Position numbers and translations under genes: made by a program
Shown here: in pieces, positions 1 to 46,365 of the stretch
Layout of the letters: each line of letters starts with the position of its first letter
How positions within the stretch are numbered: position 1 is the first letter of the stretch
Notes under the pieces: model-generated
Database searches by the model: none
Told to the model about the DNA's origin: nothing
What the model saw: the letters and a program-made list of their open reading frames with translations, nothing else
Source of the DNA: an uncultured Alphaproteobacteria bacterium
GTDB lineage: Bacteria > Pseudomonadota > Alphaproteobacteria > HIMB59
Assembly (NCBI GenBank): GCA_902518505.1
Contig: CABYGG010000009.1
Span: forward strand, 1-46,365
Direction of reading: 5' to 3'
DNA length: 46,365 bases

Positions 1-378
1 AAAATCACGATAAATTATAAAATCGAAGATAATTTGTTTGTCAACTTTGACCATTCCTATTTGGATATTATATTTAATAATCTTTTTAAAAATTCAATAG
101 AAGCTTTAGAATCAACTAGTAATCCATCAATTGACATAATTCTAAACAAAATTGACAAACAGTTAATTTTAACTTTTTTTGATAATGGACCAGGATATGA
201 CGGCAATATCAATGATCTTATTAAACCATATTTTTCAACAAAAAATTCTTCTGGATTAGGACTATCTTTAATTAATAAAATAATTACTGACAACTCCTAT
301 AAGATGAATATAACAACGAACAGTTATTCTGGATTTAAAATTGAAATAATTTTTTATGACAAAAATATTAGTAATTGA
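1..378 (+). CDS. ntrY: C-terminal part of NtrY-like sensor histidine kinase (5' truncated by window)
   Basis: The reading frame is open from base 1, so only the ATP-binding end of a sensor kinase is present. The HATPase fold is clear: N box NNLFKNSIEAL, G1 box DNGPGYD, then FSTK and the G2 motif SGLGLSLINKII. The stop lies 20 bases inside the response-regulator gene that follows. In Alphaproteobacteria NtrY is the membrane kinase that phosphorylates NtrX, and the ntrX-trkA order downstream is the basis for the name. The sensor, HAMP, PAS and phospho-acceptor His regions lie outside the window, so the identity is inferred from context plus a generic kinase domain. Confidence 0.85.
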   Translation, partial: KITINYKIEDNLFVNFDHSYLDIIFNNLFKNSIEALESTSNPSIDIILNKIDKQLILTFFDNGPGYDGNINDLIKPYFSTKNSSGLGLSLINKIITDNSYKMNITTNSYSGFKIEIIFYDKNISN

Positions 379-1606
379 TGACGAATTAGAAATTTGTAAG
401 CAAATTTCACTTTTACTTTCTAAACAAGGTTATGAAGTTACATATGCAAATTCTTATAAAGAATTTATTAATCTTGAGCAAAGAAATTTCGATTATGATG
501 TTGTATTAGTAGATTTATGGTTAAAAAATAGCACAAATCAAGGAATAGATATTATTGAATTTTTAAAAAATAAATATGAAAATCTAGTTATCGTTTCTTT
601 TAGTGGTCATGCTAACATAGATAATGCAATTGAGTCTGTAAAGGCAGGAGCAAATGACTTTATTGAAAAACCATTTGAGACTAAAAAGCTTATACATATA
701 ATTCAAAAAAATTTACTTGAATTAAAACAACGTGTTACAATTAATAATTATAGAAATAAAATTTCATTCCACTCTAAGATAGATACCATTGGATATGGTA
801 ATTATATCGATAATATTTTTAAAATTTTTGCTAAAATAAAAAATAATTCTTCTATTTTAATTATTGGACCGAGTGGAATTGGAAAAAATTTTCTTGCAAA
901 TACTTTACATATGAAGTTATCCTCTAATAATCCTGATACATTTATTAATTTAAATGAAAATTTAATGAATGAGTCAGATTTATTAAAGTTAAGTTCTTTA
1001 CATAATTATTTTACTATTTACCTAAATGATTATGAAAATTTTAACCAAATAGAACTATTAAATTATTTAAATTTAGTTAAAAGCAAAAAAATAAATGCAT
1101 CAATAATATTTGACAGTAAAAAAATAGACTCTAAAGATCCATTTGTCAGTAATATTGATCAAAAAGTTATACTAAATCCCTTAACTACTAGAAAAGAGGA
1201 AATATTCCCACTTTTTAAACATTATTTAAACATTTTTGCTCTTAAGAAGTTTGATAATAAAATTGAAGTTGATAATGAAGTACAAAATTTATTATTGAGT
1301 CATACTTGGCCTGGAAACATATTTGAAATTATGAATCTTGCTGAGAACATAACTGGATTATTGACTGATAATAATTTATCTGTATCAAAAAACTTAATTG
1401 AGGATTTAATGAATAATTCAATTGATAGTACTGATTTGTATGACTTAAATTTTAAAGAAGCAAAGGATAAATTTGAAAAGGATTACTTACTACAAAAATT
1501 AAAATTTAATAATTTCAATATGACTTTAACTGCTAAAATGCTTAAACTAGATAGAGTATCTTTGTATCGTAAAGTTAAATCACTCAACATAAAAATAGAT
1601 CAATGA
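356..1606 (+). CDS. ntrX: NtrX-like response regulator, central domain degenerate
   Basis: A 416 aa response regulator with an N-terminal receiver (acidic pocket D8-D9, phospho-acceptor D53 in VLVDLWL, K105 in EKPF), a central AAA+ region (Walker A-like GPSGIGKN at 171-178) and a C-terminal Fis-type helix-turn-helix (about 370-414, ending SLYRKVKSLNI). It overlaps ntrY by 23 bases and its stop overlaps the trkA start as ATGA. Known for the family: NtrYX controls nitrogen, redox and envelope functions. Odd here: no GAFTGA loop is visible between Walker A and the next strand, and the Walker B position reads IYLNDYENF instead of the usual GTLFLDE. It therefore probably does not activate sigma-54 and may not hydrolyse ATP. 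Confidence 0.88.
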   Translation: MTKILVIDDELEICKQISLLLSKQGYEVTYANSYKEFINLEQRNFDYDVVLVDLWLKNSTNQGIDIIEFLKNKYENLVIVSFSGHANIDNAIESVKAGANDFIEKPFETKKLIHIIQKNLLELKQRVTINNYRNKISFHSKIDTIGYGNYIDNIFKIFAKIKNNSSILIIGPSGIGKNFLANTLHMKLSSNNPDTFINLNENLMNESDLLKLSSLHNYFTIYLNDYENFNQIELLNYLNLVKSKKINASIIFDSKKIDSKDPFVSNIDQKVILNPLTTRKEEIFPLFKHYLNIFALKKFDNKIEVDNEVQNLLLSHTWPGNIFEIMNLAENITGLLTDNNLSVSKNLIEDLMNNSIDSTDLYDLNFKEAKDKFEKDYLLQKLKFNNFNMTLTAKMLKLDRVSLYRKVKSLNIKIDQ

Positions 1607-2931
1607 ATATACTTATACTGGGTTCAGGAATAGTAGGCGCAAATCTAGCAAAAAAATTATCAGAACAAGGTAAAAATGTATTTCTTCTAGACGATGATGT
1701 TAATGAATTAAAAAATCTTGCTGAAAGATTTGATATAAAAACAATTTATGAAGACCCTTTAAACCCTTCTTTTTATAAAAACTTTGATACTAAAATTGAT
1801 TGTTTTATAGCTGTTACAAGAAGTGATGAAAAAAATATAATTACAAGTAAATTTGCAAAAGAATTTTTAAATGTTGATAAATCAATCGCTAGAGTAAGAA
1901 ATCAAAATTTAATTTTAGATGAAAATAAATCATTATTAATTGAGTCGAATAGTTTTCTTGATCATATCATTTCTCCTGAATGGGAGGTCTCAAATAATAT
2001 TTTTGAAAAAATTCATTTGCCTGGTGCTTTTTTTAGTGAGTCTTTAATAACACATGATTATTTACTAATTGGAATGCAATCTTCTAATTTATTTAAAAAC
2101 CACACATTTGAGGAAATAAAAGTTTTCTTTAAAACAAATAACCTTTGTTATTTAGGTCATAGTAAAGAAGATCAAATAAATTTTGATTTTAAAAATATAT
2201 CAATTTCAGATCAACTCTATCTATTAATAAAGAAAAAATATTTGAATAAGCTCATAAAGTTCTTTGGCTTTAAAGACTATGTATTAGATGTTCTTATTGT
2301 TGGTGGGGGAAATATTGGTCAAAATTTATCCACTTTAATTGAGCAAGATGATCAAGAAATAAATTTGAAAATTTTAGAACTTGATCAAGAAAGGTGTAAT
2401 TTTTTAGCTGGTTTACTTAAAAATACGACAATTTTTCACGGAGATGCTCTCGATCAAACTTTGTATGAAGAAATTAAATTGAATAATTCTGATTTAGTAA
2501 TCACCGTCACAGATAACGATCAAATTAACACAATATTGTCAATAATTGCTAAAAAAAGAGGATCTAAATCAGTAATATCAGTAATCAATAATGAGTCGTA
2601 CTCATCTTTTGCAAACGATTTGGGCATAGATGTAATAATTAATCCAAGAGAGTTAACAACATCTAGAATAATTGAAAAAATATCTAAAGGCTCTCTTTTA
2701 TCTTATCATTCTATTTTTAAAGACGAGTACATAATTTATGAAATTAAATATAAAAATGAGATATATGAAAATATAAAAAAATCTGAAGTAATAAATCACA
2801 TATGCACCCTTACTAGTGAGTCATTAGAGTTAAAAAATGATGATCATATTCCTTTGAATAACGATATATTAATTTTATGTGTATCTCGAAAAGACTCCCA
2901 TGTTTTAGAAAAAATAATTAATGATGATTGA
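1603..2931 (+). CDS. trkA: Trk potassium uptake regulatory protein TrkA
   Basis: A 442 aa cytoplasmic NAD-binding subunit that gates the Trk/Ktr potassium channel. Two RCK_N Rossmann folds are visible: GSGIVG at 7-12 and GGGNIG at 234-239, each followed by a TrkA_C-like part. Length is close to the E. coli protein (458 aa). Acidic residues end the second strand of each fold (LLDDD, ILELDQ), as expected for NAD(H) binding. The start overlaps the ntrX stop as ATGA. The ntrY-ntrX-trkA order is common in Alphaproteobacteria. No TrkH membrane subunit lies in this window. Confidence 0.93.
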   Translation: MNILILGSGIVGANLAKKLSEQGKNVFLLDDDVNELKNLAERFDIKTIYEDPLNPSFYKNFDTKIDCFIAVTRSDEKNIITSKFAKEFLNVDKSIARVRNQNLILDENKSLLIESNSFLDHIISPEWEVSNNIFEKIHLPGAFFSESLITHDYLLIGMQSSNLFKNHTFEEIKVFFKTNNLCYLGHSKEDQINFDFKNISISDQLYLLIKKKYLNKLIKFFGFKDYVLDVLIVGGGNIGQNLSTLIEQDDQEINLKILELDQERCNFLAGLLKNTTIFHGDALDQTLYEEIKLNNSDLVITVTDNDQINTILSIIAKKRGSKSVISVINNESYSSFANDLGIDVIINPRELTTSRIIEKISKGSLLSYHSIFKDEYIIYEIKYKNEIYENIKKSEVINHICTLTSESLELKNDDHIPLNNDILILCVSRKDSHVLEKIINDD

Positions 2932-3637
2932 TAATAAATTTTTTTTAGACACTCATACCTTCTTAAAGAAAATTGCTACAGACATAATAATTCCAAATAT
3001 TGGAAAACTAAGTGACAATGAGGTTTCAACTAAAGAGGATAATTCTAAAGTTACTAGTTACGATGTAATCATAGAGAATGAGCTAATTGATTATTTTAAA
3101 ACTATTGGATTTTCTAATATCATCTCTGAAGAGGGTAACTCAGAGTTAATTAAAAAAAATGAATATTTAACAGTAGACCCGATTGATGGAACAAGAAATT
3201 TTATCAATGGTATTAATAAAGTTGCAATAATGATATCATTTATTAAATCTACTAAATGTGAATTTGCTATAATATATAATCCTATTAGTGATATTTTTTA
3301 CCACACTCATAACAATTCAATATTTAAAAACCATAAGCAAATAAAGCCCCAAAATTATAGCAATCAAATTGGATTTTTAGGTGAACATGCCAAAATTTAT
3401 TTTAAAGATATAATTACTTCTTACACAGAAAAAATAAGATCAAGATCAATTGGCTACGATGTAATTGAAGCTATAGAGGGTGAAAGATCTTTTTTAACTG
3501 TCTACGGATCAAAAATTTGGGATTTATTTCCAGCTATGAGTTTTTTAAAACTATTAAACTTTGAAACAAATCTTCCAAATATGGATTTTGATTATTCAAA
3601 ATTAGAAAAAAAAATAATTTTTTATGCCAACTTATAA
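2921..3637 (+). CDS. Inositol monophosphatase-family phosphatase
   Basis: A 238 aa Mg-dependent phosphatase of the FIG superfamily. Metal-ligand motifs are present: E70-E71 in ISEEGN, the DPIDGTRNF block with D86 and D89, and a late WD motif (SKIWDLFPAM). Family members dephosphorylate inositol-1-phosphate, histidinol phosphate or 3'-phosphoadenosine 5'-phosphate; the sequence does not separate these. Slightly shorter than the usual 260 aa. It overlaps the trkA end by 11 bases and the next gene by 14. Two consecutive ATG codons (2921, 2924) make the exact start uncertain by one residue. Confidence 0.82.
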   Translation: MMIDNKFFLDTHTFLKKIATDIIIPNIGKLSDNEVSTKEDNSKVTSYDVIIENELIDYFKTIGFSNIISEEGNSELIKKNEYLTVDPIDGTRNFINGINKVAIMISFIKSTKCEFAIIYNPISDIFYHTHNNSIFKNHKQIKPQNYSNQIGFLGEHAKIYFKDIITSYTEKIRSRSIGYDVIEAIEGERSFLTVYGSKIWDLFPAMSFLKLLNFETNLPNMDFDYSKLEKKIIFYANL

Positions 3638-4493
3638 AATTCTATTTGTTGGTCTTGGAAAAATGGGCTTCCATATGGCTGGATATTTGTCCAAAAATAA
3701 AAATTTTAAACTTTTTGTATTTAATAGAACTAAATCAGTTGAACATAAATGGAAAAAAAAATTTATAGCTGAAAGTTATAATTTTAAAAATGATATAAAA
3801 TTTGACTTTATTATTTCTTGCTTAAAAGATGATAACGCAGTTAATACTTTCTTTAATAAGTTTGTAAAAACTTCAAATTTTCACAAAAATTCAATTATTA
3901 TCGATCACTCAACTATATCATTAAGACAAATTGATTTACTTTCTAGGTCATTTAAACAAAGAAATGTAAAATTTTTAGATGCTCCTATTACAGGTGGTGA
4001 AGAGGGTGCTAAAAAAGGTTCTTTATCAGTAATGGTTGGTGGAACTGAACAAAACTTTAATAAATCAAAAAGTATAATTTCCTTTTACTCTAAAAGTATA
4101 ACGCATATGGGGAAATTAGGTTCAGGTCAATTAACTAAATTTACTAATCAAATTTTAATTTGTGGTATTTTATACTCTATATCAGAGGCTTATCTTTTTA
4201 GTAAAAAAAATAATCTTGATCAAAAAAAAATTTTCAATGCTATAAAAAATGGAGCAGCTAATTCCTGGCAATTTACTAATAGGTATCCAACACTTACCAA
4301 AAATAAATTTAATTTTGGTTTTTCTACAGAATTAATGACTAAAGATTTAAAATATGTTTTACAACAAGCAAAAAAATCTAATTTAAATTTAAATCTTACA
4401 AAAAGTGTCTTTAAAAAGTATAAAAGTTTACAAAATACAATTTATAAAAAATATGATACTTCAAGTCTAGTTAAGTCATTTAATGATCGATGA
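3624..4493 (+). CDS. NAD(P)-dependent 3-hydroxyisobutyrate dehydrogenase-like oxidoreductase
   Basis: A 289 aa beta-hydroxyacid dehydrogenase. The N-terminal Rossmann motif GLGKMG is at residues 10-15. The substrate-binding motif reads DAPITGGEEGAKKGSLSVMVGG (119-140), and the catalytic Lys is K172 in GSGQLTKFTNQ. Relatives oxidise 3-hydroxyisobutyrate, tartronate semialdehyde, 6-phosphogluconate-like acids or reduce succinic semialdehyde; the substrate here cannot be assigned. Its start overlaps the end of the phosphatase gene, and its stop overlaps the next start as ATGA, so it is translated as part of the same operon. Confidence 0.85.
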   Translation: MPTYKILFVGLGKMGFHMAGYLSKNKNFKLFVFNRTKSVEHKWKKKFIAESYNFKNDIKFDFIISCLKDDNAVNTFFNKFVKTSNFHKNSIIIDHSTISLRQIDLLSRSFKQRNVKFLDAPITGGEEGAKKGSLSVMVGGTEQNFNKSKSIISFYSKSITHMGKLGSGQLTKFTNQILICGILYSISEAYLFSKKNNLDQKKIFNAIKNGAANSWQFTNRYPTLTKNKFNFGFSTELMTKDLKYVLQQAKKSNLNLNLTKSVFKKYKSLQNTIYKKYDTSSLVKSFNDR

Positions 4494-5077
4494 ATTATTG
4501 GAAAAAAGGTTGTACTTATTTATTAAGGAATGACCCTGTTTTTAAATATTACTATAATCCAAATCATCAATTAAAAACAAATAATAATAAATTTGACGTT
4601 TTATTTAAATCTATCTGTTCCCAGCAAATATCTGTTTCTGCTGCTATGTCTATTTATAAAAACTCTAAGAGTATAATTGGTCGAATAAACTTTAAAAATT
4701 TTAAAACTAATAAAAGCAAAATAAAATATTTACCTTTAAGTAAAAATAAGAAAAAATGTTTAAATTCACTTCTAAATAATTATCATTTAGTAACTGATAT
4801 AAAGTTAAGCGACAGTAATTTTGAAAAAGTAAACAATAATTTAACTCAAATTTTCGGCATTGGTAAATGGACTGCTGAAATGTTCTCTATATTTTATTTA
4901 GGTTTGCCTAACATAATGCCATTAGGAGATCTTGGTTTTATTAATGCCTATAAGAAATATTATAAGGATAAAAATTTAACTAAATTATCTTTTCATTCTA
5001 ACAAATGGCTAAATTATTCAACTATTGTAACATGGTATCTTTGGTCATCTTATGACTCAGAACCCTTATATTTATAA
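4490..5077 (+). CDS. HhH-GPD DNA glycosylase, AlkA/MAG-like
   Basis: A 195 aa DNA repair enzyme. The helix-hairpin-helix reads LTQIFGIGKWTAEMF (118-132) and is followed by MPLGDLGF with the likely catalytic Asp at 147. The upstream SICSQQISVSAAMSIY segment matches the start of the HhH-GPD domain in 3-methyladenine DNA glycosylase II. No iron-sulfur Cys cluster is seen at the C terminus, which argues against a Nth/MutY-type enzyme. Such enzymes remove alkylated bases from DNA. Final gene of the overlapping + strand group that begins with ntrY. Confidence 0.87.
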   Translation: MNYWKKGCTYLLRNDPVFKYYYNPNHQLKTNNNKFDVLFKSICSQQISVSAAMSIYKNSKSIIGRINFKNFKTNKSKIKYLPLSKNKKKCLNSLLNNYHLVTDIKLSDSNFEKVNNNLTQIFGIGKWTAEMFSIFYLGLPNIMPLGDLGFINAYKKYYKDKNLTKLSFHSNKWLNYSTIVTWYLWSSYDSEPLYL

Positions 5078-5136
5078 TTTTATCCTAAATTAAAAAAAAC
5101 AATTTAATCTTTAATAAAAGGAATCTATTAATATTT

Positions 5137-6639
5137 ATGCAATCCATAGTTGAATTTAAAAATATTTTTAAATCCTATCCCGGAGTTATAGCAAATGATG
5201 ATGTATCCTTTAATATCGAAGAGCAATCTATCCATGCTATCTTAGGTGAAAATGGCGCTGGAAAGTCAACATTAGTTAAAATTTTGTATGGTCATGTAAA
5301 ACCTGACAGTGGTCAAATTTTAATAAATTCTGATTTAGCAATAATTAATTCACCATCTACTGCAAAGAATTTAGGTATAAATATGGTTTTTCAACATTTC
5401 AGTTTATTTGAGTCACTTACTGTTGCTGAAAATTTAATTCTTGGTATGAATGAAAATATATCTTTAACTAAATTAAAAGATAAGTCTAAGACAATTTGTG
5501 ATAAGTACGGTTTTAACTTAAATTTAAATTCTCCTATAAGTTCTCTATCTGTTGGTCAGAGGCAATCCGTAGAAATTGTTAGATCATTATTGAATAATCC
5601 AAAAATTCTAATCATGGACGAACCAACTTCTGTTCTTACACCAGATGAAATTAGTAAATTATTTAAAATTATAAAAAATTTAGTAAAAGACGGATTAACA
5701 GTAATTTTTATATCCCATAAATTAGAAGAAATAATAAATCTGTCTGATTATGTAACAATTATGAGGAATGGAAAAGTAGTAAGCACAATTTCGACACAAA
5801 ATGAAAATCCTGAAACTTTAGGATATAAAATGTTAGGTTATAAAGTGTCCAAAGTAAAACATGAAAGTAATATTAATTTTTCTCAGGAAATTTTTAATAT
5901 TAAAAATTTATCAACTCAATCTAAAGATCCATTTACAATTAATTTAAATAAAATTGATTTAAGTTTAAAAAAGGGACAAATTTTTGGCATAGCTGGAGTG
6001 GCTGGAAATGGACAGAAAGAATTAATGGAAATTTTACTAAATGAAAACGATTATGAATTTAGTGGAGATATTTTTTTCAAAGGTTTTAATATTAATAATT
6101 TTTCAACATTTCAAAGAAAATCTCTATCTATTTCATATGTTACTGAAGAGAGGTTAGGCCACAGTGCAGTGCCTGAGATGTCTTTATCTGAAAATATATT
6201 TTTAAGCATGAACCATAAAAGTGAATTTAAGAAAGGTGATTTTATAAACTTTGAAAAGATTAACTCTTATGCAAGTGATGTAATAAAAAATTTTAATGTT
6301 GATACTCCTTCTTATCATGTCAAAGCTGGTAAACTTTCTGGAGGAAATCTTCAAAAATTTATTATTGGAAGAGAAATTATGTCAAATCCTCAGCTATTAA
6401 TTTTATCTCAACCTACATGGGGCATAGATGCAGGTTCTGAAGCATTTATTAAGAAAACAATAGTAGAATTATCACAAAAGGGAGTATCTATTATTATTAT
6501 CTCACACGATTTAGATGAATTACTAGAAGTTTGTCACCAAATATCGGTTCTATATGAGGGGTCTTTATCAAACCCGTTAAATGTAGAGGATATAAATATC
6601 ACCAAATTAGGCAAGTATATGGGTGGTCTTTTTGATTAG
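5137..6639 (+). CDS. BMP-type nucleoside/purine ABC importer, double ATPase subunit
   Basis: A 500 aa protein made of two ABC ATPase domains, as in sugar/nucleoside importers of the RbsA/YufO type. First domain: Walker A GENGAGKST, signature LSVGQRQ and Walker B ILIMDEPTS. Second domain: a degenerate Walker A (GVAGNGQKE), signature LSGGNLQKF and LLILSQPTWGID, in which the usual Walker B DEP is SQP. An asymmetric second site is typical of this family. It is followed by two permeases and a BMP binding protein, which together define a nucleoside or purine uptake system. It overlaps the next gene by 17 bases. Confidence 0.92.
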   Translation: MQSIVEFKNIFKSYPGVIANDDVSFNIEEQSIHAILGENGAGKSTLVKILYGHVKPDSGQILINSDLAIINSPSTAKNLGINMVFQHFSLFESLTVAENLILGMNENISLTKLKDKSKTICDKYGFNLNLNSPISSLSVGQRQSVEIVRSLLNNPKILIMDEPTSVLTPDEISKLFKIIKNLVKDGLTVIFISHKLEEIINLSDYVTIMRNGKVVSTISTQNENPETLGYKMLGYKVSKVKHESNINFSQEIFNIKNLSTQSKDPFTINLNKIDLSLKKGQIFGIAGVAGNGQKELMEILLNENDYEFSGDIFFKGFNINNFSTFQRKSLSISYVTEERLGHSAVPEMSLSENIFLSMNHKSEFKKGDFINFEKINSYASDVIKNFNVDTPSYHVKAGKLSGGNLQKFIIGREIMSNPQLLILSQPTWGIDAGSEAFIKKTIVELSQKGVSIIIISHDLDELLEVCHQISVLYEGSLSNPLNVEDINITKLGKYMGGLFD

Positions 6640-7684
6640 ATTACAATTAAGAGAGGATTACTCAAATTTAATATTTTATTTGTCGCCATTAGTTGCCGTT
6701 GCTCTAACTTTATTTTTTGGCTCATTTATTTTTTTTATTTTAGATTTAAGTCCGATTGAGTCTTTTAAAATTTTTTTTATCAGTCCTATATCAAATACTT
6801 ACGGTATTTCTGAATTATTTGTAAAAGCTACACCGCTTGCAATTATAGCTTTAGGATTATCTTATTGTTTCAAAAACAATATTTACAATATAGGGGCTGA
6901 GGGGCAATTAACAATGGGAGCAATATTTGGTGGCGGTATTGGATTATTATTTAATGACTCAACAAGTGTTTTTTTACTTCCATTAATGATTTTTTTTGGC
7001 GCCATTGGAGGAGCATTTTGGGCAACTATACCTGCTATTCTTAAAACAAAATTTAATACAAATGAAATTTTAACTAGTTTGATGTTAACTTATGTGGCTC
7101 TATTTATTCTGGATTATTTTGTTGTTGGTCCTTGGAAAGATCCTGCAGGTTATGGTTTACCTAAATCGATGCCTTTTCCTGATGCTGGAAGACTCCCTGT
7201 ATTAATTGATGGCCTTCGTGTTCACATTGGTGTTTATTTTGCATTAATAATTTGTTTGATAACTTATATTATTTACAGCAAAACATTATTTGGATTTAAA
7301 CTTAAAGTTACTGGCTTTAGTTCAAAAGCATCTCAATACGCCGGTTTTAAATATAAAAATTTAATTTTTTATACTTTCATTATAAGTGGAGCATGCGCAG
7401 GATTAGCTGGGCTATTTGAGGTTTCAGGACCCATAGGTTTATTGTACAGAGATATTTCTCCTAATTATGGTTTTACTGCAATTATTGTTGCATTTTTGGG
7501 TAGATTGAACCCTTTTGGAATAATTTTGTCCTCTTTACTAATTGCATTAACATATTTAGGTGCTGAGGATGCACAATTATTTCTAAAGATACCGTCCGCA
7601 GTAGGTTTTGTATTCCAGGGTTTGGTTCTATTCTTTCTGTTAGGCACAGATTTTTTAAACAAATATAAAGTATTTATTAAATGA
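6623..7684 (+). CDS. BMP-type nucleoside/purine ABC importer, permease subunit 1
   Basis: A 353 aa polytopic membrane protein of the BPD_transp_2 (RbsC-like) family, YufP/NupB type. The diagnostic NIYNIGAEGQLTMGA motif follows the second hydrophobic block, and NEILTSLMLTYVAL is also family-typical. About eight to ten hydrophobic segments are visible. The start used is GTG within the end of the ATPase gene; a TTG nine bases further on is an alternative. Its stop overlaps the next start as ATGA. Forms the membrane channel with the following permease. Confidence 0.9.
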   Translation: MVFLIRLQLREDYSNLIFYLSPLVAVALTLFFGSFIFFILDLSPIESFKIFFISPISNTYGISELFVKATPLAIIALGLSYCFKNNIYNIGAEGQLTMGAIFGGGIGLLFNDSTSVFLLPLMIFFGAIGGAFWATIPAILKTKFNTNEILTSLMLTYVALFILDYFVVGPWKDPAGYGLPKSMPFPDAGRLPVLIDGLRVHIGVYFALIICLITYIIYSKTLFGFKLKVTGFSSKASQYAGFKYKNLIFYTFIISGACAGLAGLFEVSGPIGLLYRDISPNYGFTAIIVAFLGRLNPFGIILSSLLIALTYLGAEDAQLFLKIPSAVGFVFQGLVLFFLLGTDFLNKYKVFIK

Positions 7685-8550
7685 ATATCGATTTAGTTAT
7701 AGGTATCTTGAATATAGTTTTAATATCGACAACGCCTCTTGTTTTTGCTGGTATTGGAGAGTTAGTTACTGAAAAAAGTGGAGTCCTTAATCTCGGATTA
7801 GAGGGATTAATGTTAGTTGGAGCAGTAACAGGATTTATTACTCTAGTTTTAACTGGTAATTATTTCTATTCCTTATTTTTATCAATAATATCTGGGGTAA
7901 TTTTATCAGGACTATTTGCTTTTCTAGTTTTAAATCTTATGACTAATCAAATAGCGACTGGATTAGCATTAACTATTTTCGGTATTGGCTTAAGTGCAAT
8001 GCTTGGTAAAAAATTTGGCGGAACACCCATAGATGGATTAAACCCTTACTATTTCATAGTGATTTCTTTTTTATTAGTTTTTTTTGTTGCTTATTTTTTA
8101 TCAAAAACAAAAACTGGCCTCATAGTTAGAGCTGTTGGTGAAAATCATAACTCAGCATATGCATTGGGATATAATGTTATAAAAACAAGATATTTAACTA
8201 TTATTTTTGGTGGTGTTATGAGTTCTCTGGCAGGTTATTATATTTCAATATGTTATGCCCCAATGTGGCAAGAGGGTATGACTGCTGGTAGAGGATGGAT
8301 AGCTCTTGCATTAGTTGTTTTTGCAACTTGGAAGCCTTGGAGGTTATTAGTTGGTGCTTATATCTTTGGAGGCGTTGCTATTATGCAAATGAACCTCCAA
8401 GCAATAGGTGTTAAATTACCTGGTCAATTTTTTAACATGATGCCATATTTGGCAACAATTATTGTATTAGTTTTTATTTCATCCAACAAACTTAGACTTA
8501 AACTTAGTGCTCCATCATCTTTAAATATACCTTTTGAAAAAAATCAATAG
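7681..8550 (+). CDS. BMP-type nucleoside/purine ABC importer, permease subunit 2
   Basis: A 289 aa polytopic protein of the YufQ/NupC type. It carries the family motif GELVTEKSGVLNLGLEGLM near the N terminus, and VRAVGENHNSAYALGYNV in the cytoplasmic loop that contacts the ATPase. Roughly eight hydrophobic helices can be seen. It follows the first permease with a 4-base overlap, so the two are co-translated. The 150-base AT-rich gap after it (8551-8700) leads to the binding-protein gene. I saw no convincing hairpin there, and it may hold a separate promoter for the binding protein. Confidence 0.9.
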   Translation: MNIDLVIGILNIVLISTTPLVFAGIGELVTEKSGVLNLGLEGLMLVGAVTGFITLVLTGNYFYSLFLSIISGVILSGLFAFLVLNLMTNQIATGLALTIFGIGLSAMLGKKFGGTPIDGLNPYYFIVISFLLVFFVAYFLSKTKTGLIVRAVGENHNSAYALGYNVIKTRYLTIIFGGVMSSLAGYYISICYAPMWQEGMTAGRGWIALALVVFATWKPWRLLVGAYIFGGVAIMQMNLQAIGVKLPGQFFNMMPYLATIIVLVFISSNKLRLKLSAPSSLNIPFEKNQ

Positions 8551-8700
8551 GTTATCCACTTATTTTTTTTCAGATAAAGGACATCCATTTCTTTTTTGTT
8601 ATAAATTAATTACATATTTATTATTAACTAGATTCATTATTTATTAATGAAATTAGCTTTATAATAAGTTTTATTAATTTTTAAAAGATAGGATTTAAAT

Positions 8701-9771
8701 ATGTTAAGAAAAATACTAACTATTCTCTCATTTTTTGCCTTATTTTCTGTATCAGCAGTTCAAGCTGATCAAAAGAAAATAGGCTTTATATATATCGGGC
8801 CTCCAGGGGATCACGGATGGACGTATATGCATGACGTAGGCAGAATTTATATGGAAAATGCTCTTGGTGACTCAATTTCAACAACTTATATTGAAAACGT
8901 TCCTGAGAATGCTGATGCAGTCCGAGCTATTAGAAAATTAGCTGCATCAGGTCATGATCTAATTTTTACAACTTCTTTTAATTACATGGATCAAACTCTA
9001 GAGGTAGCTAAAGAGTTTCCAGATGTCAAATTTGAGCACGCAACTGGGTTTAAGAGAATGGATAATGTTTCAACATACTCTGCAAGATTTTACGAGGGTA
9101 GAACTATAATTGGACATATCGCTGGTAAAATGACTAAGACTAATACTATTGGATATATAGTTTCTTTTCCAATACCTGAGGTTATACGAGGAATTAATGC
9201 TTTTTATTTAGCTGCATCTAAAGTCAATCCTGATGTAAAAATTAAAATTATTTGGAATTACTCTTGGTATGATCCAGGAAAAGAAGCTGATGCAGCTAAC
9301 ACTTTGATAAACCAAGGTGCAGATATAATAGTTCAACATACTGACTCATATGCACCTTGCCAAGCTGCCGAAAAAGCTGGGGTTCTTGCTTTTGGCCAAG
9401 CCTCAAATCAAGAAGCATTTTGCCCAAATTCTCACATGACTTCGATTGAGGATATTTGGGGACCTTACTATGCTGCAAAAGCGCAAGCGGTTGTTGATGG
9501 CACATGGTCCTCTGAAGATACTTGGCATGGATTTAAGGACGGTATGGTAGAAATGTCACCTTATAATACAAAACTCTTACCATTAGACTTAATCTTAGAA
9601 GCACAAAATATGGAGAAAGCTATTGAAAATGGAACTCTTCATTCATTTGAAGGTCCAATTTATAATCAAGCTGGTGAGCTAGTTGTTAAAGAGGGCGAAG
9701 TTGCTGATGATGGTATGTTGGCCTCTATGATGTTCTATGTTCAAGGTATAGACGGAGAGGTACCTCAGTAG
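8701..9771 (+). CDS. BMP-family periplasmic binding protein (nucleoside/purine type)
   Basis: A 356 aa secreted protein of the Bmp/PnrA/Med family. A signal peptide covers about residues 1-22 (MLRK, a hydrophobic core, then SAVQADQKK). No lipobox Cys is visible, so it is predicted to be soluble in the periplasm. Typical sequence includes IGFIYIGPPGDHGWTYMHD and GHIAGKMTKTNTIGYI. It completes the importer made by the three preceding genes. The convergent neighbour is a purine phosphoribosyltransferase, which supports a purine base or nucleoside as ligand, but the ligand is inferred. Confidence 0.92.
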   Translation: MLRKILTILSFFALFSVSAVQADQKKIGFIYIGPPGDHGWTYMHDVGRIYMENALGDSISTTYIENVPENADAVRAIRKLAASGHDLIFTTSFNYMDQTLEVAKEFPDVKFEHATGFKRMDNVSTYSARFYEGRTIIGHIAGKMTKTNTIGYIVSFPIPEVIRGINAFYLAASKVNPDVKIKIIWNYSWYDPGKEADAANTLINQGADIIVQHTDSYAPCQAAEKAGVLAFGQASNQEAFCPNSHMTSIEDIWGPYYAAKAQAVVDGTWSSEDTWHGFKDGMVEMSPYNTKLLPLDLILEAQNMEKAIENGTLHSFEGPIYNQAGELVVKEGEVADDGMLASMMFYVQGIDGEVPQ

Positions 9772-9785
9772 AATAAAATAAATAT

Positions 9786-10211
9786 TTAATCCTGTTCCCA
9801 GGGAAAAACAAGCCAGTCTTTATCTTTAAAATCATAGAGGTGAAGATCGGCTTGTTTTGATCCTGAAGTCTTGGCATACAAAACAACAAACTTGGAATTT
9901 GGCATCATATCTTTAACTATTTTTGCCGTATCACCACTATCTACTAAATCATCAATAACAACGAGTTTTTTCTCAGACTTTATTCTTTTAAAAATTTTAA
10001 TATCAGTATTTTTTTTTCTGTCTGAGTAAGTTTTAAGAGCAATAACATCAATATCTTGAATACCTAGATAATTAGCAATAATAGATCCCGGTATAAGACC
10101 ACCCCTAGATATAAGAATTAGTTTTTTAGGTTTATATTTTTTTTTAATTAATTTTGCTAATTTTATACAATCAGTATGTATATCATGATAGCTTAAAAAA
10201 ACCTGTTTCAT
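9786..10211 (-). CDS. gpt: Xanthine/guanine phosphoribosyltransferase
   Basis: A 141 aa cytoplasmic purine-salvage enzyme that joins a purine base to PRPP. The PRPP-binding motif VVIDDLVDSGDTA is intact. The N-terminal ISRGGLIPGSIIANYLG block and the C-terminal WLVFPWE end are characteristic of the Gpt family. It is convergent with the BMP importer, 14 bases from that stop, and likely converts the imported base to nucleotide. Only 23 bases separate its start from the divergent neighbour, so promoter elements for both must be very compact or lie inside the coding sequences. Confidence 0.88.
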   Translation of the reverse strand: MKQVFLSYHDIHTDCIKLAKLIKKKYKPKKLILISRGGLIPGSIIANYLGIQDIDVIALKTYSDRKKNTDIKIFKRIKSEKKLVVIDDLVDSGDTAKIVKDMMPNSKFVVLYAKTSGSKQADLHLYDFKDKDWLVFPWEQD

Positions 10212-10234
10212 TCAGGGATTATAATAAAATATAA

Positions 10235-11062
10235 ATGAAAAGCAATTTAGCTATATTGAGTTCAGACCAAAAATCAATTGACTTTATAAAAAAAAATAAA
10301 CTATCAAGTACACTTAATCTTTATGCTAATAGTTCAAGAAATATTGAAGTAGCGAAGAAATTTGCTGATACTCATAAATTTAATAAATATTATGGTGCTT
10401 ATGAAGATCTTATAAGGGACAAATGTATAGATTTCATTTTGAATTTTTTACCTACTGGCATTAAGTTTGAATATATTTATCTTTGTTTAAAAAATAATAT
10501 TAAAGTTATTACTGATTATCCAATTATAAGTAATTCAAATGACTTAAAATATTATAATAAATTGATTAACTCAAAATTAATTAATAACCTTTTTTTAATT
10601 GACGAAACTGATATAAAAAAACTATATGTCGACTCACTAAAACAAAATATTATTTATTATACAAAATCTTTTCAAAATCTTAATAAATTTCAAAATAGTT
10701 TATTTAGTAAAGATGTTTTGTTTGAATTATGCCCTGAGCTCTTTTACTTAATTTATCAATATCGTGAAAAAAAAATATTAATTTTTAAAAATAAAAAAAC
10801 TCTTGATAAAATTACTAATAAATTAACTAACTTTAAGTGCTGTATCGAGATTAATGATAATTTAAAAATTAATGTTACATTAACTAGTAATTTAAATAAT
10901 AATTTAAACAATTCATATAAACAAAAGGTTTTTATGTCCAATATGCCTATATATAACCTTAATGATCTAAATTCTTTTATAAATTCAAAAAATTCTTTTG
11001 AAAATTTATCTATTTTTACATATTATCCGTACAAATTATTTCATGAGGTTTTAAATGAGTGA
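10235..11062 (+). CDS. Decayed Gfo/Idh/MocA-like protein, function unknown
   Basis: A 275 aa protein whose first 110 residues resemble the N-terminal Rossmann domain of Gfo/Idh/MocA oxidoreductases: YANSSRNIEVAKKFADTHKF, then YGAYEDLI and IDFILNFLP at the usual spacing. The nucleotide-binding GxGxxG is replaced by LSSDQKS near the start, and the usual EKP with its catalytic Lys reads DYP (94-96). The C-terminal half is rich in Asn, Lys and Leu and much shorter than in active enzymes. It is probably non-catalytic or fast-evolving. The frame is uninterrupted, so it is not an obvious pseudogene. No Shine-Dalgarno was seen before the ATG. It overlaps the next gene by 8 bases. Confidence 0.6.
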   Translation: MKSNLAILSSDQKSIDFIKKNKLSSTLNLYANSSRNIEVAKKFADTHKFNKYYGAYEDLIRDKCIDFILNFLPTGIKFEYIYLCLKNNIKVITDYPIISNSNDLKYYNKLINSKLINNLFLIDETDIKKLYVDSLKQNIIYYTKSFQNLNKFQNSLFSKDVLFELCPELFYLIYQYREKKILIFKNKKTLDKITNKLTNFKCCIEINDNLKINVTLTSNLNNNLNNSYKQKVFMSNMPIYNLNDLNSFINSKNSFENLSIFTYYPYKLFHEVLNE

Positions 11063-11357
11063 AAATATAACATTCGCAGTATCAGGTTCAGAGACTTATT
11101 ATCATAAGGATTGGTTAAAATCTAAAGGTTTTAAATGGGTTGCATCATCAAAAAAATGGGAGAAATTAAATATATTAGAGATTGAGGCAGATCAATTATC
11201 AGAATATTGCAGAGAGTTTGGACTCTATTATGAAAGATCAGATAAAGGTATGCCTAAATTTGATTATGAGAGTTATTTATGGGATGGTAATATACCTGAC
11301 AAATCTTCATGGTATCAAGAGAAGAGTCTTCCAAACACAATAAGCAAAGAAGATTAG
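11055..11357 (+). CDS. Small conserved-looking hypothetical, possibly DUF5710-like
   Basis: A 100 aa soluble protein. Its first half (TYYHKDWLKSKGFKWVASSK, then KWEK) recalls the short domain in DUF5710-like proteins, where a segment of the type YxxKDxxKxxGxKWxxxxKxW sits beside nucleic-acid enzymes. The second half is acidic and aromatic, with no recognised motif. It overlaps the end of the Gfo/Idh-like gene, so the two are probably co-translated. Its stop overlaps the stop of a small membrane-peptide gene on the other strand. The family call is only a resemblance by eye. Confidence 0.6.
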   Translation: MSENITFAVSGSETYYHKDWLKSKGFKWVASSKKWEKLNILEIEADQLSEYCREFGLYYERSDKGMPKFDYESYLWDGNIPDKSSWYQEKSLPNTISKED

Positions 11358-11455
11358 TGAATTAAAACTGAAAATATTCCATAAAAAAAGAAGATCAAAG
11401 CTACTACTAAAGCAAAGTAATAAGGTGCTTTGTTTCTATTCATAAATGAAGCCAT
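11354..11455 (-). CDS. Predicted small single-span membrane peptide (29 or 33 aa)
   Basis: On the minus strand, an ATG at 11455 (33 aa) or at 11443 (29 aa) opens a frame ending with TAA at 11354-11356. The shorter form reads MNRNKAPYY and then a hydrophobic run of about 18 residues (FALVVALIFFFYGIFS) ending VLIH. Basic residues before a single helix fit an inner-membrane peptide with its N terminus inside. It fills the gap between 11357 and 11446 almost exactly: its stop overlaps the stop of the 100 aa gene, and its start touches or enters the divergent DUF1015 gene. No clear ribosome-binding site is visible. Support is the charge-then-helix pattern and tight packing only. Confidence 0.45.
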   Translation of the reverse strand: MASFMNRNKAPYYFALVVALIFFFYGIFSVLIH

Positions 11456-12588
11456 TATTACCAAATACTTATGTACTTCACAATAAATATCTACAATCAA
11501 TTATTTCACCTAGCACAGATATCATTGACTATAATTTTAGTTCTGATCAGATACATAAGCTCAATCTTTTACAAATTTTAAGGCCAGATATTTATTTTAA
11601 TAAGAAGCTATCTGATAAAGAATTTTTTGAATTATCAAAGAGATATTACCAAAGACTTATCGATGAAAAAATTATATATAAATCTGAAAATGAATATTTT
11701 TTATATAGAATAGACTCTGATACTCATTCACAAACAGGGTTAATTTCTTTATTAAATATACAAGACTACATAAATAGAAATATAAAGCCTCATGAAAAAA
11801 TTTTAGTCAGTAAAGGCAAAGAGAGAGCTGATCAATTATCTAAAGTAAAATTTCAATTGTGTCCAATTTACCTTTTTTACGATGATGAAAATATAGATTT
11901 AAATCTTGATATTCATCATGATAAAAAACCACTAATAAAGTTTAAATCTGGTAAGTATACTCACTCAATATATAAAACTAGCACTGATTTCACTGGTATT
12001 AATTTTAAGGAACTTTTTGTTGCAGATGGTCATCATAGAATAGAGGGCTTTGCTCAATTAGACGTTAATAAAGATACTAAATTTCTATCTATTGTTTTTC
12101 CAAAATCTAAATGCTTAAACCTTGCATACAATAGAAGTGTTAAATTTCCAGAGTCCTATAATAAAGATTCGTTCATATCTGACTTAAAAACATACTTTCA
12201 TGTTGAAGAGTTAAAATATCATGAGAAACTAGATCGCTTTTTTGTTATCTACTATCAGGGTAAATATTTTAAAATAGATTTGAAAAACGATTTTTCCACA
12301 AATGGCGCTGACTGCATTGATTTTGGTGAGTTTGTCTTGAAGGAAATATTAAATATTCAAGACGAAACTAGTGATCAAAGGGTCGAATTCGTCCCACCCT
12401 CATTAGGTACTGATTATTTGATTAATCAAGTTGATACGGGTATAACAGATTTATCGACATTAATGAGACCAGTTAGTATGGATTTAGTAATAGAATACTC
12501 TAAAAATTTAAAATTTATGCCACCCAAAGCTACCTGGTTTGAACCCAAACCACTAGATGGTTTATTTTTTTACAAAATTATTGAATAG
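11446..12588 (+). CDS. DUF1015 family protein
   Basis: A 380 aa cytoplasmic protein of the DUF1015 family. The hallmark is FVADGHHRIEGFAQL in the middle of the chain, preceded by a QLCPIYLFYDD block. The family is often found beside serine-biosynthesis genes, as here with serC and serA directly after it. Its biochemical role is not established to my knowledge; a link to serine or phosphoglycerate metabolism is inferred from this context. A 29-base gap with a strong ribosome-binding site separates it from serC. Confidence 0.82.
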   Translation: MKPLLPNTYVLHNKYLQSIISPSTDIIDYNFSSDQIHKLNLLQILRPDIYFNKKLSDKEFFELSKRYYQRLIDEKIIYKSENEYFLYRIDSDTHSQTGLISLLNIQDYINRNIKPHEKILVSKGKERADQLSKVKFQLCPIYLFYDDENIDLNLDIHHDKKPLIKFKSGKYTHSIYKTSTDFTGINFKELFVADGHHRIEGFAQLDVNKDTKFLSIVFPKSKCLNLAYNRSVKFPESYNKDSFISDLKTYFHVEELKYHEKLDRFFVIYYQGKYFKIDLKNDFSTNGADCIDFGEFVLKEILNIQDETSDQRVEFVPPSLGTDYLINQVDTGITDLSTLMRPVSMDLVIEYSKNLKFMPPKATWFEPKPLDGLFFYKIIE

Positions 12589-12600
12589 TTCATAAACGCT

Positions 12601-12606
12601 AAGGAG
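12601..12606 (+). promoter_or_regulatory. Ribosome-binding site of serC
   Basis: AAGGAG lies 11 bases before the serC ATG. It is one of few strong Shine-Dalgarno sequences in the window and fixes the serC start at 12618. Confidence 0.7.
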
Positions 12607-12617
12607 AAATATTAATT

Positions 12618-13781
12618 ATGCAAAAACCTACCATTAAACCAAATCATCCATTCTTTTCCTCGGGACCTTGTTCCAAAAGGCCTGGATGGAAATTAGAAGC
12701 GTTAAACGATGCCGTTTTAGGTAGATCACATAGAGCGAAAAGCGGTAAGGCAAAACTCAATGAGGTGATTGTTAAATCGAAGCAAGTTTTAGAGTTACCA
12801 GATAATTACTTAGTAGGTATTGTTCCTGCCTCTGATACTGGAGCAATAGAAATGGCTATGTGGAGCCTTCTAGGTCTCAAAGATGTAGAGGTATGTGGTT
12901 GGGAAACTTTTGGACTAACATGGGTAAAGGATATTACAAAACAGTTAAAATTAGAGAATGTAACAGTTCATAAAACTGATAATTATGGTGAGCTCCCTGA
13001 TTTGTCAAAAGTAAATTTTGATAATGATGTTGTTTTTACATGGAATGGTACTACTTCAGGTGTATGCATTCCCAATGCAGATTGGATACCAGATAATAGA
13101 TCAGGTTTATCTATTTGTGATGCCACTTCAGCAGTTTTTGCTATGGATATGGACTTTAAAAAATTAGATGTTGTGACTTGGTCATGGCAAAAAGTTTTGG
13201 GAGGAGAGGCTGCACACGGTATGATTGCTCTATCACCAAGAGCAGTTGAAAGACTTGAAACTTATGAACCATCTTGGCCAATGCCTAAAATTTTTCAATT
13301 AGCTAAAAACAAGAAGTTTTCCCGAGAAATTTTTGAAGGAGCTACTATAAATACTCCCTCCTTGCTTGCTGCAGAAGATGCATTGGATGCATTGAATTGG
13401 TGTATTGAAATAGGTGGACAAAAAGAATTAATATCTAGATCAAAAAAAAATCTTCAAGTCATTAAGGACTGGATTGACCATAGAGATTGGGTAGAGTTTT
13501 TAGCTATTGACCCAAATACATATTCCTCAACAAGTATATGTTTTAAGTTTACACATCCTGATTTTGTAGCTTTAGATAGTGATAATCAAAAAAAACTTGT
13601 GAAAGAAATATGCTCTACATTAGAGAAAGAGGACGCTGGGTACGATATTAATGCATATAAAGATGCACCAGCGGGTATTAGAATTTGGGGAGGTGCAACT
13701 GTTGAAGCCTCTGACATTGAAAAAGTTTTACCATGGATTGAATGGTCTTTTTTTGAAACAATGGGAAGGTATAAATCATGA
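12618..13781 (+). CDS. serC: Phosphoserine aminotransferase
   Basis: A 387 aa PLP enzyme that converts 3-phosphohydroxypyruvate and glutamate to phosphoserine and 2-oxoglutarate, the second step of serine synthesis. The alphaproteobacterial type is recognised by its N terminus ([13 protein letters not shown], then LGRSHRAK) and the PLP-lysine segment [16 protein letters not shown] with K192. It is longer than E. coli SerC (362 aa), as usual in this group. The preceding strong ribosome-binding site supports the start. Its stop overlaps the serA start as ATGA, so the two enzymes are translationally coupled. Confidence 0.95.
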
Positions 13782-14719
13782 AAATATTAATTTCTGATAA
13801 GATGAGTGACAAGGTAGAAGATGTCTTAAAGTCAAAACAAATTGATTATGATGTCAAAACCGGGATGTCTCCTGAGGAACTTAAAGGTGTGATTGATCAA
13901 TATGATGGTATTTTAATCAGATCTGCAACTAAACTAACCTCAGATATACTCGCTGACTGTAAGAACCTTAAAGTTATTGGTAGAGCGGGAGTTGGTGTCG
14001 ATAATGTTGACCTAGATCAAGCAACAAAAAATCGAATTCTAGTGATGAATACACCTTTAGGAAATCTAGAGGCAACAGCTGAGTTAAGTGTCGGTTTAAT
14101 GTTTTCAATTATGAGAAATATTCATCTAGCTAATGACTCAACTCATAAAGGAAAATGGGAAAAACCTAAGTTTCTTGGTACTGAACTTAAAGGAAAAACA
14201 CTTGGAATTGTGGGCTATGGCAACATAGGCCAAAGAGTTGCTGAAATATGCTCAACAATTGGAATGAAAATTATTACTAATTCTAAATCAGCAAGCGATG
14301 ATGATTTATCAAAATTTAATGTTAAAAAGGTCTCGACAGAAGATTTAATTAAGGAAGCTGATATTATTACTCTGCATACAAAATTGAATGATGAAACAAA
14401 ATATATGATTAACAAAGAAACATTATCAACAATGAAACCTACATCAGTGATTATAAATTGTGCTAGGGGCGGTCTGATTAATGAAACTGATTTAAAAGAG
14501 GCACTCAATAATGAAATAATTGCAGGTGCTGCAATTGATGTTTATGAAAATGAACCTGCAACAGACAATGTAATGTTTGGAACAAAAAATTTACTTCTAA
14601 CACCTCACTTAGGAGCTTCCTCAAAAGAGGCGCAATCTAATGTTGCAATTGATGTAGCAAATCAAGTTGCTGATTTCTTAAAAGAAAACAAGATTATAAA
14701 TAACGTTAACTCTTTTTAA
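13778..14719 (+). CDS. serA: D-3-phosphoglycerate dehydrogenase, short form without ACT domain
   Basis: A 313 aa NAD-dependent D-2-hydroxyacid dehydrogenase catalysing the first step of serine synthesis. Visible features: NAD-binding GYGNIG at 146-151 and the catalytic triad R230 (CARGGLI), E259 (YENEP) and H277 (TPHLGAS). E. coli SerA is about 410 aa and carries a C-terminal ACT domain that senses serine. This protein ends right after the catalytic core, so serine feedback through ACT is not expected. Coupling to serC makes the assignment firm. Its 3' end overlaps the convergent Nudix gene by 14 bases. Confidence 0.92.
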
Positions 14720-15281
14720 ATTTTTTAAAATATTCATAAATAGAAATTTTTGTTAAGACGTTTTCTATAGATCTACTCTCATTTATTTTTTTTAATTCAG
14801 CAAGACTCAACTTAAAAATTTTAATTTCCTCATTTTCATTTCTATTATAGAAATTTTTTAACTTTATTTTTTCTACCTCTGCATAATAAACATGAACTAT
14901 TTCATCAGAGTATCCTGGAACTGGGCAGTAGGTAGTTAATTTTACAATTTTTTTTGTATTGACTCCTATTTCCTCTTTGATTTCTCTTTTTAAAGCAGTA
15001 ATTAGTGATTCACCTTTGTCTACTAATCCTCCTACAATTTCATATTTTAATGTTTTATTTCTGACAAAGTAAAATGGTCTGAATTGCTTGATCAAATAAA
15101 ACTTTTTTTCCTCAGGACTAAAACAAAGAGCAAAAACGACATCTCCAACATTTAAAATTTCTCTAAAAATCTTATAAGGTTTTATTTTCTTGTTAAAACT
15201 ACGAACTAAAAATTGATATTTCCAAAACTTAAAGAAGCTGTTTGATATAAGTAATTTTTTTATTTTAGTAACTTTTTGCAT
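14706..15281 (-). CDS. Nudix hydrolase, ADP-ribose pyrophosphatase-like
   Basis: A 191 aa protein with a perfect Nudix box from G85 to V107 (GLVDKGE, then seven residues, REIKEEIGV). The preceding KQFRPFYFV and EIVGG segments and the following TTYCPVPGYSDEIVHVYYAEVE resemble ADP-ribose or ADP-sugar pyrophosphatases (NudF group). Nudix substrates cannot be read reliably from sequence. It is convergent with serA and divergent from tRNA-Pro, with 52 bases between its start and the tRNA. Confidence 0.85.
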   Translation of the reverse strand: MQKVTKIKKLLISNSFFKFWKYQFLVRSFNKKIKPYKIFREILNVGDVVFALCFSPEEKKFYLIKQFRPFYFVRNKTLKYEIVGGLVDKGESLITALKREIKEEIGVNTKKIVKLTTYCPVPGYSDEIVHVYYAEVEKIKLKNFYNRNENEEIKIFKLSLAELKKINESRSIENVLTKISIYEYFKKFKKS

Positions 15282-15333
15282 GAGATTTAACTATTTGACT
15301 ATTTATAAGACAAAAGTATATATATTCAATACT

Positions 15334-15410
<77 letters not shown>

Positions 15411-15420
15411 AATAAAAAAA

Positions 15421-15729
15421 ATGAAAAAAGTAACAATTAAGCGTCCTTCAAAAACTAATATGCAATCAGGCTTAAAAAAAACAAAGATGTGGATTATCGA
15501 GTTTGAGTTTGATCCTAGTCTTCAAAAGGATGTATTAATGGGCTGGAATAGCTCAAAAAACACAACTAAACAACTAAAATTAAACTTTGATAGCTTAGAT
15601 GATGCTATCTTGTGGTGTCAAAAGAACTCATATCAATATAGAGTTATTGATCAAACCTATAAACCAGTAAAACCAAAGAGTTATGCCAGTAATTTCTCAA
15701 ATAATAGAAAAACTTCCTGGACACATTAG
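15421..15729 (+). CDS. NDUFS4-like NADH dehydrogenase accessory subunit (ETC complex I subunit)
   Basis: A 102 aa protein of the ETC_C1_NDUFS4 family, an accessory part of respiratory complex I. Family pattern: KRPSKTNMQSG, then WIIEFEFDPS, MGWNSSKNT, KLNFDSLDDAILWCQKN and YRVID. The frame is open upstream through the tRNA, but the real start is the ATG at 15421, ten bases after the tRNA CCA. This fits the family length of about 100 aa. No ribosome-binding site is obvious; it may be translated from RNA released by tRNA 3' processing. The family marks the genome as alphaproteobacterial. Confidence 0.88.
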   Translation: MKKVTIKRPSKTNMQSGLKKTKMWIIEFEFDPSLQKDVLMGWNSSKNTTKQLKLNFDSLDDAILWCQKNSYQYRVIDQTYKPVKPKSYASNFSNNRKTSWTH

Positions 15730-15754
15730 TAATTAAATATTCATTTTTTTTAAA

Positions 15755-15760
15755 TATAAT
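15755..15760 (+). promoter_or_regulatory. Possible -10 element before the livK-like gene
   Basis: A perfect TATAAT lies 44 bases before the ATG of the binding-protein gene. The hexamer 17 bases upstream (ATTAAA) is only a weak -35 match. In DNA this AT-rich a TATAAT can occur by chance; its place in a 74-base gap before a probably highly expressed gene is the main support. Confidence 0.35.
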
Positions 15761-15803
15761 ACTATTATCACTCCATAATTATTAATTAATAAGGGGGAAA
15801 GAA

Positions 15804-16979
15804 ATGATTAAGTTCATTACTACTCTGCTTGCTTTATTTATGTTTAGCACGTCATACGCTAAAGAAGTTAAAGTTGGCATTATTTTAGGTTTTACAGGAC
15901 CTATTGAATCATTAACGCCAGGTATGGCTGCAGGCGCTGAGCTAGCTTTTAATGAAGCTTCTGACTCAGGCGCATTATTAGGTGGTTCAACTGTTAGCTC
16001 TATTAGAGCTGACTCAACATGTATCGACTCAGCAGCGGCAGCATCTGCAGCTGAATTTTTAATTTCACAAGGTGTTACAGCAATTATGGGAGCGGACTGT
16101 TCTGGTGTCACAGGTGCAGTTCTTTCAAATGTAGCTGTTCCAAATGGAGTACCAATGATTTCACCATCTGCAACATCACCTGCATTGACTACTGCCGAAG
16201 ATAACGGTTTGTTTTTTAGAACAGCTCCTTCAGATGCAAGAGGTGGAGAGGTTTTAGCAGACATTACTAGCGACAGAGGTATTTCAAGTGTTGCAATTAC
16301 ATATGTTAACACTGATTATGGTGTTGGCTTAGCAGATGTCTATGAAGCTGCAGCAATTGCTAGAGGTATTGAAGTTACAGCTAAAACTGCTCATGAAGGC
16401 GATAAGGCAGACTATAGTGCTGAAGTAGGTGTACTTTCATCAGCTGGTGGAGATGCATTAGTCGTTATTGGTTACTTAGATCAAGGTGGTAATCAAATTA
16501 TCCAAGGATCATTAGATAGTGGCGCTTTTGATACATTTGTACTTTCTGATGGTATGATTGGTGATTCACTGACTGATACTTTTGGAACTGATCTTGATGG
16601 TTCCTTTGGTTCAATGCCAGGTTCTCTTGGTGCTGGTGCAATGCAATTTAAGGCTTATGCTGAGGCTAACGGTGTTGATCCATCAGTTTATGTTGGAGAG
16701 TCATATGACGCTGCTGCATTAATTATGCTTGCAATGTGTAAGGGTAAGTCTGATGACAGCGCATCAATTGCAGCAAACATTATGAGTGTAGCGAATGGTC
16801 CTGGTACAAAAATTTATGCTGGAGAACTTAAAAAGGGTCTTGAACTAGCATGTGCTGGATTTGCAGTTGATTACGATGGGGCGACAGATGTTAACTTTAC
16901 AGAAGTAGGAGAGGCATTTGGAGCATTCCTTGAAAAAGGAATCGAAGGCGGTAAATTTACCGACGTAGCTCAAAGGTAA
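15804..16979 (+). CDS. livK: Branched-chain amino acid-type ABC periplasmic binding protein
   Basis: A 391 aa secreted binding protein of the Leu/Ile/Val (Peripla_BP_6) family. A signal peptide spans about 1-19, ending at TSYA before KEVKVGIILGFTGP. The domain reads on through AEFLISQGVTAIMGADCSG and VPMISPSATSPALT, a ligand-contact region typical of LivJ/LivK proteins. A good ribosome-binding site (AGGGGG, six bases before the ATG) sets the start. Codons are less AT-rich than in neighbours, as expected of an abundant protein. It lies alone on +, convergent with the livMHFG-like operon that should supply its transporter. The exact ligand is inferred. Confidence 0.92.
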   Translation: MIKFITTLLALFMFSTSYAKEVKVGIILGFTGPIESLTPGMAAGAELAFNEASDSGALLGGSTVSSIRADSTCIDSAAAASAAEFLISQGVTAIMGADCSGVTGAVLSNVAVPNGVPMISPSATSPALTTAEDNGLFFRTAPSDARGGEVLADITSDRGISSVAITYVNTDYGVGLADVYEAAAIARGIEVTAKTAHEGDKADYSAEVGVLSSAGGDALVVIGYLDQGGNQIIQGSLDSGAFDTFVLSDGMIGDSLTDTFGTDLDGSFGSMPGSLGAGAMQFKAYAEANGVDPSVYVGESYDAAALIMLAMCKGKSDDSASIAANIMSVANGPGTKIYAGELKKGLELACAGFAVDYDGATDVNFTEVGEAFGAFLEKGIEGGKFTDVAQR

Positions 16980-16989
16980 TTATTATTTT

Positions 16990-17016
16990 TTAGCCCCATC
17001 TTTTAGGTGGGGCTAA
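16990..17016. terminator. Shared hairpin between convergent liv genes
   Basis: TTAGCCCCA (16990-16998) pairs with TGGGGCTAA (17008-17016) around a nine-base loop that can itself pair two bases further. It is the most stable GC hairpin seen between genes here and sits between two convergent stop codons. Neither side has a clean T-run, so a bidirectional terminator or mRNA-end stabiliser is inferred. Confidence 0.65.
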
Positions 17017-17023
17017 GATGCTA

Positions 17024-18394
17024 TCAATTCTTTATAATCTTCTCTGGAAGTAAGCCTCTAGGTCTATATCGCATAACTAAGAGAAGTCCAAGACCCATCA
17101 TTAAATATCTAAAGTATGGAACACTATTTACTAGATGTTCTCTAATGTAATTTGTTTCATCTAAATGATTAGTGAATATGTTGATGACAAGCAGTGCAAA
17201 AGGAGCTGATTGTATCCAAATAAACCAAACAACAAAACCTCCCAATATAGCTCCATAATTATTTCCTGTGCCTCCCAATAAGACCATGACCCATATTAAG
17301 AAAGTATATCTTAAAGGTTGATAGCTTGATGGAGTGAAAAGACCGTCATAGGTAACTAACATTGCACCTGCAAATCCAATAATCGCAGAACCTAACATAA
17401 AAATAAAAAGGTGTTGCTTTACAACATTTTTTCCCATGGCTTTAGCAGCCTCTTCATTGTCTCTTATGGCTCTCATCATCCTACCCCAAGGAGATTTCAG
17501 AGCTTTCTCAGAAAAATATAGAATTATTAATACAACAGCTAAAAAAATTAGACTAAAGCATAGCTTTACAAAAACTCCAGAAGAGGAGATTACGAGTTCA
17601 TTAAGTAAAGAAGTTCTTTCATCAAAATCCAAGACATTTGATAATTTTGAAGAATTTAAAAATTCAACGAGTTTTATAAACCACTCAGAGTTTTGTAAAT
17701 CCACTTCATATGGAACTGGTCTCTTCAAACCAATAACATTCTTTACCCCCCTTGATAGCCACTCCTCATGTTTGACAATCGTTATTATTATTCCAGAGAC
17801 TAGTAAAGTTGATATTGCCAAATAGTCAGACCTTAACCCTAAACAAACTTTACCTACAACAAAAGCTACAAGGGCACATAAAATTGCTCCAACAAACCAT
17901 GAAAATATAATTGGCAAATTAGCTCCACCTAAAAAACCTGATGTTGCTGCATTAATTGACTCAATTTTATTAATTGATGGACCAGCTATAAATTTAAGTA
18001 ATGGTATAGATAAAATTATGATTACGAATATAAAATAATTTTTATATTTATGGTTTGGTATTTTTTTATTTATTATTAAAACACTAAAAACAACTGCTAA
18101 TAAAAATAAACCAGAAATTAAAATTCCAATACCGCCAGCACTCCAAGCTTCAGGAACAGGGGGAACTGAAATTAAAACAGTTGCTAACCCTCCAATGGCC
18201 AAAAAACCCATTACACCAAAATTAATTAAACCAGCAAAACCCCACTGAATATTTACTCCCATCGCCATTACAGCAGAGATAAGACAGAGATTTAACATTG
18301 ATAATGCAATGCCCCATGACTGAAATAGACCAACTAAAATAGTTAAAACAGTCATTACTGAGAAACAAATTTTAAACTCAGAATTTTTGATCAT
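17024..18394 (-). CDS. livM: Branched-chain amino acid ABC permease LivM-like, enlarged
   Basis: A 456 aa polytopic inner-membrane protein of the BPD_transp_2/LivM type. Family motifs: VNIQWGFAGLINFGVMGFLAIGGLA near the N terminus, LGLRSDYLAISTLLVSGI, the cytoplasmic motif MRAIRDNEEAAKAMGKNV and the C-terminal MRYRPRGLLPE. LivM proteins are usually 300-420 aa. The extra length comes from two places: about 90 residues between the first membrane block and the LRSDYLAI motif, and a hydrophilic stretch of about 60 residues after GLKRPVP. Its start overlaps the livH-like stop as ATGA. Confidence 0.9.
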   Translation of the reverse strand: MIKNSEFKICFSVMTVLTILVGLFQSWGIALSMLNLCLISAVMAMGVNIQWGFAGLINFGVMGFLAIGGLATVLISVPPVPEAWSAGGIGILISGLFLLAVVFSVLIINKKIPNHKYKNYFIFVIIILSIPLLKFIAGPSINKIESINAATSGFLGGANLPIIFSWFVGAILCALVAFVVGKVCLGLRSDYLAISTLLVSGIIITIVKHEEWLSRGVKNVIGLKRPVPYEVDLQNSEWFIKLVEFLNSSKLSNVLDFDERTSLLNELVISSSGVFVKLCFSLIFLAVVLIILYFSEKALKSPWGRMMRAIRDNEEAAKAMGKNVVKQHLFIFMLGSAIIGFAGAMLVTYDGLFTPSSYQPLRYTFLIWVMVLLGGTGNNYGAILGGFVVWFIWIQSAPFALLVINIFTNHLDETNYIREHLVNSVPYFRYLMMGLGLLLVMRYRPRGLLPEKIIKN

Positions 18395-19401
18395 ATGACT
18401 TTTCCTTTAAAGATCCCATTTGGCCTAAAAATAAGAACGACAATTAATATCGCAAAAGAGATCGCAAATTTATAATCAGTAGAGATAAATTGTATTAGTG
18501 TGCTTGGTTCTAAACCTTCAGGCATGATGTACTTAAAAAATTTTTTATAAGCGTAGGTAAGACCTATTTCAGAGAAAGCAATTAGAAATCCCCCGTAAAA
18601 TGCACCTAAAGGATTTCCAATACCACCAACAATTGTTGCTGCAAAAATAGGTAGAAGGTTATTAAAATAAGTAAATGGCTTAAAACTTTTATCCAATCCA
18701 TACAAAGTTCCAGCGACAGTTGCTAAAATTGAAACGATTATCCAAGTAAGTAAAACAATTTTTTTAGGATTGATACCTGATAGCAAAGCTAAATCCTCAT
18801 TATTAGAATAAGCTCTCATAGATTTGCCTGTTTTTGTTTTATTTAAAAAATAAAAAAGTATGGAGCAAGTAATAATTGTTGTAATCAATGTTATTACTTG
18901 TGTTGATTTTAATGCAAGTCCCTCATTTAATCCAGTCATTTGCTTAAACTCTTTAGCTTTCATAATAAACTTATGACCATCCATAAAGTTTATATCGTTT
19001 GGTCCGATGATAATTCTAACCACTGCGTTTAAAACAAACATAATACCAAGACTAACAACTATAAAAGTTACAGGATCACTTTTTTTATTTCTATAATATT
19101 CAAATACTGTTTTGTCAAAAAATAAGCTCACTGCAATCGTCAATAGGATACCAACTGGTAACGCTAGTAAAGCAGTTGGAAGTAAGCCAAACGTAATTCC
19201 TTTTGACTGTAAAAACCAAGTAACAAGGATTACAATCATTGTTCCAAAAGCCATTAAATCCCCATAAGCGAAGTTAGCAAATCTTAAAACGCCATAAATA
19301 AGAGTTACTCCAATCGCACCCAAAGCCAACTGTGATCCATAAGTTATTCCGGGCACAATAATAAAATTAGTTAGAAGTATGATTGAGTTTAAAAAATCCA
19401 T
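18391..19401 (-). CDS. livH: Branched-chain amino acid ABC permease LivH-like
   Basis: A 336 aa polytopic membrane protein. Family signatures: GAIGVTLIYGVLRFANFAYGDLMAFG near the N terminus and MRAYSNNEDLALLSGI in the loop that contacts the ATPases. VGGIGNPLGAFYGGFLIA follows in the last third. It forms the inner-membrane channel with the LivM-like protein. The gene abuts livF without spacing and overlaps livM by four bases, so livG-livF-livH-livM is one transcript on the minus strand. Confidence 0.92.
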   Translation of the reverse strand: MDFLNSIILLTNFIIVPGITYGSQLALGAIGVTLIYGVLRFANFAYGDLMAFGTMIVILVTWFLQSKGITFGLLPTALLALPVGILLTIAVSLFFDKTVFEYYRNKKSDPVTFIVVSLGIMFVLNAVVRIIIGPNDINFMDGHKFIMKAKEFKQMTGLNEGLALKSTQVITLITTIITCSILFYFLNKTKTGKSMRAYSNNEDLALLSGINPKKIVLLTWIIVSILATVAGTLYGLDKSFKPFTYFNNLLPIFAATIVGGIGNPLGAFYGGFLIAFSEIGLTYAYKKFFKYIMPEGLEPSTLIQFISTDYKFAISFAILIVVLIFRPNGIFKGKVI

Positions 19402-20103
19402 TTAACCACCTAAAAAAGCCTTCCTTATCTCTTTGTCATTAAGAAGATAATCACCTTTGCCTTCGTAAGCATTTTTCCCTGTCACTAAAATATAACCTCG
19501 GTCAGATATTTCTAATGCTTGGCGGGCATTTTGCTCAACCATTAGTATAGCTATGTTTTGCTTTTTTATATTTAGTATGTGTTCAAATAATTCTGTCATT
19601 ATTACAGGTGAAACCCCTGCAGTTGGTTCGTCTAGCATTAAAACATTTGGCTCAGTCATTAAAGCTCTGGCGATTGCAACCTGCTGTCGTTGACCACCTG
19701 ATAATTCGCCTGCAAATTGATCTTTTTTCTCTTTAATTATAGGAAATAAATCATACATCTCCTCTAATCTCGTTGATATATTTGCATCATTTAAAAAGGC
19801 ACCCATCTCTAAGTTCTCTTTTACTGTTAATTCTGTGAATATATTCTTAATTTGCGGTACAAAGGAAATACCAAGCTTTATTCTATCTTGTGTTTTAAGC
19901 TTTGTGATATCTTGCCCATCAAGTACGACATTTCCATTTTTTAAGTCAAGTATACCAAGCATTGCTTTCATTGCTGTCGATTTACCAGCACCATTAGGTC
20001 CAAGAATGGATACAATTTCACCTCTGTTAACACTAAAAGAGCATTCCTCAATAATATTTACACCTCCATAACCACCTGTTAAATTTGAAGCAGAAAAAAA
20101 CAT
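19402..20103 (-). CDS. livF: Branched-chain amino acid ABC ATPase LivF-like
   Basis: A 233 aa ABC ATPase. Walker A GPNGAGKST, signature LSGGQRQQVAIARAL, Walker B VLMLDEPTAG and the switch region MVEQNA are intact. The MVEQNARQALEISDRGYIL end is typical of LivF. Works in the cytoplasm as a heterodimer with the LivG-like subunit encoded just upstream; the two genes share one base. Confidence 0.92.
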   Translation of the reverse strand: MFFSASNLTGGYGGVNIIEECSFSVNRGEIVSILGPNGAGKSTAMKAMLGILDLKNGNVVLDGQDITKLKTQDRIKLGISFVPQIKNIFTELTVKENLEMGAFLNDANISTRLEEMYDLFPIIKEKKDQFAGELSGGQRQQVAIARALMTEPNVLMLDEPTAGVSPVIMTELFEHILNIKKQNIAILMVEQNARQALEISDRGYILVTGKNAYEGKGDYLLNDKEIRKAFLGG

Positions 20104-20879
20104 TATTTTTTTAATCCCTTACCTAAATAAGACTCAATAACCTGTTCATTTGACTTAACATCCTCAGCAGATCCTTTAAAAAGAACTGATCCCTCAGCTA
20201 AAACTATTACGGGGTCACACAACTCACTTATAAAGTTAAAATCATGTTCAATCATACAAAATGTGTAACCTTTATCTTGATTAAGTTTTAAAATTGAGTC
20301 ACTTATGTCTCTAAGGAGTGTTTTATTAACTCCTGCACCAACTTCATCTAAAAAAACTATTTTAGCATCTACCATCATTGTTCTTGCCAATTCTAAAAGT
20401 TTTTTTTGACCTCCAGATAAATTTCCAGCTCTCTCATTTTTAAGGTGTTCAATTTTTAAAAATTTTAAAACTTCCATGGCTTTATCTTTTATTAATTCAT
20501 CCTCTTTTTTAATTTTTTGACTATTCATCAACGAATATAGAAGCCTTTCACCTTTTTGATTACCTGGCACTACCATTAAATTTTCAATAACTGTCATATT
20601 TGAAAATTCGTGTGCTATTTGAAATGTTCTTAATACTCCTAAATGAAATAAGTCGTGCGACTCTTCATTAGTTATTTCAACACCATTATAGAAAACTTTA
20701 CCTGTATCTGGCTTAAGATTACCAGTAATTACATTAAATAACGTAGTTTTGCCAGATCCATTGGGTCCAATAATACCTGTTATAGCTTTATCCTTAATTT
20801 CTAAGGAGCAATCATTTAGTGCAACTAAACCACCAAATGTTTTTACCAAATTTTCAACTTTTATTAAAATATTGTTCAT
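20103..20879 (-). CDS. livG: Branched-chain amino acid ABC ATPase LivG-like
   Basis: A 258 aa ABC ATPase with Walker A GPNGSGKTT, signature LSGGQKKLLELARTM, Walker B IVFLDEVGAG and the switch MIEHDFNFI, the LivG pattern. It is slightly divergent in Walker B, where DEPxxG is DEVGAG. First gene of the minus-strand liv operon; its promoter should lie in the AT-rich 63 bases between its start and tRNA-Arg. Confidence 0.91.
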   Translation of the reverse strand: MNNILIKVENLVKTFGGLVALNDCSLEIKDKAITGIIGPNGSGKTTLFNVITGNLKPDTGKVFYNGVEITNEESHDLFHLGVLRTFQIAHEFSNMTVIENLMVVPGNQKGERLLYSLMNSQKIKKEDELIKDKAMEVLKFLKIEHLKNERAGNLSGGQKKLLELARTMMVDAKIVFLDEVGAGVNKTLLRDISDSILKLNQDKGYTFCMIEHDFNFISELCDPVIVLAEGSVLFKGSAEDVKSNEQVIESYLGKGLKK

Positions 20880-20942
20880 TTAAAAATTAATGCATATTAA
20901 AGTAGAAAATATAAAGTTGAAGTGGTAAATATTCCAATAAAT

Positions 20943-21019
20943 GCGCTCTTAGCTCAGCTGGATAGAGCATCTGCCTTCTAAGCAGAGGGTCGCAGGTTCG
21001 AATCCTGCAGAGCGCGCCA
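20943..21019 (+). tRNA. tRNA-Arg (anticodon UCU)
   Basis: 77 nt cloverleaf. Acceptor GCGCTCT pairs with AGAGCGC, followed by G and an encoded CCA. The anticodon loop CTTCTAA gives TCT at 20977-20979, and the T arm GCAGGTTCGAATCCTGC is intact. Reads AGA, the main arginine codon in an AT-rich genome. It sits at the edge of the unusual catabolic region that begins at 21113. Confidence 0.97.
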
Positions 21020-21081
21020 TAAGATATAATTGTATCTCATGTGCCAAAAAAAAGTTATTTTCAAATAAAATCGCATTAATT

Positions 21082-21102
21082 TATATCTCATATATAGATA
21101 TA
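21082..21102. terminator. Possible weak hairpin terminator after tRNA-Arg / end of HAD gene
   Basis: TATATCT (21082-21088) and AGATATA (21096-21102) can pair around a seven-base loop, followed on + by a T-rich stretch. The stem is almost all A-T, so it is weak. It sits between the tRNA (+) and the convergent HAD gene, where a terminator is expected. Confidence 0.35.
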
Positions 21103-21112
21103 TTTTTATTTA

Positions 21113-21766
21113 TCAATTTTCAAAAATTGAAATATCTAATTTATTCAAACATTTTTTACAATAACTGAAATCATCGTCCACATGAAATAGTCCTGGAAAT
21201 GCAATACATTCAACGTTAGCCCTAAGAGCTGATAATGCACTATCAAGTGAATCTTCGATTGCGATACATTTATCTCGGTTTACGCCTAAATCATTAAGAG
21301 CCTTAATATAAATATCTGGTTCAGGTTTTACTTTTTTTATTAATTCATTGTTTCCAATAAATTCAAAATCTTTCTTTTCTATTTTTTTATTAAGAGTCTT
21401 AAAAATAGCATCAATATTTTCAATAGAAGTTGTTGACGCTAGACCAATTTTAATATTATGTAACTTAGCGTATTCAATTACCTCTAAAACTCCATCACGA
21501 GGATTAATATAATTATTTTTTAAATAATTATTAAAAAAAAGAGTTTTAATTTCTCTTACTTTTTTTGAGTCAACAAATTTTTTCTTTAAATTAGAAAAGT
21601 AATTGACTCTGTTAGCTCCACCTGATTTTTTTAGTAAATTCTTATAATTGTCTTTACTCCAATACCAATCTAAACCTAATGTTTTGAAAGCTTTATTAAA
21701 AGATTGCCTTTGAATATCTGATGTTTCAACTAAGGTCCCAATTGAACCAAATATGACTGCTTTCAT
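21113..21766 (-). CDS. HAD-family protein lacking the catalytic aspartates
   Basis: A 217 aa protein of HAD subfamily I (beta-phosphoglucomutase/CbbY-like). Motif I, normally FDxDGT with the Asp nucleophile, reads FGSIGT (residues 6-11), so both the nucleophile and the acid/base Asp are missing. The other motifs look intact: LASTTS (motif II), KKVKPEPDIY (motif III Lys) and IAIEDSLDSALSA (motif IV acids). Two in-frame starts exist (TTG at 21769, ATG at 21766); the ATG is preferred. It ends the minus-strand group SnoaL, HisD-like, ATPase, SDR, HAD. A binding or regulatory role, or unusual chemistry, is inferred. Confidence 0.8.
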   Translation of the reverse strand: MKAVIFGSIGTLVETSDIQRQSFNKAFKTLGLDWYWSKDNYKNLLKKSGGANRVNYFSNLKKKFVDSKKVREIKTLFFNNYLKNNYINPRDGVLEVIEYAKLHNIKIGLASTTSIENIDAIFKTLNKKIEKKDFEFIGNNELIKKVKPEPDIYIKALNDLGVNRDKCIAIEDSLDSALSALRANVECIAFPGLFHVDDDFSYCKKCLNKLDISIFEN

Positions 21767-21799
21767 CAAATTACTAATAAAATTTATTTAAAATAATTC

Positions 21800-22567
21800 T
21801 TATTGTGCTGTCCAACCACCGTCAATCACTAAAGATGTCCCTGTAATCATTGAAGATGCATTAGAAGCTAAATAAACTGTTGCAGTAGCAATATCACTTT
21901 CTTTAGCTAGTCGACCAAGAGGTATATTTTTTAATACCATATCTTTGAATTTTTTATCTTTAAAAAATTTTTTAACCATAGGTGTTTCTACAAAGGTTGG
22001 GCAAATAGAGTTTACACGAATATTTTTTGTAGCTAAATCTAAAGCCATACCTTTTGTTAAACCTTCTATTCCAAATTTTGACATATTATAGATGCTTCTT
22101 TTAGGCGCGCCAACTTTTCCCAATTGAGAAGACATATTAATTATGCTTCCCCCAATAGATTTTCTATTTTTGTTAGTCAACATTTTCTTGATTGATAATT
22201 GGGCAACATGAAAAGCTATTTTTAAATTAAGATCTATCATGTAATCCATATCTTCTCTTTTAATTTTAGTAAAATGCGCTGGACGATTTGTTCCTGCATT
22301 GTTGACAAGAATATCAATTTTTCTAATTTTTTTAAAAACAGCATTTAATTCCTCTATATTAAATAAATCACATTCAAAAAATGTACATTTTCTTTTATAT
22401 GAAATAATTTTTTTTTGCACGCCCAATAAATCTTTTTTAGTTCTACTTATGATTATTAAATCTGCACCTGCTTGTGCCAAAGCAATAGCACATGCTTTTC
22501 CGATACCTTTACCAGCTCCAGTTACAAGTGCTGTTTTATTTTTTAAATTAAAATTTTTCAAATACAT
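21800..22567 (-). CDS. Short-chain dehydrogenase/reductase (SDR)
   Basis: A 255 aa classical SDR: NAD(P)-binding TGAGKGIG near residue 16-23, NNAG, catalytic Ser in SIINMSSQLG, YNMSK with the catalytic Tyr and Lys, and a C-terminal SSMITGTSLVIDGGWTAQ. Such enzymes oxidise alcohol groups of sugars, polyols, steroids and hydroxy acids. The substrate is not readable, but its place beside a sugar-type ATPase and a HisD-like alcohol dehydrogenase suggests a step in the same breakdown pathway. Confidence 0.87.
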   Translation of the reverse strand: MYLKNFNLKNKTALVTGAGKGIGKACAIALAQAGADLIIISRTKKDLLGVQKKIISYKRKCTFFECDLFNIEELNAVFKKIRKIDILVNNAGTNRPAHFTKIKREDMDYMIDLNLKIAFHVAQLSIKKMLTNKNRKSIGGSIINMSSQLGKVGAPKRSIYNMSKFGIEGLTKGMALDLATKNIRVNSICPTFVETPMVKKFFKDKKFKDMVLKNIPLGRLAKESDIATATVYLASNASSMITGTSLVIDGGWTAQ

Positions 22568-22590
22568 ATATACATTTACAATTATAATTT

Positions 22591-23649
22591 TTATTTATTA
22601 AAAAGAATAATTTTTTCAAAGTTAAATTTAACATTTATAATATCACCAGTTTTAACTGAAATATCACCGTCGCATTCAACCACCACAGGTTCAACATGAC
22701 TATCTAAGTAGATAAAAGTACTTGAGCCAAGTTTTTCAACAACAAAAGCTTTGCTACGCCAGTTGTAATCATTGTCAAAACTTACGTGGATATTTTCAGG
22801 CCTTATACCAACAATGAGTTCTTGTTTTTTAAAATTTATATCATTTTCATAATTAAATATAAATTTGGAATTTAAAAATTCTATTTCAATATCATTTTTG
22901 TTTTTTGAAATAAATTTAGCTGGAATAAAATTCATTTTGGGTGAACCTATGAAACCAGCAACAAATAAGTTATTTGGTTTATTATATAATTCTAAAGGTT
23001 TGCCTAATTGAGAAATCTTGCCCTCATCCAGTACGACTATCTCGTCTGATAGTGTCATAGCCTCAGTTTGATCATGAGTTACATATATCATTGTTGCATC
23101 AAGTTGTTCATGTAATTTTGCCAACTCAACCCTCATTTGAACTCTTAAAGCAGCATCTAAGTTCGAAAGAGGTTCATCGAATAAAAAAACTTTCGGTTTT
23201 CTTGTTATAGCTCTTCCTATTGCAACACGTTGACGTTGCCCACCTGATAATTGTTTTGGTTTTCTATCTAACAATTCTTCGATTTGTAATATTTTAGCTG
23301 CCTCTTTAACTCTGCTATTTATCTCATCCTTTGATTTCTTTTCTATCTTTAATCCAAAAGCCATATTTTCAAATACAGTCATATGTGGATACAGAGCGTA
23401 AGATTGGAAAACCATAGCTATTCCTCTATCTCTTGGTGGTAAGTCATTAACAGATTTATTATTTATAAGAATGCTTCCTGAATTAATTTCCTCTAGACCA
23501 GCTATCATTCTTAAGAGTGTTGATTTTCCACAACCAGAAGGACCAACGAGTGTTGTAAAAGACTGATCTTTAATTTTTAGAGAAAAATCTTTGATAACAT
23601 GAGTTTTACCATAATATTTATTTATTGATTGTAATTCTATTTCAGCCAT
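22591..23649 (-). CDS. UgpC/MalK-type sugar ABC importer ATPase
   Basis: A 352 aa CUT1-family ATPase. Walker A GPSGCGKST (36-44), Q-loop VFQSYALYPHMTVFENMAFG, signature LSGGQRQRVAIGRA, Walker B VFLFDEPLSNLD and switch YVTHDQTEAMTL are all canonical. The C-terminal third is the OB/TOBE regulatory domain (VGIRPENIHV). MalK-type ATPases power importers of sugars, polyols and glycerol-phosphate compounds. No permeases are adjacent. The nearest matching pair, with a binding protein, is at 32747-35963 on the other strand, and the two probably form one transporter. Confidence 0.92.
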   Translation of the reverse strand: MAEIELQSINKYYGKTHVIKDFSLKIKDQSFTTLVGPSGCGKSTLLRMIAGLEEINSGSILINNKSVNDLPPRDRGIAMVFQSYALYPHMTVFENMAFGLKIEKKSKDEINSRVKEAAKILQIEELLDRKPKQLSGGQRQRVAIGRAITRKPKVFLFDEPLSNLDAALRVQMRVELAKLHEQLDATMIYVTHDQTEAMTLSDEIVVLDEGKISQLGKPLELYNKPNNLFVAGFIGSPKMNFIPAKFISKNKNDIEIEFLNSKFIFNYENDINFKKQELIVGIRPENIHVSFDNDYNWRSKAFVVEKLGSSTFIYLDSHVEPVVVECDGDISVKTGDIINVKFNFEKIILFNK

Positions 23650-23679
23650 TTTGTTAATCCAAATAAACTCTAAAACATA

Positions 23680-25005
23680 TTATTGATCTTTTAACTTAGA
23701 TATTGGTTTTCCATACTCTACATTTACACCACCAAATCTTCTTGCACGAACATTACATTGTTCTGCGTGACCAATAAAACCCTCTAAATATGATAATCTT
23801 GATCCATATTCTGCAATTTTTGTAGCTGCTTCATCGGTTGTAATTTTTTGATAGGTATGAGTCTTTATGAATTTACCAACCCATAAACCACCAGTGTATC
23901 TTCCAGCTTTTTTTGTCGGTAATGTATGGTTTGTTCCTATTACTTTATCTCCATTCGCAACATTTGTTCTTGCACCCAAAAAAAGTGCTCCATAAGATGT
24001 CATATTTTTTAAAAACCATTCATCTCTATCTGTCATTACTTGAACATGCTCTGAAGCTATCTCATTAGCTTTCATTAACATTTCATCATAACTTTCACAT
24101 AAAATTATTTCACCATAATCTTTCCAGCTAACACCAGCAGTATCTCTTGTTGGTAAAATTTTGAGCAGTCTATCTATTTCTTTTATTGTTTCTGTTGCTA
24201 AATCTCTTGAATTAGTAATCATTATTGCAGGGGAATTATAACCGTGCTCTGCTTGACCAAGAAGATCAGTAGCACATATTTCTGCGTCTACAGTATCATC
24301 GCAAATAATCATTGTTTCGGTAGGACCGGCAAATAAATCGATCCCAACCTTACCGAATAATTGCCTTTTTGCTTCTGCAACATATGCGTTTCCAGGACCA
24401 ACAATCATATCTACTGGTTCTATGGTCTCAGTTCCAATAGCCATAGCACCAACACCTTGCATTCCACCTAAAACGTATATTTCATGAGCTCCTCCCATTT
24501 TCATAGCTGTAACTACAGCAGCATTTGGTTTTCCTTGATAGGGTGGTGTTGTTGCTATTATTCTAGGAACTCCAGCAACTGAAGCGGTGACTACAGACAT
24601 ATGTGCTGATGCCACCATTGGAAATTTTCCAGCAGGAACATAACAGCCAACAGATTGAACAGGTATATTTTTATGTCCAAGAATTACACCTGGTTGAGTT
24701 TCCACTTCAATTTCACTTAAACTTTTTAATTGTGCCTCAGCAAACGATCGAACTTGTTTTTGAGCAAATCTAATATCCTCTTTGTCATTATCAGAAACTT
24801 CATCCACTAAATTACTTATTTCATCTTCAGATAATCTAAATGAACTAGGTGAGTATTCATCAAATTTCTCTGATAATTCTCTTACATAACTATCTCCCTT
24901 TAATTCAATTTCCTTTAAAGTGTTTTCAACTACTGCTTTAACTTTATTGTTTTCTTCAGCTCTTTGTTTTTCATTTAGGCTTTTTTTGATAAATTCAACT
25001 GTCAT
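23680..25005 (-). CDS. Histidinol dehydrogenase-family alcohol dehydrogenase, HpsN-like
   Basis: A 441 aa NAD- and zinc-dependent dehydrogenase of the HisD fold. Zinc and catalytic positions can be matched: QAEH (two zinc ligands), SEHVQ (catalytic Glu-His), [13 protein letters not shown] (zinc Asp) and the C-terminal GHAEQ His. Enzymes of this fold oxidise an alcohol to a carboxylate in two NAD steps. No his gene is nearby, and the chain lies in an apparent catabolic cluster. The [15 protein letters not shown] end resembles sulfopropanediol 3-dehydrogenase (HpsN) and related HisD paralogues as I remember them. A catabolic substrate is therefore inferred, its identity unknown. It starts two bases after the SnoaL gene. 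Confidence 0.85.
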
Positions 25006-25007
25006 TT

Positions 25008-26117
25008 TTATTTCTTATGAACTAATTTGAGCACATCTATTCCTAATTGAAGTAAAATATGGACAATATCTATTGGTACCCAATTTTCCCTAATAAGACC
25101 CTCATTATGTAAATAAAAATCCATTACTCTCATAGTAACTAATTTATTAGTAGGTTCATATCCTAGCCAATCACTTGAACCGTGTGTTGCTTGAATACTG
25201 TGCCAACCACCTGTCATTGAATAATTACCATCACCTATTTCAATGTAATGACCAATTTTCCAATAATTTCTTTCTTTAAATGTTAATCTAAATGGTAGCT
25301 GATGATGCTCAATAAAACCTTTTAAACCTCTAGCAGTGCCTATACCACAGGGTCCGTACCACATCATTTTCGGATGCCAATAATCTTTTTGAGGATGATT
25401 AATTAATTTCTGTCTAACACTATCTTTAGTAGCTCCAGTCTCAGTTTCTGGTTTTATATCTAAACTTCTTTGCATCGTAAGACCCTGATCAAGAGTTCTA
25501 GCTGATAAATCAGAGTCTAGGTTTTCAAAAGTTGTTCCGTCTCCAGTAATAGGTCCTGGCCACATTTCTTCTATACCCAAAGATGAATTAATAGGCCAAA
25601 AACCTGCTTGCCTTATGAAATCCATTATATCAATTAACACATGAGAATTGATTATTTTTTCATTTTCTATTTGATGAACTTCACAAATTCGTAAATGAAT
25701 TGTTTTACCATTGGAGGGAACTCCTAACCATGGATTGACAAAAGTGCCAGTCAAATGACCAACAGTTGAGACATAAACCCTATCTTGAAAACTTCCTCCA
25801 ATTATTAAATTATCTCTTCTCTCTAAATCTGGAAAAGAATTCAGTAATGGTTTCCAAAGGGTATTAATTATTTCATCAATGCCTTTTATATGATTTACAG
25901 GGTGGAATGCATAGATTTCAGCATTTTCATGATATGCATTCTTTATATTTTGACTTAAATCACTTTCTTTGGACTCAGAAATTTTTTTAAGAAGATTTTT
26001 AATTTTTTTTTTATTTAATATATTTTCTTTAGGGTCCAAATTTATAATTTTTGCCCCACTTTTAATTGGAATACCGGTATCAAAATTTTTAATTTCGCTC
26101 AAGTTATATTGCCTCAC
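25008..26117 (-). CDS. Double SnoaL-like protein, type A copy 1
   Basis: A 369 aa soluble protein with two NTF2/SnoaL-like halves. First half, about 60-180: [32 protein letters not shown] and a [11 protein letters not shown] strand. Second half, about 240-365: [27 protein letters not shown] and [17 protein letters not shown]. Members of this superfamily include polyketide cyclases, ketosteroid isomerases and dehydratases. The GTG at 26117 is the likely start. It is a clear paralogue of the gene at 29985. First gene of a minus-strand operon with the HisD-like enzyme, ATPase, SDR and HAD, and divergent from the bicupin. Confidence 0.75.
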
Positions 26118-26202
26118 CTATCTAATATAAATAAATATTACTTTGATTAACTTCATAATTTAAATAATATTTAACAAAATGAGGAAATTTAAATTCTAAT
26201 TA

Positions 26203-27177
26203 ATGACGCAGGATATTAACAGTCGTTTGGTAAAGTTTAATGAACTAATTCCAAGTAAAGTTCCATTTGTAGAAGGGAAGCTCAAAGGACATCAAGATAG
26301 ACTGAATTATTCTATAGTTGGCCCTGGAGTGAGTGAGGATACCAAGCAAAACGTTAAAATAGCTGAAGAACATGGCTTCAATATCGGTGCAGTAAGTGCC
26401 GCTCCAATGAATGGATCGGGACTTCATAGCCACACGACTGCAGAAGTATTTTTGATATTTTCAGGCTCTTGGCGCTTTTATTGGGGCACAGATGGTAAAG
26501 AGGGCGAAGTAGTTTTAAACAAGGGAGATGTTGCTTCATTTCCCACTAATATGTTTCGAGGATTTCAAAATGTAAGTGATGAAAACGCATTAATATTTGT
26601 TGTCCTTGGAGAAAATGATCCGGGTGTGATAACATGGACACCAAAAGTTTTAGAAAAAGCAAAAGAGTCTGGAATGGTTTTATTAAATGACAATACCTTA
26701 ATTGATCTTGATAAAAATAAAATACCAGACGGAAAAGCTGCCCTTGAACCTATTAAAGAAAAAGATCTAGAGTCTTTCGATCATTACACTTCTGAAGAAA
26801 TTGAAAAATATGTAATACGTTATGAAAATAAGGATAAATATTTAAAAGATGATGAGCATTATAACTCTAATTCAATTTTAAATTACCTTGACCATTTTAA
26901 TGTTCATAACAAAGATTTTGAGCCAAACATAGACCATAATACTGGCTTTGGTTTGACAATGTTAAAAGGTAAGAATGCTCACATTCATCCGTACACATTA
27001 AAAGAGTCTGAAGTTTATTTATGTTTAGAGGGTGAATGGGAAGTAACTTGCAATGATCAAAAAACCACAATTGGACCAAACGACTCTTTCTCGTCTCCAA
27101 GAGGATCAAATAGAAGTTTAAAAAATATTAGCAATCAAGAAGGAAGTATCTTTATTATACGACAAAAAAACCTCTAA
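26203..27177 (+). CDS. Two-domain cupin protein (bicupin)
   Basis: A 324 aa protein with two cupin barrels. The first holds HSHTTAEVF (H75, H77, E81) and then FPTNMFRGFQN, where the usual motif-2 His is an Arg. The second holds HIHPYTLKESEVY (H261, H263, E271) and SSPRGSNRSLKN. Three likely metal ligands remain in each domain. The middle part is charged and probably a linker. Bicupins include oxalate decarboxylases, gentisate dioxygenases, isomerases and lyases; this one cannot be assigned. It leads a + strand operon with a SnoaL, an RraA-like and a MetE-like gene. The 85-base gap before it must hold divergent promoters. Confidence 0.78.
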   Translation: MTQDINSRLVKFNELIPSKVPFVEGKLKGHQDRLNYSIVGPGVSEDTKQNVKIAEEHGFNIGAVSAAPMNGSGLHSHTTAEVFLIFSGSWRFYWGTDGKEGEVVLNKGDVASFPTNMFRGFQNVSDENALIFVVLGENDPGVITWTPKVLEKAKESGMVLLNDNTLIDLDKNKIPDGKAALEPIKEKDLESFDHYTSEEIEKYVIRYENKDKYLKDDEHYNSNSILNYLDHFNVHNKDFEPNIDHNTGFGLTMLKGKNAHIHPYTLKESEVYLCLEGEWEVTCNDQKTTIGPNDSFSSPRGSNRSLKNISNQEGSIFIIRQKNL

Positions 27178-27179
27178 TA

Positions 27180-28151
27180 ATGAAAGGTTTTGATAATAAA
27201 TTTTTAGATCTACCAGATTATATATTTAAAATAACATATCAAATTTGGGAAAATAAAGATGTTGAGTCAATTAGAGACTATTATGCTGAGGGTATTCCAG
27301 TTAGATCTCCAGACGGTGTAATATATGGCCCTGATGCTGTAGTGAAGGCTACTTATGCCACTTTGAATGAATTTCCAGATCGACAGTTATTAGGCGAAGA
27401 TGTTATTTGGATTGGTAATGAAGAACATGGATATTTATCATCACATAGAATTTTATCTAAGGCGACGCATTTAAATGATGGTATTTATGGAAAAGCTACT
27501 GGTAAAACTCTCAAGTATCGAGTAATAGCTGATTGTGCTTGCAAGAATAACCAGGTTTATGATGAATGGCTTGTAAGAGACCAGGGTGCTATTGTTCGGC
27601 AGTTAAATATTGACCCTAAAAAACATGCAGCAAAAGTAATTGAAAATCAAGGCGGTAAAGATAAATGCCCAGCTCCCTTTAATAACGATACCTCACATGA
27701 AGTAAAATATATACAAATACCGATCTCAACAAATAATACTGGAATAGATTATGCTAACATTTTAAAGGAAATATTTAATAATAATTTTAACATAATAGAT
27801 AAAGTTTATGATCGATCAGTCAATCAAGAACAGCCTGGAGGCAAGAAAGCATTAGGGGTAGATGAGGTAAAGAGTTTTTGGTCTTCACTAAGATCTATGT
27901 TTCCGGATTCAATTTTTAAAGTTGAACATGTATGCTATTTAGAGGAAAAAAATGAGTATAAAAAGGCATCCATCAGATGGTCACTAGAGGGAATTCATTC
28001 AGGACCTGGTTTATTTTCTAATCCTAGTAATGCAAATGTTCATATAATGGGAATATCTCAGGCTGAATTTGGTCCAAGAGGGATCAAAAATGAATGGGTT
28101 CTATTTGATGAAACAACAATTTGGAAACAAATTTTATTAAAAACTGGATAA
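27180..28151 (+). CDS. Double SnoaL-like protein, type B copy 1
   Basis: A 323 aa soluble protein with two NTF2/SnoaL-like halves. The first half opens DYIFKITYQIWENKDVESI and carries SPDGVIYGPDAVV, NEFPDRQLLGEDVIWIG and SSHRI. The second (about 190-320) carries ILKEIFNNNFNIIDKVYD, SMFPDSIFKVEHVCYLE and WSLEGIHSGPGLF. Such folds bind small hydrophobic or sugar-like acids in a conical pocket. Clear paralogue of the gene at 31085. It starts two bases after the bicupin stop and is followed three bases later by the RraA-like gene. Confidence 0.75.
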   Translation: MKGFDNKFLDLPDYIFKITYQIWENKDVESIRDYYAEGIPVRSPDGVIYGPDAVVKATYATLNEFPDRQLLGEDVIWIGNEEHGYLSSHRILSKATHLNDGIYGKATGKTLKYRVIADCACKNNQVYDEWLVRDQGAIVRQLNIDPKKHAAKVIENQGGKDKCPAPFNNDTSHEVKYIQIPISTNNTGIDYANILKEIFNNNFNIIDKVYDRSVNQEQPGGKKALGVDEVKSFWSSLRSMFPDSIFKVEHVCYLEEKNEYKKASIRWSLEGIHSGPGLFSNPSNANVHIMGISQAEFGPRGIKNEWVLFDETTIWKQILLKTG

Positions 28152-28154
28152 CAA

Positions 28155-28856
28155 TTGAAACTACTAACAAAAAGAGAAAAGAAAATTATTGAATACATAA
28201 GAAATTATGACACTCCAACTATCTCAAATTCACTAGAATTATTAGATCCAACTCTACGATCAAAAGGACACACACAAAAAACAATGCATTGTATTAATCC
28301 AAGTTTAAAACCAATCATTGGTTTTGCCAAAACAGCGATCATTACATCCAGAAAAAAGAAAAATACAAATATAATTAAAAATAGAGATAAATATTACGAG
28401 TATATGTTCGAAGGAAACTACCCAAAGATTTGTGTTATCGAGGATAAGGATAAGACTAATACAATTGGTGCATGGTGGGGTGAACTTAATGCATCTATAC
28501 ATTTAAATTTTGGATTTGTTGGAGCTATAACAAACGGAGCAATGAGGGACTTACAGGAGATAAATAGAAAGTTTCAAATATTAAGTGGTGAAATAAGAGT
28601 AGGGCATGGATACAATCAAATTCATAAAATCAATTGCAATGTTGATATTTTTAATATGAAAGTAAAACCTGACGACCTTATTCACGCAGACTTACACGGT
28701 GCTGTTATAATAAAAAGAGACTTTTTAATTGAATTACCATTGGCTATTAAAAAAATGATAAAAAAAGAAAAAATAATTTTTGATTTCTTTAGAAATAATA
28801 AAAAATTTTCGAAAAAACAATTTTTAGATAAGTATAAAAAATTTATCAATTCATAA
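28155..28856 (+). CDS. RraA-family protein (aldolase/decarboxylase-like)
   Basis: A 233 aa protein of the RraA/4-hydroxy-4-methyl-2-oxoglutarate aldolase fold. The core is seen as TIGAWWGELNASIHLNFG, GAITNGAMRDLQEI (R131-D132, the conserved Arg-Asp pair) and DDLIHADLHGAVII. Catabolic members cleave or decarboxylate oxo-acids with a divalent metal; others bind RNase E. The catabolic setting favours an aldolase or decarboxylase. The TTG at 28155 is the best start, since the next in-frame Met is at residue 44 and would remove the first part of the fold. Lies between SnoaL and MetE-like genes in a tight operon. Confidence 0.78.
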   Translation: MKLLTKREKKIIEYIRNYDTPTISNSLELLDPTLRSKGHTQKTMHCINPSLKPIIGFAKTAIITSRKKKNTNIIKNRDKYYEYMFEGNYPKICVIEDKDKTNTIGAWWGELNASIHLNFGFVGAITNGAMRDLQEINRKFQILSGEIRVGHGYNQIHKINCNVDIFNMKVKPDDLIHADLHGAVIIKRDFLIELPLAIKKMIKKEKIIFDFFRNNKKFSKKQFLDKYKKFINS

Positions 28857-28861
28857 TTATT

Positions 28862-29992
28862 ATGGCATCTAAAATTTTGACAACACACGTTGGTAGCTTA
28901 CCAAGATCCAAAGAACTATCAGAATATCTCTTTACCAAGGATAAGGGTGAAGAATACAACAAAAAATTATTTGGAAATATTTTAAGCTCAAATGTTGAAC
29001 AAATTGTAAAAAGACAACTTGAAGTTGGGTTAGATTTCATAAGTGACGGTGAGATGAGCAAGATTAGTTATGCTACTTATATTAAGGATAGAATTGATGG
29101 TTTTTCAGGAGAAAGTGAACGAAGAGCACCTGCCGATTTAGAAGATTTTCCAGACTATAAGGAAAAGTTAGCTATTAGTGGAGGAACACCTACTTATTCA
29201 AGACCATGTTGCACCAATGAATTAAAAATAAAAGATAATTTTTCTTTGTTAAATGATATTGAAAATTTTAGCAACGCCTTAAAAAAGTATGGTCATGCAA
29301 AAGCATTTATGAATGCAGCATCACCGGGTGTTATTAATGTTTTTATGCCAAATAAATTTTACGCTAGCGATGATGAATATTTAAATAAACTCTCTAGTAT
29401 TATGGCAAATGAGTATGAGCAAATTACTAATGCAAATATTCATGTTCAATTAGACTGTCCAGATTTAGCACTAGCTAGGCATATGAATTTTAAAGATCTA
29501 TCTGAGGAGGATTTTTTAAAAAAAGCTGAAATGCAAATTGAGTGTTTAAATCATGCTTTAAAAAACGTTGATATTGAAAAAACTAGAATGCATATTTGTT
29601 GGGGTAATTATGAGGGGCCACATACTCATGATATAGCTCTAAAAAAAATATTACCTATAATTTTAAAATCAAAAATTAAATATTTTCTAATTGAGTCATC
29701 CAATCCTCGACATGCACATGAGTGGAAAGTCTTTGAAGAAATTAAATTACCAAAAGATAAAGTGTTAGTACCTGGCGTAATTGACTCTACATCTAATTTT
29801 GTAGAACACCCAGAAGTAGTAGCTGAAAGATTAATTAAGTATTCAACAGTAGTGCCTAAAGAGCAATTAATGGCTGGAACTGATTGTGGCTTTAGTACTT
29901 TTGCAGGCTTTGGAAAAATTGATGAAAATATTTGTTATGAAAAACTTATTGCACTAGTGGAGGGTTCTAAACTCGCTTCTAAATTTATTTAG
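28862..29992 (+). CDS. MetE C-terminal-like (cobalamin-independent methionine synthase family) methyltransferase
   Basis: A 376 aa single-barrel protein of the UROD/MetE-like superfamily. It starts with THVGSLPRS, typical of the MetE C-terminal half. The zinc set used by MetE to activate a thiol is complete: H244 and C246 in MHICWGNYEGPH, E278 in LIESSNPR and C342 in GTDCGF. Full-length MetE is about 750 aa. Short forms include archaeal-type methyltransferases and epoxyalkane:CoM transferase. The protein should move an alkyl group to or from a thiol. Its position in a catabolic operon suggests demethylation or thiol addition to a pathway intermediate. Its end overlaps the convergent SnoaL gene by eight bases. 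Confidence 0.85.
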   Translation: MASKILTTHVGSLPRSKELSEYLFTKDKGEEYNKKLFGNILSSNVEQIVKRQLEVGLDFISDGEMSKISYATYIKDRIDGFSGESERRAPADLEDFPDYKEKLAISGGTPTYSRPCCTNELKIKDNFSLLNDIENFSNALKKYGHAKAFMNAASPGVINVFMPNKFYASDDEYLNKLSSIMANEYEQITNANIHVQLDCPDLALARHMNFKDLSEEDFLKKAEMQIECLNHALKNVDIEKTRMHICWGNYEGPHTHDIALKKILPIILKSKIKYFLIESSNPRHAHEWKVFEEIKLPKDKVLVPGVIDSTSNFVEHPEVVAERLIKYSTVVPKEQLMAGTDCGFSTFAGFGKIDENICYEKLIALVEGSKLASKFI

Positions 29993-30989
29993 AATTTTCA
30001 TTTTTATTTCTCTCAAGTAAATCAATACCCACACATTTTAAAAAATGAAGATGATCAATTAATATCCAATTTTCTGCTATTTTATCTCCATCTCTTCTAT
30101 AAAGGTCAACAACTCTCATCTCCCCAATAAGATTTGTGTCTTGTTTGAAACCCATGTAGTTACCTTTTGGTTTCATTTTTAAATTTGGCCAACCAAACCA
30201 TCCACCATAATTTCCCTCTGAGTTTTCAAGTATATGCCCAGAGAAATCTATAAAATCTAAATTATCCTCAAAAGGACCCGTGTGACCTTTTAAATAACCA
30301 TCATAGGTATATGATGCACCAATACCCCCTGGTCCCCACCATATCATGTCCTCATGCCAGTCTTTTTGTAAATCAGGAATTGTTGTACTCATCCCCTCAC
30401 CAATTAATCGATTTGCCATTCTCATTATAAGTTCAAGAGTTTTCTTTCCTTCTATTTCACTTTGTTTTTCAAAGCATAAACCCTGATGTGTTTTAGGTCC
30501 CGGATTAAAGCCAATCATCCCCGTTGACTCCGGGACAACTGATAAATTTAAATGTTGCATAAATTTTAAAATGTCTAAAAAAAAGGCACCTTCTTGTATT
30601 TTGTTATCCTCGACTTTATAAAACTCGCAATACCATAACATTACAGTCTTAAAATTTGGTTGAATGTCAAAAAAAGGAAAATTAAAACTTCCAAGCAAAT
30701 GTCCCATATTCACAACCCATTTTGAAGAATGATTGTCAACTAAATTTGTGCCAGCATAAAAGATATCCATTCTTCTTTGGATAGGCTTAAATGATTTTTT
30801 TATAGGAAACCAAAATTTTGTTACAAATTCTTCAATGCCTATTATCTCGTTAAAAGGATGTGTACATTTCATATTAAAATTATTAGATGTATACTTAGAA
30901 ATTATTTCAATTAAATTATCCTCATTAGCATTATCAACTTCATTTATAAAATTTAATACTAATGATTTTTCTTTCTGAAAATCGGACAT
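29985..30989 (-). CDS. Double SnoaL-like protein, type A copy 2
   Basis: A 334 aa protein with the same two-domain layout as the gene at 25008. Shared landmarks: HPFNEIIGIEEF, MGHLLGSFNFPFF and CEFYKVEDNKI in the first half, a Pro-Gly-Pro linker element (NPGPKTHQG), then WHEDMIWWGPGGIG, YLKGHTGPFEDN and RVVDLYRRDGDKIAENW. It is monocistronic on the minus strand, convergent with the MetE-like gene and divergent from the type B copy at 31085. Function unknown; an isomerase, cyclase or dehydratase is possible from the fold. Confidence 0.75.
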   Translation of the reverse strand: MSDFQKEKSLVLNFINEVDNANEDNLIEIISKYTSNNFNMKCTHPFNEIIGIEEFVTKFWFPIKKSFKPIQRRMDIFYAGTNLVDNHSSKWVVNMGHLLGSFNFPFFDIQPNFKTVMLWYCEFYKVEDNKIQEGAFFLDILKFMQHLNLSVVPESTGMIGFNPGPKTHQGLCFEKQSEIEGKKTLELIMRMANRLIGEGMSTTIPDLQKDWHEDMIWWGPGGIGASYTYDGYLKGHTGPFEDNLDFIDFSGHILENSEGNYGGWFGWPNLKMKPKGNYMGFKQDTNLIGEMRVVDLYRRDGDKIAENWILIDHLHFLKCVGIDLLERNKNENSK

Positions 30990-31084
30990 TAGTCTATTTA
31001 TAATACAAAAGAAAAAATAATAATATTCATTTTATATAAAATTATTGCTTTGAATTTTATTTAATAGTATTAGTAAATTTATTT

Positions 31085-32224
31085 ATGAAAAAAACTTTAA
31101 TTAAAGATTTAAAACCAATCCCTTTAAAAGATCATCATATGCCTAAAAATTTTGATATCTCTCTTAAATCTTATGGCGGAGGTGGTAATGCTAAATCTTT
31201 AAATCCAAAACCTAAAAATTTACCATTTCAATCAATGCAGGGATTTGAAAAACAATATAAAAATATAATTGATTATATTGTCAGAATTACCTACAGCATA
31301 TGGGAAGAAAAAAATATTGGTTATATATATGATACTTATAGCCCAAAATGTCGTGTTTGGGATGAACTTGGATTACAATTCGGATCTGAAAAAATAGTCT
31401 CTGATACAGTTCATACTAACAACGCCTTCCCAAATATTCGATTATATGCTGATGAGGTTATATGGGCAGGAGATGACAAAACTAGTTTTCATACTTCACA
31501 CAGAACTATAATTACGGGCACGAACACTGGTTATAGCAATTTTGCCAAACCAACAGGTAAATCAGTTAGGTTGTTCTGTATTGCAAACTGTGTAGCAAAA
31601 AATAATGAAATATATTACGAAAATGTTGTTTATGATACTGCAGGTTTAATAAAACAATTAGGCTTAGACTTAAATGAAGTAGCAAAACAAATTGCTAATA
31701 AAGGAAATATTGGTCCATTTGCTCCTGATTTTAGAAATTCAAAACCCAAAAGAAATTTTAAAAAGTTAAACCCCATAAGCTTCGCGATACCTGATAAAAT
31801 TAAAAACATTAGAGAATTTGTTCATGCGGTTTTTGATACTATTTGGAATAGAAGAAATTTTTCTGCTATTGATAGTGTTTATACAAAAAATATAAAATTT
31901 GAAGGATCAACTAGTCGAAAATTTGTTGGAATACCAAAGCTGAAACATTTTATAATTTCATTAATTGCATCATTTCCTGACCTTGCACTAAGTATTGAAG
32001 ATTTATATTGGATGGGAAATAGTAAAGACGGTTATTTAGTATCAATTCGTTGGGGCGCTGTGGGAACTCACAAAGGAAATGGAATTTATGGAAAACCATC
32101 TAATAAAGAGTGTTATCTTTGGGGCATTACACAATGGGAAATTAAAAATAATAAAATCACAAAAGAATGGACTGGTTTCAATGAATTGGCAATCTTAATA
32201 CAAATTTTAGGAGAAAAAAAATGA
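31085..32224 (+). CDS. Double SnoaL-like protein, type B copy 2, with N-terminal extension
   Basis: A 379 aa protein with two NTF2/SnoaL-like halves matching the gene at 27180: DYIVRITYSIWEEKNIGYI, ADEVIWAGDDKTSFHTSHRT and TGKSVRLFCIANCVAKNNEIYYENVVYDTAG in the first, and AVFDTIWNRRNFSAIDSVYT, SFPDLALSIEDLYWMG and IRWGAVGTHKGNGIYGKPS in the second. It carries about 50 extra N-terminal residues, basic and containing GGGGNAKS, with no signal peptide. Its stop overlaps the following single-domain SnoaL gene as ATGA, so the two are co-translated. Confidence 0.75.
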   Translation: MKKTLIKDLKPIPLKDHHMPKNFDISLKSYGGGGNAKSLNPKPKNLPFQSMQGFEKQYKNIIDYIVRITYSIWEEKNIGYIYDTYSPKCRVWDELGLQFGSEKIVSDTVHTNNAFPNIRLYADEVIWAGDDKTSFHTSHRTIITGTNTGYSNFAKPTGKSVRLFCIANCVAKNNEIYYENVVYDTAGLIKQLGLDLNEVAKQIANKGNIGPFAPDFRNSKPKRNFKKLNPISFAIPDKIKNIREFVHAVFDTIWNRRNFSAIDSVYTKNIKFEGSTSRKFVGIPKLKHFIISLIASFPDLALSIEDLYWMGNSKDGYLVSIRWGAVGTHKGNGIYGKPSNKECYLWGITQWEIKNNKITKEWTGFNELAILIQILGEKK

Positions 32225-32640
32225 ATTTAAATGAAAGTAAAATACTATTGCAAAATATGTACGATGCCTTGAATGCACAAGATTTAGAGGCACAGCATAA
32301 ATATTGGAATGATGATATGATTTGGCATGGACCTCCAGGTTTTGGTGATATACACGGTATTGAAAATTTTAAATATAAGGTTCTTAAACCTTTTTATGAA
32401 GCGTTTCCAGACTATCATGTAAAAAATGATATTGTTGTCGCAGAAGGTAATTGGATAAGTGCGACAGGTTATTTAACTGGCACTCATAGTGGAACTTATT
32501 TAGGTGTAAAACCAACTGGTAAGGCAATTAAAATGCAGTTTTCTGATTTTTGGACAATAGAAAATGGTAAATTTATGGATAATTATGTGATGGTCGATAA
32601 CCATGGTGTTTTCGAACAAATGGGCCTTAGTTTTAGATAA
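32221..32640 (+). CDS. Single-domain SnoaL-like protein
   Basis: A 139 aa single NTF2/SnoaL-like domain: helical start (LLQNMYDALNAQDLEAQHKY), MIWHGPPGFGDIHGIENF, FPDYHVKNDIVV, TGYLTGTHSGTYLGVKPTGK and a C-terminal MVDNHGVFEQMG. The WHGPPGFG patch matches the WWGPGGIG patch in the second half of the type A proteins, so it probably shares their active-site geometry. Resembles SnoaL-type polyketide cyclases in length. It overlaps the preceding type B gene by four bases. About 106 bases separate it from the ABC binding-protein gene. Confidence 0.8.
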   Translation: MNLNESKILLQNMYDALNAQDLEAQHKYWNDDMIWHGPPGFGDIHGIENFKYKVLKPFYEAFPDYHVKNDIVVAEGNWISATGYLTGTHSGTYLGVKPTGKAIKMQFSDFWTIENGKFMDNYVMVDNHGVFEQMGLSFR

Positions 32641-32746
32641 AAGAGAATATCATAATAATTTCCGCGACCATTTCTCTTACATTTAAATTTTATTTTATTT
32701 AGTATATTAAAATTAACAATTTATTAACATAAAGAAGAGGAAATAA

Positions 32747-33982
32747 ATGAAAAAACTAATAATAGCTCTATTGATCTCTTTTGCATCTACTAGTGTTTTT
32801 GCAGGTAGCCATTCACCTTGTGGTGTAACAAGCGGTTCAATAAATATTTTAGCTAACGAATTTACTACATACAGAATTTTTATGGATGAAGTAAAAAGTT
32901 GTGCTGGACCAGAGGCGGATTTTAATGTCACGCACTCTGTTGACCATAATAAATTACAAGTAGCTGCTTTATCAGCAAACCCTGCTGAATTTTCTGCAAA
33001 ATTAGTTACTAATGGTTCAATTACACCTTTAATGAATGACGGTTTAATTCGTCCACTAGATGATTTAGTTGCAAAATATGGGTCAAACTTAAATGATAAT
33101 CAAAAGATTACAATTGATGGTAAGATTTATGCTGTAGCTTTTATGGCTAACGCACAACATCTTTGGTACAGAGAGAGTATTCTTAACGATTTAGGCATAG
33201 CTGTTCCTTCTACTTATGAAGAAGTAATTGCTGCTGCTGAAAAAATTAAAGCAGCTGGAGTAATGGAAAATCCATATGCAGGAGCTTTCAAATCAGGATG
33301 GAATCTTGGTCAAGAGTTTGTAAATATGTATCTTGGTCATGGTGGTGAGTTTTTTAAATCAGGTTCCGCGCAACCTAATGTGAATAATGAAAAAGGTGTT
33401 GCAGCACTGAATATGATTAAAAAATTAACTGAGTTAAGTAATCCTGACTTTTTAACACAAGATACAAACGCTGTTAAAGAAGAATGGGAGTCTGGTAATG
33501 TTGCATTAATGCATATTTGGAACTCAGGTGCAGCTTCTTTACTTGATGACGAAGGTGATCAAAATATTAAAGCTGATACAAGATTAGCCCCATCACCAAC
33601 TGTAGGCGGTGGTAGTAAACCTGCAACCACTCTTTGGTGGGATGGAATTGCAATTGCTACAAATACATCTGATGAAAATGCAGAGGCCTCATTTAGAGCT
33701 TTAGTTGGAGCCGCTTCATCAACTGATTTAGCCAATAACAACCCAAATGCAACTGTTTGGTTGATTAAAGGTTATACACCTGGTGATACAGCAGGGCCTG
33801 TTGTTGATGCAGCAAGTAGAGGCACAACACCTTACCCTAGTTTTCCACACATGAGCTTAATGCACGGCGCTTTAAGCACAGAACTTGTGGAATTTCTTCA
33901 AGGTAATGAGTCAGCCGAAAAAGCATTAGCTGATGTTGAAGCTGCTTACATAGCTAAGGCTACTGAGCAGGGTTTTTTATAA
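32747..33982 (+). CDS. Sugar-type ABC periplasmic binding protein (family 1)
   Basis: A 411 aa extracellular solute-binding protein. A signal peptide covers about 1-20 (MKKLIIALLISFASTSVFA before GSHSPCG). Typical features are an early NILANEFTTYRIF strand, the hinge region AVAFMANAQHLWYRESILNDLGIAVPSTYEEV, and GNVALMHIWNSGAASL. A GAGG ribosome-binding site stands before the ATG. It is followed by a hairpin terminator and then two permeases. The ligand is unknown; with a MalK-type ATPase it is likely a sugar, polyol or similar, probably the substrate of the surrounding catabolic genes. Confidence 0.9.
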   Translation: MKKLIIALLISFASTSVFAGSHSPCGVTSGSINILANEFTTYRIFMDEVKSCAGPEADFNVTHSVDHNKLQVAALSANPAEFSAKLVTNGSITPLMNDGLIRPLDDLVAKYGSNLNDNQKITIDGKIYAVAFMANAQHLWYRESILNDLGIAVPSTYEEVIAAAEKIKAAGVMENPYAGAFKSGWNLGQEFVNMYLGHGGEFFKSGSAQPNVNNEKGVAALNMIKKLTELSNPDFLTQDTNAVKEEWESGNVALMHIWNSGAASLLDDEGDQNIKADTRLAPSPTVGGGSKPATTLWWDGIAIATNTSDENAEASFRALVGAASSTDLANNNPNATVWLIKGYTPGDTAGPVVDAASRGTTPYPSFPHMSLMHGALSTELVEFLQGNESAEKALADVEAAYIAKATEQGFL

Positions 33983-34004
33983 TCCAAAGCTAATAAATTC
34001 TATT

Positions 34005-34038
34005 AAGTGTGGATCTTAGTAAAGTTCCACACTTTTTT
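34005..34038 (+). terminator. Intrinsic terminator inside the ABC operon
   Basis: AAGTGTGGA (34005-34013) pairs with TCCACACTT (34026-34034) around a 12-base loop, and the stem runs into TTTTTT (34033-34038). It lies after the binding-protein stop and 15 bases before the permease start. Partial read-through would give more binding protein than permease, a common arrangement in such operons. Confidence 0.8.
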
Positions 34039-34052
34039 ACAAAAAAAATATA

Positions 34053-35081
34053 ATGCCTCACAGAACTTTCATTTGGTTTATTTTACCTACAGCTCTGGCA
34101 ATGATTTTGTTTATAGGTTTACCAATTGTTTCTAGTTTCTTTCAATCCCTTCATATTGAAAATGAACAGGTTCTTATGGAGGTGGAAAATTGTGATCCAT
34201 TTGGGTGCACTACAAATGTTAGAGTAGATGTAGAGGCTACAGAAAAAATAGAGGCTGAAAATCCATTAGGAAGATTTAATGGCTTTGGCACTTATACTGA
34301 TAGAAATCACTTAGCTTTTGATGAAATAAGAGAGGCATGGGATAACAAGACATCAATAGGTGAATTCAAAGATATTGTTTTAAATCTTCCTTTTTATAAA
34401 GCATTATTATTTACACTAACATTTTGTTTTGCTGTTACTCCACCAGTGATAGTATTAGGTTTTATAGTAGCATTAAGTGTTAATACTTTAGCAAAGAATC
34501 TAAAAGGTCTAATTGTATTTGGTACAATTTTACCAATGATTGTAACACCTTTAATTGGTTCTTTAGTATTGTTTTGGATGATTGACTCCCAAGGAATAAT
34601 TGGAGCTAGCATCCAAATTCTTTTTGATGACCCTAATCTGTCTTTAAAAGCCTCGAGTAATTTAACATGGATAACCCTGATTATTTATGGAATATGGCAT
34701 AATACTCCATTTGCATTTGTTGTTTTTTATGCAGCCTTACAGACGGTCCCACAAGATCCTTTAGAAGCAGCCTACATTGATGGCGCAACAAGATTTGAAC
34801 GCGTTCGTTTTATTGTTATTCCTCATCTATACCCTGTGGCTACTTTCATAATGCTAATCTGTTTAATGGATAATTTTAGAGTATTCGAACCTATTATTGG
34901 TTTTTCTGCTGAGGGTGTAGCTCAATCATTATCATGGATGATTTATCAAGACTTAAGAAATGAAAATAAAATGCTTTTTGGTTCTGCTGGTGCTACGTCA
35001 ATGTTAACTATATTAGGGATAGCTTTTTTACTAACCCCAGTACTAATTAGAACTTGGAAAGAATTCAAAACTGAAAGATAA
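34053..35081 (+). CDS. Sugar ABC permease, MalF/UgpA-like
   Basis: A 342 aa polytopic inner-membrane protein. After the first helix (FIWFILPTALAMILFIGLP) it has a hydrophilic periplasmic loop of about 85 residues including a CDPFGC pair, then five more helices. The ATPase-contact EAA loop reads EAAYIDGATRFERVRFIVIP. It forms the channel with the next gene, whose ATG follows its stop directly. Confidence 0.92.
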   Translation: MPHRTFIWFILPTALAMILFIGLPIVSSFFQSLHIENEQVLMEVENCDPFGCTTNVRVDVEATEKIEAENPLGRFNGFGTYTDRNHLAFDEIREAWDNKTSIGEFKDIVLNLPFYKALLFTLTFCFAVTPPVIVLGFIVALSVNTLAKNLKGLIVFGTILPMIVTPLIGSLVLFWMIDSQGIIGASIQILFDDPNLSLKASSNLTWITLIIYGIWHNTPFAFVVFYAALQTVPQDPLEAAYIDGATRFERVRFIVIPHLYPVATFIMLICLMDNFRVFEPIIGFSAEGVAQSLSWMIYQDLRNENKMLFGSAGATSMLTILGIAFLLTPVLIRTWKEFKTER

Positions 35082-35963
35082 ATGAATCAAACAATTAATA
35101 AATATTCGAAACAGATAATAATTGTAAATAGTATTTTTATATTATTTTGGCTTACTATATCAATTTTTCCTTTTATTTGGACACTTTGGGGTTCTTTTAA
35201 AGTAAAAGCAGATTTTTTCTCGAGAGCTGATTGGACATATGCTTTAAGTGGTTTTAATACTTTGATTGAAACAGGCGCCACCACAACAATAAAAGCATAT
35301 TTAGAGTCATGGACAGAAGGCGAATTTGGAAGAGCCACTATGAATACAATGATTGTAACTGTATCAGTAGTATCAATTTCATTATTTCTTGGAACTTTAG
35401 GTGCTTATGCTTTGTCTAGATCAACATTTAAATATACTTTTTATATTCTAATTATAGCTTTGGTTTTCAGAGCTATGCCACACATTACTTTAGTATCGGG
35501 CTACTTATTTCCTTTTTTCCAATTAAATATATGGGGAATACTTCCTACTACAATAATTGTTTTGGTAGCCATAAACCAACCATTTACTCTTTGGTTGCTT
35601 TACTCTTTTTTTAAAACTGTACCAAAAGAATTAGATGAAAGTGCTTTGATTGATGGTTGCTCATATTTTCAAGCATTCAGATATATTATTATGCCAGTAA
35701 TGTGGCCTGGAGTAGTTACGGCAGGTTTATTTAGTATGATGTTGGCGTATAACGATTTTACAGTCACCGCATTGTTACTTAATCAGCATAATTATACGAT
35801 GGTGCCTAAAATTAATGCTTATCTCGGCACAGTAGAGTACGGTGGAAATTATATGTGGGCTGTATCAAGTGTTGTTTCTGCGACAGCACCTTTATTTATG
35901 ATTATATGGTTTTTTCAAAAACAATTAATCAGTGGTCTAACAGCTGGAGCTGTAAAAGGTTAA
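35082..35963 (+). CDS. Sugar ABC permease, MalG/UgpE-like
   Basis: A 293 aa polytopic membrane protein with about six helices. The EAA loop reads DESALIDGCSYFQAFRYIIMPVM, and FPFIWTLWGSFK after the first helix is typical of MalG-type subunits. It abuts the MalF-like gene with no spacing. No ATPase follows; the likely partner is the UgpC/MalK-type protein encoded at 22591-23649. The 102 bases after it carry no gene I can support and no clear hairpin. Confidence 0.92.
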   Translation: MNQTINKYSKQIIIVNSIFILFWLTISIFPFIWTLWGSFKVKADFFSRADWTYALSGFNTLIETGATTTIKAYLESWTEGEFGRATMNTMIVTVSVVSISLFLGTLGAYALSRSTFKYTFYILIIALVFRAMPHITLVSGYLFPFFQLNIWGILPTTIIVLVAINQPFTLWLLYSFFKTVPKELDESALIDGCSYFQAFRYIIMPVMWPGVVTAGLFSMMLAYNDFTVTALLLNQHNYTMVPKINAYLGTVEYGGNYMWAVSSVVSATAPLFMIIWFFQKQLISGLTAGAVKG

Positions 35964-36065
35964 TTAAAGTTACATAAATTTTTTAAACGAAATATAAGAT
36001 TATTTTTACTTTATCTGATACATGTAATTTTAGTAAAAAATCCTCTAAAATAATATCCATTATAA

Positions 36066-36920
36066 ATGTCAGAAATTACAGCTAAACTAAAATTTACACA
36101 AGATACACTGATAAGATTAACAGGTAAGAAAGTTAGTCAAAAGGAAATAAAAGATCATTACCTTAAATTATTATCTCATTTAAAACATAAGAAAACACTT
36201 ATGATTGCAGGTTCCCAGGGTTCAGGCAAGTCTACTTTATCAGTTCTAATTAAAAAATTTTTTCTGAAATTTTACTCAAAGAATGTTGTTATATTAAGTA
36301 TTGACGATTTTTATCTATCATCTTTTCAAAGAAAACGATTAGCAAGAAAATTCAACACAGATTTATTTGAAACTAGAGGTGTACCTGGTACTCACAATTT
36401 AAAATTACTCTATAAAGTAACAAATAATTTAATGAAAAAGGAATTTCCAGTCTATGTTCCTGTATTTGATAAAGTAACTGACAACAAAAAAAATTATAAA
36501 AGAAAAATTAGTAAAGTAGATTTGCTAATTTTAGAGGGTTGGTGTGTTGGCTCAAAACCAATCGACTTGAAATATTTAAAAATGAACATTAATAATTTAG
36601 AAAAAAAGAATGACTCAAATTTAATTTGGAGAACTGCTTATAATAGTGCCTTAACTGATTACCAAAAACTTTTTAAAAAATTCAATTATTATTTATTTAT
36701 TAAATTACCAGATTGGGAATTTGTAATTGATTGGAAATATAAACAAGAATTAGATCTCCGATCATTAAAGAGTAGTATTCATCTAAAAAAAAAGCTCCAT
36801 CAATTTATCAAATATTATGAAAAATTATCTAAATGGATGTCATTAAAAACACCAAGTTATTGTAATGTTTTAATAACTTTAGATAAAAATCAATCAATTA
36901 AAAAAATTACATACAAATGA
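36066..36920 (+). CDS. D-glycerate kinase, GLYK-type P-loop kinase
   Basis: A 284 aa cytoplasmic kinase with Walker A GSQGSGKST (49-57), SIDDFYLS (79-85), TRGVPGTHN, VPVFDK and LILEGWCVGSKP. This motif series marks the plant/fungal-type D-glycerate 3-kinase group and its bacterial relatives. It phosphorylates D-glycerate with ATP, most likely to 3-phosphoglycerate. Its stop overlaps the phosphatase start as ATGA. In this operon it would recover the glycerate released by the phosphorylase at the operon end and return 3-phosphoglycerate to the synthase or to central metabolism. Confidence 0.85.
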   Translation: MSEITAKLKFTQDTLIRLTGKKVSQKEIKDHYLKLLSHLKHKKTLMIAGSQGSGKSTLSVLIKKFFLKFYSKNVVILSIDDFYLSSFQRKRLARKFNTDLFETRGVPGTHNLKLLYKVTNNLMKKEFPVYVPVFDKVTDNKKNYKRKISKVDLLILEGWCVGSKPIDLKYLKMNINNLEKKNDSNLIWRTAYNSALTDYQKLFKKFNYYLFIKLPDWEFVIDWKYKQELDLRSLKSSIHLKKKLHQFIKYYEKLSKWMSLKTPSYCNVLITLDKNQSIKKITYK

Positions 36921-37750
36921 AAAGATATCTTATTTTTACTGATCTTGATGGAACTTTACTTGATCATGAAAATTATTCCTTTGGAGCTAATAAGAAAACG
37001 ATATCTACAATTATCAATAACAAAAATGAAATTATTTTTAATACTAGTAAAACATACAGTGAATGTAAAAAATTACTTAAAGAATTGAAATTATCAAATA
37101 TGCCCTTTAGTACTGAAAATGGTGCTGTTATATATTTCCCTAAAATAAGATTTAATAAAATTAAAAACTCATCATCTTTTGAAAAATATTGGAAAGTAAG
37201 AATTGCCAAATTATCTTCAAAGATTTTGCATCAATTTTTAAAAAAGAAACAAAAAAAATATAATTTTTTAATTGCTCAAGATCTTTCATCAATTATTTTA
37301 AAAAGATACACGAATTTGAGTAATACAAATATGATGTTGGATCGTGAGGCAAGTCAAATTATTCTTTGGGACGATAATCTAACAAACTTAAAATTATTCA
37401 AAAAAGAGCTTAAATTTGAAAAAGACGGAATTTTAATAAAAGGTAGTAGGTTCATGCAAATTTCTTCTATATGCAACAAAAGAATAGCTAAAAAGCTAAT
37501 ATCTCATGTTTATGATATTCAATTTCGTGATAAATACTCAAGGAATACTATTGCTTTGGGTGATAGTAGAAATGATATTGACATGTTAAATTCTTGCAAA
37601 TACTCCTGCCTAATTAAAAATTCTTCTGGTGCATATCCAAAATTGCGTTCTAATAAAAAAAATGTTTTTAAATCATCTAAGTTAGCACCTGACGGTTGGA
37701 GTCAAGTTCTGTATAAATTAAATAAAACATTAGATAATAAGATTTTTTAA
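36917..37750 (+). CDS. Glucosyl-/mannosyl-3-phosphoglycerate phosphatase (HAD type IIB)
   Basis: A 277 aa HAD phosphatase with intact motif I FTDLDGTLLD (D9 nucleophile, D11), NTSKTYSEC (motif II) and ALGDSRNDIDML (motif IV). FSTENGAVIYFPK is characteristic of the mannosyl-3-phosphoglycerate phosphatase/YedP group. The neighbouring GpgS-like synthase makes glucosyl-3-phosphoglycerate the likely substrate, giving glucosylglycerate and phosphate. Two bases separate it from the synthase gene. Confidence 0.87.
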   Translation: MKRYLIFTDLDGTLLDHENYSFGANKKTISTIINNKNEIIFNTSKTYSECKKLLKELKLSNMPFSTENGAVIYFPKIRFNKIKNSSSFEKYWKVRIAKLSSKILHQFLKKKQKKYNFLIAQDLSSIILKRYTNLSNTNMMLDREASQIILWDDNLTNLKLFKKELKFEKDGILIKGSRFMQISSICNKRIAKKLISHVYDIQFRDKYSRNTIALGDSRNDIDMLNSCKYSCLIKNSSGAYPKLRSNKKNVFKSSKLAPDGWSQVLYKLNKTLDNKIF

Positions 37751-37752
37751 CC

Positions 37753-38964
37753 ATGCCTGACTTTCATCAAAATGGCGTAATAGCTACTCTTCATAATTTT
37801 AATTCGAAACCTATAGAGGAAATAGAAAAAGAACTTTTAGAATTTTCAAAAGTCTCACCCATGACTTTAATACTTCCTTCTTTGTATTCAGAATTAGAAA
37901 AGCCAGCTTTAACATATATTGTCAATACTTTAAAAAAAGTTAAATACATAAAAAATATTGTTATTGGTTTAGATCAAGCCAATAAACAAGAATTTATAAA
38001 AGCTAAAAAATTTTTTTCAGTGTTGCCACAAAAAAAATATATTCTTTGGAATGATGGACCTAAATTAAAAAAAATAGATCAACATTTATCTAAAATGGAC
38101 CTTGCTCCTGCTGAAAAGGGGAAAGGAAGAAATATTTGGTACTGCATGGGATTTGTAATTTCTCTAAAAGAATCGGGATCTGTTGCAATGCATGATTGTG
38201 ATATAGTCACCTATGATAAAAATTTAGTAGCAAAACTATTTTACCCTGTTGCTAATCCAAAATTTTCATTTGATTTTTGTAAGGGTTTTTATCCTAGGGT
38301 TGCTCAAAAATCTATGAATGGAAGAGTGACAAGGTTACTAGTTACACCTTTAGTTAAATCCTTACAGAAAATGGTTGGATTTAATGAATATTTAAATTTC
38401 TTAGATATATTCAAATATCCTCTGGCTGGTGAATTTTCATTTAAATATAATTTATTGAATGACATAAGAATTCCACATGATTGGGGCCTAGAGATAGGAA
38501 TACTCTCTGAAATGTATAGGAACTTTGCTAATAATAAAATTTGCCAAGTTGATATAGCAGATACCTATGAACATAAACATCAAGAGGTCTCAAAAAATAA
38601 TCGGCAAAGGGGTTTATCAAAAATGACTATAGATATTTCTAAAGCTTTATTTAGAAAATTAGCTACACAAGGTCATGTATTTTCTAATGAGAAGTTTAGA
38701 ACACTAAAAGCAACATACTATCGATTAGCGCTAGATATGGTTCAGATTTATAAAACAGATGCAGAAATGAATGGATTAAACTTCGATGTCCACAAAGAAG
38801 AGGAAATGGTTGAGCTCTTTGCTCAAAATATTATCGAAGCAGGAAAAATATTTCTAGACTCACCAAGTGAAAATCCAAATATACCAACTTGGAGAAGAGT
38901 TGATAGTGCTGACCCAACTATTTTAAAATCTTTTAATGATGCTGTCATGGAAGATAACACCTAA
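37753..38964 (+). CDS. gpgS: Glucosyl-3-phosphoglycerate synthase
   Basis: A 403 aa glycosyltransferase matching GpgS (GT81-like). LILPSLYSELEKPAL replaces the usual GT-A opening, followed by GKGRNIWYCMGFVI, the metal-binding MHDCDIVTYD, FCKGFYPRV and PHDWGLEIGILSEMYR. It transfers glucose from a nucleotide sugar to 3-phosphoglycerate. The product, after the preceding phosphatase, is glucosylglycerate, a compatible solute known in nitrogen-limited or salt-stressed bacteria. The gene overlaps the following phosphorylase by 29 bases. Confidence 0.88.
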   Translation: MPDFHQNGVIATLHNFNSKPIEEIEKELLEFSKVSPMTLILPSLYSELEKPALTYIVNTLKKVKYIKNIVIGLDQANKQEFIKAKKFFSVLPQKKYILWNDGPKLKKIDQHLSKMDLAPAEKGKGRNIWYCMGFVISLKESGSVAMHDCDIVTYDKNLVAKLFYPVANPKFSFDFCKGFYPRVAQKSMNGRVTRLLVTPLVKSLQKMVGFNEYLNFLDIFKYPLAGEFSFKYNLLNDIRIPHDWGLEIGILSEMYRNFANNKICQVDIADTYEHKHQEVSKNNRQRGLSKMTIDISKALFRKLATQGHVFSNEKFRTLKATYYRLALDMVQIYKTDAEMNGLNFDVHKEEEMVELFAQNIIEAGKIFLDSPSENPNIPTWRRVDSADPTILKSFNDAVMEDNT

Positions 38965-40690
38965 AGTGCAAGAAGAATTAAAAAATAATCTAAACATACA
39001 TTTTCAAATAATTTACAAGGATATATTAGATCAAAATGAAATTTTGAAATTAATTAATAGAGTTCTTGATTTATTTCAAAATAAAGACCTAGGTATTTCT
39101 GAGCCTAATTGGTCTCAAAAAGATGTTTTCTTAATTACGTATGGTGACTCAATATATGAAGAAAAAAATAATAAATTAAAAACTTTAAGTAAGTTCTTAG
39201 ACAAGTATTGTAAAAAACAATTCAACAATTTACACATTCTACCTTTTTTTCCATACAGTTCAGATGATGGATTTTCTATAATTGATTATGAAGAAGTAAG
39301 GTCTGATTTAGGTGATTGGAAAGATATTAAATCACTATCAAATAATTTTAGGATAATGAGCGACATAGTTATCAATCATGCATCTGTAGAAAGTAAATAT
39401 TTTAAATCTTTTATTGAGAACAAAGCTGAAACACAAAATTTTTTTATAAAACTTAAAAATAAACAAGGTTATGACCAAGTTGTTCGCCCTAGAAGCTCAG
39501 ATCTTTTTAGAGAATTTGAAATTAATAAAGAAATTTATTATTTATGGTGTACTTTCAGCCACGATCAAGTTGATTTTAATTTTAAAAATCCTGAGGTTTT
39601 ATTTTTCTTCATTAAGTTAATTCATTTATATCTTAAAAATGGTGTTAGAGTATTTAGGTTAGATGCCATTGCTTTCCTTTGGAAAGAACATGACACCAAC
39701 TGTCTAAACTTACCGCAGACTCATGAAGTTGTGAAATTAATGAGAACACTTTTGAATGCATTTAGTAAAAATACTTTACTTATAACTGAAACAAATTTAC
39801 CTAATTTAGAAAATCTTAGTTATTTCGGTGAAAACGATGAAGCAAATGCTGTATACAACTTTGCACTACCACCCTTGCTACTATGGACTCTTGTGATGGG
39901 AGATAGCACAGCTCTTCGTAAATGGTCTATGGGCATGCCTCCTGCGAAAGATCATACATCTTATTTCAATTTCATAGCCTCTCATGATGGTATTGGCCTG
40001 AGACCGACAGAGGGAATTTTAACAGAAAAAGAAAGAAATAACTTAGTCGATATCATGACCGATTTTGGAGCAAAAACTACTAAAAGAAAAAAAACAGATA
40101 ACACCGAGACTGTTTATGAAATAAATATCTCACTCATAGATGCTATGAAAGGAACATTTCAAGGAAGTGATCATTTGCAAATTGAAAGATTTATTTGTTG
40201 CCATGCAATAATGCTAGGACTCGAGGGAATACCAGCACTTTATATACATAGTATTTTGGGCTCAACAAATGACTATGAAAAGTTAGAGCAAACGAAAAAT
40301 AATAGATCTATAAATAGAAGATCTTGGAAGTATGATGAAATTGATGGATTACTTGCAAATACTGATACTTTTAATTCAAAAATTTATAATCAATTATCAA
40401 AATTAATTGAAATTAGAAAAAACCAATCTGCATTTCATCCAAATGCTACACAATTTACATTTAATTTAGGTAAGAACTTTTTTGGTTTTTGGAGACAGAG
40501 TCATGATAAAAGACAGTCGATATTTTGCGTAAGTAATGTAACTAATGTTTTCCAATATTTAGATTTGTCAGAATTAAATCTAATTGCGTCAAATGAATGG
40601 TGGGATTTAATCTCTAATGAAATAATTATTGATATCAAATCAACAATTACTTTAAAGGCTTATCAAACCATGTGGATTACAAATTACTAA
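38936..40690 (+). CDS. GH13_18-type phosphorylase, probable glucosylglycerate phosphorylase
   Basis: A 584 aa alpha-amylase-superfamily enzyme resembling sucrose phosphorylase. Catalytic residues are in place: nucleophile D243 (RVFRLDAIAFLWKE), acid/base E285 (LLITETNLPN) and D351 (FIASHDGIG). The FFPYSSDDGFSIIDYEEV opening is typical of subfamily 18. It has about 80 residues more than sucrose phosphorylase, as do glucosylglycerate and sucrose-6-phosphate phosphorylases. Given gpgS, the phosphatase and glycerate kinase in the same operon, the reaction glucosylglycerate plus phosphate to glucose-1-phosphate plus glycerate is most likely. Two adjacent ATG codons (38936, 38939) are possible starts. 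Confidence 0.85.
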   Translation: MMLSWKITPKVQEELKNNLNIHFQIIYKDILDQNEILKLINRVLDLFQNKDLGISEPNWSQKDVFLITYGDSIYEEKNNKLKTLSKFLDKYCKKQFNNLHILPFFPYSSDDGFSIIDYEEVRSDLGDWKDIKSLSNNFRIMSDIVINHASVESKYFKSFIENKAETQNFFIKLKNKQGYDQVVRPRSSDLFREFEINKEIYYLWCTFSHDQVDFNFKNPEVLFFFIKLIHLYLKNGVRVFRLDAIAFLWKEHDTNCLNLPQTHEVVKLMRTLLNAFSKNTLLITETNLPNLENLSYFGENDEANAVYNFALPPLLLWTLVMGDSTALRKWSMGMPPAKDHTSYFNFIASHDGIGLRPTEGILTEKERNNLVDIMTDFGAKTTKRKKTDNTETVYEINISLIDAMKGTFQGSDHLQIERFICCHAIMLGLEGIPALYIHSILGSTNDYEKLEQTKNNRSINRRSWKYDEIDGLLANTDTFNSKIYNQLSKLIEIRKNQSAFHPNATQFTFNLGKNFFGFWRQSHDKRQSIFCVSNVTNVFQYLDLSELNLIASNEWWDLISNEIIIDIKSTITLKAYQTMWITNY

Positions 40691-40697
40691 TTTAAGA

Positions 40698-40716
40698 TTA
40701 TGTCTTTTCGACATAA
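40698..40716 (+). promoter_or_regulatory. Hairpin in the metY leader, possible regulatory element
   Basis: TTATGTC (40698-40704) and GACATAA (40710-40716) form a perfect seven-base-pair stem with a five-base loop, followed 16 bases later by TTTTTTT (40733-40739). It lies between the phosphorylase and MetY genes. It may be a weak terminator of the upstream operon or part of a methionine-responsive leader. I could not fit it to a SAM-II or SAM-V riboswitch consensus. Confidence 0.35.
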
Positions 40717-40777
40717 GCCCTAAAACTGAGACTTTTTTTCTATTACTTTCATTAAAAAATTTGTGTTATATTTCGAT

Positions 40778-42091
40778 ATGACCGATCCTAAAACATACAA
40801 ATTTAACACTAAAACCTTACATAGTGGGCATCAGCCTGATAAAAATTTTGGCTCCCGTGCCGTTCCAATTTATCAAACAACATCATACTTATTCCAAGAT
40901 GCAGATCACGCAGCTGCTTTATTTAATCTAGAAGAGGGTGGACATATCTATAGCAGAATATCCAATCCTACTATATCTGTTCTTGAAGAAAGAGTTGCAG
41001 CTTTAGAGGGCGGCTCTGCTGCTTTGGCTACTGCCTCTGGTATGAGTGCAATGATGCTAGCTCTTTTAAATATTTGTAGCGCAGGTGATCATATTGTTTC
41101 CTCATCACAATTATATGGAGGCTCTTTTAATTTACTGAGACTAACTTTAAAAAGATTTGGTATTGAAACAACTTTTGTTAAGCCCAGAGACACAGAGGGT
41201 TTCAAAAAAGCAATTCAACCCAATACAAAATGTATTTGGGGTGAGTTGATTGGTAATCCTGGAATAGAAATTATGGATTTACCTGAAATTTCCAAAATAG
41301 CAAAAGACGCCGGTATTCCTCTAATGGTCGATGGAACATTTAACACACCATATTTGTGTAATCTCTTTGAATTAGGTGCAGATATAATCACTCACTCTTT
41401 AACAAAATGGATGGCAGGTCATGGCACTTCTATGGGTGGTATAATTGTTGAAAAGGGTGACTTTGATTGGACTAAGGGAGATAAGTTTCCAACAATGACT
41501 GAACCATATGATGGTTACCATGGTCTTTCTTTTGCAGAAGAATTTGGTCCAGCAGCATTTACTATGAGAGCAAGGGCAGAGGGCATGAGAGACTTTGGTC
41601 CATGTATGAGTCCAACAAATGCATTTAATATTTTAATAGGAATAGAAACTCTTTCAGTGAGAATGGAAAAGCATTTATCCAATACTAAAATAATGGTTGA
41701 TTACTTAAGTAACAACCCAAGTGTTTCTTGGGTAAATCATCCAAGTTTACCGGATCACCCTGATCATAAAGTTGCAGCAAAATTAATGCCTAAGGGCGCT
41801 GGCTCAATGATAGCTTTTGGAATTAAGGGAGGCAAAGAAGCTGGTCACGCATTTATAAACTCTTTAAAACTAACTTCACATTTAGCTAACGTTGGCGACG
41901 CAAAATCACTAGTTATTCATCCAGCATCTGCAACTCACTCTCAAATGGATAAAAAATCATTAGAGTTGGCAGGTTTAACTGAAGATATGATACGTTTTTC
42001 TGTTGGCTTGGAAGACATGGATGACATCATTAATGACTTTGAAAATGGTTTCAGAGCATCTCAAAAGCCAAGACTTGTAGCTTCTAAATGA
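40778..42091 (+). CDS. metY: O-acetyl/O-succinyl-homoserine sulfhydrylase (MetY-like)
   Basis: A 437 aa PLP enzyme of the Cys/Met metabolism family. Key features: SRAVPIYQTTSYLF, YSRISNPT, ATASGMSAMMLAL, and the PLP-binding Lys in THSLTKWMAGHGTSMGG (K210 from this start). The length and SLTKWMAGHGTSMGG favour the sulfhydrylase over cystathionine gamma-synthase. It makes homocysteine directly from O-acetylhomoserine and sulfide. A GTG five codons upstream (40763) is in frame, but the ATG at 40778 aligns better with the family start TDPKTYKFNTKTLHSG. Its stop overlaps the next gene as ATGA. Confidence 0.92.
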   Translation: MTDPKTYKFNTKTLHSGHQPDKNFGSRAVPIYQTTSYLFQDADHAAALFNLEEGGHIYSRISNPTISVLEERVAALEGGSAALATASGMSAMMLALLNICSAGDHIVSSSQLYGGSFNLLRLTLKRFGIETTFVKPRDTEGFKKAIQPNTKCIWGELIGNPGIEIMDLPEISKIAKDAGIPLMVDGTFNTPYLCNLFELGADIITHSLTKWMAGHGTSMGGIIVEKGDFDWTKGDKFPTMTEPYDGYHGLSFAEEFGPAAFTMRARAEGMRDFGPCMSPTNAFNILIGIETLSVRMEKHLSNTKIMVDYLSNNPSVSWVNHPSLPDHPDHKVAAKLMPKGAGSMIAFGIKGGKEAGHAFINSLKLTSHLANVGDAKSLVIHPASATHSQMDKKSLELAGLTEDMIRFSVGLEDMDDIINDFENGFRASQKPRLVASK

Positions 42092-42897
42092 AGCTAAAAG
42101 TTAATGGAAAAGAGGCATATTACACATCCAGTGGAAGAAAAATAGATAAAAATCAACCCTCGATTGTATTTGTTCATGGTAGTGGTTTGAGCCATGTCAC
42201 ATGGGTGCTTCAAACAAGATACTTTGCATTTCACGGTTACAATACAATTGCGGTAGATTTACCTGGCCATGGTGACTCCGAGGGACCACCATTAAAAACT
42301 ATTGAAGAGATGGCTGATTGGGTTGCAGACCTGTTAACAGCTTTGGGTATTGAGAAAGCCTCATATGTAGGTCATTCTCAAGGATGCTTGGTGGGATTAG
42401 AATTTGCACAAAGACATCCTGAGAAATTAGATTTACTGGCATTAATCAACGGATCTATGTCAATGAAGATGAACACTGAACTTTTAGACCTAGCATTAAA
42501 TAAAGATCAAAAAGCTGTTGATCTTATGATGGATTGGGTGCACGGACCTTTAGGTCATAAAGGTGGCCATCCTGTTCCAGGATTAAGTCATTTAGGTATG
42601 GGCGGTCAGTTGGTATCTTCAAATAATGACGGAACTCTTGGTGCTGACTTCAATGCTTGCGATAAATACACAAATGGTGAAACTGCTGCTAAAAGTATAA
42701 AACACCCAACTTTATGTATCGTTGGCAAACATGATAAGATGACACCAAAAAAAGTTGGTTTAGAATTAGCTTCAAATATAGAGGGATCCAAAACAGTTGT
42801 TCTAGAAGAGTCTGGACATATGTCTATTTTAGAAACGGCGAGTGAAACTAAAAATATTTTAAAAAGTTTCTTTAAAGAAAATAGTCGTGCTTCATAA
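42088..42897 (+). CDS. Alpha/beta hydrolase
   Basis: A 269 aa alpha/beta-hydrolase-fold protein. Oxyanion region VHGSGLSHVTW, nucleophile elbow GHSQG with S97, acid D216 in VGKHDKMTP and H244 in SGHMSI form a complete triad. The substrate is unknown; esters, lactones or thioesters are possible. It is coupled to metY by a four-base overlap and overlaps the GFA-like gene by 11 bases. A link to sulfur or acyl-homoserine metabolism is only suggested by this position. Confidence 0.87.
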   Translation: MKLKVNGKEAYYTSSGRKIDKNQPSIVFVHGSGLSHVTWVLQTRYFAFHGYNTIAVDLPGHGDSEGPPLKTIEEMADWVADLLTALGIEKASYVGHSQGCLVGLEFAQRHPEKLDLLALINGSMSMKMNTELLDLALNKDQKAVDLMMDWVHGPLGHKGGHPVPGLSHLGMGGQLVSSNNDGTLGADFNACDKYTNGETAAKSIKHPTLCIVGKHDKMTPKKVGLELASNIEGSKTVVLEESGHMSILETASETKNILKSFFKENSRAS

Positions 42898-43231
42898 AGG
42901 ATCGTGTCATTGTAAAGCTATTGAGTTTGAGATTGACTCTGATCTTGAAAAAATAATGCAATGCAATTGCTCCATTTGTATTAGAAAAAATGCAAAAATG
43001 ATAATGGTTCCTAAATCTAATTTTAAACTTTTAAAGGGAAAAGAAGATCTATCTCTTTATCAATTTAATCTAAACTTAGCTGAACATTTTTTTTGCAAGC
43101 ATTGCGGGATATACACTCATCACAATAGAAGAACTGATCCAAACGGTATGGGTATTAATCTAGGGTGCTTAGATGATGTAGATCCACTAGACTATGAAGC
43201 TGGTCTCAATGACGGAAGAAAACTATCCTAG
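42887..43231 (+). CDS. GFA/CENP-V family zinc protein
   Basis: A 114 aa protein with the full zinc Cys pattern of the glutathione-dependent formaldehyde-activating (GFA/CENP-V) family: SCHC near residue 7-9, CNCSIC and CKHCGIY. Members include Gfa, which was proposed to speed the reaction of glutathione with formaldehyde; most have no proven role. The start is a GTG inside the hydrolase gene, giving MLHKGSCHCKAIEFEI, which fits the family beginning. Confidence 0.85.
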   Translation: MLHKGSCHCKAIEFEIDSDLEKIMQCNCSICIRKNAKMIMVPKSNFKLLKGKEDLSLYQFNLNLAEHFFCKHCGIYTHHNRRTDPNGMGINLGCLDDVDPLDYEAGLNDGRKLS

Positions 43232-43253
43232 TCAGATCTTGATTTTAATATAA

Positions 43254-46272
<3,019 letters not shown>

Positions 46273-46276
<4 letters not shown>

Positions 46277-46365
46277 ATTTAGATATTACAAAATTATCAA
46301 TTGATGAATTAAAAACATTTAAGAAATTTAATAGAGAATTTTTACCAAAAATTAAAAAATTAGAT
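46273..46365 (+). CDS. Start of an unidentified gene (cut by window end)
   Basis: An ATG overlapping the guaA stop (ATGA) opens a frame that runs 31 codons to the window end without a stop. It begins MNLDITKLSIDELKTFKKFN and is rich in Lys and Leu. Too short to assign. The overlap with guaA, like the other junctions nearby, is the main reason to accept it as a gene. Confidence 0.55.

What the first reader, a model, noticed from the sequence alone, without database searches (positions are those of the whole stretch)
25008..32640. Five SnoaL-like genes with about nine domains in one catabolic cluster
Genes at 25008, 27180, 29985, 31085 (two domains each) and 32221 (one domain) share the NTF2/SnoaL fold pattern and alternate with a bicupin, an RraA-like protein and a MetE-like methyltransferase. 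They are flanked by a HisD-like dehydrogenase, an SDR and all parts of a sugar-type importer. A streamlined genome would not keep so many related small-pocket proteins without use. They may be successive isomerases, cyclases or dehydratases, or binding proteins, in an undescribed pathway.
Basis: partly seen in the sequence, partly recalled or inferred. Interest (0 to 1): 0.8.

Follow-up and report, generated by a model that had tools for sequence, protein, structure and literature searches.

The report
Multi-SnoaL catabolic cluster of ocean bacteria
This stretch carries a conserved set of uptake and breakdown genes, built around five related small-pocket (SnoaL-type) proteins, that recurs in many marine bacteria and probably lets them eat a methylated compound that has not been identified.

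Summary
In detail: five genes with nine SnoaL (PF07366) domains lie at the stated places, the only ones found in this 79.5%-complete genome. Models of two of the five proteins show paired NTF2/SnoaL folds. The genes are two duplicated two-domain families, here called SnoA and SnoB, plus one single-domain protein, Sno1. The cluster recurs: SnoA1, SnoB1, a bicupin, a MetE-like zinc protein and a sugar-type importer stay together in Pelagibacteraceae and in the window's order; in other Alphaproteobacteria an HpsN-like HisD and an SDR usually join. It splits into two modules. SnoA2, SnoB2 and Sno1 come and go with one type of binding protein (23 of 23 loci against 0 of 64), and similar genes stand with their own importer in Phaeobacter piscinae. 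It is patchy: 46 of 150 genomes of the order have no match. Best reading: an importer-linked entry module feeds a core that demethylates, isomerises, oxidises and perhaps aldol-cleaves a small methylated compound. Substrate and catalysis are inferred. Eight searches of an open-access library list no description of it. Cultured carriers make it testable.

The parts
21113..21769 (-). HAD-family phosphatase-like protein; a relative is in 68 of 80 MetE-anchored loci
   Evidence: PF13419 80.4 bits; tally
21800..22567 (-). SDR dehydrogenase
   Evidence: PF13561 196.8 bits; 22 of 80 loci, 15 of 20 distant alphaproteobacterial loci
22591..23649 (-). ABC importer ATPase (MalK/UgpC type)
   Evidence: ABC_tran 124.9 bits plus OB_MalK 38.4 bits
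23680..25005 (-). HisD-family dehydrogenase of the sulfopropanediol-dehydrogenase (HpsN) branch
   Evidence: phmmer to PDB: HpsN 5.6e-111 against 1.5e-71 for the best histidinol dehydrogenase; a separate, better-scoring HisD is elsewhere in the genome
25008..26117 (-). SnoB1, two SnoaL domains (core module)
   Evidence: PF07366 65.3 bits, 2 stretches; AlphaFold pLDDT 88.8; 71 of 80 loci
26203..27177 (+). bicupin (core module)
   Evidence: Cupin_2 64.5 bits, 2 stretches; 76 of 80 loci, 20 of 20 distant loci
27180..28151 (+). SnoA1, two SnoaL domains (core module)
   Evidence: PF07366 73.3 bits, 2 stretches; AlphaFold pLDDT 92.2; 79 of 80 loci
28155..28856 (+). RraA-like protein, possible aldolase; missing from many versions
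   Evidence: PF03737 62.1 bits; 6 of 80 loci, 6 of 20 distant loci
28862..29992 (+). MetE-like zinc methyl/alkyltransferase, catalytic half only (core module)
   Evidence: PF01717 51.7 bits; H244, C246, E278, C342 align with a solved MetE-type chain, 1ypx and are invariant in alignment A3
29985..30989 (-). SnoB2, two SnoaL domains (importer-linked module)
   Evidence: PF07366 38.3 bits, 2 stretches; 29% identical to SnoB1, E 1e-46
31085..32224 (+). SnoA2, two SnoaL domains (importer-linked module)
   Evidence: PF07366 78.0 bits, 2 stretches; 33% identical to SnoA1
32221..32640 (+). Sno1, one SnoaL domain (importer-linked module)
   Evidence: PF07366 86.6 bits; aligned to IdmH and an ester cyclase of known structure
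32747..33982 (+). solute-binding protein of a sugar-type ABC importer (importer-linked module)
   Evidence: SBP_bac_1 75.0 bits
34053..35081 (+). importer permease 1
   Evidence: BPD_transp_1 49.9 bits
35082..35963 (+). importer permease 2
   Evidence: BPD_transp_1 57.3 bits

Best explanation
This is a catabolic gene cluster made of two modules. Module 2 (sugar-type importer with SnoA2, SnoB2 and Sno1) takes up a particular compound and rearranges or opens it into a common intermediate. Module 1 (SnoB1, bicupin, SnoA1, MetE-like, with HpsN-like HisD, SDR and RraA in fuller versions) breaks that intermediate down: the MetE-like zinc protein takes a methyl group off (to homocysteine or another thiol, possibly through folate), the SnoaL enzymes do cofactor-free proton-transfer steps (isomerisation, dehydration, or retro-aldol ring opening), the bicupin does an isomerase or oxygenase step, HisD and SDR oxidise alcohols, and RraA cleaves to central metabolites. 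Shown: gene content, predicted folds of two proteins, zinc-site residues, conservation, co-inheritance and joint swapping. Inferred: that the SnoaL proteins are enzymes, the order of steps, the methyl transfer, and that the substrate is a small methylated polyol-, cyclitol- or enone-like compound.
For: All nine SnoaL domains found in the genome lie in one cluster. Of 80 loci anchored on the MetE-like gene: SnoA1 in 79, binding protein in 77, bicupin in 76, SnoB1 in 71. In 20 distant alphaproteobacterial loci anchored on SnoA: bicupin 20, HisD 17, MetE-like 17, SnoB 16, binding protein and permease 2 15, SDR 15, ATPase and permease 1 14, Sno1 13, RraA 6. Co-occurrence p 8e-35, and within 12 kb in 19 of the 22 genomes outside the window's order that hold both. 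Module swap: 23 of 23 loci whose binding protein is at least 75% identical hold SnoA2+SnoB2+Sno1, 0 of 64 others hold any of them at the identities set; on a quick tree of 38 MetE-like proteins the trait needs 4 changes, 3 forced by starred branches. Relatives of module 2 stand without the core in the stretch read of Phaeobacter piscinae. Named roseobacters carry the fuller set with alpha/beta hydrolase and RraA-family genes. MetE-like relatives in Croceicoccus and Novosphingobium lie among folate C1 and aminomethyltransferase-family genes beside protocatechuate-cleavage genes; in Sphingobium SYK-6 O-demethylation feeds methyl-folate and methionine (PMC6888825, passages). dN/dS 0.03-0.17.
Against: No substrate, activity or expression was measured. 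The cluster is patchy: 46 of 150 genomes of the order have no match to SnoA2 at E 0.001, and a 99%-complete genome of the same genus (G002) has neither family; in the class 29 of 385 have SnoA. SnoA and SnoB occur without annotated MetE-like, HisD or cupin genes nearby in Vibrio pelagius. RraA is missing from most loci (present in 6 of 80 and 6 of 20). In the 13 Pelagibacteraceae loci printed, any HisD nearby is of another type (45-51% identical) and no SDR was marked. SnoA2 domain 2 has Asn where the other eight domains have Asp (by eye). MetE-like proteins also occur away from annotated SnoaL genes in four haloarchaea and in Rhodococcus, so the methyl role need not be tied to this pathway. 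The swap evidence comes from related genomes and few tree changes.
Confidence: 0.6

Rival explanations
1. The SnoaL proteins are not enzymes but intracellular binding or carrier proteins (or parts of one multi-domain complex) that hold a scarce imported compound for the other enzymes.
For: NTF2 folds are often only binding scaffolds (recalled). SnoA/SnoB genes lie directly beside importer genes in several records, and in the stretches read of Vibrio pelagius and Phaeobacter piscinae the importer, SnoaL genes and (in Phaeobacter) a LacI regulator are the only clear parts.
Against: The aspartate aligned with IdmH in Sno1 has a counterpart in 8 of 9 domains (read by eye). Five divergent copies at dN/dS 0.03-0.17 fit separate reactions better than redundant storage.
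Confidence: 0.17
2. The cluster handles a sulfonate or other sulfur compound: the HisD-like enzyme is a dihydroxypropanesulfonate-type dehydrogenase and the rest prepares a sulfonated or methylsulfonium substrate.
For: HisD is closest to sulfopropanediol 3-dehydrogenase in the PDB. Relatives lie near SBP56-type genes (methanethiol oxidase-like, recalled) in Marinovum algicola and Phaeobacter piscinae, and near DmdA in Marinovum.
Against: SBP56 was seen in 2 and DmdA in 1 of the 11 SnoA-bearing plasmid regions read. The Pfam scans of the cluster show no sulfonate transporter or sulfite-releasing enzyme. HisD is of another type or missing in many loci.
Confidence: 0.12
3. The MetE-like and SnoaL genes are an accidental neighbourhood: MetE-like makes methionine for the cell, and the importer serves an ordinary sugar.
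For: It is the only PF01717 protein found in the genome, and the importer looks like a generic sugar importer.
Against: Three homocysteine S-methyltransferase-family proteins are elsewhere in the genome. MetE-like stays with SnoA1 in 79 of 80 loci and with SnoA in 17 of 20 distant loci.
Confidence: 0.05

Closest known systems
SnoaL-like polyketide cyclases (SnoaL, AknH, IdmH; PF07366)
   Same: HMM family, predicted fold, and an aspartate in Sno1 that aligns with one in IdmH
   Different: Two domains per chain in four of the five genes, several copies in a catabolic, importer-linked cluster, no polyketide synthase in the scans of the cluster and part of its flanks
Two-domain polyether epoxide hydrolases MonB and Lsd19
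   Same: Two NTF2-type domains in one chain; best full-length Foldseek match of SnoB1 (E 2e-8)
   Different: 11% identity, whole-chain TM about 0.3; their catalytic residue pairs were not checked
HpsN, sulfopropanediol (DHPS) 3-dehydrogenase
   Same: HisD family, closest solved relative of the cluster HisD
   Different: Substrate untested; the SnoaL/bicupin/MetE-like neighbours are not part of the DHPS route as I recall it
O-demethylation / C1-folate clusters of sphingomonads (aminomethyltransferase family, MetF, FolD, PurU)
   Same: A MetE-like homologue 44-47% identical sits in such clusters with a small NTF2-family gene
   Different: No aminomethyltransferase-family or aromatic ring-cleavage gene among the window's cluster genes
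Sugar- and inositol-type catabolic operons with CUT1 importers (recalled)
   Same: Sugar-type importer plus dehydrogenases, often a LacI regulator
   Different: As recalled, their dehydratase and isomerase steps use TIM-barrel or GFO proteins, not SnoaL arrays

Membership tests
SnoaL-like family (PF07366) | Sequence score over the curated cut-off of 28.4 bits | tested here: met
   65.3, 73.3, 38.3, 78.0 and 86.6 bits for the five proteins; as single domains 6 of 9 pass
SnoaL-like family (PF07366) | NTF2/SnoaL alpha+beta barrel fold | tested here: met
SnoaL-like family (PF07366) | Catalytic aspartate near the end of the domain | tested here: inconclusive
   Asp in 8 of 9 domains, Asn in SnoA2 domain 2 (by eye); aligned to IdmH for Sno1 only. 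That this Asp is the catalytic one is recalled
HpsN (sulfopropanediol 3-dehydrogenase) | Closer to HpsN than to biosynthetic HisD | tested here: met
   374.8 bits against 244.9 bits; a separate HisD at 490 Pfam bits is in the genome
HpsN (sulfopropanediol 3-dehydrogenase) | Oxidises dihydroxypropanesulfonate | not testable with these tools
   Needs an enzyme assay
MetE (cobalamin-independent methionine synthase) | Zinc site His-x-Cys, Glu, Cys | tested here: met
   H244, C246, E278, C342 aligned to 1ypx, invariant in A3; that these are the zinc ligands is recalled
MetE (cobalamin-independent methionine synthase) | Full-length two-half protein of about 750 residues, equivalog score | tested here: not met
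   376 residues; 100.8 bits against a cut-off of 406 for the best NCBIfam model PRK04326, 32.6 against 930 for TIGR01371
RraA-type aldolases (HMG/CHA aldolase) | Equivalog score for the aldolase models | tested here: not met
   TIGR02798 19.5 bits against 304.5, PRK09262 22.1 against 179; the general family PF03737 is met, 62.1 against 24.5
CUT1 sugar ABC importer | Binding protein, two permeases and a MalK-type ATPase | tested here: met
   the ATPase lies apart at 22591-23649
MonB/Lsd19 epoxide hydrolases | Catalytic residue pairs of each domain and epoxide substrate | not tested
   Only overall architecture compared

The most novel reading that the evidence does not exclude
An array of cofactor-free SnoaL-fold enzymes is itself the backbone of a new kind of degradation route: paired two-domain SnoaL proteins carry out successive proton-transfer and ring-opening steps on a methylated cyclohexenone- or cyclitol-like sunscreen or osmolyte (for example a gadusol/mycosporine-type compound), with the methyl group captured as methionine by the MetE-like protein, the hydroxymethyl group oxidised by the HpsN-like dehydrogenase and the tertiary-alcohol acid cut by RraA; the route, in fuller or leaner form, would be carried by Pelagibacteraceae, the window's order and roseobacters.
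Probability: 0.12. Interest if true: 0.9.

Novelty: new variant of a known kind. Interest (0 to 1): 0.66.

Why it matters
Pelagibacteraceae and their look-alikes are among the most abundant cells in the sea and keep few genes (recalled); a conserved importer-plus-SnoaL set in them points to a widespread dissolved compound whose use is unknown. The split into importer-linked and core modules predicts which proteins act first. Named isolates can be tested: Ruegeria conchae, Marinovum algicola DG 898 and Octadecabacter arcticus 238 (fuller set), Ruegeria sp. THAF33 (SnoA and MetE-like hits on one plasmid; region not read), and Vibrio pelagius ATCC 25916 (importer and SnoaL genes only).

Tried and rejected
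Chance clustering was rejected. A biosynthetic HisD or polyketide cluster was rejected: a better HisD lies elsewhere, and the Pfam and NCBIfam scans of the cluster and part of its flanks show no polyketide synthase. A fixed five-protein complex was considered because Halobellus limi has four two-domain and one single-domain SnoaL genes beside a MetE-like gene, but there the make-up is four SnoB plus one SnoA-type domain, unlike the window, and 4 of the 5 haloarchaeal MetE-like neighbourhoods read hold no annotated SnoaL gene.

Led nowhere: scan of viral contigs with SnoA1 (no relative); eight searches of the open-access library for the cluster or a substrate. Papers opened for passages only: PMC10308909, PMC9040609, PMC4103551, PMC6888825, PMC8091115 (102, none of the terms found); none of the passages seen describes the cluster. 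All other papers were seen as search listings. Promoter-like and terminator-like patterns were no more frequent than in shuffles. SnoaL2 and AclR have Asn where Sno1 has Asp, so I do not favour their role. Pantothenate, methylated inositol and methylthioribose were considered as substrates from memory and left open; nothing here tests them.

First-pass ORF calls in G+C-rich loci sometimes chose a wrong frame; counts and therefore use tblastn, and one search uses annotated coordinates. The 80-locus tally uses ORF calls in A+T-rich loci. Of the 25 genomes outside the window's order, 20 loci were fetched; G232, G311, G340, G394 and G408 were left out. In one search, presence meant SnoA2 or Sno1 over 55% and SnoB2 over 50% identity; 5 of 92 loci had no binding-protein match over 300 residues and were dropped; three loci were fetched twice (L030=L054, L031=L068, L032=L075, by equal contig length), and without them the counts are 21 of 21 and 0 of 63. 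One search used SnoA and SnoB places that I copied in by hand, of SnoB only a part.
Full report
Observation. Pfam gives SnoaL (PF07366) scores of 65.3, 73.3, 38.3, 78.0 and 86.6 bits against a cut-off of 28.4, with two stretches in each of four proteins and one in the last. A search of the whole genome in which the window lies (1.21 Mb, 79.5% complete) finds nine SnoaL matches, all in this cluster. The neighbours are also right: SDR, MalK-type ATPase, HisD-like dehydrogenase, bicupin, RraA-like, MetE-like, binding protein and two permeases.

Selection. In comparisons with L073, L053, L052 and L037, dN/dS of the five SnoaL genes lies between 0.03 and 0.17, in the range of the other cluster enzymes; the importer genes are lower, 0.02-0.05 (Nei-Gojobori, few changes in the close pairs). 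In the alignments and the window sequence an aspartate at the end of the last strand is kept in 8 of 9 domains; SnoA2 domain 2 has Asn. For Sno1 this Asp aligns with Asp in IdmH and in the ester cyclase 8ysb, and with Asn in SnoaL2 and AclR. That it is the catalytic acid is recalled, not tested.

The window's organism. The nearest named record is an uncultured alphaproteobacterial single cell (AG-910-G06, 99% in the MetE-like protein). I take the order to be the AEGEAN-169/HIMB59 group; this is recall, not a test. SnoA2 as query matched 104 of 150 genomes of the order at E up to 0.001, 12 of 20 among those at least 90% complete and at most 5% contaminated; matches to SnoA1 are included. So the cluster is common but not universal: G002, same genus and 99% complete, has neither SnoA nor SnoB.

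Conservation near. Of these, 53 (L077-L093, L095-L130) bear Pelagibacteraceae or Candidatus Pelagibacter titles, 26 (L051-L076) other proteobacterial titles, and L094 is titled Euryarchaeota. In the 80 loci: MetE-like 80 (by construction), SnoA1 79, binding protein 77, permease 1 77, bicupin 76, permease 2 76, SnoB1 71, HAD 68, HisD of either type 58, ATPase 29, SDR 22, SnoB2 18, SnoA2 17, Sno1 17, RraA 6. Some loci are cut by contig ends. In the 13 Pelagibacteraceae loci whose gene order I printed, the core reads SnoB1, bicupin, SnoA1, MetE-like, binding protein, two permeases; any HisD nearby is only 45-51% identical, and no SDR was marked.

Conservation far. In 385 genomes of the class, SnoA is in 29 (E up to 1e-20), SnoB in 28 (E up to 1e-15) and both in 26 (p 8e-35; without the window's order 22, p 2e-30). 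SnoA alone: G163, G378, G394; SnoB alone: G482, G509. In 19 of the 22 genomes outside the order that hold both, the two lie within 12 kb; in the other three they are on different contigs. In 20 loci fetched from the 25 SnoA-bearing genomes outside the order: SnoA 20 (by construction), bicupin 20, HisD 17, MetE-like 17, SnoB 16, binding protein 15, permease 2 15, SDR 15, ATPase 14, permease 1 14, Sno1 13, RraA 6.

Named relatives. A tblastn of SnoA1 against 72,556 plasmid records found 52 with a match; I read 11 of these regions. Ruegeria conchae, Octadecabacter arcticus and Marinovum algicola carry the fuller set with a LacI (in Marinovum just 'transcriptional regulator'), an alpha/beta hydrolase and an RraA-family gene; Marinovum has no annotated SDR there. 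The stretch of Vibrio pelagius has the importer with one SnoA and three SnoB but no annotated HisD, MetE-like or cupin, beside sarcosine oxidase genes. Phaeobacter piscinae has SnoB2-like (42%), SnoA2-like (60%), importer and Sno1-like (57%) genes and a LacI without the core. Phaeobacter inhibens DOK1-1 shows only an ATPase, a SnoB-like and a SnoA gene between transposase genes. Remote SnoA relatives (about 29-37%) in Sinorhizobium, Roseibium, Alloyangia, Deinococcus and Priestia lie in clusters that variously hold HisD, SDR, LacI, cupin, RraA or another aldolase, alpha/beta hydrolase and an amidase or other C-N hydrolase.

Two modules. Among 87 loci with a full binding-protein match (of 92; three fetched twice), all 23 whose binding protein is at least 75% identical hold SnoA2, SnoB2 and Sno1, and none of the other 64 holds any of the three at the identities set. 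On a quick tree of 38 MetE-like proteins the trait changes at least 4 times, 3 forced by starred branches, so the linked genes seem to have come or gone together more than once. This, with the set in Phaeobacter piscinae, ties SnoA2, SnoB2 and Sno1 to the imported substrate, and SnoA1, SnoB1, bicupin and MetE-like to a later, shared stage. The order of stages is inference.

The other enzymes. The HisD-like protein matches sulfopropanediol 3-dehydrogenase (374.8 bits) far better than any solved histidinol dehydrogenase (244.9 bits at best), and the genome has another HisD scoring 490 Pfam bits. The MetE-like protein is the catalytic half only (376 residues); H244, C246, E278 and C342 align with 1ypx and are invariant in A3. 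It is the only PF01717 protein found in the genome, while three homocysteine S-methyltransferase-family proteins lie elsewhere. Its 44-47% relatives in Croceicoccus marinus and Novosphingobium pentaromativorans sit with aminomethyltransferase-family, methylenetetrahydrofolate reductase, PurU, FolD and protocatechuate-cleavage genes. In Sphingobium SYK-6 LigM and DesA pass methoxy methyl groups to folate, and methyl-folate feeds methionine (PMC6888825, passages). In the archaeon Halobellus limi a MetE-like gene follows five SnoaL genes; in the four other haloarchaeal regions read it does not, nor in Rhodococcus. So a methyl-handling role is likely but not proven.

Explanation. An importer-linked entry module and a shared core degrade a small methylated compound, with SnoaL proteins as cofactor-free enzymes. 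Confidence 0.6 for this outline; the substrate is open. A gadusol- or mycosporine-type compound would fit the fuller enzyme set (methyl ether, enone, hydroxymethyl next to a tertiary alcohol), but this is reasoning from recalled chemistry, at about 0.12.

Novelty. Eight searches of an open-access library list no paper on such a cluster; subscription papers are not held, so it may be described elsewhere. The parts are known families; the multi-SnoaL catabolic arrangement with module exchange appears new.

Noticed in passing
window 36066-40690: A kinase-like, phosphatase, glycosyltransferase-like and GH13-like gene run that looks like glucosylglycerate synthesis and phosphorolysis (names recalled; the Pfam hit of the glycosyltransferase is below its cut-off).
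   Followed up: no
window 15280-15729: The listed reading frame overlaps a tRNA-Pro gene at 15334-15410; the true protein start is probably downstream.
   Followed up: partly
L033 (G079) 4456-19899: Several cluster genes are broken over several frames in this genome, either decay or assembly error; in two other fetched genomes of the genus (L034, L037) they are whole.
   Followed up: no
L040 1782-5352, L038 15440-17144: Sulfate-activation-like genes (CysQ, CysD and CysNC-like, named by eye) lie near the HisD end of the cluster in some relatives; link to the pathway unknown.
   Followed up: no
L094: A contig of a record titled Euryarchaeota archaeon ARS96 carries an 82% identical MetE-like protein, most likely a binning error from a bacterium of the window's order.
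   Followed up: no
L161 8998-10514 and L164 8995-10520: In two sphingomonads the MetE-like homologue is followed by a small NTF2-family gene and an IclR regulator inside a C1/aromatic cluster; the small NTF2 protein shows no BLAST match to the window's proteins at E 0.001.
   Followed up: partly
L163 2747-9140: The haloarchaeon Halobellus limi has four SnoB-type and one SnoA-type SnoaL genes next to a MetE-like gene, suggesting that the partnership reaches archaea.
   Followed up: partly
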